A DNA stretch of 64,000 nt from contig JAKQIY010000068.1 of assembly GCA_029561455.1 (NCBI GenBank), forward strand, positions 372,001-436,000, written 5' to 3'. Under the pieces are notes generated by a model. That model was not told the origin of the DNA. It searched no databases and was given only the letters and a program-made list of their open reading frames with translations. This DNA comes from a bacterium (GTDB lineage Bacteria; Zhuqueibacterota; Zhuqueibacteria; Residuimicrobiales; Krinioviventaceae). Positions 1-64,000 of the stretch are shown one piece after another; position 1 is the first letter of the stretch, and every line of letters starts with the position of its first letter. Both the position numbers and the translations under genes were made by a program.

Positions 1-2164
1 TATCATACCAACTGGTGGGGAATCCCAAAATTTTTGCCCACGAGGGTCTCTGGTAGAAATGCCCATAATTGAAACGCAGTTTGGAATTATCGGTAATGGG
101 GAATGACAAGCCAATACGCGGTGACAGGGCAAATTTCCAATCGGAATTTACTGTCATTCCATCATTTGTTTTACCGGCAAAGGCGCTTTTATAATCAGAA
201 GTTACACCGGGTATTACTGCAAACCAGTCCTTTTTATCCATATAGGATTGCCAGATTGGCGTGGTATTCGATGGATTTACACCATCGCCGCCATTCCAGG
301 TTTGGAAGCCAAGTGGATCATAAATACTAGTTGCATAATCATGCATAGCATTGAATGCATCCAGACGTAAACCAACATTAAGGATCAGACCTTCATACTC
401 CATTTTATCCTGAGCATAAATAGCTCCTTCAATCGGTTTACCGTCAAATACGTTATCAAGGTGCCATACATCGCCAGCCGGGAATTCCATATAATAATGT
501 TCATAGTTCAAATCAGTATACTTGAATTCAAAACCACTTTTAATCTGATTTGCTTTATTGACTTGGCTGACCATATCGGTTTTCAAGTTCAAAACTTTGC
601 TGTCGCTGTAATTATTCACCTGAATTTGACGCGCTTCAAGCCTGAAATTTCCACCCAAATCAAACCAACTATCACCCCAACCCATCTGATCGAGCGAGGT
701 TGACAATTTGTCATAATCCTGTAGTTCCGTCATTTTATCAGTAAAATAAGATAATTGTACGGTATAGAATGTAGCTGGTGACAGTGTATGCTGCCATTTC
801 ATAGTAGCCATATTAACGGTTTTTTCTTCAGGGCCTTTTAACCAGTACCCACCCCATGGGCCATAAGCCTTATTATCATAAGGATCACGGATATCGGCAT
901 TAGGTTGCCATCTGGCTTCCTGGGAACTTTCCATATTGTTCCAGTTACTTTCCGTATAAGTAGCGCTTGAATATCCACCGCGCAAATAATTTAAGGTTAA
1001 CTTTTTATTATCGGAAAGGTAGTAATTGATTTTGGTTTGGATATTATATTCCGGGTTATATTCCTGCGCTTGTGGGTATATATTCACACTACGTTTATAA
1101 CGACCGGTTACTAAGAAATTGAGATTATTAGTTATAGAACCATATAAGGTTCCTTCAATATCATGCTCAGGACGTTTGGTATAGTCACCCATGATCGGAT
1201 CCGGGGTGATCTGTTGCCGATATGTGCTTAACAACTCTTCAGCCGTAGGAACTCTAGAGCCGTCCCAGCCGTAAAACCGTTTGAAATAGTTGGCAAAATT
1301 ATTACGCTTGGTTTCGTCTGTTAACTCATTTTGCCAGAAACCGAGATTATAATGTGTGTATTTATAGAGGTCATTGCTATAAATATTTGGACCCCAATGA
1401 TACTGACCCGCAGGTCTTACACGATATTGCACAGTGCCATGATATTTTCCTTCTGTCCGGGAAGCTTCTTTAGTTACAACATTAACGATACCGGACATGG
1501 CGTTTCCATATTCAGCATTGTAACCACCGGTAAGCAATGAAACTTCCTGCATAGCCGAGGTATTCAACCGCTGCCAGTTATCGGAAAGGATGCCGCTGTT
1601 CATTGAAGTACCATCCAGATTATAAGAAACTTCGGATGCCAAACCACCTCTAAAGTAACTGGTTTCACCTGTAGAATAGATACCGGTTTGCTGACTTATT
1701 GCATCCTGGAGTTTAATTACTGGGGCTCGATCCAGGTATGACGCATTCATAACTCCCACACTACCCGTGACATCTTTTTCGACAATAGGACGTTCCGAGA
1801 CAATTGTAATCTCTTCGCCTTCAATCACAGCTATTTCCAAATTAAAATCAGCGGTGACGGTTCGGTCGACAGAAACCAACACATTAGATTGAACGACTGC
1901 CTTATAACCCATCATGTTTGCACGAACCGAATAGTTCCCCGGTGGGTCATTAATGATAAAATAATAACCATTAATATCAGTTGCAGCTCCCAGTTGGGTA
2001 CCGGCGATAGTAATGTTCACACCAGGCAGCAATTCTCCACTTGCTTTATCTTTGACGGTGCCGGCGATTTTCCCCGTGGTTGCAGCGCCTAACTGATTAG
2101 CAGTAATTATCAATAATAAAAAGATAAACAATATACTGCATTTTTTCACAATAATCCTTGACAT
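1..2164 (-). CDS. TonB-dependent receptor with carboxypeptidase-regulatory-like N-terminal domain (3' end missing)
   Basis: An open frame runs from an ATG at 2164 to the left edge without a stop, giving about 721 residues of an outer-membrane receptor. A hydrophobic signal peptide (about residues 5-28, ending near LGAATTG) is followed by a CarboxypepD_reg-like beta domain (GTVKDKASGELLPGVNITI, then a GYYFI strand), a plug domain containing the YNAEYGNAMSGIVNVVTK region, and the start of the aromatic-rich barrel. The ATG is preceded by GGAGG at 6-nt spacing. This architecture is typical of SusC-like and related FCB-group receptors that import oligomers or metal chelates. Substrate unknown. The LacI regulator just upstream on the same strand and the sugar symporter beyond it make a carbohydrate ligand plausible, but that is inference. 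Confidence 0.88.
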   Translation of the reverse strand, partial: MSRIIVKKCSILFIFLLLIITANQLGAATTGKIAGTVKDKASGELLPGVNITIAGTQLGAATDINGYYFIINDPPGNYSVRANMMGYKAVVQSNVLVSVDRTVTADFNLEIAVIEGEEITIVSERPIVEKDVTGSVGVMNASYLDRAPVIKLQDAISQQTGIYSTGETSYFRGGLASEVSYNLDGTSMNSGILSDNWQRLNTSAMQEVSLLTGGYNAEYGNAMSGIVNVVTKEASRTEGKYHGTVQYRVRPAGQYHWGPNIYSNDLYKYTHYNLGFWQNELTDETKRNNFANYFKRFYGWDGSRVPTAEELLSTYRQQITPDPIMGDYTKRPEHDIEGTLYGSITNNLNFLVTGRYKRSVNIYPQAQEYNPEYNIQTKINYYLSDNKKLTLNYLRGGYSSATYTESNWNNMESSQEARWQPNADIRDPYDNKAYGPWGGYWLKGPEEKTVNMATMKWQHTLSPATFYTVQLSYFTDKMTELQDYDKLSTSLDQMGWGDSWFDLGGNFRLEARQIQVNNYSDSKVLNLKTDMVSQVNKANQIKSGFEFKYTDLNYEHYYMEFPAGDVWHLDNVFDGKPIEGAIYAQDKMEYEGLILNVGLRLDAFNAMHDYATSIYDPLGFQTWNGGDGVNPSNTTPIWQSYMDKKDWFAVIPGVTSDYKSAFAGKTNDGMTVNSDWKFALSPRIGLSFPITDNSKLRFNYGHFYQRPSWAKILGFPTSWYD

Positions 2165-2658
2165 TTATAACCTCCTTTTTTGTGCTGTTAGTTAACTACC
2201 ACCCTATCTTTTATAACGGTTTACTTCACCTCCTTTAATTAATAAATATTTCTGCTTGTTGAAAATTCATTTACTTAAAAATTTTACTACAAACATGTTG
2301 GTGAATATCAATGATTAGCTGTTTATATTAATTTTTGGCATAAAAAATGTAACAGTTTACAAATGAACAGGTTATGCAGTTTACAAGAAAGGTCAATTCT
2401 GAATAGTTTTGAATTAATTGAAATCATTTTTCCGCCAATAGTTAAATTTTTGAAAAATTGAAGGGAAAAAAGGATTTACTAATTAATTCGTGAAAAGCAG
2501 GTTGAAGGAAAATAATGAGGGAATTTTAAAAAAATACTTGTATTTATAACATCAAAATAATAAATTACTACGCATAGTTGTATAAACTCACTATTTATTC
2601 AACCTATGTATCATGCTGCTGATCAACGGACTTGGCGGTTCCTGGTTAGCAGCATTTT
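2165..2658. other. Intergenic region upstream of the TonB receptor
   Basis: This 494-bp AT-rich gap carries no convincing gene. It must hold the receptor promoter, reading leftwards. A 10-bp direct repeat, cagtttacaa, occurs at 2353-2362 and 2377-2386, 24 bp start to start, which would suit a dimeric activator. A related cggtttactt lies close to the receptor RBS near 2219. No clear -35/-10 pair was recognised. Confidence 0.5.
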
Positions 2659-3735
2659 TTATTGCATAGAAACGACTCCTCTGTTTATTTGCTTGATAAT
2701 ATTTTTTGAAGCTGATAAAATTTTTACTGAACTACGTTTTATTAACTTTGTCGACAGTAAAACATATTCACCGCTTGGGCGAATTGTAGAATCAATTTGG
2801 CTGATCAGATGTTTTACAGCAATTTGCCCCATTTCTTTGTTTTGTTGAGATATTGTCGACATTGGAGTAGATAGATATTCGGAATAGGGTTGGTCATCGA
2901 ACGAAATAATTGAAATATCATCGGGAATCCGTAATCCCTCTTCCTTTAAAGCGCGAATCGAGCCAAGCGATATTAAATTACTCAGGGCAAAAATAGCCGT
3001 CAACTCTTTTTCTTTTCTTATTAACAATTTGGTTTCCAAAAACCCATTTTGCTCACCAAAACCATCCCCTACTATCAATCTTTCATTAACAGGTAAATTA
3101 TAATACTGATGCGCTTCAATATAACCACGAAGACGTTCACTGTTTGGCATTGTATGCCGTAAACCCTGTATGCAACCGATTGTTGTATGCCCCGATTGGA
3201 TTAAATAACTTACTGCCTCAAATGCTCCCTTATAATTATCCGATGCAACATAAGGAATGTCAACATCTTTAAAATACCGGTCAATTATTACCATAGGCAT
3301 TCCCGTTTGATATACTTTTTCGATATGTTGGGATGTTTGTCCAACCGGTAACATAATCAATCCATCTACTTTACGGTTTTGCAATAACTGTAAAGATTCA
3401 ATTTCGAGGGCGGTATTTTCATCGGTATCACATAAAATGATGGAATAATGATGCTTGCGGGCTTCGTGTTCAACATTGCGGGCTATACTGGAAAAAAAGG
3501 GATTGGATATATCCGGAATGACCAAGCCAATAGTATTTGATTTATTCATTCGTAATCCTCTGGCCAGCGGATTAGGAGTGAAATCTAATCGCTGGGCAGC
3601 ATCTTTAATGGCCTCCTGGGTCTCTTTGCTGATCCGGTATTTATCAGCCAGGCCGTTAAGTACCCTGGATACGGTAGAAACGGAATAACCTAACTGATCG
3701 GCAATTGTTTTTAATGTTATTGCGGGTTTCGCCAT
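2659..3735 (-). CDS. LacI/GalR-family transcriptional regulator
   Basis: A 358-residue protein with the N-terminal LacI helix-turn-helix and hinge (ITLKTIADQLGYSVSTVSRV) followed by a periplasmic-binding-protein-like effector domain (GLVIPDISNPFFSSIARN, then DGLIMLPVG and IISFDDQPYSEYLSTPMST). These regulators bind palindromic operators and release them on binding a sugar or nucleoside. The start at 3735 (MAKPAITL) puts the HTH at the usual distance from the N terminus. An upstream in-frame start at 3798 would add a hydrophobic 21-residue extension that is atypical. It is divergent from the SSS symporter, with a palindrome in the shared promoter region, so control of that transporter is likely. 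It may also control the TonB receptor downstream on the same strand. The effector cannot be read from sequence. Confidence 0.92.
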   Translation of the reverse strand: MAKPAITLKTIADQLGYSVSTVSRVLNGLADKYRISKETQEAIKDAAQRLDFTPNPLARGLRMNKSNTIGLVIPDISNPFFSSIARNVEHEARKHHYSIILCDTDENTALEIESLQLLQNRKVDGLIMLPVGQTSQHIEKVYQTGMPMVIIDRYFKDVDIPYVASDNYKGAFEAVSYLIQSGHTTIGCIQGLRHTMPNSERLRGYIEAHQYYNLPVNERLIVGDGFGEQNGFLETKLLIRKEKELTAIFALSNLISLGSIRALKEEGLRIPDDISIISFDDQPYSEYLSTPMSTISQQNKEMGQIAVKHLISQIDSTIRPSGEYVLLSTKLIKRSSVKILSASKNIIKQINRGVVSMQ

Positions 3736-3924
3736 TTGGTTGCTCTTTTTGAACAAAGGTTTGCATAGAATTATACAGAAAATTAAGATTATTGTCAAGA
3801 CTTTTTTTTCAAAAAAAGAATCCGGGCATTATAATGATAATCATACAAAATACATAATTGCATTATAATCAACAAATTAAAATATTAATTTAATTTTTTC
3901 TCATCATTACAATAAATATCAAAA

Positions 3925-3940
3925 TTGCGCAATTGCGCAA
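3925..3940. promoter_or_regulatory. Perfect 16-bp palindrome, probable LacI-family operator
   Basis: ttgcgcaattgcgcaa is its own reverse complement and contains two overlapping ttgcgcaa half-palindromes. LacI/GalR operators are commonly even palindromes with a central CG step, which each half shows. It lies between the LacI start (3735) and the symporter start (4085), the expected place for autoregulation and local control. Nothing else was recognised in this 349-bp divergent region. Confidence 0.6.
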
Positions 3941-4084
3941 ATCTTACAAAGACCAGAAACTTAATTTAAGTATTGAGCTTTATTGTAAATATCCCTAAGT
4001 TAAAACATAGCATAGAAACTTTTCATTATTGCCTGCTATGCGAAACGGTCTTGAAATTAATACAACTAGACAGGAGCGACGGGT

Positions 4085-5503
4085 ATGACCCTGCCCGATT
4101 TATCAATAATTATTGGATATATTATTACAATTTTCATTCTGGGATTCAAAAACTCAAAAAAAATCAAGAATACAGGTAATGCATCCGAATTTTTACTAGG
4201 TGGCCGCCAACTTACGCTGCCGGCTTTTGTTGCAACCCTGGTAACTACCTGGTACGGTGGCATTCTTGGCGTGGGCGAGTTCTCATATCGTTTCGGTATT
4301 TCCAACTGGCTGGTATTTGGTGTACCCTATTATTTTTCAGCGCTCATTTTTGCATTTGTAATTGCGCAAAAAGCGCAACAACAAACTTTATATACCATAC
4401 CACAACAATTAGAACGTGTTTACGGGCGGAGAGCATCGTTGTTTGGCGCATTGTTTGTTTTTATTTATGCAACTCCAGCTCCCTATCTGTTAATGTTAGG
4501 TATAGTGATACAATATTTTTTTCACATTCCCCTAGTGTTGAGTATAATAATCGGCGCCATATTCAGTACTTGTTATGTATATAGCGGTGGCTTTCGTTCG
4601 GTGGTAAGAACCGATATAGTCCAGTTTTTATTCATGTATGCAGGATTTATTATTATTCTGCTATACTGCACTAAACAATTTGGCGGTTGGCAGTTTTTAC
4701 GCCAGCATCTACCTGCCGGCCATTTTTCATGGCATGGCGGACAAGGAGCCGGTTATATTATCATGTGGTTTTTTATCTCTCTTTCCACCCTTACCGAACC
4801 GGCTTTTTATCAAAGATGTTTTGCCGCGCAAACTCCGCAAATTGCCCGCAGAGGCATTATTATTTCCGTGTTATTTTGGTTGGCATTCGATTTTATGACC
4901 ACCTTTACCGGTTTGTATGCACGGGCGTTATTGCCCAATCTGGCCAATCCCGTTACCGGGTATCTTGATCTTGCACAACTGGTTTTACCGCCCATAGTCC
5001 TGGGATTGTTCTTTACCGGTTTGATAGCAACAATCATGTCCACAGTAGACAGTTATATGTTCATTGCCGGCATTACTATCGGCAGGGATTGTTTATGGCG
5101 GTTACGTAATAATAAAGATGAAGGACTAATTCCATATTATACCCGAATCGGTCTGCTGGCGGCAGCCATTACCGGTATTATCATTGCCGTTTATGGACAG
5201 TCGGTTGTCAATATTTGGAAAGAATTAGGCTCTATCAGCACCCCTGCCCTGTTGGTTCCAGTGGTCAGTAGTTTTTCCTCTAAATGGCAAATGGATCGGC
5301 GATTGGTTACCGTTACCATTTGCAGCGGCGCTGCGGTCTCCTTCCTATGGTCGCTTACCCGGTATCTTCAAGCTTGTCAAAATCACTATTTTTTGCACCT
5401 GGAACCAATTTACCCCGGTTTGCTTGTAACGATAACAATGTATTTATTTGATAAATTGTTTATATCAGGTAAGCATAAAGTTAAAACCAACACCGGCAGT
5501 TAA
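4085..5503 (+). CDS. Sodium:solute symporter (SSS/SLC5 family)
   Basis: A 472-residue polytopic membrane protein with about 12-13 hydrophobic segments. The N-terminal GFKNSKKIKNTGNASEFLLGG followed by TLVTTWYGG matches the TM1-TM2 region of SSS transporters, and TDIVQFLFMYAGF and LIATIMSTVDSYMF fit the later conserved helices (the family has an S-S/T-x-D-S type sodium site in TM8). It imports a small solute with Na+. The ATG has an upstream GGAG. Its 3' end overlaps the convergent hydrolase gene by 39 bp. The nearby LacI regulator and operator suggest a sugar or sugar-acid substrate, but substrate assignment inside this family is not reliable by eye. Confidence 0.9.
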   Translation: MTLPDLSIIIGYIITIFILGFKNSKKIKNTGNASEFLLGGRQLTLPAFVATLVTTWYGGILGVGEFSYRFGISNWLVFGVPYYFSALIFAFVIAQKAQQQTLYTIPQQLERVYGRRASLFGALFVFIYATPAPYLLMLGIVIQYFFHIPLVLSIIIGAIFSTCYVYSGGFRSVVRTDIVQFLFMYAGFIIILLYCTKQFGGWQFLRQHLPAGHFSWHGGQGAGYIIMWFFISLSTLTEPAFYQRCFAAQTPQIARRGIIISVLFWLAFDFMTTFTGLYARALLPNLANPVTGYLDLAQLVLPPIVLGLFFTGLIATIMSTVDSYMFIAGITIGRDCLWRLRNNKDEGLIPYYTRIGLLAAAITGIIIAVYGQSVVNIWKELGSISTPALLVPVVSSFSSKWQMDRRLVTVTICSGAAVSFLWSLTRYLQACQNHYFLHLEPIYPGLLVTITMYLFDKLFISGKHKVKTNTGS

Positions 5504-6181
5504 AAACCCGTCGCCAAAAATATCACGACATTTTTCAATTGCACCCTCACCGGTGCAATGCGCCGGGGCAATTGTTTTAACGCCGGCAGCTTGCAATTCG
5601 CGATAAACAGTAACTATATCGGCTGGCGCTGTATGATGCAAATGAAATCCGCCTAGTAATAAACTCACCGGTAATCCGGGAAACATATCTTGAGCGCGCC
5701 TGACAATATTTACAATTCCCGGATGGGCGCAACCGGTAATAATACTCAACTCCCCATTGCCTTTATATATTAGCGACTGCTCCCAGGCATATCCCGGCAG
5801 TTCGCCGGTCGAATACAAATCAGGCGCAATCTCAACAGCTTCCCTGACCGGAATTACTGCCCGACACATTCTACGAATGATCCGAATATCATCTTCCAAA
5901 GCGGAAGCTGGCAGGTATACCGGGCTTTGTGGGCAGGCCTGTAGTAAATCCGGCAATCCGCCAACATGATCCCAGTGCATATGCGATATGACCACTTTAG
6001 ACAAGTCATAAGGATCGAGGTGTAATTTGGCCAGATTATCCAGCAAAATTCGTCCATCATTGCCGGTATCAAACAAGATCATCTCGTTTCCGGTCTTGAT
6101 AACACAGGCAAAGCCCCATTCCGGTTTCACCTCAGGGATCACACAATTATTATCAAAAACAATAGTAACAGAAAATTTCAT
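5465..6181 (-). CDS. MBL-fold metal-dependent hydrolase (COG1237-like)
   Basis: A metallo-beta-lactamase-fold protein of 238 residues. The metal-binding motif SHMHWDHVGG is clear (His67, His69, Asp71, His72), and later elements GCAHPGIVNIV, GGFHLHH and PAHCTG supply the remaining ligands. The GCxHxGIVNIV and GGFHL pattern resembles the group annotated as dihydropterin ribofuranosyl-aminobenzene phosphate synthase-like, COG1237. Biochemical function in bacteria is mostly unknown. ATG at 6181 is preferred; a GTG two codons upstream (6187) is possible. It ends inside the 3' end of the convergent symporter (39-bp overlap) and shares the strand of the metal ABC operon, starting 27 bp before the permease stop. 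Confidence 0.82.
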   Translation of the reverse strand: MKFSVTIVFDNNCVIPEVKPEWGFACVIKTGNEMILFDTGNDGRILLDNLAKLHLDPYDLSKVVISHMHWDHVGGLPDLLQACPQSPVYLPASALEDDIRIIRRMCRAVIPVREAVEIAPDLYSTGELPGYAWEQSLIYKGNGELSIITGCAHPGIVNIVRRAQDMFPGLPVSLLLGGFHLHHTAPADIVTVYRELQAAGVKTIAPAHCTGEGAIEKCRDIFGDGFLTAGVGFNFMLT

Positions 6182-6207
6182 ACTCACGGGAAATAATTTT
6201 TATTATA

Positions 6208-7041
6208 CTACAGAGATTTTTTTATACGTCGTTTCAAGGCTCGCCGTTGCGGTGAACAGAAAAAACAGACAAAAAATATTAGTGTTGCCGTTAACACAAT
6301 AGCCGCCCCGGATGCAATGTTCAAAAGAGCAGATAAAAACAGACCGATCCACGATGACAGCACACCAAGAATGATGGAAAGCAGCATCATTCGCTTGAAT
6401 TTATCGGTCAATTGAAAAGCGGCGGCAGCCGGGGTAACGATCAATGCCGATACCAGTACAATACCGACGGTTTTAATCGACATGACAATTACCAATGCCA
6501 CCAGGGTTAACATGACAAAATTCAACAATCGCACCGGTAAACCCGCCACCCGCGCCATTTCCATATCAAAGGTAATAAACAGAAACTCTTTGAAAAAAAT
6601 CATAATAATTAAAATGACCAGTGCAGAAAGAATAACAGAAACCCACACATCAAAATTGGTAACAGCCAAAATGTTGCCGAAAATATATCCAAAAATATCA
6701 ACATTATAGCCCTTGATAAAGCCGATTAGTAACACACCAAAAGCCATTGTGGATGCAAAAAAAATCCCAACGGCTGTATCTTCACGAACCCGGTTTTTTT
6801 CACTGATTATACCAATACCCCAGGCGGTTAAAATACAAAAAATAACTGCGGTAAAGAATGGATTAATACCGGTCAAAAAACCGAGCGCAACACCGCCAAA
6901 TGAAGCATGTGAAATTCCGGCGCCGATGAATGCCATTCCCCTTAAAACTACATATACTCCAATTACAGCGCACAAAATACCGGTTACTGTCGAAACCAGC
7001 AAAGCTCGTTGCATAAAACTATAATGTAATAAATCGATCAC
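6208..7041 (-). CDS. znuB: Metal ABC transporter permease (ZnuB/MntB-like)
   Basis: An ABC-3 family inner-membrane permease of about 277 residues with 7-8 hydrophobic segments (SFMQRALLVSTVTGILCAVIG, GAGISHASFGGVALGF, IKTVGIVLVSALIVTPAAAA). The GISHASFGGVALG and LIVTPAA motifs are characteristic. The best start is GTG at 7041, which overlaps the ATPase stop in GTGA, a classic translational coupling; a start at 7131 would add 30 Ser/Arg-rich residues that fit nothing. Last gene of a substrate-binding protein, ATPase, permease operon. Zinc is the first guess for the metal; manganese or iron cannot be excluded. Confidence 0.9.
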   Translation of the reverse strand: MIDLLHYSFMQRALLVSTVTGILCAVIGVYVVLRGMAFIGAGISHASFGGVALGFLTGINPFFTAVIFCILTAWGIGIISEKNRVREDTAVGIFFASTMAFGVLLIGFIKGYNVDIFGYIFGNILAVTNFDVWVSVILSALVILIIMIFFKEFLFITFDMEMARVAGLPVRLLNFVMLTLVALVIVMSIKTVGIVLVSALIVTPAAAAFQLTDKFKRMMLLSIILGVLSSWIGLFLSALLNIASGAAIVLTATLIFFVCFFCSPQRRALKRRIKKSL

Positions 7042-7853
7042 GACTGTCGTTCCTTCATATAATCCACATGCCCGGGTTCGGGAACAACAAGATGTGGTAC
7101 TTTGCCATGATGAAAAAATACGGCTTCGCATCCGTACATCTTTTCCAGATTTTCATTATTTAATATTTGTTCGGGAATACCATGCGCCACCAGAGTTTTG
7201 TTTAAGCAGGCAATAACATTCACATAACGTGAAATGACGCCAACATCATGCGATACTATGACCATAGTCAGGTGCAGACCGGAGTGCATGCTGTTCAGCC
7301 ACTCATAAAAGCTTTCGGTAGCGCCGACATCGAGGGCGGCGGTAGGTTCATCCAGGAAAAGAATTTTAGGTTCTAAAGCCAGGGCCCGGGCAATAAGAAC
7401 CCGCTGACGCTCACCACCCGATAATCTGCCGATTTGACGATCCATTAAATGGGTTAACTGTACCTGCTGTAATGCCTTGTCAACTGCGGTATGATCCTCA
7501 GCCCGGGGCCGTTTGCCAAGTCCGATTTTACCGCAACGTCCCAACATGACGACTTGTTTAACACTTATGGGGAAATGATAATCAATGGTCATGTGCTGGG
7601 GCACATAACCTAAAAGCTGCCGTTTGTTACCTAATTTATCAGGGGCAGCGTCAAATACACGGATAGAACCGGAAACAGGCTGAATCATTCCTAAAAGGGT
7701 GCGTAACAACGTAGTCTTACCTGAGCCATTGGGACCAAGAATACCCCAAAATTCACCCTCACAAATGTTAAAAGTAACATCCTTGAGTATAAGCTTGTCT
7801 TCAATTTCAACAGATAAATTTTCAACAGAAATAATGGTTGCAGGACTTGACAT
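7038..7853 (-). CDS. znuC: Metal ABC transporter ATP-binding protein (ZnuC-like)
   Basis: A 271-residue ABC ATPase. Walker A is GPNGSGKTTL, the Q-loop follows in GYVPQHM, the signature is LSGGERQR, Walker B is ILFLDEPTAALD and the H-loop is in MVIVSHDVG. Closest in layout to ZnuC/MntB/TroB-type ATPases that energise high-affinity metal import. It starts 3 bp after the stop of the binding-protein gene and overlaps the permease start by 4 bp, so the three genes form one operon. Cytoplasmic, bound to the permease dimer. Confidence 0.93.
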   Translation of the reverse strand: MSSPATIISVENLSVEIEDKLILKDVTFNICEGEFWGILGPNGSGKTTLLRTLLGMIQPVSGSIRVFDAAPDKLGNKRQLLGYVPQHMTIDYHFPISVKQVVMLGRCGKIGLGKRPRAEDHTAVDKALQQVQLTHLMDRQIGRLSGGERQRVLIARALALEPKILFLDEPTAALDVGATESFYEWLNSMHSGLHLTMVIVSHDVGVISRYVNVIACLNKTLVAHGIPEQILNNENLEKMYGCEAVFFHHGKVPHLVVPEPGHVDYMKERQS

Positions 7854-7856
7854 CTT

Positions 7857-8792
7857 TTATTCTTTCATCGCGCCGGCCATTTGCCGGATATTATATTTCA
7901 TCATGTCGATATAATTGGCAATATGAATATATGAACCGATCGGGTCCAGGGATATAACAGAAATTTTACCTTCCTGGGCAATTGATTGCGTCAATCTGTC
8001 CGGAATTTGCGCTTCGGTAAAAATTGCTTTTACCTGCAACTCTTTAATGGTTTCGATTATGTCAGCTACCTCCCGCGGGCCGGGTTCAAATCCGGGTGAT
8101 TTTTGTATAACTGCCGCCTGAACCAGGCCGTAATGCCGGGAAAAATATTCCCATGCTGGATGGTAACAAACAAATTTTTTCACTTTCCAGGAACTAATCT
8201 CCCGGGAAAATTCAGCATCAACTTCTTGCAATAATTTAATATATTGTTCGGCATTGGCCCGGTAGACCTGGGCATGTACACTGTCGGCCAGGATTAATGC
8301 GTCTTTGATGTTATTCACCTGGATGATTGCATTTTGCGGATTCAACCAGATATGTGGATTTCCTAAGGGGTGATGAACCGCTTCATCATCACCGTGCTCC
8401 AAATCGGATTCCTCAATAATCGTCACTCCCAGCGAGGTATCGACGAGCATAAAGTCTTTGCGGTTTACGCTTGCTTTAATCTTATCCGCCCAATATTCAA
8501 GTCCAATCCCATTTATAACCAGCATACGGGACTCGGAGATTTTAACCAGCAATTCAGGTTTTAACTCAAACGTATGGGGATCAGTATTGGGTGGAATTAC
8601 TGTGAAAACCTCTACATAATCGCCGCCAACCTGGCGGACAAAATCTGTAACAGGCTCGATAGAAGCTGCTACTAAGATTTTATCCTGGCCGGTTTCAATT
8701 TGTCGGGAACAAGCTGAAATTAACAGCAAAAAAGCTGAAAAAACAATAACCGGATGAAAAAACAACTTAATTTTTTTAACTATTGCGTCCAT
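7857..8792 (-). CDS. znuA: Zinc/manganese ABC transporter substrate-binding lipoprotein (ZnuA/TroA family)
   Basis: A 311-residue cluster A-I metal-binding protein. The signal peptide ends in the lipobox LISAC (Cys28). By family position the metal ligands are His73 (DPHTFELKP), His147 (NPHIWLNP), His211 (CYHPAWEYF) and Asp283 (ISLDPIG). A short acidic/His stretch (EHGDDEAVHH, residues 132-141) precedes the second ligand. ZnuA proteins have a longer His-rich loop here; the shorter one seen keeps zinc most likely but leaves manganese open. First gene of the operon with ATPase and permease. No clear Zur/Fur box was recognised upstream. Confidence 0.92.
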   Translation of the reverse strand: MDAIVKKIKLFFHPVIVFSAFLLLISACSRQIETGQDKILVAASIEPVTDFVRQVGGDYVEVFTVIPPNTDPHTFELKPELLVKISESRMLVINGIGLEYWADKIKASVNRKDFMLVDTSLGVTIIEESDLEHGDDEAVHHPLGNPHIWLNPQNAIIQVNNIKDALILADSVHAQVYRANAEQYIKLLQEVDAEFSREISSWKVKKFVCYHPAWEYFSRHYGLVQAAVIQKSPGFEPGPREVADIIETIKELQVKAIFTEAQIPDRLTQSIAQEGKISVISLDPIGSYIHIANYIDMMKYNIRQMAGAMKE

Positions 8793-9244
8793 GTATTACC
8801 TCACATTGCCGGAACTAATTATTACCTGAATTTTTGGAACGAACAATAATAACCCAATACGTAACTTTGGATATGAAACTGACATTATGGTATTGAACCA
8901 AATTAGCAATTACTTTTAAAATTAGAATTGACATCTAATAAATAACCAATAATTGGGGAACAAAATCTTGCTTGCATGGAAAATCATAACATTAAACCTA
9001 ATAATTGGTTTATCTTCAATCATAATATAACAATATAATTTTTTAAAAAAAAGAACAGATACATTTTTAAACGAATTAATTAAGCCGGATAACAGCTTCA
9101 CTATCTATGGAGAAAAAAGAAAAAATAAATGAGATGAAATAATTATTATCATGTGTTTGTTTGAGAATACGTAAAATGGGTTGGTTAATTATACGTTCAA
9201 CAATCCAGTCTTTTGAAATTTTAAAAATAACACAGGAGGTTTTA
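8793..9244. other. Divergent intergenic region between znuA and the DUF4332 operon
   Basis: A 452-bp AT-rich gap with no gene seen. Two inverted repeats sharing the core taattgg are visible: ccaataattgg (8946-8956), and arms taaacc/ggttta at 8993-8998 and 9007-9012 flanking taataatt. They could be operators for either direction, including a metal-responsive regulator of znuA, but this is unproven. No convincing sigma-70 promoter was picked. Confidence 0.4.
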
Positions 9245-9655
9245 ATGGCAAGCTACAAAATCAGTGATATTGAAGGAATTGGCGGGAAATATGCGGAAAA
9301 GCTGAAAACTGCCGGCGTTAAAAGCGTCAATGCTTTGCTGGAAAAAGGCGCTACAAAAAAAGGACGCAAGGACCTGGCAGAAAAAACTGGTATTGATGAA
9401 ACACTGTTATTGAAATGGGTAAATATGGCCGATTTATACCGGGTAAAGGGTATTGGTAGTGAATACTCTGAACTTCTGGAAAGAAGTGGCGTCGATACGG
9501 TAAAAGAGTTAAAAAACCGTAAAGCCGATAATTTACTGGCAAAAATGCTAGAGGTCAACGAACAAAAAAAGCTGGTGCGTCAGGCGCCAGGGTTAAAAAC
9601 TGTGGAAAAGTGGATTGATGAAGCGAAAAAGCTTGAACCCAAAGTAACCTATTAA
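9245..9655 (+). CDS. DUF4332 helix-hairpin-helix-like protein
   Basis: A 136-residue soluble protein starting at ATG 9245 behind a strong AGGAGG. Two tandem repeats each contain a helix-hairpin-helix-like GIG turn (ISDIEGIGGKYAEKLKTAG and YRVKGIGSEYSELLERSG), the hallmark of DUF4332. The family is related to HhH DNA-binding folds but its function is unknown. The longer frame from 9161 has no RBS and adds unrelated residues. First gene of a colinear group with a Kbp-like protein, a DUF937 protein and HtpX, which hints at a stress or osmotic role by association only. Confidence 0.85.
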   Translation: MASYKISDIEGIGGKYAEKLKTAGVKSVNALLEKGATKKGRKDLAEKTGIDETLLLKWVNMADLYRVKGIGSEYSELLERSGVDTVKELKNRKADNLLAKMLEVNEQKKLVRQAPGLKTVEKWIDEAKKLEPKVTY

Positions 9656-9725
9656 GCATCATGTTCATATTGAACACCGGGATAGCCGGTAATCAAAGAA
9701 ATATATTATTCAAGGAGGAAAATCA

Positions 9726-10166
9726 ATGGGTCTGTTTAGTTTTATGAAAGATGTCGGCGCCAATTTGTTTGGCAAAGGGAAAAAAGAATCCGAAGAAATA
9801 AAAAAGTTGCTGCAAGCCGAACTGGGCGCTCACATAACCGGTTTGGAAGTAGAATTTAAAGATGAAATAGTAACACTTGCCGGTAATTGCGATACCCTGG
9901 CCACCAAGGAAAAAGCCGTTCTTTTAGCAGGTAATATTAAAGGCGTTGCCAGCGTTAACGGCGACAAGTTGTTATCTCCCCCTGCACCGCCCAAAGAAGA
10001 AACTGAATTCTATACCATCAAACCCGGCGACACGCTATCGAAAATCGCTAAAAAATATTATGGCAATGCCATGAAATATCCGGTAATATTTGAAGCAAAC
10101 CGTGAAGTTATAAAAAATGCCGACCTCATCTATCCGGGCCAGCAAATCCGTATCCCCAAAATATGA
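9726..10166 (+). CDS. kbp: BON-LysM potassium-binding protein Kbp/YgaU-like
   Basis: A 146-residue protein starting MGLFSFMKDVGANLF, with a BON domain (about residues 22-85, LVGNIKGVASV-type end) and a C-terminal LysM domain (YTIKPGDTLSKIAKKYYGN to YPGQQIRIP). Length, domain order and the MGLF start match Escherichia coli Kbp (YgaU, 149 residues), a cytoplasmic K+-binding protein induced under osmotic stress. No signal peptide is visible, in keeping with a cytoplasmic location despite the LysM. A GGAGG sits upstream of the ATG. Second gene in a four-gene row. Confidence 0.9.
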   Translation: MGLFSFMKDVGANLFGKGKKESEEIKKLLQAELGAHITGLEVEFKDEIVTLAGNCDTLATKEKAVLLAGNIKGVASVNGDKLLSPPAPPKEETEFYTIKPGDTLSKIAKKYYGNAMKYPVIFEANREVIKNADLIYPGQQIRIPKI

Positions 10167-10227
10167 TCAGATACGGTACTTATGAATGTATAAAACGAAT
10201 ATAAACATATATTAAAAAGGATGTACA

Positions 10228-10812
10228 ATGGCTACTTTTATCGATGAATTTATGAAAACAATGGGCCCGCAGGTGGGTAAACAAATGGCAGCGACTCTAG
10301 GAATTAATAAAAATACTGCCATGCAGATATTACCCCAGGTCGCGCCGCTGATTTTAGGAGGCCTGAAAAACCAGATGCAAAATTACGGCGGTGAAGCACG
10401 GGTTGATCACATATTAAATAAATATGGCAGCGCCAGTGTTTTGGACAATATCGGTGGCTTGTTCTCACAAAAAGCCACACAAAGCAATCCCGATCCCCGT
10501 TTGGGCGGATTATTAGGTGAATCCGGAGTGCAAGCGGCCAATTTACTGGCAAAACAGTTTAATTTGAATCAAAACACAGCTATGCAAATTATTCCCATGC
10601 TGGCGCCAGTCATTTTGGGTGCGCTGACAAAAAAACGCGATGTGGGCGGCGCAGGTTCCAGTGGTATAGCTGCACTGCTCGATCAGGACGGCGACGGCAG
10701 CATTTTAGATGATGTCGCCGGTTTTCTGATGAGTGGTTTGGCAGGTTCAGGTGGACAAAAAAGCAGCCCACTGGGCAGCTTACTGGGCGGATTATTCGGC
10801 AAACGAAGGTAA
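10228..10812 (+). CDS. DUF937 (YidB-like) protein
   Basis: A 194-residue protein with two repeats of the DUF937 type: MGPQVGKQMAATLGINKNTAMQI followed by LPQVAPLILGGL, and AKQFNLNQNTAMQIIPMLAPVILGAL. The C terminus is Gly/Ser-rich and contains DQDGDGSILDD, a loop resembling EF-hand or dockerin-like calcium loops, ending GSLLGGLFGKRR. Function unknown; YidB-like proteins are small and often sit with stress genes. Placed between kbp and htpX with short gaps, likely the same transcript. Confidence 0.85.
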   Translation: MATFIDEFMKTMGPQVGKQMAATLGINKNTAMQILPQVAPLILGGLKNQMQNYGGEARVDHILNKYGSASVLDNIGGLFSQKATQSNPDPRLGGLLGESGVQAANLLAKQFNLNQNTAMQIIPMLAPVILGALTKKRDVGGAGSSGIAALLDQDGDGSILDDVAGFLMSGLAGSGGQKSSPLGSLLGGLFGKRR

Positions 10813-10836
10813 TCATTCTATTATGAGGATATTCAG

Positions 10837-11655
10837 ATGACGAGTAATTTTCGAACCTTTTTTTTCATGACGGTTCTGACTGTTCTGTTTGTCTGGATCG
10901 GCAGTGTTTTGGGCGGGCAACAAGGGGCAATAATTGCCTTTATTGCTTCGGCTGTAATGAATTTCTGGGCGTACTGGTTCAGTGATAAAATGGTGCTGAG
11001 CCAATACCGCGCTCAGGAAGCATCGCCGGACAGCAGATTGTACCGGATGGTTGCCGGTCTGGCGCAAAATGCCAAAATGCCAATGCCCAAAGTTTATACG
11101 ATCCCGGATAACAGCCCCAATGCGTTTGCTACCGGACGAAACCCCAACCATGCAGCAGTATGCGCTACCGACGGTTTAATGAACTTGCTGAGCGATGATG
11201 AATTATCCGGCGTTATGGCGCATGAACTTGCTCATGTCAAGAATCGCGATATTTTAACCAGTTCCATAGCCGCCACGCTGGCCGGGGCTATTTCTATGCT
11301 GGGACAATTTGCCAGGGTTTCTTCAGGCAGCGCCCGTTCCCGGCAAAATCCTGTACTTATGTTATTCATTTTAGTTGGAGCGCCGTTAGCAGCCGTTATG
11401 ATCCGCATGCTCATATCCCGCATCCGTGAATATGCGGCCGATAATGGCGGCGCCCAAATTTCCGGCAAACCGCTTTCACTGGCCAGCGCTCTCAACAAAT
11501 TACAATTGGGAGTTCAACGTGTCCCCATTGAAAGAGGCAATCCGGCGCATTCACAAATGTTCATAGTCAATCCCTTTCTGGGCGGGTTACAAAAGTTATT
11601 CTCTACTCACCCACCCATCGAGGAGCGAATAAAAAGATTACAAGCAATGGCATAA
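10837..11655 (+). CDS. htpX: Membrane zinc metalloprotease HtpX (M48 family)
   Basis: A 272-residue M48 peptidase. Two N-terminal transmembrane segments (about 8-25 and 29-48) precede the catalytic motif HELAHVKNRD (zinc ligands His129 and His133, catalytic Glu130), a further hydrophobic pair (about 145-162 and 172-192), and the third ligand Glu199 in REYAADNGG. HtpX degrades misfolded membrane proteins in the inner membrane. Its 25-bp spacing from the DUF937 gene and the terminator just after it mark the end of the operon. Confidence 0.93.
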   Translation: MTSNFRTFFFMTVLTVLFVWIGSVLGGQQGAIIAFIASAVMNFWAYWFSDKMVLSQYRAQEASPDSRLYRMVAGLAQNAKMPMPKVYTIPDNSPNAFATGRNPNHAAVCATDGLMNLLSDDELSGVMAHELAHVKNRDILTSSIAATLAGAISMLGQFARVSSGSARSRQNPVLMLFILVGAPLAAVMIRMLISRIREYAADNGGAQISGKPLSLASALNKLQLGVQRVPIERGNPAHSQMFIVNPFLGGLQKLFSTHPPIEERIKRLQAMA

Positions 11656-11670
11656 CAAGAATTAACAAAA

Positions 11671-11695
11671 AAGCCTGAATACAAAATTCAGGCTT
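11671..11695. terminator. Bidirectional rho-independent terminator after htpX
   Basis: A 10-bp stem, aagcctgaat paired with attcaggctt, encloses a 5-nt loop and is followed by a T run to 11699, with an A run on the other side. It lies 15 bp after the htpX stop and just beyond the end of the convergent HerA-like gene, so it can serve both. Confidence 0.88.
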
Positions 11696-11717
11696 TTTTA
11701 TTTACATTTGTGTTGGC

Positions 11718-14126
11718 TCAGGCGAGCTGCGTTGTATTTCCCGGCAAATACCAATGGGGAACCCATAAAAAAGTAAGCAACTGGATTTGAATGGCGGTCT
11801 TTTGCGGCCGAACCGTAATACTTGCCAATTCCTCAAGTTGGGGATCGAATTTAATCGCCGCAGCATCAACTTCTTCCTTGAACCTGTTCTGTAAATCGTC
11901 AAGTTCTTGTTGCAAAATTTCAAGATTTTCCCTGGCGCGCCCGACGTCGGCAGCCTCTTTTTGCGTGCGGCTGGCATTACGCATAGCGGTTCCGGCCCGG
12001 TTCAGGGTAGTACGGTTCACCGCTTTCCTCCCCAGAAATGCTCCTAAAATGGTCGTGCCGATAGAAATTGCAGTTTGCACTTTTTGTTGCGAAGCCTGGT
12101 GCGATTCACGGGCAATGCGATCTTCAGCAGTGCGTATCTTACTTTCCAGGGCGCTGATCCGCGAGGCATATTTATCTCGTAATTTTGTAGTCCATTCATC
12201 GCGGTTTTCACGGGCCAGTTGCGACAGGCGAATGCGAAAATCACGTTCCGGTTCACCGGCGTTCGAGATAACTTTTAAGGAAGGACTTTTAAAAAGAATA
12301 CATTTCTGCGAACGATACAAATAGTCCTGAAAATCGGCGGACCAGTTTTTGTAACTGGCTTTATTGCCGGCCGGTTGGGGCAGTTCGGCAAACCTGGCCT
12401 CTCCCTCGCTTTGTACAAGTAATTCGGTCTCAATAACATCGGTAGATATTGCCAGTTCCCAATTCACAGCAATTGGGCCGGCGGTTATTGGAACGATCAT
12501 TTTTAAATTTTCCTTTTGATCGACGCCTTTGCTATTATCAAAAAAATGCACCAGGGCGCTGCCATATAAATATGGCTGGTAAAATAATTCTGCCCCTGCC
12601 GGCTTTATACTGCGCACCGGCATGAAAAATTGCGTAATGTCCGGCGGCAACACCGGAGGCTGACTGGATTTGGCGGTAACCCCAACATGAGGTTTTACCG
12701 ATTCGGCAGGTTTTAATGTTTCTTTACCGGTTTGGTTCAATACTTTGATTTGTGCACGGGTTAATGGCCCGGCCAGATAAGACATAGCCCAGCGGGTTTC
12801 AAAAACTACCGGACTTTTTTCATGCACATTATGCAGTAAAAAAATTCTTTTTCCCAAACCGGTTATGATTTGTTCCAACTGTTTTCGGTCCAGAGATGGG
12901 CTATCGAGACCGGAAAGGCCATCCAGAATTCTGTCACGGTCACGGTCGGTTTGCAATCGACCGATGAGCCAGGTGCCGGTGTTGGATAATCCTTTATAAT
13001 CCAGGTCCACCGGATTCTGCGTGGCCAAAACAATACCCAGTCCAAAGGCGCGCGCCTGTTTTAACAAGGTTAACAACGGCTTTTTGGAGGGCGGATTGCT
13101 AATTGGCGGCATATAGCCAAACAACTCGTCGATATATAATAAAGCGCGCAGACTTGTAGTGCCCGATTGAGTCCGCATCCAGCCAATCACCTGGTTCAAT
13201 AGCATAGAGACAAAAAACATCCGTTCGGCATCGGCAAGGTGGGCGATATAAAAAATGGATATCCTGGGTTTACCCGCTTCGTTGTATAACAAGCGGCTCA
13301 CATCGAGCGCTTCGCCTTCCAGCCAGCTTTGAAATGCCGGGGCGGCAAGCAGATTATTCAGCGCCATGGCCAGTTCAAACCGCTCTTTTGGTGGATAAAA
13401 AGATTCCAGTTCAAAAACCCCGATTTTAGTAAAGGGTGGATTTTGCACCGCCTGGATCAAAGAGGACAGGTCTAGGTCTTTATTTTGAATCCAGAAATGG
13501 CTGAGAATATTGGATAACAATATATGCTCACGGCTTTTCAGTGGATCGGCGTCAATGCCCATTAAACCCAGTAAACTGGTGGCGGTATTGGCAATTCGTT
13601 CCGAGAAAATATCACTATCATCAATAACCGGCTGTGGCGGCGCGGCAAACGATTTGAGTATGGAAATCTGCCGCCCCGAGGTGCTGCCCGGAGTAAAGAT
13701 GCTTAGCTCAGCAGACTCTTTAAATTTGCGGATACGACCGGCATCCTGACCCCATTTACCCAATCCATTTTTCCACAGTTCGGCTTGCTGTGCGGCATAG
13801 GCATCTACAGTTAAACCGGCCTTACGTGCTTCATCCTGGTTTACCCAGGGAGTAAATTCCGCCGGGGACAATTCCGGAAAACTCAACGCCAGGTTGGTCA
13901 TATCGCCTTTGGGATCAATAATGAGCGCCGGAATACCGTCAATAGCCGCTTCTTCCAATAGTGAAATACACAACCCGGTTTTGCCGCTGCCGGTCATTCC
14001 CACGCAAACAGCGTGAGTGGTCAGGTCCTGGGAATCATATAATAACAGGCTATCGGTGCTTTTTTTATTTTCATGATCGAAAATACGGCCCAGGTAAAAG
14101 GAACCGAGTTTTTCAAAATCTTCCAT
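11718..14126 (-). CDS. HerA-like (DUF87/FtsK-HerA superfamily) ATPase, 802 residues
   Basis: Residues 24-80 carry a HerA-type ATPase core with Walker A GMTGSGKTG (43-51) and IDPKGD. Walker B is ALLYIDELFGYMPP (Asp333, Glu334), followed by sensor LATQNPVDLDYKGLSNTGTW and an arginine-rich GRLQTDRDRDRIL. The C-terminal third has a mixed beta region, then a long coiled coil with a glycine-rich insertion (TAISIGTTILGAFLGRKAVN) and a closing FLWVPHW strand. HerA relatives are hexameric DNA translocases, usually with the NurA nuclease or with SIR2/defence partners; here no nuclease gene is adjacent. Longer than classic HerA (about 500-600). Possibly a membrane-remodelling, DNA-motor or defence ATPase; function not assignable. 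Confidence 0.85.
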   Translation of the reverse strand: MEDFEKLGSFYLGRIFDHENKKSTDSLLLYDSQDLTTHAVCVGMTGSGKTGLCISLLEEAAIDGIPALIIDPKGDMTNLALSFPELSPAEFTPWVNQDEARKAGLTVDAYAAQQAELWKNGLGKWGQDAGRIRKFKESAELSIFTPGSTSGRQISILKSFAAPPQPVIDDSDIFSERIANTATSLLGLMGIDADPLKSREHILLSNILSHFWIQNKDLDLSSLIQAVQNPPFTKIGVFELESFYPPKERFELAMALNNLLAAPAFQSWLEGEALDVSRLLYNEAGKPRISIFYIAHLADAERMFFVSMLLNQVIGWMRTQSGTTSLRALLYIDELFGYMPPISNPPSKKPLLTLLKQARAFGLGIVLATQNPVDLDYKGLSNTGTWLIGRLQTDRDRDRILDGLSGLDSPSLDRKQLEQIITGLGKRIFLLHNVHEKSPVVFETRWAMSYLAGPLTRAQIKVLNQTGKETLKPAESVKPHVGVTAKSSQPPVLPPDITQFFMPVRSIKPAGAELFYQPYLYGSALVHFFDNSKGVDQKENLKMIVPITAGPIAVNWELAISTDVIETELLVQSEGEARFAELPQPAGNKASYKNWSADFQDYLYRSQKCILFKSPSLKVISNAGEPERDFRIRLSQLARENRDEWTTKLRDKYASRISALESKIRTAEDRIARESHQASQQKVQTAISIGTTILGAFLGRKAVNRTTLNRAGTAMRNASRTQKEAADVGRARENLEILQQELDDLQNRFKEEVDAAAIKFDPQLEELASITVRPQKTAIQIQLLTFLWVPHWYLPGNTTQLA

Positions 14127-14244
14127 GCTGGCCTCCTGGATAAATTATGGAATTAAAAAATTTCGTTAAAATCAATATCTAAAAAAAGTGTAGTCTAGAA
14201 AACTATACATTTAAAATAACATTCCCGGATTACAATATCAATAA

Positions 14245-14280
14245 AAAAGCGGTGGACCGATCAGTTGTCACACCGCTTTT
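14245..14280. terminator. Rho-independent terminator after galK
   Basis: Arms aaaagcggtg (14245-14254) and caccgctttt (14271-14280) form a 10-bp stem with a 16-nt loop. An A run on the left becomes the U tract when read leftwards, 25 bp after the galK stop, so galK transcripts should end here. Confidence 0.8.
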
Positions 14281-14305
14281 ATATAGAATTTTATTATAAC
14301 TGTAA

Positions 14306-15457
14306 CTAGTTCAATTCATGAGCGCCCTGGGCTGCTGCAGAAATATATATTTTAGCTTCAGTCCCGGTTGTTTTTTTATAGTGCGAATAGATGAGCTCAC
14401 AGACATGACCGACTTTATCTTTATCCACCAAATTAACCGTGCAGCCGCCAAATCCGCCTCCGGTCATGCGGGCGCCCAGTACGCCTGGAATTTTCCTGGC
14501 GATATTGACCATGATATCCAGTTCGCGGCAACTGACCTGGTAATCATCGCGCAGGCTGTCATGCGAGGCATTCATTAACTCGCCAAAGCGTTTCAAATCA
14601 TTTTTTTGCAATGCGTCAATAGATTCGACAGTTCGCTCATTTTCCGAAATAACATGCCGGCAGCGTTTTTGAACAATTAGCGGCAGTGTTTCCTGCAGTG
14701 GTGAAAATTTATCCATCGACACATCACGCAGCGCCTTGATCGGCCCCAAAGCGCTACTCAATAGTTTTACACCGGCTTCACATTCGGCCCTGCGTTTGTT
14801 ATACTCCGAAGCGGCCAGTTCGTGTTTGACCATGGTATTGCAGATTACGATACGAATTTTATCCGCAGGCAGGGGCACCTGTTGAAAAGTCAGGTTGCGG
14901 CAATCCAGGAACAAAGCTTTATCTTTTTCGCCATGAATTGAGATAAACTGATCCATTATTCCGCAATTCATGCCGACAAATTTGTTTTCAGCCCGTTGAC
15001 CCAGTTTGGCCAGCCGGATGTTATCCATTTTTGCGTTCACAGTGCTGAGTAATGCTAATGCACAAGATATTTCTAGAGCCGCCGATGAACTCAATCCGGC
15101 GCCAACTGGTACTTCGCTTTCAATATGCATATCAGCGCCGGTCAGTTTAAAGCCTTCATCTTCCAGCATTTTGACAATGCCTACCGGATAGTCGCTCCAG
15201 TTATTGCGCTTTTGCATTTTCTCATCCAGAGGAATCGATAAGGCTTCTTTCATATTTTCGGACCAGATAGAGAGCATACGGTCTTTACGCGGTATTATAG
15301 CAACCGCTGTATAATTTTCCAAAGCCATTGGAAAAACAAAACCGTCGTTATAATCCGTATGCTCGCCAATCAAATTAACTCGGCCGGGCGCTCGAAAAAT
15401 ACGTGGTATACCTTTAAAATGCTTATTAAAATTCTTGATGATTAAATTACGATCCAT
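14306..15457 (-). CDS. galK: Galactokinase
   Basis: A 383-residue GHMP kinase that phosphorylates galactose to galactose-1-phosphate in the Leloir pathway. The galactokinase signature RAPGRVNLIGEHTDY is at 22-36, the ATP-binding PVGAGLSSSAALE at 117-129, the catalytic Asp169 in GIMDQF, and the C-terminal GHMP motif is TGGGFGGCTVNL. Length matches bacterial GalK. It directly follows the vSGLT-like symporter gene on the same strand (72-bp gap), so uptake and phosphorylation of galactose are probably co-transcribed. No galT or galE is in the window. Confidence 0.97.
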   Translation of the reverse strand: MDRNLIIKNFNKHFKGIPRIFRAPGRVNLIGEHTDYNDGFVFPMALENYTAVAIIPRKDRMLSIWSENMKEALSIPLDEKMQKRNNWSDYPVGIVKMLEDEGFKLTGADMHIESEVPVGAGLSSSAALEISCALALLSTVNAKMDNIRLAKLGQRAENKFVGMNCGIMDQFISIHGEKDKALFLDCRNLTFQQVPLPADKIRIVICNTMVKHELAASEYNKRRAECEAGVKLLSSALGPIKALRDVSMDKFSPLQETLPLIVQKRCRHVISENERTVESIDALQKNDLKRFGELMNASHDSLRDDYQVSCRELDIMVNIARKIPGVLGARMTGGGFGGCTVNLVDKDKVGHVCELIYSHYKKTTGTEAKIYISAAAQGAHELN

Positions 15458-15529
15458 TATTTCCTCAATACACCAAATAATTAATTGATATTATTCAACA
15501 AAGTAACTATAATTAAAGTAATAAAGATG

Positions 15530-17167
15530 TTACCAGAACAGTGCATATAATACCACCAATATTATCAAAATGGCATAAGCGCTGATATTAAAAACTGAAT
15601 CAGTTTTAAACATTTTCGACGGCAAAGAGATAGCTTTGGCATCATCATCTTCTTTAGAGGTTACCAAGCTTACACCGGCAATGATTGCCATTGTAATAAT
15701 CAGCGTATAAAACATTTGATCCATAAAAGGTAATGCAAGTGCAGGGGTTTTCAACAAAAAGGCGACCAGGATCGAAAGTAACACGCCAACAATTGCACCT
15801 TTATTGGTGGCTTTTTTCCAGAACAAGCCCATTAAAAACACACCCAAAATACCAGGACTTACTAAACCGGTATACTCTTGAATATACTGGAACATTTGTT
15901 TGATATTACCCATGACCGGCGCCAAAAGTACAGCAATAACCAGCGCAACACCGGCGGCAAGTCTGCCCATACCGACTAGTTGTTTTTCAGTAGCATTCTT
16001 TTTAAAATAAGGTTTATAAATATCCAGGGTAAAAATGGTTGATGTTGAATTTAACATTGAAGCCAGAGAAGAAACAATAGCGGCAGTCAGAGCAGCCAAT
16101 ACCAGACCTTTTAAACCAATTGGAATAAACTTGCTAATTAACCAGGGATAAGCTTTATCATAATTTATTGTACCACTAGTTGTCAGGAATGATTCCTTTA
16201 CACCATCAATTATTGCAGTACCGGCAGGCTGTGTAAATAAAACAAATGCAACAATACCGGGTATAACCACAAAAAGTGGGATCAACAATTTTAAAAAAGC
16301 AGCAAAAGCAAGTCCACGTTGGGCTTCTTTTAAAGATTTAGCGGCAAGCGCGCGTTGAATAATATATTGGTTAAAACCCCAATAGTAAAGATTGGCAACC
16401 CACATACCGCCAATTAAAACGGCAATACCCGGAAGATTGGAAAATTGCGGGTTATCTTTTTTAAGAATCATGTGAAATTTATCGCCGGCAGTGTTTGCCA
16501 AATGATTAATACCGTTTGCTAGTCCACCATCAGGAGTTAAATGATTTAAGGCAAATATTGTAGTGATGACACCACCGATAATAAGTAAAGCAACTTGTAA
16601 TACATCTGTCCAGGCAACAGCGGACAAGCCGCCATATAAGGAATAAGCGGCAGCAATAAAGGCTAACCCTAAAATAGCATAAATTATTAAACTGCCATCA
16701 CCATTACCGATAATAGTATCAATCGCTTTTCCTCCCAAAAACAATACAGAGGTCAAATTGACAAATATAAAAAGAGCAACCCAAAAAACAGCCAAAATGG
16801 TTTTTAGATTTGTACTATAACGGGCTTCAATAAATTCCGGAATTGTATATAATTTTTTTTCAATAAAAACCGGAAGAAAAAATTTAGCAACGATAATCAG
16901 AGTAATTGCAGCCATCCACTCATAGCTGGCAATTGCCAAGCCAATGGCAAAGCCTGAACCTGCCATACCAATAAATTGTTCAGCCGATATATTGGCGGCA
17001 ATGAGCGATGAACCGATTGCCCACCAGGGCAGTGATTTGCTGGCCAGGAAATAATCCTGAGCATTCTTTTGATGGCCTTTTTTTTCTCGGGATACCCAGA
17101 GACCTAATCCGATTATAGTAATTAAATAGCAAGTAAATACTAAATAATCATAAATTGAAAAATTCAT
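15530..17167 (-). CDS. sglT: Sodium/galactose (glucose) cotransporter, vSGLT-like
   Basis: A 545-residue SSS-family symporter, close in length to Vibrio vSGLT (543). Residues known from the vSGLT structure to contact galactose appear in matching contexts: Gln64 (SAEQFIGMAG), Glu83 (ASYEW), Asn259 and the gate Tyr262 (ANLYYWGFNQY), Lys293 (FAAFLKLL) and Gln427 (MFQYIQEY). The correspondence is from memory of the published numbering, not an alignment. The sodium-site helix SSLASMLNSTSTIFT is intact. Upstream of galK in one transcription unit, which supports galactose as a substrate. Confidence 0.93.
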   Translation of the reverse strand: MNFSIYDYLVFTCYLITIIGLGLWVSREKKGHQKNAQDYFLASKSLPWWAIGSSLIAANISAEQFIGMAGSGFAIGLAIASYEWMAAITLIIVAKFFLPVFIEKKLYTIPEFIEARYSTNLKTILAVFWVALFIFVNLTSVLFLGGKAIDTIIGNGDGSLIIYAILGLAFIAAAYSLYGGLSAVAWTDVLQVALLIIGGVITTIFALNHLTPDGGLANGINHLANTAGDKFHMILKKDNPQFSNLPGIAVLIGGMWVANLYYWGFNQYIIQRALAAKSLKEAQRGLAFAAFLKLLIPLFVVIPGIVAFVLFTQPAGTAIIDGVKESFLTTSGTINYDKAYPWLISKFIPIGLKGLVLAALTAAIVSSLASMLNSTSTIFTLDIYKPYFKKNATEKQLVGMGRLAAGVALVIAVLLAPVMGNIKQMFQYIQEYTGLVSPGILGVFLMGLFWKKATNKGAIVGVLLSILVAFLLKTPALALPFMDQMFYTLIITMAIIAGVSLVTSKEDDDAKAISLPSKMFKTDSVFNISAYAILIILVVLYALFW

Positions 17168-17655
17168 TCAAGGCTCCTTTATATTTTTTATTGCCCGAAC
17201 ATTGATTTTTTTTAACAAAATAGTGATTTAAATTTTATGAAAATAATTAAAATATCATTACTAGTCAAGAAACATTTAGAAAATGAATAATGTTTGGAAT
17301 TTATAAACTGAATTCACACTTCGGGTTCAAATATCTTGTCCAATAATTTCACAAATTAGTCTTAAGGAAAAAAGAAGTTTTGGTTAGCAATCTTTTAATA
17401 ATTATGGCATAATTATTGATAATTATTAAGAGGAAGAATGTGAAAAGTGGTATTTATTTTTTAGTAAGTAATATGGCAAAAACCCACTCTAATAAAGCAG
17501 AAAAATAATTGTTGAATATAATGTCTGACTAATAATTGAATATAAATATCGCCAGATTTGTTCAAAAGTAATGGTATTCATCATAGAATAAAATATTATG
17601 GTTTAATTAAAAATTTATTGGTAAGTTTAAATATGTACCCAAGGTTTGTAAAAAG
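17168..17655. other. Divergent intergenic region between sglT and the YfiR-like gene
   Basis: A 488-bp AT-rich stretch without a gene. The main visible structure is an inverted repeat aataattat/ataattatt (17397-17405 and 17409-17417, spacer ggc), followed at once by another ataattatta. It could be an operator or a simple AT palindrome. Promoters for both directions should lie here but none is convincing. Confidence 0.4.
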
Positions 17656-18198
17656 ATGAGACGGCAAATAATATTATTATTGCTTTTTTGTAGTGTTCTT
17701 ATCGGCAATGCGATCAGTCAAATTAGCGAATATTCGGTCAAAGCAGTGTACCTGGAAAGGTTCACCCGTTTTATGCAATGGCCGTCAAATATTGCTTTGG
17801 AAGATACAACGCAAGAATTTATTCTGGGGGTTATAGGTGATAATCCTTTTGAAAATAAATTGGAAGAAATCTATACCGAACAAAAAATTAAAAATAAAAA
17901 AGTAAAACTTGTCTATTATCAAAATGTCTCGCAGATTGAAGAATGTCATTTACTATTTATTGCCCGCACTGATAATGATAAACTCTTTAAAATTCTCTCA
18001 TATTGCAGCAACAAACCAATATTAACAGTAAGCGATACAGGAGGATTTGGCGGTTATGGTGTTCACATTAACTTTTATATTAGCGATAACAAGGTAAAAT
18101 TTGAAATCAATGAAAAAGCATTACATAAAGCCGGACTCAAATGCAGCTATCTTTTATTGAAATCAGCGCGAATAATTAATCCGGTTGGAGGTTTTTGA
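17656..18198 (+). CDS. YfiR-like periplasmic protein (DUF4154)
   Basis: A 180-residue secreted protein: signal peptide (IILLLLFCSVLIGNAIS), then the DUF4154 pattern SEYSVKAVYLERFTRFMQWP, GVIGDNPF, CHLLFIAR, PILTVSDTGGFGGYG and a final KSARIINPVG. YfiR-type proteins are periplasmic partners that repress or modulate an inner-membrane signalling protein (in Pseudomonas, the cyclase YfiN). Here the next gene begins on the last base of this one and encodes a CHASE8/HAMP sensor kinase, the type of domain YfiR binds, so the pair probably forms one periplasmic sensing unit. Note a kinase, not a cyclase, as output. Confidence 0.87.
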   Translation: MRRQIILLLLFCSVLIGNAISQISEYSVKAVYLERFTRFMQWPSNIALEDTTQEFILGVIGDNPFENKLEEIYTEQKIKNKKVKLVYYQNVSQIEECHLLFIARTDNDKLFKILSYCSNKPILTVSDTGGFGGYGVHINFYISDNKVKFEINEKALHKAGLKCSYLLLKSARIINPVGGF

Positions 18199-20495
18199 TG
18201 ATAAAGATCAAAAATCTCTCCATAAAAAGTAAATTGCTCGGACTGGTTTTATCGGTTTCTTTTACCATGCTCGTTCTTGGTTTTTCGTTTGTAATTATTA
18301 ACTATGTTTTAACTCTGAAAAAGAACATGGTAATCAACATTATGATCAATGCCAAATTGATTGGCGAATACAGTGTCGCCCCCATGATGTTCGATCAACG
18401 CGAAGGCGCCCAGGAAATTTTGGAAAAGTTACAAACAATACCTTCAATCGTTAATGGTTATATTTTTTATAAAAATGGTGAATTGTTTGCATCCTATCAA
18501 ACCAATAAACATATAACAATAGATCAAAATCTTATCAGGGAACCGGGGTATCTATTTAAAAACAAATATTTACACGCAACAAGACAGATCATCTATCATA
18601 ATACAAACTATGGAACAATTTACCTGGTGGCTACTACAGGTGAATTGAATAATACTATTCTTCGTTATCTGTTCATGATGCTGATTGTTTTAATTGTTCT
18701 CTTTATCATTACCTACTATTTGGCTTTAAAACTGCAAAATATAATATCGCAGCCATTACAAACACTGGTCGAAACTACTCAGACTATATCTAGGGAAAGT
18801 GATTATTCTATACGTGTATCCAAGTATGGCAATGATGAAATCGGACAGCTCTATGATGAATTTAACGAAATGCTAAAACAAATTCAGGAAAGAGAAATCG
18901 CCCGGAATATGGCCGAAAAAGCAGTGCGCGACAGTGAATTCCGCTATCGTACTTTATTTCAGCTCTCTCCCATTCCTATATTTGTTCATAGTAAAGATCA
19001 TTTTGTTTTTATAAACAATGCGGCTATCGCAACGTTAGGTGGACAAACCTCCGGTGAATTTATTGGTAAATCAATTTATGATATTATTTTACCGGATATT
19101 TTCACTGCAGATGAGCTAACCCCTAGAACTGGTGAAAAGTCTGGGCTAACTGAAAAAAAATACTTACGGCTTGACAATCAAATAATTTATGTTGAATCTG
19201 TAGAAAGTCAAATTGAATACAAGGGCGCCCCTGCCGCCCAGGTTGTTTTCCAGGATATTACAGATAGGAAAAAGGCCGAACAGGAAATTCTTAAACTGAA
19301 TGAGGAACTTGAAAAAAGAGTTCAAATCCGTACCGACCAGCTGAAAAAGATCAACATTAATCTGAAAAAGGAAATACGTAACCGCAAGTATGTTGAAAAA
19401 AACTTGCGTGAAAGTGAAGAACGGTTCAGGGCAATTTTTGAATCCACCTCCGATGGCATAGTAGTTTGGGATCGAAACTATATTTGTCTGTATGCAAACC
19501 AGGCATTTTATAAATATATCGGTATGGAAAAGAAAAAGATCACCGGTAAAAGCCTTGATACCGGCTTGGGACATTTTATTGATTACAGTTCCAATTGGCG
19601 GCAAAGAATTAACCAGGTTTTAAATAGCGGCCAACCGGTATGGGCGGAAGATAATACGATAATAAATAATAAGCAAGTTTTTGGCGAATCAATTCTCTCA
19701 CCGATACGGAATGAAGACGGTGAAATCTTTGCCGTGGGTATAATTTATCGTGATATCACGGAACGGAAATTATACGAAGAAAAAATCAAAAATTACGCCG
19801 CTAAACTTGAGGATGCCAATAAAGAACTGGAAGCATTTTCCTATTCCGTTTCCCATGATTTACGTGCGCCGCTCCGTTCAATTGACGCTTTTTCCAAAAT
19901 CGTGCTGGAGGAAGAATTGCCCCGCCTTTCGGATAACGGCAAGAAATACCTGCAAATAGTGCGCGATAATGCGAAGCAGATGGACCTGCTCATCAAAGAT
20001 TTACTCGATTTTTCACGTTTGGGAAGAAAACCGCTGGTCAAACAAAGTGTGAATATCAGGGAACTGGTAGAGTTTACGGTAAAAGAGTTGAGTACAAATT
20101 ACGCATCTCAAAATCCGGCGGTTATTCAAGAACCGTCATTAGATGTGCAAGTTAAAGCGGACGCCTCTTTGCTTAAACAGGTTTTTGTAAATATAATTGA
20201 TAATGCTTTCAAATACTCCAGTAAAAATCCCAATCCAATTATCACAATCGGCACATTTAAACAAAACAATGAACTCGTCTGTTTTGTAAAAGACAATGGT
20301 GTGGGTTTTGACATGCGATATGCCGATAAATTATTCGGTGTATTTCAAAGACTGCATAGAAGCGATGAATTTTCCGGAACTGGCGTAGGCTTGGCTATTG
20401 TTAACAGAATCATTACCCGCCATGGCGGTAAAATATGGGCCGAATCGGAAGTGAACTTTGGTACTACTTTTTATTTTACTGTGAGTGATAACTAG
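18198..20495 (+). CDS. Membrane sensor histidine kinase (CHASE8-HAMP-PAS-PAS-HisKA-HATPase)
   Basis: 765 residues from ATG 18198. TM1 (about 12-34), a small periplasmic CHASE8-like domain (to about 155), TM2, HAMP, PAS, a coiled coil, a second PAS, HisKA with His553 in SVSHDLRAPLRSIDAFSK, and HATPase_c with N box NIIDNAFKYSS, DNGVGFDM and GTGVGLAIVNRI. No receiver domain. ATG is set 6 nt after GGAGG; a TTG at 18195 is less well spaced. The start shares one base with the YfiR-like stop, so translation is coupled. The cognate response regulator may be the next gene, which has two receiver domains. Confidence 0.93.
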   Translation: MIKIKNLSIKSKLLGLVLSVSFTMLVLGFSFVIINYVLTLKKNMVINIMINAKLIGEYSVAPMMFDQREGAQEILEKLQTIPSIVNGYIFYKNGELFASYQTNKHITIDQNLIREPGYLFKNKYLHATRQIIYHNTNYGTIYLVATTGELNNTILRYLFMMLIVLIVLFIITYYLALKLQNIISQPLQTLVETTQTISRESDYSIRVSKYGNDEIGQLYDEFNEMLKQIQEREIARNMAEKAVRDSEFRYRTLFQLSPIPIFVHSKDHFVFINNAAIATLGGQTSGEFIGKSIYDIILPDIFTADELTPRTGEKSGLTEKKYLRLDNQIIYVESVESQIEYKGAPAAQVVFQDITDRKKAEQEILKLNEELEKRVQIRTDQLKKININLKKEIRNRKYVEKNLRESEERFRAIFESTSDGIVVWDRNYICLYANQAFYKYIGMEKKKITGKSLDTGLGHFIDYSSNWRQRINQVLNSGQPVWAEDNTIINNKQVFGESILSPIRNEDGEIFAVGIIYRDITERKLYEEKIKNYAAKLEDANKELEAFSYSVSHDLRAPLRSIDAFSKIVLEEELPRLSDNGKKYLQIVRDNAKQMDLLIKDLLDFSRLGRKPLVKQSVNIRELVEFTVKELSTNYASQNPAVIQEPSLDVQVKADASLLKQVFVNIIDNAFKYSSKNPNPIITIGTFKQNNELVCFVKDNGVGFDMRYADKLFGVFQRLHRSDEFSGTGVGLAIVNRIITRHGGKIWAESEVNFGTTFYFTVSDN

Positions 20496-20563
20496 AAAAA
20501 CTACTTTACTGGAATGAAATTAATAAATATCAGGAATTTTATTATTTCGTTTTTGTTAATTAA

Positions 20564-23242
20564 ATGACAAAACAATTTAATTCTCAGGAACCCGCTTTGT
20601 CCGATTCTACTCAAAATATTAAAATTCTGTTGCTTGAAGATAATCCTTATGATATCGAGTTAACCAAGCGGGAACTCTACAAGGCCAATATTCATTTCTC
20701 CCTGGAACAAGTTAATAACAAAGAAGCCTTTGTAAACGCTTTGACCGCTACGAAACCCGATATTATACTGGCCGATTATAATCTCCCCCAATTTAATGGC
20801 TTGACCGCTCTTGAAATCACCAAAGCTCTTGATCCATCAATTCCATTTATTATTGTTACAGGAGCAATTGCTGAAGAAACAGCCGCAGAAACGATCAAAA
20901 TGGGGGCATGGGATTTTGTTGTCAAGGAAAGATTATTCCGGCTGGGGCCGGTAGTTATTAATGCAATTAAACAAAAACAGGAAAACGAGAAAAAACAACA
21001 GATTGAAAAAGCGCTGGTTGAAAATGAAATACTATTGTCTGCTTTTATGAATTCTGTAACTGACGGCTTTTCCCTTTATGATTCAGAATTAAGAATTTTA
21101 AAATATAATCAAACCTCAAAATGGTTTTTCAGTCCGGGCATTTCGATGATCGATGGGAAAAGTATACTGGAAATATCGCCATCGGTAAAAACATCAGGAC
21201 GTTATGAAAATTATCTTAAAGTCATCAAAACCGGCATCCCTTATAATACGGAAGCGATTATCGACCATCAGCAAATGGGGCAGCTCTTTTTGCAAATAAA
21301 GGCATTCAAAGTCGGAAATTATCTGGGTATTATTTCAACAGATATAACCGAACAAAAAAAAGCGGAAAACGCCCTGCGGATCAGCGAAGAGCAATACAGA
21401 ACCCTGGTGGAAGGTTCAGGCCAGCCGATTTGTATGATTGATGAAAACGGACAAATATTGTTTGTAAACCAGATAGCCGCCTCTTATATCAATAAAAAAC
21501 AGGATGAACTGGCCGGCAACAACATTAGTAATATTCTGCCCGAACAAATTGCAAATTTTTATTTAAGCATCATTAAAAAAGCTATTCAGCAGAATCAACT
21601 TATTGTTAATGAAAATAAAGTACCGATTGGTAATGATTATTACTGGCTGGAAACCCGGATTTTTCCAATTAAAAAAGATCATAACAGCATTCATTCGGCA
21701 TTGGTTTTTATTTTGGATATTAATGAAAGGAAGAAATCGGAAGAAGAAAGAAACCTGCTCTATACAGCGTTTAACCATACCTATGAAATAGTGATCATTA
21801 CAGATCAGCATTTTATTATTCAATATGTTAATCCGGCTTTTGAGAGACTAACTGGTTTTTCCCGTGAATCGGTTATCGGCCAAAACACCGATATTTTACA
21901 ATATCCGATACAAGACAAGAGTATCCATGATGAAATAACAGCTACAATAAAACAGGGTAATATCTGGCGTGGCCATCTCACTGCAGGAAAAATTGATAAC
22001 AGCGCCTTTGAGGCGGAAACAACCATAGCCTCGGTTTTGAATGATGCAGGCATCATAACCAATTATGTTATCGTCATCCGCGATGTTACAGAAGAAAAAA
22101 AGCTGGAACTGCAATTACGTAAATCACAAAAACTGGAAACGATCGGCACGCTTGCCGGTGGAATTGCCCATGATTTTAATAATATCCTGGTACCGATCAT
22201 AGGTTATTCAGAATTACTGACGGAAAAAATTGATCCTGAAACCCCGGAATATACTTTTTTAGATCATATCCTCAAAGCCGGAGCTCGCGCCAAAGACCTG
22301 ATCAACCAAATTTTGACCTTTAGTCGTCGTGTTGAACAGGAACGCCGACCAATTTATGTGCAAACGATTTTAAAAGAGGTTATAAAATTACTACGCGCAT
22401 CCATTCCGACGAGTATTGAAATTCGTCAAAAAATTAATACCAATTGCGATACCGTGCTGGCCGATCCCACTCAACTGCACCAGGTGGTTATGAATTTGTG
22501 TGTCAATGCCTTTTATGCAATGCGCAAAGAAGGTGGAACGTTGACCATTGAATTGGATATGTATGAATTAAAGGATGATACAGGTAAATTAAACCTGCCC
22601 AAAGGAGCTTATGTAAAACTTTTCGTCAGCGACACCGGCGAAGGAATGGATCAGACTATACTGGAAAGGATATTTGAACCTTTTTTTACTACCAAACGGA
22701 ATAATGAAGGCACCGGCCTCGGCCTTTCGGTTGTTCATGGTATTGTTTTAAGCCATGAAGGTGAAATTGTGGTTGAGAGTCAACCAAATGTTGGCACATC
22801 CTTTACAATCTATCTACCGGCTTACGCTAGTCCACAGCAGGAAAAAGTGGAAAATACCGAGTTACCCAAAGGACATGAACGAATTTTATTCGTTGACGAT
22901 GAAGAAGAAATTGTCGAACTGAATTTACAAATTCTTGAACAGTTGGGGTATCAGACTACCGTTACCTCCAGCAGTCTTGAAGCGTTGGAAATATTTCAAG
23001 CCCAGCCCGATCAATATGACCTGTTGTTTACCGATTATACCATGCCGAAAATGAATGGCCTGAAACTTGCCCAGGAAGTGAGCAAAATAAAACCGGGGAT
23101 ACCTATTATACTGTGCACCGGGTATAGCGAGAATGTTACCCATGAACAAGCACAAGCTCTAGGTATTAAAGAATTTGTCTTTAAACCATTAACAATGAGT
23201 TCCATTGCCCAGATCATTCGCCGGGCTCTGGATGACCGATAA
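20564..23242 (+). CDS. Hybrid histidine kinase (REC-PAS3-HisKA-HATPase-REC)
   Basis: 892 residues, no membrane segment. N-terminal receiver (ILLLEDNPYDIEL, phosphoacceptor Asp71 in ILADYNLPQ), three PAS domains between about 150 and 515 (the first begins NEILLSAFMNSVTDGFSLY), HisKA with His536 in GTLAGGIAHDFNNILVPI, HATPase_c (DTGEGMDQTI, EGTGLGLSVVHGI), and a C-terminal receiver (ILFVDDEEEIVELN, Asp in LLFTDYTMPKMNG). It sits 68 bp after the membrane kinase on the same strand, so its N-terminal receiver is a plausible phosphorylation target of that kinase. No DNA-binding output in either protein. Confidence 0.93.
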   Translation: MTKQFNSQEPALSDSTQNIKILLLEDNPYDIELTKRELYKANIHFSLEQVNNKEAFVNALTATKPDIILADYNLPQFNGLTALEITKALDPSIPFIIVTGAIAEETAAETIKMGAWDFVVKERLFRLGPVVINAIKQKQENEKKQQIEKALVENEILLSAFMNSVTDGFSLYDSELRILKYNQTSKWFFSPGISMIDGKSILEISPSVKTSGRYENYLKVIKTGIPYNTEAIIDHQQMGQLFLQIKAFKVGNYLGIISTDITEQKKAENALRISEEQYRTLVEGSGQPICMIDENGQILFVNQIAASYINKKQDELAGNNISNILPEQIANFYLSIIKKAIQQNQLIVNENKVPIGNDYYWLETRIFPIKKDHNSIHSALVFILDINERKKSEEERNLLYTAFNHTYEIVIITDQHFIIQYVNPAFERLTGFSRESVIGQNTDILQYPIQDKSIHDEITATIKQGNIWRGHLTAGKIDNSAFEAETTIASVLNDAGIITNYVIVIRDVTEEKKLELQLRKSQKLETIGTLAGGIAHDFNNILVPIIGYSELLTEKIDPETPEYTFLDHILKAGARAKDLINQILTFSRRVEQERRPIYVQTILKEVIKLLRASIPTSIEIRQKINTNCDTVLADPTQLHQVVMNLCVNAFYAMRKEGGTLTIELDMYELKDDTGKLNLPKGAYVKLFVSDTGEGMDQTILERIFEPFFTTKRNNEGTGLGLSVVHGIVLSHEGEIVVESQPNVGTSFTIYLPAYASPQQEKVENTELPKGHERILFVDDEEEIVELNLQILEQLGYQTTVTSSSLEALEIFQAQPDQYDLLFTDYTMPKMNGLKLAQEVSKIKPGIPIILCTGYSENVTHEQAQALGIKEFVFKPLTMSSIAQIIRRALDDR

Positions 23243-23244
23243 AT

Positions 23245-23937
23245 TTATAACCGCGATGATAAATGTAAACGCGCTTTCTCCACGTACTCGCTATATGGAT
23301 ATTCATTGATCAACTTGTTAAAATATAACCTGGCGTTCATTTTATCCTGCATTTTATAATAACATCTGCCGATCATCATAACCGCATCATCATTTTTATC
23401 AGAAGTTCCCATTGTCAAAACTTTTTGAAATGTTTCCAGGGCAGCAGCATAATTTTCCTGGCCAAAATAACACTCGCCGATCCAGTAATGACAATTAATT
23501 TTAAAAGTGTTGGAGGGGTACTCGGAGATTAGCGTATTAAATTCTCGCATAGCCTCGGTATATTTTTCCCTATGATATAAAGACATGGCGTTTTCGTAAC
23601 GTTGTACATAATCACTGGTATTTATACCAGGTTGCTGGGGTAAAGGTGCAATTGTAGTCGTTTGTACTTCCGGCACTTTTGCCGGGGGTTTTATTTGCTC
23701 AACAGAATCGTTGGCAACTGTAGAGGCTGAAGAATCCGGTTTGGGAGTGTATACCGTAGTATCCATTTGGGTATTCTGGACTATCCCAGGTATTGACGAT
23801 ACATTTTTAGTGGATTTCTTTTGCCAAAAGAATACAATGACCAATGCAATAACTAATAAAAACATTAAAAATGGTACAACTGGAATCCCTTTCTTTTTAG
23901 GGATTTTGGGGGGATTGGGTTTAATAGTTCCTGTCAT
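23245..23937 (-). CDS. Membrane-anchored TPR protein, CpoB/YbgF-like
   Basis: A 230-residue protein with a cytoplasmic basic start, one transmembrane segment (PVVPFLMFLLVIALVIVFFW, about 21-40), a Thr/Pro-rich linker, and three C-terminal tetratricopeptide repeats (YENAMSLYHREKYTEAMREF, CHYWIGECYFGQENYAAALETF, MIGRCYYKMQDKMNARLYF). The repeat set matches the C-terminal module of YbgF/CpoB, which coordinates envelope constriction. The membrane anchor in place of a cleaved signal peptide differs from CpoB. Its stop is only 2 bp from the stop of the convergent hybrid kinase. AAAGGA precedes the ATG. Confidence 0.8.
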   Translation of the reverse strand: MTGTIKPNPPKIPKKKGIPVVPFLMFLLVIALVIVFFWQKKSTKNVSSIPGIVQNTQMDTTVYTPKPDSSASTVANDSVEQIKPPAKVPEVQTTTIAPLPQQPGINTSDYVQRYENAMSLYHREKYTEAMREFNTLISEYPSNTFKINCHYWIGECYFGQENYAAALETFQKVLTMGTSDKNDDAVMMIGRCYYKMQDKMNARLYFNKLINEYPYSEYVEKARLHLSSRL

Positions 23938-24408
23938 TCTCGTATCCTTTTAATGATTGCGATTGTTTTTAAATAAATCCGGGCCATCTGTGTCTACAGT
24001 TTCACACTAAACGGATTTACAAGCGTTATGCAAGCATTGCATTATATTAACAACTTTACAGGTATTTTACATTTCAATCAATGCACAATAATATATTTGT
24101 AACTCTGAAATTTAATTTTAATTATTATAAATGCAAGCGAAATTTCATAATTATTATAAATAAATCTGGAAAAAAAGAAATTCACCTGCCGGGGTAACTG
24201 AACACTCTAATTGACAAAGTAATTTTCAGTGTTCGATCAGAATTCTAAAAGAACAAAAAAAATCTTTTTCTTGCAAAAAAACTTTTAATATAATATATTG
24301 CTTAATCGTTTAATTTTTTGAGTACATATTGAGTTCTTGTTACAAACAAGCGTTGTTTGCAAATCCTTTTCGCAATACTACTTTTCGCATCGACAGGATA
24401 ACTACTCT
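23938..24408. other. Intergenic region upstream of the cytochrome-SUMF1 gene
   Basis: A 471-bp AT-rich divergent gap. An inverted repeat, gaacact (24200-24206) and agtgttc (24228-24234), flanks a TTGACA (24211-24216) that could be a -35 element, although no good -10 follows at the right distance. It may be an operator for the redox operon. No gene seen. Confidence 0.4.
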
Positions 24409-25971
24409 ATGGCAATTAAAACACCCTTCACCCGTTTATCTCTACTGAAACCAAAAAAAATTCCCTTGTTCAAATCCTCCGGTCAGATTCTTTTTTTAAC
24501 CGGCGTTCTGATCGGAGTAGTGATAATTATCCTTTTTAACCTGATGATAAAACACACATCCACAAATGAATTTTGTGAAATTTGCCATGTCCATCCACAT
24601 GCGACTATCAGTTGGAAGCAGGGGCCGCATTACGATAATGCCCGTGGCATTGCGGTTACCTGTGTAGAATGTCACCTTCCTCCTGGCGGCAGCCTGCACT
24701 ATTATACCGAAAAAGCCAGGCTTGGTGCAAAGGATGCTTATGGCAAGTTATTCAAGGATATTTCAAAAATTAACTGGGATGCAAAATCAACAGTTGAACA
24801 TGCTGCTAGTTTTACTTATAATGAATCATGTGTGCGCTGTCATTCCAATCTTTTTCCCATCGGCCTTACTACCAAAGGTCAGGATGCGCATCTTTATTAT
24901 ACACAGCAAAAAGATGACGAACTATTATGCATCAACTGTCATTTGCATACCGGTCATTACTCCGACGAAGCACAGCAGGAATTTGATTTTCGCAAATCTA
25001 CCGGTAAAGCAACCGAAAAATATATCAAACCAGCACTAGTCACAGAATTTAAGGATTTTACGGAATTTATTCCCGGCAGCAACGTAAAGTTCGATATGAT
25101 AGCAATTCCCGGTGGAACGTTCAAGATGGGCAGTCCCGATAAAGAGCCGCTGCGCAGCGCCGATGAAGGCCCGCAAGCGCTGGTAGAGATTAGCCCATTC
25201 TGGATGGGTAAAATTGAAGTAAGCTGGGATGAATACGAAACCTTTTATGCTCAAACCTCACGCGAGGGACGTTCCGACACCCAGGTCAATATAGTGCGCG
25301 CCGGCAGTGGCATAGATGCGATTACCGGACCAACCCCTCCCTATGGCAATCCGGCGCAGGGTTATGGCAAGGAAGAACGTCCGGCCATTACTATGACCTG
25401 GTATGCGGCCAATATCTATTGTGAATGGCTGTCACAGGTTACCGGTAAAAAGTACCGCCTGCCTACCGAAGCCGAATGGGAATATGCCTGCCGCGGCGGC
25501 ACGGAAACAGCTTATTTCTTTGCCGGTAATCCCAAAAAATATACTGCAGAAAGTTTTTGGAATAAAATTTTCGGTCCGGATACTTCCGTCATCAACACAT
25601 ATATCATTTACAAGCAAAACAGCATTGGCAAGTCCCATTTACCTTCGCGGGTTAAAGGCAATTCGTTCGGATTGCTGCACATGACCGGCAATGTCAAGGA
25701 ATTCTGTTCGGACTGGTATTCGCCAAAGATATATGCCGACTATCAACAAAACGGACAGATTAAAAATCCAACCGGTCCGGTCTCCGGCGAGGAACGTGTG
25801 ATACGCGGCGGTTCCTATAAATCCGATGCCGCCCAGGTTCGTTCCGCCGCCCGCGATCATACCCTGTATAACAAATGGATGAAAACCGATCCGCAAATGC
25901 CAAAATCGTTATGGTGGTATTCGGACTGCAACGATGTCGGGTTCCGGGTAGTATGCGAGATAAGCAATTGA
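24409..25971 (+). CDS. Tetrahaem NapC/NrfH-like cytochrome c fused to a SUMF1 (FGE-sulfatase) domain
   Basis: 520 residues from ATG 24409. A cytoplasmic basic stretch and one TM (about 27-47) lead to four CXXCH haem sites at Cys56, Cys85, Cys141 and Cys174, the size and spacing of the NapC/NirT/NrfH quinol dehydrogenases that pass electrons from menaquinol to periplasmic partners. From about residue 226 follows a SUMF1/FGE-sulfatase domain (MIAIPGGTFKMGSP, YRLPTEAEWEYACRGG, HMTGNVKEFCSDWY, VIRGGSY, VGFRVVC). The two cysteines that catalyse formylglycine formation are absent, so this is probably a binding or structural domain. The next gene is a Tat-exported Gfo/Idh/MocA protein 42 bp on. I recall no characterised protein with this fusion. 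Confidence 0.92.
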   Translation: MAIKTPFTRLSLLKPKKIPLFKSSGQILFLTGVLIGVVIIILFNLMIKHTSTNEFCEICHVHPHATISWKQGPHYDNARGIAVTCVECHLPPGGSLHYYTEKARLGAKDAYGKLFKDISKINWDAKSTVEHAASFTYNESCVRCHSNLFPIGLTTKGQDAHLYYTQQKDDELLCINCHLHTGHYSDEAQQEFDFRKSTGKATEKYIKPALVTEFKDFTEFIPGSNVKFDMIAIPGGTFKMGSPDKEPLRSADEGPQALVEISPFWMGKIEVSWDEYETFYAQTSREGRSDTQVNIVRAGSGIDAITGPTPPYGNPAQGYGKEERPAITMTWYAANIYCEWLSQVTGKKYRLPTEAEWEYACRGGTETAYFFAGNPKKYTAESFWNKIFGPDTSVINTYIIYKQNSIGKSHLPSRVKGNSFGLLHMTGNVKEFCSDWYSPKIYADYQQNGQIKNPTGPVSGEERVIRGGSYKSDAAQVRSAARDHTLYNKWMKTDPQMPKSLWWYSDCNDVGFRVVCEISN

Positions 25972-26013
25972 TTGTAATATATTACACCAATTAAAAGTAG
26001 ACAGGAGAAAAAA

Positions 26014-27309
26014 ATGAAGGAACAAAAAACTGATTACTCACGCCGGAATTTTATCAGCACAGTAGCTGCCGCCGGCGCGGTTATGGTGGCTTGTAGTGGT
26101 AACAAAGTCAATACTGCACAAGTCCCGGCCTTTCTCGATCAGGCTCCGGATGGCAAAGAATTACGCGCCGGATTGATCGGCTGCGGCGGTCGTGGTTCAG
26201 GCGCTGCGCTGGATTTCCTGAATGCCGGTCCAAATCTTAAAATTGTAGCCCTGGCAGATGTATTCAAAGACAGACTCGATGACTGCAAGGGCAAACTGGC
26301 TAAAGAAAAAAATAATAGTGTTCCCGAAGAAAATTGCTTTCTCGGTTTTGACGCCTATCAAAAACTGGTTGAATGCAAGGATGTCGATGTTGTATTGATC
26401 GCCACTCCCCCGCATTTCCGGCCGATGCAGTTTGAAGCCGCAATTAATGCCAAAAAACATGTCTTTATGGAAAAACCGGTAGCAGTCGATCCGGTTGGCG
26501 CGCGCTCGATCATGGCCACTGCCAAAAAAGCCGAAGCATTGGGCTTGTGTGTGGTAACCGGCACTCAACGCCACCACCAGAGAGAGTATGTATCAACATA
26601 CAAACTGATCAAAGAAGGCGCGATTGGTGAAATCGTTTCTGCAAATTGTTATTGGAACCAGAACCAGCTCTGGTACAGAACCCGTCAAAGCGGCTGGACG
26701 GATATGGAATGGATGATCCGCGACTGGGTGAACTGGACCTGGCTCTCCGGCGATCATATTGTCGAGCAGCATGTCCACAACCTGGACGTCATCCACTGGT
26801 TCACCGGGCAAAAACCGGTCAAGGCAGTCGGTTTTGGCGCGCGGCAGCGGCGTGTCACCGGCGATCAATACGATATGTTCAGCGTTGATTTTACCTATGA
26901 AAGCGGTATGCATGTACACAGTATGTGCCGGCAAATCAATGGTTGCGTGAATAATGTTTCCGAATTTATCCGCGGTACCAAAGGCTCTTCCAACTGCGCC
27001 AACACGATATGGGATGCCCAGGGCAAGGAACTGTGGAAATATGCCGGTGAAGGCGACAAATCGCCGTATGTACAGGAACACATTGATTTTGTAACCGCTA
27101 TCCGCAACAATACCCCCATTAACGAAGCTGAAGCCACAGCCATTTCCACAATGGGCGCTGTTATGGGTCGCATTTCCGCTTATACCGGTAAAGAAGTGAC
27201 CTGGGAAGAAGTGATGAATTCAGATATGAAGCTGGAACCCAAAGAATACAAGATGGCAAATATTGGCGCCAAAGTTGTGATCCCGGTTCCGGGCAGTGAA
27301 AAAGACTGA
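26014..27309 (+). CDS. Tat-exported Gfo/Idh/MocA-family oxidoreductase (probable lipoprotein)
   Basis: 431 residues. The N terminus has a twin-arginine motif (YSRRNFIS, Arg10-Arg11), a hydrophobic stretch and a lipobox-like MVAC (Cys27), indicating export of the folded, cofactor-loaded protein. Rossmann motif GLIGCGGRGSG (54-63), catalytic EKP (Glu153-Lys154-Pro155), and EQHVHNLDVIHWFTG (His255, Asp258) mark an NAD(P)-dependent Gfo/Idh/MocA enzyme acting on sugars, cyclitols or related. Exported members include GH109-type glycosidases and 3-keto-glycoside pathway dehydrogenases. Placement behind a quinol-linked cytochrome suggests periplasmic redox on a sugar-like substrate (inference). AGGAG precedes the ATG. 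Confidence 0.93.
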   Translation: MKEQKTDYSRRNFISTVAAAGAVMVACSGNKVNTAQVPAFLDQAPDGKELRAGLIGCGGRGSGAALDFLNAGPNLKIVALADVFKDRLDDCKGKLAKEKNNSVPEENCFLGFDAYQKLVECKDVDVVLIATPPHFRPMQFEAAINAKKHVFMEKPVAVDPVGARSIMATAKKAEALGLCVVTGTQRHHQREYVSTYKLIKEGAIGEIVSANCYWNQNQLWYRTRQSGWTDMEWMIRDWVNWTWLSGDHIVEQHVHNLDVIHWFTGQKPVKAVGFGARQRRVTGDQYDMFSVDFTYESGMHVHSMCRQINGCVNNVSEFIRGTKGSSNCANTIWDAQGKELWKYAGEGDKSPYVQEHIDFVTAIRNNTPINEAEATAISTMGAVMGRISAYTGKEVTWEEVMNSDMKLEPKEYKMANIGAKVVIPVPGSEKD

Positions 27310-27316
27310 GGACGAT

Positions 27317-27345
27317 AAAAGCCCTGTGCAACACACAGGGCTTTT
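27317..27345 (+). terminator. Rho-independent terminator of the redox operon
   Basis: A perfect 12-bp stem, aaaagccctgtg (27317-27328) and cacagggctttt (27334-27345), with a 5-nt loop and a U tract, begins 8 bp after the oxidoreductase stop. Confidence 0.9.
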
Positions 27346-27414
27346 TAAGTTATATATGAGTCAAAATTAAACTTGACTCTTAACTAAAAATTGACTATTT
27401 TATATCACCGAAAT

Positions 27415-27488
<74 letters not shown>

Positions 27489-27494
27489 CTACTC

Positions 27495-27518
27495 AAGGAT
27501 CAACGCAAGTTGATCCTT
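27495..27518 (+). terminator. Rho-independent terminator of tRNA-fMet
   Basis: A 10-bp stem aaggatcaac/gttgatcctt with a GCAA tetraloop and a T run to 27522 starts 7 bp after the tRNA. It also sits just past the end of the convergent Roco gene. Confidence 0.9.
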
Positions 27519-27536
27519 TTTTGTTTGGGGGATATC

Positions 27537-29972
27537 CTACTTGTAAATTATTTTTACACCTGGAATTGTATCTATAAATTTACTTTTTTGAGGAAATAAC
27601 TTTTCAATAATTGCATTGATATTTACGCCTATACCAAAAACATTTGGCTGCAATGTTAAAACCTTATTTGCCTTTTCTATAAATGATTCGCGGCTTTCCG
27701 ATTGTGATTCAAGTTTTCTCAATATTTTTAAAATTTCATTTAAATCGGATTTTTCTTCCTGAATATAACCCAATAACTCTTTGACGCTATATTCTTTATC
27801 CGAACCATCGGGGATATATAACTGATTGCCGGCTTTATCAAGACGCAGTAAATGTTTATAACTGACCGTAATTGCGGGTTGATCTGGCATGGGTACTTTT
27901 TCAACTGCATCAATTTTTTCAAAGCTGCTGTTAATATCACGCAAGTTAAATAAAATGATTGAAAAATACTCTCTTCTCTGGCTGCCCGCTACATAAATGT
28001 ATATTTTTTTATCACGCTCATCAACTTTAATCACCGCTTCCGATTCAAATTCTTTATCTGCAAGCACCACCCCTGTGCGCCACTGTAGTTTGCTATCTTT
28101 AATGTCCCTGTTCATCTTGATAATAAAGCGCGGTATAATGGATTTGGGCAGGAAATCATACTCGATGATAAAACGCAGACAGTTATCATAAGCAAAAGCA
28201 AACTCCGGTTCCGGGACCGGCAGCAAGTTGGGCAGCAAAATCACATCATGATCGATTTCGTAACAAAGCTCAAATTTTTTCATCAGTTCAATAATGTATT
28301 TGTGTTTATCGGCGGGAAACTCGTAATCGTCATGATTCTTTTTTTGTAATATCTTGTCCAGAAGACGTAAATGCAGGCGGCCGCCCTTTTCCGCCAGTTC
28401 CTGGGAATTGATGATCCGGTACACCGCGCCGGTCACCCATTTCGGTTCCAGGACATGCACATCGCGCAGGGCAAAATCCTTAAAATGCACCACCACGCCG
28501 AGGTCATGCAGAAATTCTACCAGCGTCTCCCGGCCGGAATCATTTGGAATTTTTTGAGATTCACATATTTCGCAAAACCGCTGCACATTTATGAACGGCT
28601 CAGTCATTTTTTGTAATACTTCTTTTACGCGGAACCAGCTTAACGACCAGGTGATATTCAGGTGTTCCACATAAGTAAATGCTTTTTCAAGGGCTTTGAT
28701 AAATTCTGCAATTCCTTCCCCGTTTTGACAGGAGACCCGGAAATAACCTTGTATAGACGGATATTTTTCGCTGAGGAATTTACGGTTGATCTCAAAGCCC
28801 GGATTTTCATCTATTTTGTTGATCACCACAAGTATGGGAGAATCGCCGCCGAAACTCTGAATATGCTTGAGCCAGTATTCTTCATCCTGTTCCTTGCGGC
28901 AATCCAAAACAAGGATATAAATACTACGTTTAGATAAAAAGAATTGATGAGTATGGTGCATGATCTGCTGGCCGCCAAAATCCCAAAAATGAGCGTTAAT
29001 AGTTTTATCATTCACCGTATAGGCGTTATCACGAATTAGGATTCCATGGGTTTGTTTTTCATTAGCGTCATATTTTTCTCCAAACATTTGTTTGACAAGC
29101 GAAGTCTTGCCTGAACCACCATCACCGATCAGGAGTACTTTAACCTCGTTCAATGATTTATACTCGCTTTTTAGGGATCGATAATAATCACGGATAGCTT
29201 TATTACCTTTTTGAATAATCTCGATTGGTGGTAGTTCAATGGGATTGCCATATACGCAAACAATATTATAGCCTAACCATTCCCATTTTATTTCCATATC
29301 CAAATCAAGTAAAAATTCTGGCAAAATTTTTATTTGATTACTACTTAAATCAAGTTGTCCAAGGTTTTTTAGCTTACCGATTACTTCAGGTAAATAATTA
29401 AATAAATTTTCACTTAAATCGAGCATATTGAGGTTTGTGAGTTTACCAATAAAATCGGGTAGAATTGTTAATCTATTTTCTCCTAAATATAACATTTTAA
29501 GTTTCGTTAGTTTGGAAATAGTTTCGGGTAGAGTAGTAAATTTATTATCAAATAAATCAAGCTCAATAAGATTTAAAAGTTTTGCAAAAGAATCAGGTAG
29601 GGTAGATAAATGATTCTTTCTTAAATCAAGCCAAGTCAAATTTATAAGTTCTCCTATAGACTCTGGTAGTGTAGTCAATTGATTATTCTTTAAATGAAGT
29701 ATTGAAAGATTTTTGAGTTTTGTTATTACCTCTGGAATTTTGGTAAATTTATTATTATTTAGACCTAATATTTCAAGATTAGTTAATATTGCTAAAGTCT
29801 CAGGCAAGTAAGCTAAATTACATCCCTCCAAATAAAGACCATCAATTCTTTTATTTTCATTTAATAAATAGCCTATGTGGTCATTCAAACCAAAAGTTTT
29901 TGGATTTAATTGCACTAAATTCAAACCAATTTCCAGTTCCAGTTTCCGAATTATCGCTAAATCATCTGTCAT
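27537..29972 (-). CDS. Roco protein (LRR-Roc GTPase-COR)
   Basis: 811 residues. Eight leucine-rich repeats of 23 residues (about 44-225; consensus LxxLDLxxNxLxxLPExIxKLxN) lead to a Ras-of-complex GTPase: P-loop GDGGSGKTS (283-291), switch II DFGGQQ (331-336) and base-specific NKID (385-388). The COR dimerisation domain follows (WFRVKEVLQKM, then LHDLGVVVHFKD and VLEPKWVTGAVYRI), with a helical C-terminal tail. Bacterial Roco proteins such as that of Chlorobium tepidum are dimeric GTPases of unclear role. No kinase domain. It lies convergent to the initiator tRNA, alone, with a long gene-free upstream region, which would fit lateral acquisition beside a tRNA. Confidence 0.93.
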   Translation of the reverse strand: MTDDLAIIRKLELEIGLNLVQLNPKTFGLNDHIGYLLNENKRIDGLYLEGCNLAYLPETLAILTNLEILGLNNNKFTKIPEVITKLKNLSILHLKNNQLTTLPESIGELINLTWLDLRKNHLSTLPDSFAKLLNLIELDLFDNKFTTLPETISKLTKLKMLYLGENRLTILPDFIGKLTNLNMLDLSENLFNYLPEVIGKLKNLGQLDLSSNQIKILPEFLLDLDMEIKWEWLGYNIVCVYGNPIELPPIEIIQKGNKAIRDYYRSLKSEYKSLNEVKVLLIGDGGSGKTSLVKQMFGEKYDANEKQTHGILIRDNAYTVNDKTINAHFWDFGGQQIMHHTHQFFLSKRSIYILVLDCRKEQDEEYWLKHIQSFGGDSPILVVINKIDENPGFEINRKFLSEKYPSIQGYFRVSCQNGEGIAEFIKALEKAFTYVEHLNITWSLSWFRVKEVLQKMTEPFINVQRFCEICESQKIPNDSGRETLVEFLHDLGVVVHFKDFALRDVHVLEPKWVTGAVYRIINSQELAEKGGRLHLRLLDKILQKKNHDDYEFPADKHKYIIELMKKFELCYEIDHDVILLPNLLPVPEPEFAFAYDNCLRFIIEYDFLPKSIIPRFIIKMNRDIKDSKLQWRTGVVLADKEFESEAVIKVDERDKKIYIYVAGSQRREYFSIILFNLRDINSSFEKIDAVEKVPMPDQPAITVSYKHLLRLDKAGNQLYIPDGSDKEYSVKELLGYIQEEKSDLNEILKILRKLESQSESRESFIEKANKVLTLQPNVFGIGVNINAIIEKLFPQKSKFIDTIPGVKIIYK

Positions 29973-30707
29973 TGTAAAGCCCCATCAATAAAAGTTATTT
30001 GTTTTTCCCGGCGTGGTGTAGTCAGCAGTCCAGTGAATGTTATTTAATATAAGAGCAATACGGGTAAAAGGCAATGAATTTTGTTATTACAGAGTGAAAC
30101 TACCTAAAACTGCTTGCCACAAATTCAATTCAGTCTTGTTTCGATGGCGGAGCAAAGCGGGATTACTCGGGATAGTGTTCGCATTTTAAGAATTGTTTGT
30201 TACAAACTATTCCGCTTTACAACTCATCTCAACCAGTCAATTCCAAAACTTTGTCATTACTTCCCTTCCCTTCCCATCTCAACCCAAATTTGCCCAATAA
30301 AAGTAAATAAAGTAAAAAACTACTTGATTATTACAAAAAAATCATTAAATTATTTGCTAACTTTATGTAGATACATTTGTTAGTTGTCGGCCTTTTCCGG
30401 GAAACGCCCGGACAGTCGAATTCAACTTTCGGCGGCCTGACCAGGGTTAAATAAAGTTTTATGAAAACAGTCTCGGTAAAAGTAATAAATTCAAAAGTGT
30501 TATTAATTCATTATTATAAATATTTACAGTCAGGCCAGACTTTTCTATCTCCCCCACTCTAAAAAATTGCCCGGAAATTAAGTTTTAAATTTTTCGCTCT
30601 GGTATTATTGCACAAGTTGTTATAAAGATTTAACAACAATAAATATATAAAGTTGAAAATGTATTAATTTAAAAAACCAAAAATAACAAATATCTAAGGA
30701 GTTCACA
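29973..30707. other. Gene-poor region upstream of the Roco gene
   Basis: 735 bp without a convincing gene; a frame at 30114-30383 has no RBS and no recognisable protein features. The region contains a possible three-way-junction RNA at 30386-30441 with an alternative pairing partner at 30529-30536, listed separately. The remainder is AT-rich. Confidence 0.5.
30386..30441 (+). ncRNA. Candidate three-way-junction structured RNA
   Basis: An outer stem gtcggcc (30386-30392) pairs with ggcc-t-gac (30434-30441, one bulged T). Inside it are two hairpins: tccggg/cccgga (30396-30401, 30407-30412) and cgaa/ttcg (30417-30420, 30428-30431). The right strand ggcctgac is also perfectly complementary to gtcaggcc at 30529-30536, so two mutually exclusive folds exist. 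It lies about 270 bp upstream of the coiled-coil lipoprotein on the same strand. No known RNA family was recognised; could be a leader switch or chance. Confidence 0.28.
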
Positions 30708-31313
30708 ATGTTTAAAAAATTACTTGCCGTATCGTTTGTCCTTTTTCTGGCTGTGGTCATGTTGTCCAGTTGCGCCAAAGCTCCCCTCAAAGCCGTAGAA
30801 GCAACCAAAGCAGCCCTGGCTGATGCCAAAACCAAACAAATCGACAGTTATTTCCCCACCGAATTCAAAGCCCTGGAAGATTCTCTGACCATGGCTCTGG
30901 CGGAAATTGAAACCCAGGCTACCAAATCCGCATTCTCCCGTAATTACCAACGCGCCCAGGGTTTACTTGATCAGGTAAATGGTGATTTGCGCGATCTCGG
31001 TTTGAAAATTGACGCCCGCAAAGAAGAAGTTAAAGCCCAGGTTACCCAGAAAATTGTTGATCTGGAATCCGGCGTAGAAGATGCGTTGACATTATTGCAG
31101 AAAACCAATAAAAATAAAGATACCCGTCCAATACTGGATGGTTTGCAAACAGACATTTCCCTGGTTAAAGTGTCGATCAATGATATCACCAAACTGATTG
31201 ATGCGCAGGATTTTGTTGCCGCACAAGCCAAAGCTGTTGAAGGTTTGACTAAACTGGAAACCATCACTGCTCAACTGAATGAACTTGGCAGCAAATACGG
31301 AAGAAAAAAGTAA
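30708..31313 (+). CDS. Coiled-coil lipoprotein (DUF4398-like)
   Basis: 201 residues. Signal peptide with lipobox MLSSC (Cys22), then an almost wholly helical, alanine/lysine-rich body with heptad-like spacing and repeats of the type AKTKQIDSYFPTEFKALEDSL. The pattern resembles small periplasmic helical lipoproteins (DUF4398-like), attached to a membrane by lipidation. Function unknown. A TAAGGAG precedes the ATG and a terminator follows, so it is a single-gene unit. Confidence 0.82.
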   Translation: MFKKLLAVSFVLFLAVVMLSSCAKAPLKAVEATKAALADAKTKQIDSYFPTEFKALEDSLTMALAEIETQATKSAFSRNYQRAQGLLDQVNGDLRDLGLKIDARKEEVKAQVTQKIVDLESGVEDALTLLQKTNKNKDTRPILDGLQTDISLVKVSINDITKLIDAQDFVAAQAKAVEGLTKLETITAQLNELGSKYGRKK

Positions 31314-31326
31314 TCTGCTTTTGATT

Positions 31327-31361
31327 ATCACCACCGGAAGCTTAACGCCTCCGGTGGTGAT
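31327..31361. terminator. Terminator-like hairpin after the lipoprotein gene
   Basis: A perfect 12-bp stem, atcaccaccgga (31327-31338) and tccggtggtgat (31350-31361), begins 14 bp after the stop. The following tract is only weakly T-rich (tttaattcct). Confidence 0.65.
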
Positions 31362-31412
31362 TTAATTCCTGTCTTTTATCACCCCGGTGTCACACAATTG
31401 TATTCAAAAAAA

Positions 31413-32000
31413 TTATTTGATCTCGATTCGCTTTTCAATATGTTTTTCGGGGACAGCATGAAGTAAATCGGTTTCATCTTCAGTATCTTTGGAAATCCAG
31501 ATCATTTTTTTCATCATACCATCACTGCACAATCCACTATTCATGCAGCAGCCGGGCATATCGAGGCATAAACAGCCCTCAGTTTTATCCCAGATCTTTT
31601 TTTGTTCATCAGTCAACATGGCGCGTTGTTTAAATTTCAGAGCCAGATCGAGTTTCTTGAGTTCAGCCTGAAATTTGGCGGTTTCATCAACAATTGCATT
31701 CAATGTTGAAAGATCGGGATTATCCTTGAGTAATTCGGCAGAGAAATCCAGATTTTTAGCTTCCAGCTTGTTTTTCCAGATGAGCTTGGCTTTATCGTTT
31801 TCCAGCCGGGCAATTTTAAAATCCTTTTGTTGTTTTTCGCTTAATTCCAGTCCGGGACAACATCCACCATCACCCATGACTACAACTTTATGAGCATTAC
31901 AAGCATTCGATGTCACTTGCACATCGACATCTTTTTGCGCAAAACTTGTAGTTCCTGCAATTAACAGTAAACCAACGATTAATATGAATATTTTTTTCAT
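31413..32000 (-). CDS. Cysteine-rich Spy/CpxP-like periplasmic protein
   Basis: 195 residues: signal peptide (IFILIVGLLLIAGTTSFA), then an alpha-helical domain with LSEKQQKDFKIARLENDKAKL and AMLTDEQKKIWDKT, the LTxxQ-like elements of Spy/CpxP/CnrX chaperone-sensors. Unusually it has eight cysteines, in GGCCPG, EGCLCLD and PGCCMNSGLC, plus several Met and His, suggesting thiophilic metal binding such as copper. Last gene of the ECF sigma operon; probably a periplasmic sensor or protector for that stress system. Metal specificity is a guess. Confidence 0.75.
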   Translation of the reverse strand: MKKIFILIVGLLLIAGTTSFAQKDVDVQVTSNACNAHKVVVMGDGGCCPGLELSEKQQKDFKIARLENDKAKLIWKNKLEAKNLDFSAELLKDNPDLSTLNAIVDETAKFQAELKKLDLALKFKQRAMLTDEQKKIWDKTEGCLCLDMPGCCMNSGLCSDGMMKKMIWISKDTEDETDLLHAVPEKHIEKRIEIK

Positions 32001-32070
32001 GTTACTTTCTCCTGAATAAATAATTATGGTTTTTTATAGATAAAATAATCCGGCCGGATTTACTTTATTT

Positions 32071-32625
32071 TCACTTGTTTTTAATTATATCACTTCCCAT
32101 TTCCTTAATTTCAATGGTAGTAGCTTTTTGATCATCGACTTTAAACTCCCTATGTACCATCACCCGGCGCGGACTGCCCAATGATTTTACCAATTCTTCC
32201 CAGTCCCGTTCCGGCATCAATTCACGGATACCAATTAAATGATCCACTGTTAAACTTTCCGCTTTGATCTGTTTTGCGCCAATGCTATGTATATAAAAAT
32301 TTATCGAATCACGTTGCGGCGGTTTATTCAACATCAAGTGAATAATTGCCTGTCGGTCAGATTCAATATCCTGGCAGAGGCAATGCATAGTATCAGCCCA
32401 CACCATACGCTTTTCAGTGATCGAGTCCAGATCAGCCGACATTGTTTTTATATCTTCACTTTTAAATACAACGATACTTTTATTCATACCGGGCTCTTTT
32501 TTGGTCATCCACATTATGTCGTCTGTTGGTAATGCGTTCTTTTTCCAAAAATAAATCAATGTGCCAATTACAGAAATATTGACAGCTACAGAAAACAATA
32601 ATATCATTAAGGTCCATTTTTTCAT
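32071..32625 (-). CDS. Membrane-anchored Spy/CpxP-like periplasmic protein
   Basis: 184 residues with one N-terminal transmembrane anchor (LMILLFSVAVNISVIGTLIYFW) and a helical periplasmic domain containing MHCLCQDIESDRQAIIHLML and MPERDWEELVKSLG. Its organisation (anchor plus helical hairpin, Met/His/Cys ligands) resembles CnrX-type metal sensors that sit with ECF sigma and anti-sigma genes. It shares a CLC motif with the following gene product. Eight bp separate it from the anti-sigma gene, so they are co-transcribed. Confidence 0.72.
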   Translation of the reverse strand: MKKWTLMILLFSVAVNISVIGTLIYFWKKNALPTDDIMWMTKKEPGMNKSIVVFKSEDIKTMSADLDSITEKRMVWADTMHCLCQDIESDRQAIIHLMLNKPPQRDSINFYIHSIGAKQIKAESLTVDHLIGIRELMPERDWEELVKSLGSPRRVMVHREFKVDDQKATTIEIKEMGSDIIKNK

Positions 32626-32632
32626 AATCGCC

Positions 32633-33100
32633 TCACCTGCCTGCCTGGCTGCTTAACTGAATATAACCGGCGGTAATCGAATCATCAGGAATGACAGGCA
32701 TAGCGTCATTGCCAAAATATTGCCGGGCAATATTACTTTGTTGTGCAGGTTCGTTAAAAATTACCTGGTGCATTTCAATTCCGAGTAAAATGCCTGCCAA
32801 AAGTCCAACACATACCGCCGCTGGCATAACCAGTTTAATCATCCAGACTTTTGCCGGCTTTTGTGATATATGAACCGACTGTAAATTAGCAAGGCGGTAT
32901 TTGAGACGGTAAACAAAGCTATCAGCTTTTATTGGAATATTCTGTTCATCCAGTAAAGCATTCAGACAGAGAATTTTTTCATACTCGGCTTTAAATTCTG
33001 CATCTTGCTTCATTAAGGTTTCTACCTCTTGCGCGCTCGGCTGATCAAGTTCACCGTCGAGCCAGGCATCAAGGTTATGTTTTATTTTTTTCTCTTTCAT
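32633..33100 (-). CDS. Anti-sigma factor (membrane protein)
   Basis: 155 residues from MKEKKIKHN (33100). A short N-terminal helical anti-sigma region (HNLDAWLDGELDQPSAQEVETLM) lacks the HxxxCxxC zinc motif; one transmembrane segment (about 86-106, IKLVMPAAVCVGLLAGILLG) leads to a small periplasmic tail. Such proteins hold the ECF sigma at the membrane until released. An earlier in-frame ATG at 33151 would overlap the sigma gene by 38 bp; the later start, with GAG-type RBS, is preferred. Second gene in the operon. Confidence 0.82.
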   Translation of the reverse strand: MKEKKIKHNLDAWLDGELDQPSAQEVETLMKQDAEFKAEYEKILCLNALLDEQNIPIKADSFVYRLKYRLANLQSVHISQKPAKVWMIKLVMPAAVCVGLLAGILLGIEMHQVIFNEPAQQSNIARQYFGNDAMPVIPDDSITAGYIQLSSQAGR

Positions 33101-33113
33101 ATCGGTACACTCT

Positions 33114-33737
33114 TTAAACACATTTCCTGTTACTTTCTTGCACTTGATCATTTAAATATTTTGATAATGAACAAGCCAGTTTCTTTTTAGCGCGGTGCAG
33201 ACGGGATTCTACTGTAGCTACGCTTACTCCTAGAACATCCGCAATTTGCTGATACGCCAAACCCTGGAAACGATGTAAAATGATCACTGTTCTATAATTG
33301 TCCGGTAATGCAGCTACAGCCCGGTTAACAGCAGTAAATTTTTCTTTATCCAGTAATTCTTTTTCAGGATTATTGGCCTGATCTTCTACAAGCAACAAAT
33401 CATTGCGATAAGCACCTTGTTGCCCGGTAAATAATGAAAACAATATCTTTCTTTTGCGGCTGCGCAGGAGGTTAAGACAATGATTTACAGAAATCCGGTA
33501 TAACCAGGTACTGAACTGTGCTTCAGGTTTGAATTCATCGAGTGCATAGTATACCTTGATAAAAATATCCTGAGCAGCATCGATGGCATCCTGACGGTTA
33601 TTTAAAAACCTGGCACATAAATTTATTACCATAGCCTGATGGCGTCTCACCAGATCATCAAAATTCGGTGCAAAATTATCGGACGCCGGCACAGCCGACT
33701 CTGATTCATTAATAATTTTTGGTTCTTTCAGGGTCAT
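33114..33737 (-). CDS. ECF-type RNA polymerase sigma factor
   Basis: 207 residues. Sigma-2 region FDDLVRRHQAMVINLCARFL through DAAQDIFIKVYYALDEF and STWLYRISVNHCLNLLRSRK; sigma-4 with ALPDNYRTVIILHRFQGL and HTH YQQIADVLGVSVATVESRLHRAKKKL. No region 3, as expected for an ECF sigma. First gene of a four-gene operon with an anti-sigma factor and two Spy/CpxP-like proteins, the layout of metal or envelope stress systems such as cnrYXH. ATG at 33737 chosen; a GTG at 33773 is in frame. Confidence 0.93.
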   Translation of the reverse strand: MTLKEPKIINESESAVPASDNFAPNFDDLVRRHQAMVINLCARFLNNRQDAIDAAQDIFIKVYYALDEFKPEAQFSTWLYRISVNHCLNLLRSRKRKILFSLFTGQQGAYRNDLLLVEDQANNPEKELLDKEKFTAVNRAVAALPDNYRTVIILHRFQGLAYQQIADVLGVSVATVESRLHRAKKKLACSLSKYLNDQVQESNRKCV

Positions 33738-33979
33738 TAAAATTTTAACACCACAACTGGAAAAAACTTGCACTTTTTTTCACGAAAATTTAATATATAA
33801 AATACACTTTTCAAAACTTTAGACAAGGACATTTTATTGCCCGGTAAAATGGACAATAACAGAGAAAGATTTACCTTATTAGCGGCCACCAGATTACACA
33901 AAAAAGAGTTATCATAAATAAAGAATGAATCAAGTTCAATATTTACAAGATAAAATAATCAATTTTATTATCGAAAATA

Positions 33980-33995
33980 TGGCACACAAATTGCA
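33980..33995 (+). promoter_or_regulatory. Sigma-54 (RpoN)-type -24/-12 promoter
   Basis: tggcacacaaattgca has the -24 TGGCAC and -12 TTGCA elements at the exact consensus spacing (five bases between TGGCAC and TTGC). It stands 41 bp before the ATG of the FlgD-Ig gene, allowing transcription from about 34006. Among the gene-bounded gaps I scanned, no other match of this quality was seen. An enhancer-binding activator would be needed. Confidence 0.6.
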
Positions 33996-34036
33996 AAATA
34001 TATAACGAATAGTACAAATAACAAAGAGGTGGGGTT

Positions 34037-34465
34037 ATGATACAAAGAGATAGAGTGAAAGTTTTAGCCAAAATGACTAGGCTGTTGGTGTGTGTATTGC
34101 TGACCGCCAGTTCGTTTTCTGTTGCCGCAGATAAACCGGAAAATTTATCAATAATGCAGCAGCCGGTGGATTTCAATAATAATAGTCCGTATTTTATTCT
34201 TGGCAGTAATGATCAGCAACCTTTTGCCCCAACGCGTGAATTCACTTTTACATTATTGCAAGCCGGCAACCTGGAACTGGTTATTTATGACGTTGAAGGT
34301 CAGCAGGTGCGTACCCTGTTGACAGGGTACCTTGAAAGTGGCGACCATGTAATCGTGTGGGATGGTAATAATAATTCCGGCGAACCGGTATCCAGCGGTG
34401 TTTACCGCTATTCACTACGTGTACATGAACTGGAAGAATCCCAATTCATTACTTTTTTGCGCTAA
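34037..34465 (+). CDS. Secreted FlgD Ig-like domain mini-protein
   Basis: 142 residues: a signal peptide (LLVCVLLTASSFSVAA), a spacer, and one FlgD-type Ig-like fold (FTLLQAGNLELVIYDVEGQQVRTLL, then GDHVIVWDGNNNSGEPVSSGVYRY). In FCB-group bacteria this domain ends large secreted proteins and resembles a type IX sorting module; here it makes up nearly the whole protein. Preceded by GAGGTGGGG and a probable sigma-54 promoter. It ends 1 bp from the convergent HAD gene. Function unknown. Confidence 0.82.
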   Translation: MIQRDRVKVLAKMTRLLVCVLLTASSFSVAADKPENLSIMQQPVDFNNNSPYFILGSNDQQPFAPTREFTFTLLQAGNLELVIYDVEGQQVRTLLTGYLESGDHVIVWDGNNNSGEPVSSGVYRYSLRVHELEESQFITFLR

Positions 34466-34466
34466 G

Positions 34467-35174
34467 TTAGTTGCTGCAATTCTTGAAAAAATTATTCAAT
34501 TCTTGCATATCACCGGTATAATCCGGTGTATGCTTACCTTTGTCCCGGTTTAGCGGAAAAGTATTCAGTAAAAACGTGGTCATTCCGCATTCAACGGCAG
34601 CCATATCATCGATATAATCATTTCCAATCATTAAACATCGCTTGGGATCACAGTTGATTATCTCGGCTATTTCCAGGAAATAATCGACATGCGGTTTACT
34701 GGTGTGCATAATGTCACAGCCCGTAACAAGTTTGTAAGAAAAGTCATTTATCTTGCCCCATTCCAGGCGTTGGCGGATTGCCGGCTGTGGGAAAATTGGC
34801 AAAGTGGCGATAACAACATTATCGGTTAGCTGTAATGCGGTTTGTATACTTTCATAAGCTAATGGCACTGGTTTTACAACCTGTAAATTTTTATACTCGT
34901 TTTCATAATAAGCATTAAAAATTGCCAGCGCCTGGTGTTCCAATATACCGGTAAGACGGGTAAATTCCCGCAGGAATAAATCCAGCAAACAATCTACAGA
35001 TCGCCCGGCGGTCAGCATGGCTTGATTAGCCTGTAAAATCAATTTTATATAATCTTTGTCAGGACAGATTTGCTTTATACGGGGACCAAGGGTTTGAAAA
35101 TACTCAGTTACAAACCTGTGCATATCATTTTCAACCAACGTTCCATCCAGATCAAAAAGAATCGCATCGAACAT
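34467..35174 (-). CDS. HAD-superfamily hydrolase
   Basis: 235 residues with the four HAD motifs: DLDGTLVEN near the start (nucleophile Asp8), the motif II threonine in ATLPIFPQ, a Lys in SKPHVDYF and acidic MIGNDYIDDMAAVE. A phosphatase-like enzyme with a helical cap; substrate unknown. It is the last gene of the nikR-led run (83 bp after the methyltransferase), which could mean a role in metallophore or ligand metabolism, but the link is by position only. Confidence 0.87.
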   Translation of the reverse strand: MFDAILFDLDGTLVENDMHRFVTEYFQTLGPRIKQICPDKDYIKLILQANQAMLTAGRSVDCLLDLFLREFTRLTGILEHQALAIFNAYYENEYKNLQVVKPVPLAYESIQTALQLTDNVVIATLPIFPQPAIRQRLEWGKINDFSYKLVTGCDIMHTSKPHVDYFLEIAEIINCDPKRCLMIGNDYIDDMAAVECGMTTFLLNTFPLNRDKGKHTPDYTGDMQELNNFFKNCSN

Positions 35175-35257
35175 AAATTATCCTAATTTAAATTTGAATA
35201 ATTTATGAAATAGTATAATCAAATCACACAAAATATTATCAATCGGGGTGAAATAAC

Positions 35258-35881
35258 TCAGTTTTTAACAGCTTCAACCCAGTATATTTCAGGATTTTCA
35301 ACAGCTTTAATTTGAGCAAAACCCGCCTTCTCTAGTAAAACGGCCAGATCGCGGGAAGCCGGCAGCCGGTCAAAGCAGACAATTCCATTAAGTTTTGCAT
35401 GAAATTGGTTGAGCTTGCGGCTGCAACAGGAGTGAAGTATTAAAACCCGTCCACCAGGACTTGAAATTCTGTAAATTTCCTGCAAAGCAGTCAGGGGCTG
35501 TTTTATATGCGGAAAAACCGAATAACAAATCACTTTATCGGTAAAATTATCCCTGAATGGCAAACGGCACACATCGGCGCATGACCATTGGCAATTTTCG
35601 GCAGAATGAATATTCTTCCCAACAGTCAGCATTTGTTCGGATATATCGATGGCAATAACCTGGCCGCCTGGACCAACCAGATGTTGTAATATGGTAGTCA
35701 ATCTCCCGGTGCCGGCGCCGATATCCATCACCACATCTCCCTGTTGAACCCCGAATTTATTCATATAACTTTCCAGGTTCGGCTCGCGCGATACCATAGT
35801 ATCCCATACCGGCGCCAGGTGATTGAAATAATCCCGGTGTGAAGCAGGTGGGTTATTTACGGTTTGTAAAGATCGGTTCAT
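35258..35881 (-). CDS. Class I SAM-dependent methyltransferase
   Basis: 207 residues. Motif I is VVMDIGAGTGRLT, motif II lies in VIAIDISEQML, and SCADVCRLPFRDNFTDKVICYSVFPHI covers motifs III-IV, as in UbiE/Methyltransf_11 enzymes. Substrate unknown. It overlaps the ECF S-component gene by 29 bp, so the two are co-translated, an arrangement that suggests a shared pathway with the transported ligand or metal. Confidence 0.87.
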   Translation of the reverse strand: MNRSLQTVNNPPASHRDYFNHLAPVWDTMVSREPNLESYMNKFGVQQGDVVMDIGAGTGRLTTILQHLVGPGGQVIAIDISEQMLTVGKNIHSAENCQWSCADVCRLPFRDNFTDKVICYSVFPHIKQPLTALQEIYRISSPGGRVLILHSCCSRKLNQFHAKLNGIVCFDRLPASRDLAVLLEKAGFAQIKAVENPEIYWVEAVKN

Positions 35882-36371
35882 GTTTGATCCTGTTAATTAA
35901 CAGACTGGAAACAATTATTATCAGAATAATACCCGGCAATCCTTTTAAAATATAAGCCGCAGAAGCAAGTTGTGGAGGTAAACCCAAAACCGAGGCCAAC
36001 GGTATTACCATAAAAAATAAAACAATCCGGCTGCATAGCAAACCGGCAACTAAAGGCCAAACAATTCCCCACCGGGTTCTGGTATAAAGCAGGGAGGTTA
36101 TCAAACTCAAAGCAAGCAATTCAAAAATCATTATGTAAAGAATCGGCGGGGAGAGCGGCGGCATACCGGTGAATAAAAAAGATACCAGCGGCGTTAAAAT
36201 TCCGACCAGCGCGGCAAAGGAAACCGGTAAAAAGAAAGCGGCAGCTGCCACAGGCCAAAACATCGGCAGAAAAATACTGCCTAAACCTATGCTATGAAAC
36301 ACGATCGGTAATAAAACCCCAAGCGCGATAAACATCGCGCTCAGGGTCATTTGATTGGTGCGTTTAGTCAT
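35853..36371 (-). CDS. ECF-transporter S-component-like membrane protein
   Basis: 172 residues and five to six hydrophobic segments, with MTLSAMFIALGVLLPIVFH near the N terminus, which is typical of energy-coupling-factor substrate-binding subunits (BioY/ThiT/HmpT-like). No EcfA or EcfT is nearby, so it would have to borrow a shared module or act alone. It starts 1 bp after the TonB-receptor stop in a NikR-headed operon, pointing to nickel or a nickel-linked cofactor as substrate (inference). It lacks the His-rich N terminus of CbiM/NikM. Confidence 0.75.
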   Translation of the reverse strand: MTKRTNQMTLSAMFIALGVLLPIVFHSIGLGSIFLPMFWPVAAAAFFLPVSFAALVGILTPLVSFLFTGMPPLSPPILYIMIFELLALSLITSLLYTRTRWGIVWPLVAGLLCSRIVLFFMVIPLASVLGLPPQLASAAYILKGLPGIILIIIVSSLLINRIKHEPIFTNRK

Positions 36372-36372
36372 G

Positions 36373-38223
36373 TTACAAACTGATATTCATGTCAACCATA
36401 TAGGTTCTTCCCGGCATGGGATATCCATAAATGGTTTCATAATCAGCATCGAGGACATTTTTTAAAGAAATTTTAAAACTGATAAAGGGTATGGGCGGTT
36501 TTACCAGTGCAGCGCAGTTGACCAGGTTATAATCGTCCATAGGAGTTGCATGGAAATCGGCGCCGTAAATATCCATTGCCCGCAGGTAATTAGCGGACAG
36601 GTTAACATAACGCATATCATAAGAAATATTTAAAGTTAACTTTTTCGCAGGAATTTCAGCCGTTTCATCTTCAAGATCGAGTTTGGTCCAGGTGGCATTT
36701 AAATTCAGATGCCTAATCGGCAGCCAGTTGACGACAATTTCATAACCGGAATGCATAAATTCTTTACTATTGAGGAACTTTATATTGGGACGTTGACCGA
36801 CCTGGCGGATCATATTCTCGCCTTCAGAGCGGAACAAACAGGCATCTATGTTTATCTGATCACCCACCTGCTGTGATAAACCAACTTCATAATTCCACAT
36901 CTCTTCCGGTTCCAGTTTTTCATTTCGGGGAGGCATAACATATAGTTCCCGTATTGCCGGGCTGCGAAATCCTTTGGCAGCCGATGCCCGCAGGGAAGTG
37001 TTGGACAAAACATGGTAAACCAGGCCGGCTTTGGGCAGCACTTCCTGTCCGTACAATTCATGCTGTTCAATCCGCACGCCGCCTGATACGATGAAACGTT
37101 GGAATAATAACTGCTGGGTGTGAATATATGGCGCCCATTCGGTCATATTTTGTTCAGTATAGTCGAGCATCGGACTCTTAACAATACTGTCTTTAGCATC
37201 ACCGCCGTATTGTTTATAATCAAAACCAACAGTTGTAGTATTGCCATAGATCGGCTTGATATTATGGTACATCATCACACCGATCGTATGATCGTTGGAT
37301 CGCCAGTTATCATATATTTTATGCCTGCCAAAATTACCATGCACTTTCAGGTTGGATTCGCCTAGCGAGCTTTTATGTACAACAGAAAGATCGGCTCCTG
37401 AACGCCTTATATCATACCAATGATCAACATAGGAAGATTTTTGGGTACCGGGATCGAACATGTAAATATTGGACAAATTGGCATTTAAAGCAATATTGGT
37501 ATTTTTGAAAAGATCGTAACCGATATGCGCCGTGTAAAAATCGCCTTCATAGCCCGAGTAATCACGGTGTCCATCGGTTTGGCGGGTAGCCGCAGTAACA
37601 TAGTATTCCAGTGCGCCAATTTTTCCGCCATGATAACCGGAAAGTTCTTTGCCCGAAAAGCTGCCCAGGCCGCCGCTCACGCGGGTGGTAAATCCATCTT
37701 GCGTCATTTTTTTTGAAACGATGTTGATCACCCCGCCCATAGCATTAGTACCGTACAAGAACGAAGCCGGGCCGCGCACCACCTCAATACGTTCAACACC
37801 GTCGAGAGAATAAGCATCCGGGATGGGGTGACCCATCATACCCATAATATCAGGGCGGCCGTCACGTAAAACCAGGACGCCGGTAACCGGACTCCCACCT
37901 ACCCCGCGGATGCTAATGCCGCCGGCAGCGCCGGAGGATATGCCATAACCCATAACATTCTTTTCCGTAATATTAATGCCGGGCACCAGATCTTTAACCA
38001 GTTCCAAAACGGAATGTGTTGGAGCGGTCTGAATCATAGTTTCATCAATCACGGAAACACTGGCGGCCAAATCCTTTTGTGCACCCTGCACTTTGGTCGC
38101 AGTTACAACAACCGGGTTAAACTTGTATTTTACAGAATCAACATAGACTCCTGATTCATCTGCAAATACAAAATTTGTTACTAAAACACATAACGCAATT
38201 AAAATAAATACACATTGTTTCAT
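36373..38223 (-). CDS. TonB-dependent receptor, probable nickel/metal-chelate receptor
   Basis: 616 residues from ATG 38223, which follows GGGAGG. Signal peptide (CVFILIALCVLVTNFVFA), TonB-box-like region VVVTATKVQGAQ, plug domain (SVLELVKDLVPGINI, RGVGGSPVTGVLVLRDGRP, VERIEVVRGPASFLYGTNAMGG) and a beta barrel ending in a terminal aromatic-type strand (YMVDMNISL). A BtuB/CirA-type receptor. It lies 34 bp after nikR and in front of an ECF S-component, so nickel-complex import is the best guess; a cobalamin-like ligand is an alternative, but no B12 riboswitch is visible. Confidence 0.92.
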   Translation of the reverse strand: MKQCVFILIALCVLVTNFVFADESGVYVDSVKYKFNPVVVTATKVQGAQKDLAASVSVIDETMIQTAPTHSVLELVKDLVPGINITEKNVMGYGISSGAAGGISIRGVGGSPVTGVLVLRDGRPDIMGMMGHPIPDAYSLDGVERIEVVRGPASFLYGTNAMGGVINIVSKKMTQDGFTTRVSGGLGSFSGKELSGYHGGKIGALEYYVTAATRQTDGHRDYSGYEGDFYTAHIGYDLFKNTNIALNANLSNIYMFDPGTQKSSYVDHWYDIRRSGADLSVVHKSSLGESNLKVHGNFGRHKIYDNWRSNDHTIGVMMYHNIKPIYGNTTTVGFDYKQYGGDAKDSIVKSPMLDYTEQNMTEWAPYIHTQQLLFQRFIVSGGVRIEQHELYGQEVLPKAGLVYHVLSNTSLRASAAKGFRSPAIRELYVMPPRNEKLEPEEMWNYEVGLSQQVGDQINIDACLFRSEGENMIRQVGQRPNIKFLNSKEFMHSGYEIVVNWLPIRHLNLNATWTKLDLEDETAEIPAKKLTLNISYDMRYVNLSANYLRAMDIYGADFHATPMDDYNLVNCAALVKPPIPFISFKISLKNVLDADYETIYGYPMPGRTYMVDMNISL

Positions 38224-38257
38224 TACAGCCTCCCGTTTATTGTATGACATGGAAACA

Positions 38258-38677
38258 TTATTTAAGGTTTTTTCCTGTAGTTGTGGTAACCAGCTTGCCA
38301 TGCTTAATCCCTTTCATTCCGATTATTTCATCGGCGATTTGCCTGATCTCACTGGCGCGACCGCGTACCGCCGAAACTTCCAGGCAGTTTTCATGATCGA
38401 GATGAACATGCATGGTAGAGATGATCTGGTGATAATGTTTATGTTCTTTGGCGATTTTATTGTGAGAAATTTGCTGTACATGATGATCGTAAATGATGGT
38501 AATGGTGCCGATAGTTTCCTGGTTTTCATTTTCCCATTCATTTTGCACCAAGGTATCACGAATTAAATCGCGAATTGCCTCGGAACGGTTGGCATAACCT
38601 TTTGCCTGAATCAACTGATCAAATTTTTCTAGTAATTCGGTATCAAGCGAAATACCGAATCGGGTTAATGTACTCAT
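38258..38677 (-). CDS. nikR: Nickel-responsive regulator NikR
   Basis: 139 residues. An N-terminal ribbon-helix-helix (TRFGISLDTELLEKFDQLI, RSEAIRDLIRD) and a C-terminal ACT-like nickel-binding domain with ligands in the H-x10-H-x-H-x5-C pattern: His79, His90, His92, Cys98 (TMHVHLDHENC), the same spacing as His76, His87, His89 and Cys95 of Escherichia coli NikR. It represses nickel uptake genes when Ni2+ is sufficient. First gene of the run to the TonB receptor; an operator-like inverted repeat lies 10 bp upstream of its start. Confidence 0.95.
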   Translation of the reverse strand: MSTLTRFGISLDTELLEKFDQLIQAKGYANRSEAIRDLIRDTLVQNEWENENQETIGTITIIYDHHVQQISHNKIAKEHKHYHQIISTMHVHLDHENCLEVSAVRGRASEIRQIADEIIGMKGIKHGKLVTTTTGKNLK

Positions 38678-38686
38678 CGCTACCTC

Positions 38687-38713
38687 GTGTTACGTTTTTT
38701 AAAAAGATAACAC
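38687..38713. promoter_or_regulatory. Candidate NikR operator
   Basis: gtgttac (38687-38693) and ataacac (38707-38713) form an inverted repeat with a 13-bp spacer. This agrees with the GTGTTAC-N13/14-GTAACAC consensus that I recall for NikR in deltaproteobacteria. It lies immediately upstream of nikR, where it would give autoregulation of the whole operon. A comparative search is needed to confirm. Confidence 0.65.
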
Positions 38714-38776
38714 TCTTTTTTATTAAATGCAATAATTATTTTGGGGAAGAATTATATCAAGTTTTTGCAGGATTGC

Positions 38777-40048
38777 TCAGGAAAAAATCATACTCGAAAA
38801 AGTGACCGTCGAATTCAGGTTATCTATAACGGCGGTGTTGTAATCCAGCAACTGTCCGCGGGCCGGCGGCATTAAATCGAGCAGAGCGGTTAATGCGGAA
38901 TACCCGCAAACATGAAATGGATCGTTGGTGCGTTTAAATATCTGTTGAAATTCAACCCGATCCTGGACGGTAAGAGCGTTGAGTAGTTGGCGGTCGTTTT
39001 GTTCAACATGAGCCAGGTAAACCGGGTCGGGTCGTTTAGGATCGCCATACTTTATTCCAACATGGGCAAAATCGACGCTGGCAATGTAGCATACTGTGCC
39101 CCGGTAAACCGACAAAGCAGCTTTAACAGAATCAATAAAATCGTTATAAATTTTTACTTGTTCCGGGTCGCCAAAAAGCTGGTTTGAGAATGAGCATAAC
39201 ACCGGTAAAATTTTAAAATTCTTAAAATAATGATTCAGGAAAACCGTTTGCAGTTCAATGCTGTGTTCTTCACGGTGAATCAATTCTTCAGCCATAAAGT
39301 CGTTGTGGCAGCGTTTCAATATGTCATTAACCAGATGCGTATCGGTAATTGCCGCGCCGTCCGGGGTAAGAAAATTTTTATCAGTAAGGGCAAACAGGTT
39401 TTGTATACCATAATGACCGATGCCAAGAATAACAAACAAATCGACCGGAGGTCCATTTAATAAAGAACTATATGTATGGGCAAAGGTTCTACCCCCCAGA
39501 CGGATATCTATATGCGGGGCAACAACAGCTTTAATCGGTACAGCGCCGGATACCCCTTTATTGACATGAGGAACATTCTGCATCAGTTTATCCAGAAACC
39601 CGGCAAGCGCAGTCGCATCCTCCGGGTAACTGCTGCCGGCGCATACCGGCAGACGGTTGGGTATTTTTCGATATTCTTGCTGAATTTCCAAAAGCTTTTC
39701 AGCAGCACGCTGGTTATCCAGCAAACACGACTTATCCAGCATTTCAATTAATTCCTGCAAGCGGTTTTCAAACAGGAATTTGTTGAATTTCTTCATATAT
39801 GAAGCGCGGATTTCCATAACGGACGTCTTTCCGTCAAAAAACTCCAGCAGGTAAAATAAATCCTGGGAAATAAATAACTGCTGCGATGATAATTCAAACT
39901 GGTCACGCAGCCCGACAAACGTTTCGCCATTCTCATCGGCAGCGAGAAAAGGTTCAATTCCGTTACGTAACTTGGGATACATTTGTGAAAACAATGGCGT
40001 TAGATCGTTGGTCTGGTCAGGAGGAGTTGCAGAACGTCGCAGGGTCAC
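38777..40048 (-). CDS. MEMO-family protein (AmmeMemoRadiSam system protein B-like) with N-terminal extension
   Basis: 423 residues from a GTG. The C-terminal 270 residues are the MEMO domain: AVVAPHIDIRLGG, LFVILGIGHYG, REEHSIELQTVFL, SVDFAHVG and DPFHVCGYSAL, with His, His and Cys in the positions of the MEMO1 metal site. The N-terminal 130 residues (FELSSQQLFISQDLFYLLEFFDG, then MEIRASYMKKF) look like a PqqD-type winged helix. In the AmmeMemoRadiSam set protein B is accompanied by an AMMECR1 and a radical SAM protein; neither is adjacent here. Same strand as nikR, 99 bp upstream. Function unknown. Confidence 0.85.
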   Translation of the reverse strand: MTLRRSATPPDQTNDLTPLFSQMYPKLRNGIEPFLAADENGETFVGLRDQFELSSQQLFISQDLFYLLEFFDGKTSVMEIRASYMKKFNKFLFENRLQELIEMLDKSCLLDNQRAAEKLLEIQQEYRKIPNRLPVCAGSSYPEDATALAGFLDKLMQNVPHVNKGVSGAVPIKAVVAPHIDIRLGGRTFAHTYSSLLNGPPVDLFVILGIGHYGIQNLFALTDKNFLTPDGAAITDTHLVNDILKRCHNDFMAEELIHREEHSIELQTVFLNHYFKNFKILPVLCSFSNQLFGDPEQVKIYNDFIDSVKAALSVYRGTVCYIASVDFAHVGIKYGDPKRPDPVYLAHVEQNDRQLLNALTVQDRVEFQQIFKRTNDPFHVCGYSALTALLDLMPPARGQLLDYNTAVIDNLNSTVTFSSMIFS

Positions 40049-40139
40049 CGGCTAGTCCTCAAAAAAGTAATGAATGAATTAAAATTTTTTCCGTTAATAA
40101 TCAAAACCAAGTTATGACACAATTATTGACTAGCTGCAA

Positions 40140-42365
40140 TCATCCATCAAAATGGTTATCAGGTGTTGCTGTATACGGATTGATGATTGGTATGTTTATG
40201 GAATCACCCGGTTTCAGTAAATTCCATTTCACATTCTGGTTATAATACGCAATTAACCAGTAAGGGATATTGAATTTTTGATTACAGATTTTCCAGATAT
40301 TATCACCGGGCTGAATTTCATAAACAGTGGTACCGGTTATATGATATGCATTGAATAGCTGATTGCGGATTACCTGATGGAATTCTATTCTTTTACGGTT
40401 GAATTCCTCTTCGCTTACCTGGTTAAATGCCAGTTTAATTTGCTGCCCAACCTTGATTTCCTGCCGGTAATGTAAACGGTTAATTATCCGCAAATACTGG
40501 GCGGATACCCGCAGCCAGTCCGCATAATGGCCAAGGGTCTCTTCCGGCAATACTCTGATCCAGTGTGATTCAAAAATATTAAAATTGAATACCTGGGCAA
40601 GCTCATCTTGCGTACCGACTGATTGTAAAGAATAGTCCGAGGGAAGTTCAGGACCATAAATTTCACCGCCGGCAACAACCAGGCTGTAAGAATTTTGAGA
40701 CAGGTCACTCTGTTCAGGGGAGTTGTTATCCCAGGCATCCGTCAGTTCCGCAGCAGGTGACTGCGGATTTGATTCAACATGAGCACAATTCACCGGCAAA
40801 CCGGGAATTATGGTATCAATCGGCACAATATCTATAGCGGCAAGCGCAGCAGAGATAAAACCAGGTTGTGGTAAACTATTGCTTTGCTCTGTCGCAATAT
40901 CCGGCGTATAATCTAGCCAGGCCAGCAGCGACGCCTGATAACCGGGTAGTAAAGCCAAAGTAGTATCCAGCATTCCGGTAAAAGGATTCTCGGAAAAAGA
41001 ATAAAGAACATCCTGGAAATTTTTACCCGGTTCCACCATTTTGTTATTATAGGTCCAGTATGATTCTGCGTCATCTGTAATTGATATCTCCTTTTCCGGC
41101 ATCAGGTAAAAAATCGTATCGAGGGAAACCGGTTCATTTTTTTGCTGTTCTTCAGGCAGGTCGGCCTGAACAAGCGAAACAGGCGGTTGAACTCCGTTTA
41201 AAAAAGCCAGGCGCGGATCATAATTATCTATATGCGGTAATCGTAGATTAAAACCGACCGGTATATCACAGTGCGCATGAATTACCGGCGCCCGTAATGC
41301 CGGATTATATTCTTTGATCAATTCACACGGTAAAGAAAGTCGTTCAGCAAGTTTATTAATATTCATATTTTCCGGTAAAATAAAACCGGTCAATATTTCC
41401 GGTTGCTCCATTGCCAATGAATCAAAATAATAATGACAATGTTGAACCACCCAGGTTGCGGCCAGAAATTCGGCATAAAAGTTACGCGATGCAAAGCCAA
41501 AGGATCGGCTCTTGTAATTACGTACAACATTGCCAAAATTATCGGCGCCAAATTGACGCCTGGCGCGCGCCATACCATTAACACCATGGTTATAGGCTGT
41601 TATAGCCAAAGGCCAGCTTTCCAGTTCCTGGTAATTATGACGTAATAACCGGGCGGCGGCATCTGTGGCAGCATAGGGATCAAGACGCTCATCGACAACA
41701 TTATTTATTTTTAAATATAACCGACCGGTAGAACGAATGAATTGCCAAAGACCGGCGGCGCCGGATTTTGAAAATGCAAAATTGGTAAAAGATGACTCAA
41801 CGTGGGGCAGATAACAGAGTTCCTCAGGCAACTGGTAACTTTTAAAAATTCTTTTAAATTCGGGTATGAATTTCCCGGATCGTTGCAACCCTGCTTTAAA
41901 ATTGTCGGTCAAACCACGTTGCCCACGAATATTTACTTGTGCTTTGCTATACTTGTCCGGATCATTACTGTCCAGCCATAACAGGTATACATGCCGTTCT
42001 TGATCAGTTAACTGATCATAATCAATATGATCTTTGCGGGCAAAAGTTCCAAGTATCTCACGGTATTCACGGATCAGTGAGGTTACAGTCTTCCAGCGCT
42101 CGCGGGGTCCGGTATCTGGTGAAGAATAATCGTTCAAATTTATAACCTGGTAAACAATATCCAGGTGTTCCGCGTCATGAATAACTACATCATTCTGGGT
42201 ATATATTGAATAAATATAAACCCAAAAATCAACATTATCCTGAATTTCAGGTGGTCGCGGAAAATTCTCTCCGGCGTGTAAGGGCATAATACTGAATATC
42301 ATCCCTAGTAGCAGGATGAATAATCCGTTAAATTGGAATTTTTTCTTGTCAGATGTGCGCGTCAT
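40140..42365 (-). CDS. Membrane-bound lytic murein transglycosylase (MltD-like) with LysM domains
   Basis: 741 residues. Signal or anchor segment (LFILLLGMIFSIMPLHA), an N-terminal helical region, the GH23/SLT domain with catalytic Glu190 (LPHVESSFTNFAFSKSGAAG, later ITAYNHGVNGMARA), a long low-complexity linker, and two C-terminal LysM modules (one ends KVGQQIKLAF; the other is YEIQPGDNIWKICNQKF to KPGDSINIP). It cleaves peptidoglycan glycan strands during remodelling. ATG 42365 preferred; GTG 42374 is in frame. The linker between catalytic and LysM parts is longer than in MltD. Confidence 0.9.
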   Translation of the reverse strand: MTRTSDKKKFQFNGLFILLLGMIFSIMPLHAGENFPRPPEIQDNVDFWVYIYSIYTQNDVVIHDAEHLDIVYQVINLNDYSSPDTGPRERWKTVTSLIREYREILGTFARKDHIDYDQLTDQERHVYLLWLDSNDPDKYSKAQVNIRGQRGLTDNFKAGLQRSGKFIPEFKRIFKSYQLPEELCYLPHVESSFTNFAFSKSGAAGLWQFIRSTGRLYLKINNVVDERLDPYAATDAAARLLRHNYQELESWPLAITAYNHGVNGMARARRQFGADNFGNVVRNYKSRSFGFASRNFYAEFLAATWVVQHCHYYFDSLAMEQPEILTGFILPENMNINKLAERLSLPCELIKEYNPALRAPVIHAHCDIPVGFNLRLPHIDNYDPRLAFLNGVQPPVSLVQADLPEEQQKNEPVSLDTIFYLMPEKEISITDDAESYWTYNNKMVEPGKNFQDVLYSFSENPFTGMLDTTLALLPGYQASLLAWLDYTPDIATEQSNSLPQPGFISAALAAIDIVPIDTIIPGLPVNCAHVESNPQSPAAELTDAWDNNSPEQSDLSQNSYSLVVAGGEIYGPELPSDYSLQSVGTQDELAQVFNFNIFESHWIRVLPEETLGHYADWLRVSAQYLRIINRLHYRQEIKVGQQIKLAFNQVSEEEFNRKRIEFHQVIRNQLFNAYHITGTTVYEIQPGDNIWKICNQKFNIPYWLIAYYNQNVKWNLLKPGDSINIPIINPYTATPDNHFDG

Positions 42366-42708
42366 ATTATCCACTCGAATTATTCACGATACCGGTACTG
42401 GCTTGAAATGAAACAATTTTTCATTTGAATACACATTTCTTTACAGCAACAACAAAGATAAACAATTGAAAATTTTTAAAATACATAAAAAATACGATAT
42501 AATTATTGCAAAAACAATACCAGTTAATAAAACCATAATAATTACAGTAACCTGAAAGCGCCGGATCATATTTTTATTTTTACCGGGCTTTCAACTTTTC
42601 TTTTCTGCAATGTCAATACTGAACAAACGAAATGGTGCAGAAAAATTAAATCCTGGTAAACGTAAATAAATTACAGTCAATTATAAACAGCTTGGACAAA
42701 TGAGCGAA
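42366..42708. other. Intergenic region between transglycosylase and SWIM gene
   Basis: A 343-bp AT-rich gap. No gene seen. Read leftwards, tggtat-N5-ttgc (42508-42522) is a weak sigma-54-like match about 140 bp ahead of the transglycosylase, not strong enough to call. Confidence 0.4.
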
Positions 42709-43179
42709 TCATTGCAATGTATCCGCATCAATTTCATCCCAGTCCGGTTTTTCTTTTGCCAGGAAAATATCGATGAGGCCGGGGTTATAGCGGATAATAT
42801 TCTGAACGATATGCAAGAGTTGTTCTTTATCCAGATTTTCAATTTCTTTCAGCGCTTTACCAATATCCAAAAAATCCTGGCCGTCATATATCCATGAATA
42901 CAGTAGTGCAACCGCATGTTTACAGGTACGGCGGGTTTTATTACAGGTGCAGGAAGTAACAAATTCCTGTCCATGAACTGTAATTTCTACATCAAAGCCT
43001 TTTAGAATGTTGCCAACTCGCCCGGAAAGTTTATTGCGGAACACAGTAGGTCTGGTAACTTCGCAATTCTCATAATAAAGACGGGTTTCGCCATTGGTAA
43101 CATCCCGGTCGTATGCTTCTACCTGTTGAAAGGTCAAACTCTGTAATTCGACACATACCTGGTCATTATTGTTGATCAA
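42709..43179 (-). CDS. SWIM zinc-finger protein
   Basis: 156 residues. A SWIM domain, CxC...CxH, is clear in CTCNKTRRTCKHAVALLYSW, preceded by the usual beta-rich stretch (RVGNILKGFDVEITVHGQEF). SWIM zinc fingers bind DNA or protein and occur N-terminal to SNF2 helicases or alone. This is stand-alone, with no helicase next door. The start is a TTG at 43179 with a poorly spaced AGGAA, so the N terminus is uncertain. Function unknown. Confidence 0.75.
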   Translation of the reverse strand: MINNNDQVCVELQSLTFQQVEAYDRDVTNGETRLYYENCEVTRPTVFRNKLSGRVGNILKGFDVEITVHGQEFVTSCTCNKTRRTCKHAVALLYSWIYDGQDFLDIGKALKEIENLDKEQLLHIVQNIIRYNPGLIDIFLAKEKPDWDEIDADTLQ

Positions 43180-43251
43180 TGATTTAATAACTAATTCCTT
43201 CCTTTATTTATTATAGAATCACAAGATTGGCTTGTTTATTTAACAACATGA

Positions 43252-44193
43252 CTACCTACTTAAAAAATCCTGCATTTTCTTGCGTCGTGCTTTTAATTCG
43301 GCAATTTTCTTTGCCGATTCGGCAGCATAAGGACCATCCGGTTCAACCTGGATAGCCAGTTCAAACTCACTGATGGCATTGCTATATTCATCCTTATCTT
43401 TTTTATTATAAGCCATAGCCATGAAATAATGTGGTTCGCCGCTTTCAGGGTTAATTGCGGCGGCTAGTCCGAATTCGGCTATGGCATCCCATAAACTGGC
43501 GACCGTTGCTTTACGGTATAACGGCATAGCTTTGGTCATATGGATAAAGTATTTAGCTTCCCGGTTATCCGGGACAATTTCAAGCGCTTTGGAAAACTGT
43601 TGTTTAGCGGCATCGTACTTTTTACTATTATAATGATCCCGACCAATTTTTATATAATTATCAGCGGTATTTTGCGTGCTGCGAATCTCCTGAACTTTAC
43701 TTTGTATCCGCACTGAATCACTGTAATTGTGGATTGCTGAAAAAATGTGCAGCGCTTGATCCAAACTGCCGGACTGATATAAAGCATCGCCGATTTTTTC
43801 CTGAACGGTGTTATCATTTGCCCGGTATTGTAAGGCAAGCCGGTACTTTTCAATAGCCTTATTATAACTCCTGGCAGCTAATAATTCATCCCCGGCCTGA
43901 ACATGGATAGCAGCAATTCGCTCATTACATATACTATTAGCAGAATCCAAATTTATTCCCTTGATAAAATAGACCAGGGCGCTATCCGACTGCCTGAGCG
44001 CTAACCAGGACTGGCCGGCCAGGGTATAGGCTAAAATATTTGTAGAATCAGCGGATAGAGCAGCCCGACATTGCTCGATCGCTAGTTCATATTGTCCGGT
44101 AGAATAAAACTCGTTGGCTTTTTTTATAGGCGTACAAGCGACAATTAAGATAACGTACAAAAGAATAAACGGTATACATAATTTCCGGGTCAT
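43252..44193 (-). CDS. TPR-repeat lipoprotein
   Basis: 313 residues from ATG 44193, placed after AAAGGA. Signal peptide with lipobox LIVAC (Cys20), then about seven tetratricopeptide repeats (ANEFYSTGQYELAIEQCRAAL, AYTLAGQSWLALRQSDSALVYF, YNKAIEKYRLALQY, KYDAAKQQFSKALEI). Likely a scaffold on the periplasmic face of a membrane. The upstream 500 bp holds the two 65-nt structured elements, which on this strand would lie in its 5' leader if transcription starts far enough upstream. Confidence 0.85.
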   Translation of the reverse strand: MTRKLCIPFILLYVILIVACTPIKKANEFYSTGQYELAIEQCRAALSADSTNILAYTLAGQSWLALRQSDSALVYFIKGINLDSANSICNERIAAIHVQAGDELLAARSYNKAIEKYRLALQYRANDNTVQEKIGDALYQSGSLDQALHIFSAIHNYSDSVRIQSKVQEIRSTQNTADNYIKIGRDHYNSKKYDAAKQQFSKALEIVPDNREAKYFIHMTKAMPLYRKATVASLWDAIAEFGLAAAINPESGEPHYFMAMAYNKKDKDEYSNAISEFELAIQVEPDGPYAAESAKKIAELKARRKKMQDFLSR

Positions 44194-44329
44194 AGAAATT
44201 GTTTCCTTTGCCTGATCAGAATCCATGATAATTGAATCAATAATTTACATAAATATGATCGGTTTTCAAAAAATAATTTTTTAGAGATTTAAATATGTAA
44301 AATGCATCATCCGGTTATTGACAAAAAAA

Positions 44330-44394
44330 ATACTGAGCCGTCCTTGCAACTGATTTAGGGGGGTCACCAGTTGCGGGGGGTGGACGCTCGGTAT
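44330..44394. repeat. Structured 65-nt element, copy 1
   Basis: Arms atactgagc (44330-44338) and gctcggtat (44386-44394) with an inner gtcc/ggac extension (44340-44343, 44382-44385) enclose a second hairpin gcaactg/cagttgc (44346-44352, 44368-44374). Its 15-nt loop and the following segment each hold a run of six G (44358-44363, 44375-44380). Copy 2 lies 201 bp on with 62 of 65 positions identical. Read on the minus strand it is followed by eight T, so a terminator role is possible. No known RNA family recognised. Confidence 0.8.
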
Positions 44395-44708
44395 TATATT
44401 CAAAACTTGCTTGGATAATGTAACAAAACGTTTTTAAATAAACAATAAGGAATATTCCGTATTATTATGTAAGGGATATCCTCAAAGCAATAATCATATA
44501 GAAAAACTCATCATTAAATCATTAAAATAAATACCGAGCCGTCCTAACAACTGATTTAGGGGGGTCACCAGTTGCGGGGGGTGGACGCTCGGTATTATAT
44601 TTGTACAGCTAAACAACTTGATTAAATATATAATAATCGGCTATAAAAAACAATCGGTAAAAACCTGTAATCTCGTGTAAGGCATTTACTGACAGCAGGA
44701 TAATAAAA
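44395..44708. other. Intergenic DNA around the tandem elements
   Basis: Apart from copy 2 of the 65-nt element (44531-44595), this stretch between copy 1 and the response regulator stop is AT-rich and holds no gene. The 136 bp between the two copies resemble neither element. Both copies share a six-base tatatt flank on their right. Confidence 0.5.
44531..44595. repeat. Structured 65-nt element, copy 2
   Basis: Same fold as copy 1. The outer arms ataccgagc (44531-44539) and gctcggtat (44587-44595) pair perfectly; the single arm difference from copy 1 (C for T at the fifth base) keeps a pair either way, G-C here and G-U there. The inner stem is caactg/cagttg (44548-44553, 44569-44574). The loops and both six-G runs are unchanged. 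On the minus strand it is the first element met after the response regulator stop. Confidence 0.8.
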
Positions 44709-45362
44709 TCAAGATAACTCGATTAGCTGTTCTTTTATCGCATATTTTACCAGATCGGCAAAATTATTTAACTCCAGCTTGTCCATGATCCGGTAACGAT
44801 GGGTTTCAATAGTTTTGGAACTGATATGTAATAAATTGGCGATTTCTTTATTGCTATACCCTTCGGCAAGTAATTTGAGTACTTCAATTTCCCGGGTACT
44901 TAGCACACCATCCTTTTTAGTGCCGTTGATCTCCGGTTCAGTAAGCCAGTTAGTAACAATCGCCCTGGCAATAGCAGGACTGAGATAGATCTGATCCTGC
45001 ATTACAAATCGAATTGCAGAATTCAATTCTTCGGAAGCGGAGTCTTTTAATAAATAGCCCGAAGCGCCATTCGCCAGACTCTGTTTAATATATTCTTCAA
45101 TATGATACATACTGAGAATTATAACCCTGGTCTCCGGGGATACCAGTTTCACTTCCCGGATTGCTTCTATACCCCTCAATTTCGGCATAGATATATCCAA
45201 AATCATAATGTCCGGTTTTTCTTTTTGGGCAATTTTTATTGCTTCAAAACCATCGCCGGCCTTCCCAACCACAGTTACATTTTTAAAAGTCGCTAAAAGA
45301 TGTTCAATGCCTTCGCGTACAATAGTATGATCATCAACAACGACAATTCTTATCTTTTCCAT
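44709..45362 (-). CDS. NarL/FixJ-family response regulator (LuxR HTH)
   Basis: 217 residues: receiver domain (IVVVDDHTIVREG, phosphoacceptor Asp56 in MILDISMPKLRG) and a C-terminal LuxR-type HTH (LSTREIEVLKLLAEGYSNKEIANLLHISSKTIETH, read as two segments around the GYSNKE turn). It lies 1 bp after the stop of the giant HisKA_3 kinase and is its obvious partner; kinases of that class pair with NarL-type regulators. Targets unknown. Confidence 0.95.
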   Translation of the reverse strand: MEKIRIVVVDDHTIVREGIEHLLATFKNVTVVGKAGDGFEAIKIAQKEKPDIMILDISMPKLRGIEAIREVKLVSPETRVIILSMYHIEEYIKQSLANGASGYLLKDSASEELNSAIRFVMQDQIYLSPAIARAIVTNWLTEPEINGTKKDGVLSTREIEVLKLLAEGYSNKEIANLLHISSKTIETHRYRIMDKLELNNFADLVKYAIKEQLIELS

Positions 45363-45363
45363 G

Positions 45364-48300
45364 CTATGCCTTGTATTTTACCGGAACAATTGCTTTAACA
45401 AATGTCCCTTGTCCGGGTTCGGAATTAATCATGAACTCACCGGACAGGTATTCCACTCTTTCTTTCATACCGATCAAACCAAAATGAATTTTCTTATTTT
45501 TATCGATTGCATCTATATTAAATCCGACGCCATTATCCCTGATACATAATATAATATTTCCGTCTTGAAGTTCCAGATTTACACTAACCTCGGAAGCCCG
45601 GGCATATTTTGAAATATTGTTAAGCGCTTCCTGGACAACCCGGTATAGCGCAAGTTCAATTACATTAGTTAAAGAACCATCAAACTTTTCACATTTAAAT
45701 TCTACTGCAATTTTACAGCGCCGGGAGAAATCTTTAATATGTTCCCGCAAAGCAATTTCAAGGCCAAAATCATCGAGTAATTGCGGTCTCAACAAGGCGC
45801 ACAGGTTTCTGGCTTCGTTCATCGCCTCCGACAATGTGTGTCGTGAAGCGGCAAGCTGTCGTTTGGCTAAAGCTGCATCGGTTTTCATAGAAATTGACAT
45901 CGCGCTCATTTCAAATTGCAAAGCTGTTAATATTTGTCCAAGAGAATCATGTATTTCCCGTGAAATGTGCGCGCGTTCATCTTCCTGCATTTGTACCAAT
46001 TGTGCAGCAAAATTTTTACTCTGTTCGATGGCCAAAACCTGGTCGGTAATATCGATATTCATGCCAATAAAACCGATCACATCACCGCCTTCAATAAGAA
46101 TTGGACTGATAATCATCCGGTAATTGATGGCTTTTTCGCCAATGTGTAATAAATATTCATGCTGCATGACCTGGCCATTTTTCCGGCTGTTAATCACCAG
46201 TTGATGAATGATCTGTAAAAGCATCAGATCATTGGCGTTTTTTATGCCCTTTTTCTTTACCAGGTTTTCCCAGTTCTCCCGGAATTTATTGTTGGTGTCA
46301 CGAAGCATACCGTTCTGACCCAGGTTAAAAACTTCAAAAGGAATATTGCGAAATAAAGTTCGGTAACGCGCTTCACTGTTGCGGATTTCCATTTCAGCTT
46401 TTTTTTGCTGAGTAATATCCTTGAAAAATCCTTTAATTCCTTTAACAATACCATTTTCTATTACCCGTCGGCCATTATAATTGATCCAGAACTCTTGTCC
46501 GTCAGGCCGCCGCAGGGGTATTTCACAACCGGGTTCGGGTTTGCCGCTCATAATCAATAAAAATCGTTTTTCAACATCAATTTCCGATGTCAACCAGGGT
46601 TTCTGGTTATTTAAAAGGTTCAGGGCATTAAGATCTTCCTGGCTTATACCGAAAATATTCATTGCCGCTTTATTTAAATACTCTACGATACCATCTTTAT
46701 TTATAAAATAATAACCGTCAATAGAACGTTCGATAATGTCTCTAAATTTTCCTTCCGAAGCTTTTAAAGCGGCTTCTGTTTCCTTGAGTTGAGTAATGTT
46801 TGTCATAACACCACGAAAACCGATAACCTGGCCATTTCTTTTAATGGTTGTCGAACGTCCGATAACCGGGAAGAAACTACCGTTACGTCGTAAAGCTAAA
46901 TATTCGGAATTTCGGGTAGGTTCGCCATTGAGGATTCGTTGTCGGTTCTCCCACATGCGCTTTCGATCCTGGGGAACGATCATATCCTGGGCATAAACGC
47001 CTTTTTCCAATTCCTCCCTGGTCACTCCGGTACTGGTTAAAGCGACCTGATTAACAAAAGTAAACTTGTTATCCAGATCAATTTCATAAACAATTTCCGG
47101 TAATAATTCGGCCAATTCACGAAACCGCTCTTCGCCGGCGCGAAGCTGCAATTCCATATCTTTTTGTTCCTGAACATCTCGCCCGACACCAATTATTTCA
47201 ATGACGTGCGCCTCCTCATCAATAATTGCAGTCTCTACCCATGAAAACCAGCGCCAACCCTCTTTGGTTAACATGCGACATTCCAGGTGGCAACGATGCG
47301 GTGGCGTTAACAGGTTTTTCATGATCTGTTTGGTACTTTTACGGTTATCATAATGGATAAAGGACATAAAACGCTTACCAAGTAAGTCCTGTTCATCTTT
47401 ATTAAAGGAAACACAAAAGGAAGGGCTGGCAAATAACAGATATCCTTCGGCATCCATTTTAATAATCAAATCGCCCTGGTTTTCAACCAATGCTTTATAT
47501 TGTTCCCGGCTTTTCTGTAAATCTCGTTCTGTTTTAATCCGTTCAGAAATATCACGAGATATTCCCTGAACAGCATACACTTCACCCTGGTCATTTTTTA
47601 ACGGCACCAGCCAACTGCCAATCCAGAGTTTTTTACCTGAAAAAAAAGTCTCGGTTTCAATATAAAAAGGTTCGCCGTTAACAAATACTCGGCGCATGCT
47701 GTCTTTTTGGCGTTGTGAATCACCACTTGAAAAAAAGGCGGTTTGTTTATTGCCGATAATCTCGGTCGGGGTTAATCCGAGCGCCCGGGCCGCATATTCA
47801 TTAACATAAAGTACAATACCTTGCCGGTCAATAATAAAGATCATATCCTGAGCCGCTTCGGCAAGACTACGATAACGTTTTTCACTTTCCAGCAATTTCT
47901 CAGTAATTTTTTTCTTCTCGGTTATATCATTTACAACCCCGATTATTGCTACAGGAACATTGCTTTCATCCCGAACCAGCAGAGCATTAACTTCCACATA
48001 AACCCTGGTTTTATCGCGCCTTTGCAGAGTATATTCCCTGGTGTTCATAATCCCGGTTGCAAACAATTCTTCCAGGTTTTTATCATCCATTTCCCATTGT
48101 TCAGGAACAATAAATTCTTTTATAGTTGTTTTTTTATCTATTAACGGTAGTGGCTCTGAAGAACCAAGTATATCAGCTAATTTCTTGTTGATCTGTAAAA
48201 TATTTCCATCAGCAGTAGCGAGAACTAGACCCATTGGTGATAATTCAAACAATAGCCGGTAGCGTTCTTCACTCTCTAATAATTGTTGAGTGATGTATTT

Positions 48301-50037
48301 TTTTTCACTTATATCATTTAAAACACCGATTGATGCGGCAGGATTACCAGTTGCATCCCTGATTAATATCACATCGACTTCGACAGTAATATAGTTGCCA
48401 TCGGTTTTTACCAACTGATATTCCCTGGATTGCATAAAACCGTTAGTCAGTAACTCTTTAACGTTTTCATTATCTATTTTCCTGTAATCGGAAGCTACAT
48501 AATCTCTGATCTTTTTTCCGCTTGCCAGCATTTCCCCGACAGACGAATAACCCAGCAACTGCGCAATTTTATTATTTGCTTTCAGGATAGTACCATCAAG
48601 GCTTGTGAGTACATTCCCCATTGGTGATAATTCAAATAAAACCCGGTAGCGTTCTTCACTCTCTTTTAAAGCAATTTCAATTTTCTTCCGTTCAGATATA
48701 TCTCTTAAAACCGATAAATATGCCCTCTTGCCATGATAATTAATTACCATAGAGGCTATTTCAACATAAAAAATCTCACCGGTTAATTTAATAAAGCGTT
48801 GCTCAATGAGTGGAAAAATTTTATATTGATTTAATCCGGTGACCGGTGAAGACAATAGTTCTTTATCTTCAGGGTGGATAAACTCTAACAGATTCTTTCC
48901 AATCAACTCGGCTGGACATTTGGCGCCAAATAAAGCCACGCCATTTTTATTCACATAAATTATTTTAGCGTCTCTATGGATACAAACAGCTTTAAAAGAA
49001 ACCTCAATTAATTTCCTGTAGCTCAACTCTGTATGGCGTATGTATTTATTAAATTTTTTACTGTGGAAATAGATACCCATTAAATTTACATAAAGCTGTA
49101 ATAATACCAGTTCATGATCTTGAATTTTGAGATGTGAATCAGTATTATCGAGAAATACTAATCCGTTTAATTTAAAATTTACCCATAAAGGCAGAGCAAC
49201 AACAGACCCGATAGATAATGATTGCAATAATTTTTTTTCATTACCGGCTTTATCCGGTAGTTTTCCTGTCTCCGGAATGATAAGGTATTCATTATTTTTT
49301 AATTGCTCAATACCCCAGGGATAGTCCGAGATATTCAGTTGTCTTAATAGATCGCCCAATTGCAGGGCAGGGTGTTGATACCATTCTGCAACAAATCGGA
49401 TGCGGGTAAACTGCCGGTTAAAAATAAATACACAGGTCCTTCTGGCGTTAATAACATGGGCAAGGTCCTGAAGATATGAATTAATATCCTTCTTTTCCCG
49501 GAAAAAGTAAGAAATGTTTTGAATCTGTTCCAAAAGACGTAAACAACAATTTCGGTATTTTTCGGTTTGTTCATACTGATCTTTATAAGTATTTCTTTTT
49601 TGTTCAGTTACCGTTTTGTTCTCATCAGTATCAGGGCTATCCTGAACTAGCGAGTCCTTTGGTTCTGATAAAGTCAAGTAAAGTATATTCAGATCGTTTT
49701 CATCCTGAACCGGTTTTACAATATCCACCCGAACCGGACGTGGTGAATCTGTTAAATCATTTGTAATCAATGTTGCCGGTATGGCCGGTTCGGACAGATT
49801 TTGAGAGATGAACAGATCGGGCCAGGTTACGCCTTGCTTTGTTAAACACAGCCAGGTATCGACCGAACTGCCGGTTAAAGAATGTTCTTCAGTATGTAGT
49901 AAAGCGGCAAAATAACGGTTGACATAAAGGATCGCCCCGGATGAATCGACAACACATGCCGGCACAGGGGCAGAGCCAAGAGTCTGACATATAGTCATAA
50001 AACTGGCAGTAAATCGGTTTTGTTGGTTTTTATTCAT
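45364..50037 (-). CDS. Giant cytoplasmic sensor kinase (PAS-GAF-PAS8-HisKA_3-HATPase)
   Basis: 1557 residues with no membrane segment. A PAS domain at the N terminus is followed by a GAF-like domain (about 165-330), then eight more PAS domains, each starting with patterns like YRVLFELSPMG, YRSLAEAAQDMIFI, FRELAELLPEIVY or FRDIIERSIDGYY, several with a PAC tail (DISEKK, DITEKK). The C terminus is a NarX/DegS-type HisKA_3 (ISREIHDSLGQILTAL, His near 1362) plus HATPase_c (RDNGVGFNID, HFGLIGMKERVEYLSG). The fourth and fifth PAS are a recent tandem duplication (387-bp period). It pairs with the downstream NarL-type regulator, one base away. Confidence 0.93.
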   Translation of the reverse strand: MNKNQQNRFTASFMTICQTLGSAPVPACVVDSSGAILYVNRYFAALLHTEEHSLTGSSVDTWLCLTKQGVTWPDLFISQNLSEPAIPATLITNDLTDSPRPVRVDIVKPVQDENDLNILYLTLSEPKDSLVQDSPDTDENKTVTEQKRNTYKDQYEQTEKYRNCCLRLLEQIQNISYFFREKKDINSYLQDLAHVINARRTCVFIFNRQFTRIRFVAEWYQHPALQLGDLLRQLNISDYPWGIEQLKNNEYLIIPETGKLPDKAGNEKKLLQSLSIGSVVALPLWVNFKLNGLVFLDNTDSHLKIQDHELVLLQLYVNLMGIYFHSKKFNKYIRHTELSYRKLIEVSFKAVCIHRDAKIIYVNKNGVALFGAKCPAELIGKNLLEFIHPEDKELLSSPVTGLNQYKIFPLIEQRFIKLTGEIFYVEIASMVINYHGKRAYLSVLRDISERKKIEIALKESEERYRVLFELSPMGNVLTSLDGTILKANNKIAQLLGYSSVGEMLASGKKIRDYVASDYRKIDNENVKELLTNGFMQSREYQLVKTDGNYITVEVDVILIRDATGNPAASIGVLNDISEKKYITQQLLESEERYRLLFELSPMGLVLATADGNILQINKKLADILGSSEPLPLIDKKTTIKEFIVPEQWEMDDKNLEELFATGIMNTREYTLQRRDKTRVYVEVNALLVRDESNVPVAIIGVVNDITEKKKITEKLLESEKRYRSLAEAAQDMIFIIDRQGIVLYVNEYAARALGLTPTEIIGNKQTAFFSSGDSQRQKDSMRRVFVNGEPFYIETETFFSGKKLWIGSWLVPLKNDQGEVYAVQGISRDISERIKTERDLQKSREQYKALVENQGDLIIKMDAEGYLLFASPSFCVSFNKDEQDLLGKRFMSFIHYDNRKSTKQIMKNLLTPPHRCHLECRMLTKEGWRWFSWVETAIIDEEAHVIEIIGVGRDVQEQKDMELQLRAGEERFRELAELLPEIVYEIDLDNKFTFVNQVALTSTGVTREELEKGVYAQDMIVPQDRKRMWENRQRILNGEPTRNSEYLALRRNGSFFPVIGRSTTIKRNGQVIGFRGVMTNITQLKETEAALKASEGKFRDIIERSIDGYYFINKDGIVEYLNKAAMNIFGISQEDLNALNLLNNQKPWLTSEIDVEKRFLLIMSGKPEPGCEIPLRRPDGQEFWINYNGRRVIENGIVKGIKGFFKDITQQKKAEMEIRNSEARYRTLFRNIPFEVFNLGQNGMLRDTNNKFRENWENLVKKKGIKNANDLMLLQIIHQLVINSRKNGQVMQHEYLLHIGEKAINYRMIISPILIEGGDVIGFIGMNIDITDQVLAIEQSKNFAAQLVQMQEDERAHISREIHDSLGQILTALQFEMSAMSISMKTDAALAKRQLAASRHTLSEAMNEARNLCALLRPQLLDDFGLEIALREHIKDFSRRCKIAVEFKCEKFDGSLTNVIELALYRVVQEALNNISKYARASEVSVNLELQDGNIILCIRDNGVGFNIDAIDKNKKIHFGLIGMKERVEYLSGEFMINSEPGQGTFVKAIVPVKYKA

Positions 50038-50429
50038 GTTTTCATTTTGTCCAGAAAATTGACAATTTACCCGATAATCAACTAAACCCCAAACATGGAG
50101 TAATCCTCAATTATTGATAAAACCCGTATCTAAAAGCCCGCGCGCCGGTTATATATTGCAAATATAATTAATTATTGCCGCATAAGCAAGTATGAAACCA
50201 TTTGTAACTCAGCCAGCATCGGTCATTAATTAATAATGTTGTTATTCACTTTTTGTTTTTATAAATTATCACGGATGAAATGTTTGATAATTCAATAGCA
50301 TATATGATGTTTCCCTATAATTTATTTTTGGGCAATTTGTTAACAAAAACAGATATAATGCGTCTAACTAAAAAATCAAATTAAATATTTTAATTACAAA
50401 TATAATAAAAGCGGGAAATACCCACAGTA
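50038..50429. other. Divergent intergenic region between the giant kinase and ABC exporter
   Basis: A 392-bp AT-rich gap with no gene and no recognised operator. Promoters for the leftward kinase operon and the rightward ABC operon must lie here. Confidence 0.4.
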
Positions 50430-52259
50430 ATGCTTTCGGAACGATTATATCCCCTGCGTTTCATTTCCAAATACTTGCTGCATTATAAATGGCAGTTGAC
50501 GCTTGGTTTGGTATATATCATTATTATGACGGGATTGCAGGTCTTGACCCCCTGGTTATTACGTTATGCCATTGATTATATGCAAAGCATTCATCAAACT
50601 CCAGGCGTTGTAATGCCCGATTTTACCCGGCTTCTGATCGGCGCTTTTCAGTTGACTACCCCCCTGTCCATTATTTTCTCTTTTTCACTGCTCATAGTCA
50701 TAGCGACCATAATACAAGGAATATTCCGCTTTTTAATGCGCGATACGCTCATCGGTGTTTCCAGAAAAATGGAGTATGAACTGCGCAACGATTATTATGC
50801 CCACCTGCAAACTCTGACGCCGTCATTTTTTCAGCGCAATCAAACCGGTGATTTAATGGCCCGCGCTACCAACGACCTGAACGCGGTGCGTACCATGGTC
50901 GGGCCGGGAATCATGTATTTTATCTCGACCTTTTTTCTGTTCATCATTGTCATTGTCTTTATGATAAAAATTAATGCCAATCTCACATTCTGGGCATTAC
51001 TGACAGTGCCTCCCAGTGTACTGGTCATTTACAAGCTGGTCTCAAAAATTGAAAAACTGTTCGACCTTATCCAGTCGCAATTTTCCGCTTTGACCTCCAC
51101 AGTTGAAGAAAATGTATCCGGTATTCGCGTTATTAAATCTTATAATCGCCAGGAACATGTTTTACACAAATTCAATAAAGTAAGCAGCGAGTTAATAACC
51201 CGAAACATGGCGCTGGCGCGGGTGCAATCGACCTTTCGTTCATTTATTCAGTTCATAACCGGAACCGGTACGTTGATCATTCTGTGGGTTGGCGGCCATA
51301 AAATTATTGCCGGTACGCTATCGATTGGCGGTCTGGTGGCGTTCTTTTCCTATCTCATTATGCTCACCTGGCCAATGATCGCCGCCGGGTGGGTGTTGAA
51401 TATGTGGCAGCAGGGTATTGCCTCGCTGAAAAGACTGATCTCCATCATGGGAGAAAAACCGGAATTTGCCGATGATGCTCGAACCGATCCTGCGATTACC
51501 CGCATAAATGGAGAAATAGAGTTCAGGGATATCTGTTTTTCCTATCATGCCGATGAACCGGAGATATTAAGCCATGTCAATTTAAAAATCAAGGCCGGTT
51601 CCACGGTGGCGATTGTCGGGCCGACCGGTTCGGGGAAATCTACCCTGGTGAACCTGGTGCCGCGCCTGTTTGAGCCGCACGATGGACAACTATTCATAGA
51701 CGGACACGATATCCGCACCATTCCCCTGCAAACCCTGCGCAAAGCCGTCGGTTATGTCCCGCAGGAAAGTTATCTTTTTTCCGACACCCTGCTGGAAAAT
51801 ATTGTTTTTGGCTTGGAAAGTTATCAACCGCAGGATGTGGTTGCGGCGATGGAAACCTCGCAGATCATTCGCGATATGGATCAGTTTCCTGAAAAGCTGG
51901 AAACAATCGTTGGCGAGCGGGGCATCACCCTGTCCGGCGGCCAAAAGCAGCGCACCGCCATTTCCCGCGCCGTAATTAAAAAACCGGCTATCTTGATCCT
52001 CGACGATTCCCTGAGCGCTGTAGACACCTATACTGAAGAAGAAATATTGAAACAATTGCGCCGGGTGATGGATGATTGCACCGCAATCATAGTCTCGCAT
52101 CGTATCTCTTCCATCCGGGACGCCGATGAAATCATTGTTCTCAATGAAGGTAGAATAGTCGAACAAGGCCGACACTCCGCCCTGCTAAAAAATAAGGGGC
52201 TCTATTACAACTTGTTCCAGCGGCAGCGGCTGGAAGAATCTTTGCAAGAAATGCAGTGA
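50430..52259 (+). CDS. Heterodimeric ABC exporter subunit, degenerate-site NBD (MdlA-like)
   Basis: 609 residues: six TM helices (about 20-310) and a C-terminal ABC ATPase. Walker A GPTGSGKST, signature LSGGQKQR, H-loop SHRIS. Walker B reads ILILDDSLSAVD (near residue 526), with Asp where a catalytic Glu is usual. Such subunits pair with a partner having a canonical Walker B; the non-canonical site is completed by the partner's weak signature. The partner starts 1 bp downstream. Probably exports a lipid, peptide or drug; substrate unknown. Resembles MdlA and the TM287-type exporters. Confidence 0.93.
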   Translation: MLSERLYPLRFISKYLLHYKWQLTLGLVYIIIMTGLQVLTPWLLRYAIDYMQSIHQTPGVVMPDFTRLLIGAFQLTTPLSIIFSFSLLIVIATIIQGIFRFLMRDTLIGVSRKMEYELRNDYYAHLQTLTPSFFQRNQTGDLMARATNDLNAVRTMVGPGIMYFISTFFLFIIVIVFMIKINANLTFWALLTVPPSVLVIYKLVSKIEKLFDLIQSQFSALTSTVEENVSGIRVIKSYNRQEHVLHKFNKVSSELITRNMALARVQSTFRSFIQFITGTGTLIILWVGGHKIIAGTLSIGGLVAFFSYLIMLTWPMIAAGWVLNMWQQGIASLKRLISIMGEKPEFADDARTDPAITRINGEIEFRDICFSYHADEPEILSHVNLKIKAGSTVAIVGPTGSGKSTLVNLVPRLFEPHDGQLFIDGHDIRTIPLQTLRKAVGYVPQESYLFSDTLLENIVFGLESYQPQDVVAAMETSQIIRDMDQFPEKLETIVGERGITLSGGQKQRTAISRAVIKKPAILILDDSLSAVDTYTEEEILKQLRRVMDDCTAIIVSHRISSIRDADEIIVLNEGRIVEQGRHSALLKNKGLYYNLFQRQRLEESLQEMQ

Positions 52260-52260
52260 T

Positions 52261-54030
52261 ATGAAGGAACAAGAAGAAGAGTTGACCGGCAAGGCGTACG
52301 ATAGCCGGTTGATGAAAAGACTGTTACAATTTATCAGGCCATATAAAATCCAGATGGCCCTGGCGCTTTTATTCCTGGTCATTTTTGCTTTTTGCGAATT
52401 GCTGGGCCCCTATCTCATTAAAATAGCTATCGACAGTAAAATCGCCACCGGGGATATGCATGGATTGTTGATCATAACCCTGATATTTTTACTGGTTCTG
52501 ATTATACAATTTATTGTGAACTATATGTACCAGTATTTAACCCAGTGGCTGGGGCAGCATATCATGTATGATATTCGTAACCAGATTTTTACGCACGTGT
52601 TAAAACTGCCTCTCTCCTTTTTCAACAAAAATCCGGTGGGACGACTGGTAACCCGGCTGACCAACGATGTTGAAGCCCTGAATGAAATGCTTTCCAGCGG
52701 CCTGGTGGCAATATTTGGCGACCTGGTTGTATTGATCGGCATTGTCATTGTCATGCTCAATCTCAACTGGCAACTGGCGTTGATCACTTTTGCCATTATG
52801 CCGTTTATTTTTTACGCCTCATGGTTATTCCGGGTCAAGGTACGTGATTCATTTCGCAAGGTACGGCTGCGTATTGCCCGTATCAACAGCTTTTTGCAGG
52901 AAAACATCTCCGGCATGTCCATTGTGCAATTGTTCCTGCGTGAAAAAAAGAATTACAAGCATTTTGACGAATTGAACAAAAGCCACCTCGACGCGCATCT
53001 GGAAACGATCCGTTATTTTGCCATTTTCTTTCCCGCTATCGAATTGCTCAGTTCGGTTGCCCTGGCGCTGATCCTGTGGTATGGTGGATTTCGTATATAT
53101 AACCAAACCCTCACTATTGGCGTTGTTGTCGCTTTTATCCAGTATGCACAACGGTTTTTCCAGCCGATCCGCGACCTGTCCGATAAATATAACATCATGC
53201 AGGCGGCTATGGCCTCAAGTGAACGGATCTTTATATTACTGGATTCTCCAGAACAACAGAACACCCTTAAAGAGCCGACAGCGCTAAAGGCGGTTACCGG
53301 AAAAATTGAATTCAAGAATGTTACTTTTTCATATAATGGCGATGAGCAGGTGTTGAAAAATATCTCGTTTACCGTACATCCCGGTGAAAAAGTAGCTATT
53401 GTCGGCGCCACCGGCTCCGGCAAAACCACCCTGACTAACCTGATCACCCGTATGTATGAATTGCAGCAGGGACAAATTATGATCGATGATGTGGACATTG
53501 CCGCTATACCGGTTAATAATTTGCGCAAAATGGTCGGCATGGTGCAGCAGGACAATTTTATCTTTGCCGATAGTATCCACGATAACATAACCCTGGGCAA
53601 TGACGACATTACCCCGGATAAAGTGGCAGCGGCAGCCCGTAATGTTAATGCCCATCATTTTATAAACAAACTGCCGGACAGGTTCGATTATACCTTATTT
53701 CAGAGAGGCGGCAATATCTCGGTAGGACAAAAGCAACTGGTGGCTTTTGCCCGTGCCCTGGCTTACGATCCGCACATACTCATCATGGATGAAGCGACTT
53801 CCAGCGTGGACACCGAAACCGAATTGTGGATCAGGGACGCCACCAACAAGTTGATGACCGGACGCACCGCCATCATCATTGCCCACCGGCTCTCCACTAT
53901 ACAAAATGTCGACAAGATCATTGTTTTGCATAAAGGCGAAATCCGCGAAATGGGCGCCCATGCCGAATTGCTGAAAAAACGCGGCATTTACTATCGTTTA
54001 TACCGCTTGCAGTTTAAAAACACCGAGTAG
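52261..54030 (+). CDS. Heterodimeric ABC exporter subunit, canonical-Walker-B NBD (MdlB-like)
   Basis: 589 residues, six TM helices then ABC ATPase. Walker A GATGSGKTT, Walker B ILIMDEATSSVD with the catalytic Glu, H-loop AHRLS. Its signature is ISVGQKQL rather than LSGGQ, so it completes the degenerate site formed with the upstream subunit's DD Walker B. This matched asymmetry is strong evidence that the two form a single heterodimer. It starts 1 bp after the first gene's stop. Confidence 0.93.
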   Translation: MKEQEEELTGKAYDSRLMKRLLQFIRPYKIQMALALLFLVIFAFCELLGPYLIKIAIDSKIATGDMHGLLIITLIFLLVLIIQFIVNYMYQYLTQWLGQHIMYDIRNQIFTHVLKLPLSFFNKNPVGRLVTRLTNDVEALNEMLSSGLVAIFGDLVVLIGIVIVMLNLNWQLALITFAIMPFIFYASWLFRVKVRDSFRKVRLRIARINSFLQENISGMSIVQLFLREKKNYKHFDELNKSHLDAHLETIRYFAIFFPAIELLSSVALALILWYGGFRIYNQTLTIGVVVAFIQYAQRFFQPIRDLSDKYNIMQAAMASSERIFILLDSPEQQNTLKEPTALKAVTGKIEFKNVTFSYNGDEQVLKNISFTVHPGEKVAIVGATGSGKTTLTNLITRMYELQQGQIMIDDVDIAAIPVNNLRKMVGMVQQDNFIFADSIHDNITLGNDDITPDKVAAAARNVNAHHFINKLPDRFDYTLFQRGGNISVGQKQLVAFARALAYDPHILIMDEATSSVDTETELWIRDATNKLMTGRTAIIIAHRLSTIQNVDKIIVLHKGEIREMGAHAELLKKRGIYYRLYRLQFKNTE

Positions 54031-54074
54031 CGCTCTGACCTGCTTTTTTTAACCATTATTGACAAGGTATTATT

Positions 54075-54458
54075 ATGCCCCTGGTAATAATAGAACTGAG
54101 CGCCGGTCACCCCAAACCCTGGTTGCAGCAATTAATGACCACCGTTATGGATGGCGTACAAAATGTTTTAAAGCTGCCGGCAAATGACCGAAACATCCGC
54201 TTGCTGGAATACGAACCCGATCTGTTCACCATGAAAAAGCCGTACCGCATTTTGATAGAAATAACCATGTTTAGCGGCAGAACCCCGGAAATCAAAAAAG
54301 CGCTATATCGCTGCATTGTCGATGACCTGCATGAAAAATTGGGCATAGAGCGAGATACGGTATTCATTGTGATCAACGATCAACCTCTGCACAACTGGGG
54401 GGTGCGCGGCGGTATTCCGGCCACTGAAATTAAACTGGATTTTGATGTTAATATTTAA
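54075..54458 (+). CDS. Tautomerase-superfamily protein
   Basis: 127 residues beginning MPLVIIELSAGH, giving the N-terminal proline (after Met removal) that acts as the general base in 4-oxalocrotonate tautomerase-type enzymes. The length is that of a fused two-unit member of the tautomerase/MIF superfamily (LFTMKKPYRILIEITMFSG, DTVFIVINDQPLHNWG). Substrate unknown. It lies 44 bp after the ABC exporter and 20 bp before the amylase gene, so it may share a transcript. Confidence 0.82.
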   Translation: MPLVIIELSAGHPKPWLQQLMTTVMDGVQNVLKLPANDRNIRLLEYEPDLFTMKKPYRILIEITMFSGRTPEIKKALYRCIVDDLHEKLGIERDTVFIVINDQPLHNWGVRGGIPATEIKLDFDVNI

Positions 54459-54478
54459 ACAATCCCAGGCAGCAAACC

Positions 54479-56419
54479 ATGAACTATAATCCCGGAAAAA
54501 TATTATTTTCGTATCTGGTACTATTGACGTTCGTTTTTACCCTGCACTGCTCTCCTGCCGGTACAGCAAAAAAGCCCAACTTGCCGAGCCATACAAATTT
54601 CAAGTATAACCGGGATTTGAACAGCGAGATCATCTATTTTATCCTCATCGACCGCTTTTGCAACGGCGATCCGGGCAACGATTACGGTAATAATCCGGCC
54701 AGTCATATTCCCTGGAAAGCGGAACTGCATAATGATGCGGCGCTGAAAACCTACCAGGGCGGTGATCTGCAGGGTATCATTAATAAACTCGGTTATCTCG
54801 ATTCACTTGGCGTTACAACGATCTGGCTATCCCCTGTCTTTGACAACAGCGATGCGGATTTTGTCGGCTGGTATCCCTATCATGGCTATCACCCGGTGGA
54901 TTTCTATGCGGTGGATGAGCATTTTGGCGATATGAAAGTTTTAAAGGAATTGATCAACCGGGCGCACACACGCGGTATCAAGATCATTCTCGATATGATC
55001 TGCAACCACGTAGCTCCGGATCATCCCTGGGTGGTTGATCCGGTCAACTGGAACGACCAGGGATACCGAAACTGGTTCCATCCACACAGCGGTGTCGATG
55101 CTTCCACCAGTATACAGGACTGGCAGAACCAGGAGCAACTGGAAAACCGGGAACTAAACGGCTTGCCCGACCTGGATCAGGACAACCCGCAAGTCTATGA
55201 TTTTCTGCTGAATGTAGCCCGTTTCTGGATCGCGGAAACCGGCTGCGACGGATACCGCCTCGACGCCGTTAAGCATATTCCGCAATCATTCTGGATAAAA
55301 TACTGCCGCGACATCCATAACATAGCCGGGTCGGATTTTATACTGCTGGGCGAAGTGTTCGAAGGCAGCACGGCTTATGTAGCCCGCTACCGGGCGCTGG
55401 GTTTTAACTCGTTGTTCGATATTCCCATGTACTATACCATGAACCGGGTCTTTGCCCAGGGCGCCAACATCAACCTGCTCAGCGAACAATTAGCGGTCAA
55501 TGATAGCAGTTATCACGGACTGGTTCTCAGTACCTTGCTGGATAATCACGATGTGGCCCGTTTCAGTTACCGGGCCGGAACCAATGCAGCGGACAAGCTG
55601 ATCCCCGGACTCGTTTTTATGTTCACGCAAAGCGGTATGCCGATGATCTATTATGGCACTGAAATACCCCTTCCCGGGGCTGCCCCGGAAAATGAACAAA
55701 CCGGCGCCGGGCAGGATTACCTGAATCGCCTGCCGATGGACTGGGGCAAGGTTTATACAAACAATACAATAGCGGCAACAATAAAAAAACTGACCCGATT
55801 GCGTCGCCAGTCTTCCGCCCTGCAAAATGGGCTGACCTGGGAATTATATAAAGATTATGGTATCTATATCTTTGTGCGCTATAACTCGTCCGGGGCGATT
55901 CTGGCAGCGATAAACAATTCCGCTTGTATGGAAACAAGAGTTATCGCGGTGGAAAAAAATTTTCTAAAAAACTGCGAAATGACCGACCTTGTAAATAACT
56001 TATCCCTTGTTATAAATACCGACACACTGTTTATTACTCTGCCGCCGTTCAGTGGGGCGCTGTACGATTTTGGAAAAGTGATAAACCATGAACTCCTGCC
56101 TTTACAAACCAGCCGTTGCGTTTTTACACCCCGCCTCACCGGGGATTACCGGATCATACCGTTTAGTTATACTGCCGGCAAAGGTAATAACATTACTGGC
56201 ATCGCCGTAGCTGGAGATTTCAACGGCTGGTCGCCGGTTACCGATCTTTTGATGGATGAGGACAATGATGGCAACTGGCAACTGAACCTGCCGTTAAAAC
56301 CGGGAAAATACCGCTATAAATTTGTTATCAACAGCAGCGAGTGGATTGCCGATCCGGCAGCTGTGGAATTTGAACTCGATCCCTACGGGGGCAAGAATTC
56401 ATTGTTAATCATTCCCTGA
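54479..56419 (+). CDS. Secreted alpha-amylase (GH13) with C-terminal glycogen-binding-like domain
   Basis: 646 residues. A signal peptide (ILFSYLVLLTFVFTLHC) ends in a Cys with an imperfect lipobox, so lipidation is uncertain. GH13 barrel: DLQGIINKLGYLDSLGVTTIWLSP, DMICNHVAPDHPW, nucleophile Asp in GYRLDAVKHIP (near 262), acid/base Glu in LLGEVFEG (near 291), and third acid in LLDNHDVARF (near 358). From about 565 a CBM48/AMPK-type domain follows (GIAVAGDFNGWSP, PGKYRYKFVINSSEW). It hydrolyses starch-like glucans outside the cytoplasm. Confidence 0.92.
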   Translation: MNYNPGKILFSYLVLLTFVFTLHCSPAGTAKKPNLPSHTNFKYNRDLNSEIIYFILIDRFCNGDPGNDYGNNPASHIPWKAELHNDAALKTYQGGDLQGIINKLGYLDSLGVTTIWLSPVFDNSDADFVGWYPYHGYHPVDFYAVDEHFGDMKVLKELINRAHTRGIKIILDMICNHVAPDHPWVVDPVNWNDQGYRNWFHPHSGVDASTSIQDWQNQEQLENRELNGLPDLDQDNPQVYDFLLNVARFWIAETGCDGYRLDAVKHIPQSFWIKYCRDIHNIAGSDFILLGEVFEGSTAYVARYRALGFNSLFDIPMYYTMNRVFAQGANINLLSEQLAVNDSSYHGLVLSTLLDNHDVARFSYRAGTNAADKLIPGLVFMFTQSGMPMIYYGTEIPLPGAAPENEQTGAGQDYLNRLPMDWGKVYTNNTIAATIKKLTRLRRQSSALQNGLTWELYKDYGIYIFVRYNSSGAILAAINNSACMETRVIAVEKNFLKNCEMTDLVNNLSLVINTDTLFITLPPFSGALYDFGKVINHELLPLQTSRCVFTPRLTGDYRIIPFSYTAGKGNNITGIAVAGDFNGWSPVTDLLMDEDNDGNWQLNLPLKPGKYRYKFVINSSEWIADPAAVEFELDPYGGKNSLLIIP

Positions 56420-56492
56420 ATACTACAGTATTGCCGTGTTCAATTGTAAAACAAAGTAAAATACCATTTATCAATCAAAAAAAAGGGAACCC

Positions 56493-56975
56493 ATGAGGAG
56501 TATCAGAGTAATAATCGTCATAAACTTTATACTTTTTTATAATTTAATTGCACAGGAAAAAGAGACTAGTCCCGTAACCGCAACCCGATTAAGCGATAAT
56601 CAGCCATATAATGCTGACGAGTTGGCAATTATCGATATTGCACAAGAATGGATGAGCTTTTATAACCAGGGCAATGCGGCGCAGGTCGCCGCACTCTATA
56701 CAGAGGACGGTTACTATCTTTCCGCCCATATCCTGGCGCATGGCTGCGATGCAATTCAGGCGTATTGGGAACGCGGAATTGCCGCCGGCGGTCATATCGA
56801 TTTTATCAGGCCGCTCACGGTTTATCATTCCGGCATACTGGGTTATTATGCCGGGATATATCAGGCAACCAATGCGGGAGTGACAGTGGATGGCCGGATA
56901 TTAATAGTTGCAAAAAAAATTAACGATAAATGGTTCATCGCTGCCCATGAAACTGTTGTGCGGGATCAACCGTAA
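56493..56975 (+). CDS. Secreted NTF2-like protein (DUF4440/SnoaL-like)
   Basis: 160 residues. Signal peptide (VIIVINFILFYNLIAQ) and an NTF2-like cone fold: DIAQEWMSFYNQGNAAQVAALYTEDGYYL, AIQAYWERGI, GILGYYAGIYQATNAGVTVDGRIL and KINDKWFIAAHE. This small-fold family includes ketosteroid isomerase-like enzymes and inert binding proteins; no specific catalytic set is recognised. It follows the amylase by 73 bp on the same strand. Function unknown. Confidence 0.8.
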   Translation: MRSIRVIIVINFILFYNLIAQEKETSPVTATRLSDNQPYNADELAIIDIAQEWMSFYNQGNAAQVAALYTEDGYYLSAHILAHGCDAIQAYWERGIAAGGHIDFIRPLTVYHSGILGYYAGIYQATNAGVTVDGRILIVAKKINDKWFIAAHETVVRDQP

Positions 56976-57166
56976 TAGCTATCAGTGTAGAGTTGGGTTT
57001 CCTTTTATATTATATTCACCTTGATAAAATTGTCAGGTTTATAGGGAAGCAAAATATTATTTGTAGAGCAAGGAAACTGGAATTAATAACAAATTTTAGT
57101 GCTGGTACGTCTTAAAAAAAGTTCAAAAATATAGTTCCATATATCTAAAATTGCAGGAGGAATTAA

Positions 57167-59341
57167 GTGAAACAAATCCATTCAAATTTATTCACCGGGG
57201 TAAAACTACTCGTATTCATTTGTATAATTGTCCCTATCCTGTTCAGCAGTTTGCCGGCAGCAGCACAAATTATTGTAGAAGGCAAAATGCTGGTAGCGCA
57301 GAACGACAGCGCCAATGCCTGGCAACTGCCGGAGATCACGGTTTATGCCAATAAAGAAGCCGGTAAAGCGCAGGATTTACCTGTAAGTATAACAGCAATA
57401 CGGCAAGAAGACATTGCCAAGGTGGATATTCGCCAGTTAAAAGATGCGGCGGTTTTTGCGCCTAATGTACTGCTGGGCGATTTTGGGCCGCGGCGGTTGA
57501 GCAATCCCTATTTTCGTGGTATCGGCGCGGGGCCCAATAATCCCGGCGTAACCACCAGTCTGGACGGTGTACCACAGTTGAGTTCCAATTCCGCCAGTAT
57601 TGATTTTATAGATGTGGATCAGATAGAATTTGCGCGCGGCGCCCAGGGCGCCCTGTTTGGCCGCAACTCGCTCGGCGGCGTTATTAATATCAACAGCCGC
57701 CGTCCTTCGCCGAACTGGACCTTTGAAACGCTCGATACCTATGGCAACAATAACCTGGCAGTGGGAACATTGCGTATATCTGGGCCGATCAAACCCGGCG
57801 CCCTGGGAATCAGCGTGGCCGGAGGTTATTCCAGTCGCGATGGATTTACAAAAAATACCGTAACCGATAAAAGTGTAGATACGCGTAAAGCAATTGCCGG
57901 TAAAGCCCAGCTAGTATATACCGCCGGAAAAAAGTTTGAAGCGCGGTTGATCAGCAGCTTTGAACAGGATGACGACGGCGACTATGCTTTGGGCGATCTG
58001 AAAGCGCTGCGCGCCAATCCTTATGAGGTTGCCCATGACTTTAAAGGGTACACCGAACGGGATATTATGGCTCATACCCTGTTGTTAACCTATTATACCC
58101 GGTTAATAGAAATTAACTCTATATCCGGCGCCGGCTGGTGGGAAATCAGAGAGGAAACCGATCTGGATTATTCTGCCAATCCCCTTATGACCAGTTATAA
58201 TCATGAAGAACAAGCCCAATACACCCAGGAATTACGTTTTTCTTCACCATCAAGTTATCCCCTGGTTTTAAACAATTCTTTGCAATTAGGGTGGCAGGCC
58301 GGTCTTTTTCTTTTTAAGCAGGATTATGACCGTCACAACCGGCTCAACATGCTTCCGGCGATGACAGGCCAACCCATTGCCATGGATAATGAAACCAGGT
58401 CGGATATTGTTACCAACGGTATTGGGGTATACGGCCAGGCGACTTTGCAGGCCTGGGAAAAACTGGTATTGACCGCCGGTTTACGGTATGACTCGGAAAA
58501 TGCGGAAACGACTCTCGGTAACGAGCCGTTTATGGTAACGCCAACCAGACAAGAGTTAAAAAAAGACTTTAAAGAAGTATCGCCGCAGGTCTCGCTCGGT
58601 TATCATATCAACCCGGCAGTTATGGGTTATGCCAGCGTTGGTCGGGGTTACAAAGCCGGCGGATTTAACGCCGGTACTACCGGTGATAAAGAATTTTATG
58701 GAGAGGAACACAGCCTAAACCGGGAAATTGGCATTAAAACCCGTTGGCTGGATAACCGGGTGCAGATCAATACCGCGCTGTTTGCTACCAATTGGGATGA
58801 TCTGCAACTTAACGTTCCCAATCCCGATCCCCAGGCCTCTGTTTCTTATTATGTTAAAAACGTCGGCGAAGCGGAAAGCAAAGGCCTGGAACTGGAAATG
58901 CAATGCCGTTTGCTTAATGGTTGGGATGTATTCGGCAGTTTTGGTTTAGCCTCCGCCAAATTTATCAATGGCAGCCAGATGCAGGGCGCAACCCTTAAAA
59001 ACAAGGAATTACCCCTTACCCCGGAATATACCGGTAATATAGCTGCGCAATATGCCAGGGTAATAGCCAATGCGTTTACCATGTATGTCCGCGCCGGCGT
59101 TACCCTGTGCGGGAAATATCATTATGATGTTTCCAATACCAAAGGACAGGACGCCTATAACCTGGCCGATTTCCGCCTGGGGGCACAGCGTAATGGCTGG
59201 CTGCTTGAAGGCTGGGTGAAAAACGCTTTTGATACGGAATATATTCCGATAGCATTTGCCTATCAACTGGCTCCCTCCGGCTATCTGGGCGAATATGGCC
59301 CGGGAATAACCGGTGGGGTTCGCGTTGGGATCAAATTGTAG
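57167..59341 (+). CDS. TonB-dependent receptor (siderophore-receptor-like)
   Basis: 724 residues from a GTG at 57167, set 6 nt behind AGGAGG. Signal peptide (LLVFICIIVPILFSSLPAAA), TonB-box region LPEITVYANKEAG, plug (LPVSITAIRQEDI, DAAVFAPNVLLGDFG, IEFARGAQGALFGRNSLGG) and a long barrel ending GVRVGIKL. The AQGALFGRNSLGGVI motif is that of FyuA/FecA-like and xenosiderophore receptors. Ligand unknown. Not obviously linked to the amylase cluster. Confidence 0.92.
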   Translation: MKQIHSNLFTGVKLLVFICIIVPILFSSLPAAAQIIVEGKMLVAQNDSANAWQLPEITVYANKEAGKAQDLPVSITAIRQEDIAKVDIRQLKDAAVFAPNVLLGDFGPRRLSNPYFRGIGAGPNNPGVTTSLDGVPQLSSNSASIDFIDVDQIEFARGAQGALFGRNSLGGVININSRRPSPNWTFETLDTYGNNNLAVGTLRISGPIKPGALGISVAGGYSSRDGFTKNTVTDKSVDTRKAIAGKAQLVYTAGKKFEARLISSFEQDDDGDYALGDLKALRANPYEVAHDFKGYTERDIMAHTLLLTYYTRLIEINSISGAGWWEIREETDLDYSANPLMTSYNHEEQAQYTQELRFSSPSSYPLVLNNSLQLGWQAGLFLFKQDYDRHNRLNMLPAMTGQPIAMDNETRSDIVTNGIGVYGQATLQAWEKLVLTAGLRYDSENAETTLGNEPFMVTPTRQELKKDFKEVSPQVSLGYHINPAVMGYASVGRGYKAGGFNAGTTGDKEFYGEEHSLNREIGIKTRWLDNRVQINTALFATNWDDLQLNVPNPDPQASVSYYVKNVGEAESKGLELEMQCRLLNGWDVFGSFGLASAKFINGSQMQGATLKNKELPLTPEYTGNIAAQYARVIANAFTMYVRAGVTLCGKYHYDVSNTKGQDAYNLADFRLGAQRNGWLLEGWVKNAFDTEYIPIAFAYQLAPSGYLGEYGPGITGGVRVGIKL

Positions 59342-59679
59342 AATATTTACCAAAGATCGGAACAAGGGGTCGATCCTCTTGTTCCGATTAGTTAACGGAT
59401 TGTGGCTATGAATTAGATATTTCAGATTCCTTCATATTATTCCTTCCTGGATTTGCGTTTTATCTTCTTTTGATATTTTCCATTCCTGTTTAAAATATAA
59501 TTTGCAATTATTTCCGGCATATCCTGAATAAGCAACAAGTTATGTTTGTTTTATAATTATCATATATTTTAAAATACTATGAAAAAAGTTTACAGGTTTA
59601 TATGCTTCCCTGATTGATTTTCAGATCTTTATTATTAATATTCAGTTTTACTTTCATAAAAATAGAATCTGGGAGAGTT
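59342..59679. other. Intergenic region after the TonB receptor
   Basis: 338 bp. A probable terminator sits at 59356-59388; the rest is AT-rich and holds the promoter of the sensor kinase, not identified. Confidence 0.45.
59356..59388 (+). terminator. Probable terminator of the TonB receptor gene
   Basis: Stem atcggaacaag (59356-59366) and cttgttccgat (59378-59388), 11 bp with an 11-nt loop, starts 14 bp after the stop. No strong U tract follows, so efficiency is uncertain. Confidence 0.65.
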
Positions 59680-62628
59680 ATGAAGACAGTAAAACCGCAC
59701 ATTGTTCTCGTCGAAGATGAAATCATCATTGCCCAGGATTTGAAACGTAATTTAATCAATATGGGGTACAATGTACCTGCTATTGTTTTTACCGGGGAAG
59801 AGGCGCTTGTACAGGCGGAAGCATTAATGCCGAGTCTTGTATTGATGGATATTAAACTCAGGGGAAAAATTGACGGCATAGAAGCGGCGGGAGAAATACA
59901 AAAAAAGCATAATATTCCGGTTATTTATATTACCGCCAATGCCGACCATGAAACAGTAGAAAGAGCCAGTAAAACCGAACCTTATGGTTTCATTTACAAA
60001 CCAATTCAATTGAGCGTCCTGCGCACGACCATTGATATGGCGTTATATAAGCACAGCATGGAAAAGCAACTACGTGAACGGGAAATCTGGCTGAATGCGA
60101 CATTGCATAGCATTGGTGATGCGGTTATCGCCACAGATACAAAAAACAGAATAACTTTAATGAATTCGGTCGCTGAAGAATTAACCGGCTGGAAACAGGA
60201 AGAATGCAGCGGGGCACCATTAAACAAGGTATTCAGAATAATTGATAAACATAACCGTGAAACTGTGGTCTACCCGATAACCAGAGTTATCCAAAGCGGG
60301 CTACCGACCAGCCTGAACATTGAAACGCTCCTGCTCAGCAAGGATGGCAGGCAATTCCAGATAGCGGACCGCACTACAGTAATTCGTGATACAAAAGGCA
60401 CAATTACAGGAGCGGTGTTGGTATTTCGAGATGTTACCCAGGAACAACGCATAGAACAATCATTAGAGGAAAAAGAGCACCGCCTGCGGAATATCATCGA
60501 ATCGACCCCGTTAGGAATGCATATCTATGAATTAAAGGACGATGGCAGACTTTTATTTACAGGCGCCAACCCGGCTGCCGACAGGATACTGGGTGTCGAT
60601 CATAATATTTTTATCGGTAAAACAATCGAAGAAGCTTTTCCACCACTGACTGAAACGGAAGTCCCAACCAGATACAAAGAAGCGGCGCAGTCGGGTAAAT
60701 ATTGGAAAACGCAGCAGATTAATTATGAGGATAACAAGATCAAAGGCGCTTATGAAGTTCATGCCTTCCAAACCTCGCCCGGTAAAATGGTTGCGATGTT
60801 TGAAGATATTACAGAAAGAAAAAAAATCGAAGCGGAACTCTATTTAAAAGACCGTGCCATAGCGTCTTCTTTTAATGCAGTAATTATTTTTGATCTGCAA
60901 GGCAATATTACCTGGATCAATGATGCTTTCTCCAAAATGTGGGGGTATTCACGTGAAGAAGCAGTGAAGTTCAAATGTATAGAAATGGCTGCCGATAAAG
61001 AAGCTGCAACAATAATTTTTAATGACTTGAAAGCCAAAGGAACCAGTTTGGGTGAATTACTGGCACAACGCTGCGACGGCAGTTCATTCTACACCCAATA
61101 CTATGCAAGCATTGTTAAAAATGATTCAAACGACCCAATAGCATTTCTGGTTATTTGTGTTGATATTACCGAACGGAAACAAGCTGAGCAGGCAATCCGT
61201 GTAAGCGAAGAACGGTTAGCCTTTGCCCTTACAGCTGTGAATGATGCAATATGGGATTTCAAACCTCAGCAAGGATTGCTATACTGGAGTCCCCGATATT
61301 ATACAATGCTTGGTTATGAACCCGATGAATTCAAACCATCAATAGAGAACTGGCGCGCTTTATTACATCCGGATGATATAATGGCAGCGGAAACAGCGTT
61401 AGCTGATTGCCTGAAAGGTTTTGCTGATGATTATAGCCAGGAATGCAGATTACGGGATAAAAATAATAACTATCGCTGGATACTTGTCCGCGGTAAAGTA
61501 GTAAAAAAGGATAGTAATGGACAAGTATTGCGTATGTCCGGCACTCATACCGATATTACGGAACGTAAATTGGATGAAGAAGCGCTAAAACAAAGTGAAG
61601 AACGCTACAGGAATTTTATGACCAATGCAACCGAAGGTATCTATCGCATTGATTTTACACATCCCGTTCCCGTAGATCAACCTTATCCGGAATTGGAAAA
61701 ACAGTTTACCGATTATGCTTTTGTTGCCGAGGTGAACAAGGCGTTAGCGGCGATGTATGGGTTGCAGCCGGAAGAAATGGTTGGCCGTATGGTGCGTGAT
61801 TTTGCTCCTAATTGCGGCTCTCAAATCGGCGCCCTGGTATTAACCCCGGATTATAAAATTATTGACCGCGTGGAAAAAGAACTAAAAGACGATGGTTCGC
61901 CTTTCTATATTATGGAAAGCTATACCGGCGTTGTCGAAAATGGTATTTTGAAAAGAGTGTGGGGAGTGCAGCGCGATATTACTGAACGAAAAAAAGCGGA
62001 AGAGCAAATTCAACGCGCCCTGGCTGAAAAAGATATCATGCTCAAAGAAATTCATCATCGGGTGAAAAACAATATGAACGTTATTACCAGTTTGCTCAAC
62101 CTGCAGGCGGAAAGAATTGAAACCAGGGAGCAGGCAAAAGCTGCTTTTGAGGAAAGCCGTAACCGGGTTTATTCCATGGCGCTGGTTCACGATCAACTCT
62201 ATAAATCCGCAGATTTCTCCAGCATCGACATGAAACCTTATATTTTTACTCTTGTTCAGAAACTGCAGCAGGCATACGTTGCAGATAAAAAAATAAACCT
62301 GGATCTGAAAGTATTAAATGCTTTTTTGAATGTAAATATCGCGGTTCCCTGTGGCCTGATCCTCAATGAATTAATAACCAATGTTTTTAAACATGCTTTT
62401 CAGGACAGGAAAACAGGCAATTTAATTGTTTATTTTCAGCCTTACCAGGATAGTATGTATGAATTGCAGGTTCAGGATGACGGGGCCGGTCTGCCGTCTG
62501 ATTTTAATATTCACTCATTAACCACCCTGGGACTGAAATTAGTCACTATACTAACCGAACAAATTGATGGTGTTTTGGAAATTAAACGTGATGCTGGGAC
62601 AACTTTTATCATCAGGTTCAAGAATTGA
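59680..62628 (+). CDS. Sensor kinase (REC-PAS5-HisKA_2-HATPase)
   Basis: 982 residues from ATG 59680, behind GGGAGAG. N-terminal receiver (IVLVEDEIIIAQDL, Asp57 in LMDIKLRG), then five PAS domains (starting NATLHSIGDAVIAT, IIESTPLGMHIYEL, IASSFNAVIIFD, FALTAVNDAIWDF and FMTNATEGIYRI), and a HisKA_2 domain (EIHHRVKNNMNVITSLL, His near 792) with HATPase_c ending GTTFIIRFKN. No TM. HisKA_2 kinases often lack a nearby transcriptional partner, as here. An upstream in-frame start at 59614 lacks an RBS. Confidence 0.93.
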   Translation: MKTVKPHIVLVEDEIIIAQDLKRNLINMGYNVPAIVFTGEEALVQAEALMPSLVLMDIKLRGKIDGIEAAGEIQKKHNIPVIYITANADHETVERASKTEPYGFIYKPIQLSVLRTTIDMALYKHSMEKQLREREIWLNATLHSIGDAVIATDTKNRITLMNSVAEELTGWKQEECSGAPLNKVFRIIDKHNRETVVYPITRVIQSGLPTSLNIETLLLSKDGRQFQIADRTTVIRDTKGTITGAVLVFRDVTQEQRIEQSLEEKEHRLRNIIESTPLGMHIYELKDDGRLLFTGANPAADRILGVDHNIFIGKTIEEAFPPLTETEVPTRYKEAAQSGKYWKTQQINYEDNKIKGAYEVHAFQTSPGKMVAMFEDITERKKIEAELYLKDRAIASSFNAVIIFDLQGNITWINDAFSKMWGYSREEAVKFKCIEMAADKEAATIIFNDLKAKGTSLGELLAQRCDGSSFYTQYYASIVKNDSNDPIAFLVICVDITERKQAEQAIRVSEERLAFALTAVNDAIWDFKPQQGLLYWSPRYYTMLGYEPDEFKPSIENWRALLHPDDIMAAETALADCLKGFADDYSQECRLRDKNNNYRWILVRGKVVKKDSNGQVLRMSGTHTDITERKLDEEALKQSEERYRNFMTNATEGIYRIDFTHPVPVDQPYPELEKQFTDYAFVAEVNKALAAMYGLQPEEMVGRMVRDFAPNCGSQIGALVLTPDYKIIDRVEKELKDDGSPFYIMESYTGVVENGILKRVWGVQRDITERKKAEEQIQRALAEKDIMLKEIHHRVKNNMNVITSLLNLQAERIETREQAKAAFEESRNRVYSMALVHDQLYKSADFSSIDMKPYIFTLVQKLQQAYVADKKINLDLKVLNAFLNVNIAVPCGLILNELITNVFKHAFQDRKTGNLIVYFQPYQDSMYELQVQDDGAGLPSDFNIHSLTTLGLKLVTILTEQIDGVLEIKRDAGTTFIIRFKN

Positions 62629-62674
62629 TTGCCTCGTAGAGTATATAAATATTAAAATATAAAAATCTGGGACA

Positions 62675-62706
62675 TGTGCAAGGTAACTGGATAATTACCT
62701 TGCACA
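62675..62706. terminator. Bidirectional terminator between convergent genes
   Basis: A perfect 12-bp stem tgtgcaaggtaa/ttaccttgcaca (62675-62686, 62695-62706) with an 8-nt loop lies between the kinase stop (62628) and the DUF4249 gene stop (62718). Only modest A/T tracts flank it. Confidence 0.75.
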
Positions 62707-62717
62707 ATAAAGTAAGG

Positions 62718-63596
62718 TTATCTCATTATTACTTTTACCGAATCCACACAAATCGAGCCAAACACCCCTACCCCACCATTTATCTGGTTAAAATCTGTAC
62801 CTGTCAACGCGGCCAATTCATTCTTGCGGGCATAATCATATAACATCCGGTCGATAGCCACAATTTTGATCATTGCCGTATCGGAAACAACATTCTTGGG
62901 CCCATTCAGGTATTCATTATTAACATATTTAAGAGAGGCCGGTGATTTATAATATAAATCGTTTTCATCATTATAAATATTAATCCATTGCTCAGGGTAA
63001 TTTTGACCTTCGTGAGAAAAAGCATATCTTTTAATAAAAAAAGAAATACAATAAGCAACCGTTTTTTCATCATTATCATTCCATTTCACCAGCACATTCC
63101 TGATATCACTGCGTTTTATTCTACTAAAATTTTGTGGCACATAGATCTCCGGTAATTCAGGAACGGTTGTTTGACCGGTTGTATGACGGCCATCGGGAAC
63201 CGTAATCTTTAATTTATAGGTTTGCCCGGGTAGTACAGTCAACTCTTTGTTAAAATCAATATACATTCCGGGAATAACATAATCATAATCCCATTCATCA
63301 TAATCATAAAAGGATACAGGATTAATGCCTGTTTTGTACATCAATTCGGTGGTATCGGCAGCGCGCGACACTGTTACAATTGCATCTTTAACCACCAGCT
63401 TTTCCCGATCTATTTCGTAACTTTCATTCAGTTGCATGGTACGTTCCACCACCACAAACTTTTGAGAGTTATTGTTGGATATGATACCGAACACACTTAA
63501 TTCCGGTGTATAATTGGGCAAATAGACTTCTTCCTTGGTAGTAAATCCATTGCAGGAAACCAGCAATAAACATATAAATATCAATAAATATCGCAT
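62718..63596 (-). CDS. DUF4249 family lipoprotein
   Basis: 292 residues from ATG 63596, which has GGAG at good spacing. Signal peptide and lipobox LLVSC (Cys15), a beta-rich body with LPGQTYKLKITVPDG, TGQTTVPELPEI and the C-terminal FNQINGGVGVFGSICVDSV, the most typical DUF4249 element. These proteins follow TonB-dependent receptors in Bacteroidota, as here, and are thought to be surface or periplasmic partners. An upstream ATG at 63608 shares a base with the receptor stop (TAATG), so the genes are translationally coupled either way. Confidence 0.85.
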   Translation of the reverse strand: MRYLLIFICLLLVSCNGFTTKEEVYLPNYTPELSVFGIISNNNSQKFVVVERTMQLNESYEIDREKLVVKDAIVTVSRAADTTELMYKTGINPVSFYDYDEWDYDYVIPGMYIDFNKELTVLPGQTYKLKITVPDGRHTTGQTTVPELPEIYVPQNFSRIKRSDIRNVLVKWNDNDEKTVAYCISFFIKRYAFSHEGQNYPEQWINIYNDENDLYYKSPASLKYVNNEYLNGPKNVVSDTAMIKIVAIDRMLYDYARKNELAALTGTDFNQINGGVGVFGSICVDSVKVIMR

Positions 63597-63607
63597 AACA
63601 GACTCCA

Positions 63608-64000
63608 TTAAAATTCAAAGTTAACGCCAATGGTCGGTACAAAGGGAAACATTCCAATCCCTTGCCGGGTAGGCGGCAATAATTTGCCGTCAGAATCAGT
63701 TTTTGAGTCCAGGTCATAATTATACATAAAAATATTCTTATTGTTGGATAAATTAATAATTTGCAAGAATGGCTGCATGGACCAGTGTTTAAATTGATAA
63801 TCGCGCGATACACTCACATCAAAACGGAAATAGTTCGGATAACGCTGCGAGGCTTTATCGGCTTTTACCGGTATAGGATAAGCAGTTACCGAATAGGGTT
63901 CATCATTAATCATGTAATTATTCTTCCAGCCGATGGTTGGGGTCTCCGGAAAACCGGTGGCAAAAGTCAGGCGGCTGCCCAACTGCCAGCGATCTGAAAC
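63608..64000 (-). CDS. TonB-dependent receptor, C-terminal part (5' end missing)
   Basis: The frame is open to the right edge; about 130 residues are visible. FRFDVSVSRDYQFKHWSMQPFL and PFLQIINLSNNKNIFMYNYD are typical late strands of FCB TonB receptors, and the protein ends with an aromatic residue (GVNFEF), the usual barrel terminus. Couples to the DUF4249 gene below. The N-terminal plug lies outside the window. Confidence 0.8.
   Translation of the reverse strand, partial: VSDRWQLGSRLTFATGFPETPTIGWKNNYMINDEPYSVTAYPIPVKADKASQRYPNYFRFDVSVSRDYQFKHWSMQPFLQIINLSNNKNIFMYNYDLDSKTDSDGKLLPPTRQGIGMFPFVPTIGVNFEF

Follow-up and report, generated by a model that had tools for sequence, protein, structure and literature searches.

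A conserved pair of a NapC-SUMF1 fusion protein and an exported Gfo/Idh/MocA oxidoreductase as a possible route from periplasmic sugars to menaquinone

In the current study, a fusion of a NapC/NrfH-type tetrahaem cytochrome with a SUMF1-like domain (NapC-SUMF1) was found next to the gene of an exported oxidoreductase of the Gfo/Idh/MocA family (GFO1). Dozens of genomes preserve the two genes side by side, so the pairing is not due to chance, and the two proteins are almost certainly partners in function. That they act as a membrane-held unit which transfers electrons from a periplasmic sugar to menaquinone is given about an even chance. A description of NapC-SUMF1 in combination with a Gfo/Idh/MocA enzyme was not found in the open-licence literature.

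The window, i.e. the whole stretch of 64,000 nucleotides that was analysed, carries the pair on the + strand. The fusion gene (24409–25971) encodes a protein of 520 amino acids with a transmembrane (TM) anchor, a tetrahaem NapC/NirT domain and a SUMF1-like domain (Pfam; AF2 model, mean pLDDT 85.1). After a gap of 42 bp it is followed by GFO1 (26014–27309, + strand; 431 amino acids), for which the Pfam GFO_IDH_MocA match had E=2.4e-16 and the AF2 model a pLDDT of 89.8. A terminator-like hairpin (27317–27345, + strand) with a 12-bp stem lies downstream (−21.7 kcal/mol, z=−6.1 against shuffles), followed by a tRNA-Met at 27415–27489. This hairpin was not among the matches of a terminator pattern scan of the region, probably because its stem takes in most of the T-run. 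The Pfam matches and the hairpin folding agree with the layout given in the initial annotation, that of a cytochrome-SUMF1 fusion followed after 42 bp by a Tat-exported Gfo/Idh/MocA enzyme and a closing terminator. The upstream gene (23245–23937) is on the opposite strand, so the pair is solitary in the window genome, in which a profile search detected one NapC-SUMF1 fusion and 20 Gfo/Idh/MocA matches.

The cytochrome part (residues 26–184; 24484–24960, + strand) matched Pfam PF03264 (Cytochrom_NNT; E=1.4e-28, 100.2 bits against a cut-off of 24.1). A predicted N-terminal membrane helix (residues 24–50; 24478–24558, + strand) was seen as a helix in AF2/DSSP and as hydrophobic sequence, and the cytochrome part contains CxxCH motifs at residues 56, 85, 141 and 174 (24574–24588, 24661–24675, 24829–24843 and 24928–24942, + strand). 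In an alignment to Desulfovibrio NrfH (2j7a, chain C), K102 and D109 (24712–24735, + strand) fall on Lys82 and Asp89, which have been named as conserved residues linked to interaction with the quinone pool (PMC4683180). Both residues were conserved in all 38 fused homologues, in which the haem motifs and H62, H74, H161 and H183 were likewise invariant. The profile, the TM anchor, the four CxxCH motifs and the Lys/Asp pair place the protein in the NapC/NirT/NrfH family, and its scores lay below the NCBIfam cut-offs for the NrfH equivalog (66 against 134 bits), the NapC/NirT subfamily (56 against 311) and TorC (72 against 478).

The window protein resembles NrfH and NapC in its TM anchor, its four CxxCH motifs, its quinone-site Lys/Asp pair and its periplasmic catalytic partner. 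Unlike the NrfH and NapC proteins of the NrfAH and Nap systems, it has a C-terminal SUMF1 domain, and where those proteins serve a multihaem or molybdenum reductase, its partner is a Gfo/Idh/MocA sugar enzyme. Quinol oxidation is the usual reaction of NapC/NrfH proteins. The flow proposed here would run towards quinone, and the opposite usual direction was counted against this reading.

The SUMF1 domain (residues 229–482; 25093–25854, + strand) gave a strong match to Pfam PF03781 (FGE-sulfatase; E=3.5e-42, 145 bits). The catalytic copper-binding cysteine pair of formylglycine-generating enzymes (FGE) was absent: in an alignment to human FGE the corresponding positions are S472 and a gap, the region is replaced by RGGSYKSDAA, and cysteine was not among the common residues at positions 470–474 in 60 SUMF1 sequences. 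Since this pair is missing, the domain cannot be a formylglycine-generating enzyme, and FGE activity of the fusion was ruled out. It is therefore highly improbable that the domain is a working maturase of this or another kind which modifies GFO1 or a sulfatase, even though the Pfam match points that way and sulfatases are occasionally found nearby; in the neighbourhoods examined they were rare.

The closest folds to the SUMF1 part were FGE and PvdO (TM score 0.76, normalised by PvdO). PvdO, GldK/PorK and other SUMF1-like proteins that lack the FGE cysteines share the fold without FGE chemistry, as is the case here. The subfamily of the window protein reached no curated equivalog cut-off in NCBIfam (PvdO model: E=2e-26, 92.7 bits against 500; GldK model: 98.1 against 350) and differs from PvdO and GldK by two near-invariant signatures of its own, recognised by homologue comparison. 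One is the loop D303-x-x-[ST]-x-[PA]-[ST]309 (DAITGPT in the window protein; 25315–25335, + strand), which has no counterpart in the alignment to human FGE and borders on a loop of low confidence (residues 287–306, pLDDT below 50 in AF2). The other is DPQxPKSxWW (residues 494–503; 25888–25917, + strand). PvdO carries out the oxidation of dihydropyoverdine, and the SUMF1 domain might likewise be a redox catalyst that passes electrons to the haems, with GFO1 catalysing a step of its own in that pathway. The high rank of PvdO among the matches by sequence and by fold and the unusual invariance of the two signatures are consistent with this, but the score far below the PvdO cut-off, the missing copper cysteines and the lack of a recognised cofactor site make it quite unlikely.

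GFO1 has the Rossmann and C-terminal domains, the EKP lysine and the active-site histidine of the Gfo/Idh/MocA family, and it retains a GxGxxG-type nucleotide motif. Residues G56, G58, Asp82, Lys154 (EKP motif; 26473–26475, + strand), His255 (26776–26778, + strand) and Asp258 (26785–26787, + strand) were invariant in 54/54 GFO1 sequences. These residues are as expected for a working NAD-type dehydrogenase, and Asp82 suggests a preference for NAD over NADP. The closest folds to its AF2 model were YjhC, inositol dehydrogenases, RgNanOx and GFOR; against the model of the BT_2158 glycoside 3-dehydrogenase (NF058561) it scored 55 bits, under the cut-off of 750. The N-terminus (26014–26094, + strand) carries the Tat signal SRRNFI and a lipobox-type Cys27; with twin arginines, an h-region and the lipobox cysteine, GFO1 is a predicted Tat-lipoprotein. 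Cys27 was absent from the initial annotation.

The fusion was detected in 21 of the 63 genomes of the window's class (50–69% identity) and in 23 of the 82 genomes of its phylum. A wider scan of 84,980 species genomes, from which records close to the window may be missing, gave at least 18 further fusion loci among the matches listed, all in Bacteroidales or their relatives; hosts listed were Prolixibacteraceae, Tannerellaceae (including Parabacteroides) and Dysgonomonadaceae, and the count is no unbiased measure of prevalence in Bacteroidales. Of 41 NapC-fused loci, the one in the window among them, 38 have GFO1 no more than six genes from the fusion, mostly at a distance of 0–170 bp. In the three exceptions GFO1 was elsewhere in the genome (L111), the contig ended at the fusion locus (L149), or a truncated GFO1-like gene lay about 10 kb away (L087). 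Within the class, a GFO1 orthologue was present in 20 of 21 genomes with the fusion and in 4 of 42 without it (Fisher p=1.5e-11, kinship ignored), and in those four an unfused SUMF1 adjoins a GFO1 of 50% identity. The pair thus recurs in two bacterial phyla; the co-occurrence search that the initial annotation had called for contradicts both outcomes it held to be fatal, namely a fusion unique to this genome and an oxidoreductase absent beside the homologues.

Exported SUMF1 members without the NapC domain were scored at 48 loci, and in 32 of these, from at least four phyla (among the matches listed), they adjoin GFO1. Such unfused pairs were found in Flavobacteriaceae (Flavobacteriia), Sphingobacteriaceae (Sphingobacteriia), Chitinophagaceae (Chitinophagia) and Saprospiraceae, and in Rhodothermota, Balneolota, Planctomycetota, Verrucomicrobiota and Acidobacteriota. 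One or two CxxCH motifs were present within the SUMF1 protein in at least six loci, mostly from Verrucomicrobia, and the one such protein that was examined contains a PSCyt1 domain. With NapC in one group and PSCyt1 in another, two unrelated kinds of cytochrome are joined to the same SUMF1 subfamily. YceI and ApbE genes adjoin some of the unfused loci. Redox wiring of this subfamily therefore recurs in other forms, as PSCyt1 fusions and as ApbE or YceI neighbours. A single-polypeptide fusion of SUMF1 and GFO1 in L061 was rejected as an overlapping-frame artefact.

SUMF1 and GFO1 trees were correlated (mirror-tree r=0.79; none of 2000 permutations was as high), a value inflated by shared ancestry, like the co-occurrence statistics; the correlation was weaker within groups (r=0.52 in the NapC group and 0.58). 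The NapC-fused clade is monophyletic in the SUMF1 and GFO1 trees (support 100/99), so trait correlations of the fusion represent one evolutionary event and not independent ones. A lipobox cysteine was present in the GFO1 partners of NapC-SUMF1 in 29/31 cases by a strict pattern and in 31/31 by eye; among partners of soluble SUMF1 the pattern occurred in 1/33, and that one was a match inside the enzyme body. GFO1 is thus predicted to be lipid-anchored only where its SUMF1 partner is membrane-bound. Such matched anchoring, which arose once, would be needed if the two proteins form a physical complex at the membrane.

The neighbouring genes point to the type of substrate. Four kinds of keto-sugar-type neighbour were counted (xylose-isomerase-like TIM barrel, DUF1080, ThuA and a second type of Gfo/Idh/MocA protein), and at least one of them lay within six genes in 26 of 40 NapC loci. 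The nearest models to the Tat-type xylose-isomerase-like TIM barrel were 5-keto-L-gluconate and D-psicose 3-epimerases, DUF1080 is the 3-keto-disaccharide hydrolase family, and one neighbouring Gfo/Idh/MocA protein of the second type scored 174 bits against the BT_2158 glycoside 3-dehydrogenase model (cut-off 750). Such neighbours indicate a pathway of keto-sugar chemistry, for which oxidation of glycosides at C3 is our best guess.

Two known periplasmic 3-keto-glycoside pathways can be compared with the window system. In Caulobacter and Pedobacter, the membrane-bound lactose/glucoside 3-dehydrogenase LacABC converts glycosides to 3-keto-glycosides in a pathway with DUF1080 (PMC9007349), and DUF1080 hydrolases are common to both neighbourhoods. 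The window system, unlike LacABC, pairs a Gfo/Idh/MocA enzyme with a NapC protein fused to SUMF1; LacABC consists of a flavin (GMC-type) enzyme and a cytochrome subunit. BT2158 of the Bacteroides pathway is, like GFO1, an exported Gfo/Idh/MocA protein in a 3-keto-glycoside setting; it acts on disaccharides (PMC11300592) and, unlike GFO1, is not known to have a cytochrome partner.

In the proposed mechanism, GFO1 would fold and presumably bind NAD+ in the cytoplasm before Tat export and lipid anchoring. It would then oxidise a secondary hydroxyl group, most likely that at C3, on a sugar or glycoside, and the resulting keto-sugar would be processed by the exported epimerases and 3-keto-glycoside hydrolases of adjacent genes. 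The SUMF1 domain would dock GFO1 beside the tetrahaem domain, and electrons would pass over the four haems and be handed to menaquinone at the Lys102/Asp109 site; extracytoplasmic sugar oxidation would thereby feed respiration. Of the quinone-linked sugar redox system suggested in the initial annotation, the quinone link is supported by the retained NrfH residues and the sugar chemistry by the 3-keto-sugar neighbours, while for the pair itself we infer complex formation, the substrate, the hydride-to-haem step, and the passage and direction of electron flow. Gfo/Idh/MocA enzymes perform hydride chemistry on NAD(P), and we know of no transfer of an NAD-bound hydride to haem by a member of this family. 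A flavin or iron-sulphur relay was not evident in either window protein, an observation that speaks against the electron path.

GFOR, YjhC and RgNanOx run redox-neutral cycles with a bound cofactor and need no outside acceptor. GFO1 might do the same, its bound NAD being reduced and re-oxidised in each cycle as in these enzymes and in NAD-dependent glycosidases, with SUMF1 docking it or presenting the substrate and the haem domain serving another partner or acting mainly as an anchor. These three enzymes are among the closest folds to GFO1, and unfused SUMF1-GFO1 pairs exist without any haem domain, so the pair can do without haem. We consider this redox-neutral reading unlikely, however, as a mere anchor would not need haem motifs, distal histidines and quinone-site residues that are invariant in 38/38 homologues, and Verrucomicrobia have joined a second, unrelated cytochrome to this SUMF1 subfamily. 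A reversal of the flow, in which menaquinol is oxidised and GFO1 reduces a periplasmic keto-sugar as an electron sink in anaerobes, would fit the known NapC/NrfH quinol dehydrogenases and the anaerobes among the named fusion hosts, e.g. Parabacteroides and Tannerella. It appears very unlikely, since reduction of bound NAD+ (about −320 mV) by menaquinol (about −80 mV) is uphill and many aerobic lineages carry the unfused versions.

Sugar-to-menaquinone transfer by the pair would be easier to explain if the SUMF1-like domain were a new flavin carrier. The FMN transferase ApbE would then attach FMN to the terminal Thr/Ser of the D-x-x-[ST]-x-[PA]-[ST] loop, and the FMN would take the hydride from GFO1-held NADH and pass it on as single electrons to the haems of NapC or PSCyt1 or to a quinone, which would solve the hydride-to-haem problem. 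ApbE was no more than six genes away in 18/48 non-NapC loci and 1/40 NapC loci (p=5e-5, kinship ignored), in varied gene orders and several phyla, with 12 candidates confirmed by Pfam; about 0.5% is expected by chance from some two ApbE genes per genome, as counted in the window's class. Presence of ApbE in a genome does not discriminate, since 62 of the 63 genomes of the class have it.

The target motif of ApbE is D-x-x-[ST]-G-A-[ST] (PMC12052999). The exact motif occupies the same loop position in at least ten homologues (L034, L038, L039, L043, L060, L065, L067, L071, L081 and L087), and a looser pattern matched 11 of 71 SUMF1 proteins among the matches listed, one of them at another position. 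The window loop, DAITGPT, deviates from the exact motif by Pro in place of Ala, as do most other SUMF1 homologues. No GFO1 carries the motif, its canonical form was not found in any further protein encoded up to six genes from the ApbE-bearing loci, and at loci with adjacent ApbE the exact motif was not found in SUMF1. Because the ApbE-adjacent loci lack the exact motif and we know of no test of a motif with Pro at the Ala position, a flavin on SUMF1 is put forward as a doubtful hypothesis; if true, an NAD-dependent enzyme would be wired directly into the respiratory chain outside the cytoplasm.

Bacteroidota and Planctomycetota have very large numbers of exported Gfo/Idh/MocA enzymes, and we know of no settled account of how periplasmic NAD-dependent enzymes dispose of their electrons. 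The conserved unit offers a concrete candidate answer, in which a dedicated haem (or flavin) partner connects such an enzyme with the quinone pool. Its presence in gut genera such as Parabacteroides would bear on the breakdown of 3-keto-glycosides in the gut and in sediments, and the pair may represent an undescribed route by which electrons from extracytoplasmic sugars enter respiration directly.

Residue 433 of the fusion protein (window positions 25705-25707) is a cysteine. Of the 60 SUMF1 domains in the alignment, 38 have Cys at this position, and the remaining 22 carry either Thr or Val; the split of 38 Cys versus 22 Thr/Val has the same numbers as that of fused versus unfused alignment rows. 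The genome search detected one in-frame TGA inside the fusion match at locus L015 (G026:C1:18842-20350).

YceI-like genes, whose products belong to an isoprenoid-binding family, directly adjoin the unfused SUMF1 genes at loci L050, L052, L054, L064, L095 and L062, in the last of these on the upstream side. In Maribacter and Zobellia, a YceI-like gene beside unfused SUMF1 is followed by planctomycete-type cytochrome genes.

A second locus in the same genome as the fusion (L129, G000:C18:12000-31500, positions 8048-19500; L148, positions 1-6582) carries six Gfo/Idh/MocA genes arranged in a run, with an unfused SUMF1-like gene amid them. ThuA-like and DUF1080-like genes are also present there, and the FMN transferase ApbE lies about 6 kb further on.

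Just upstream of the fusion and its oxidoreductase partner are two large sensory histidine kinases (18195-20495 and 20564-23242), both read by eye as PAS-containing kinases. A third large sensory histidine kinase, at 59614-62628 and the only one of these three on which Pfam was run, combines PAS domains with a receiver at its N-terminus. Immediately after the tRNA-Met, a bacterial LRR-Roc-COR (ROCO) GTPase of 811 aa is encoded on the minus strand (27537-29972); it is related to the GTPase module of LRRK2.
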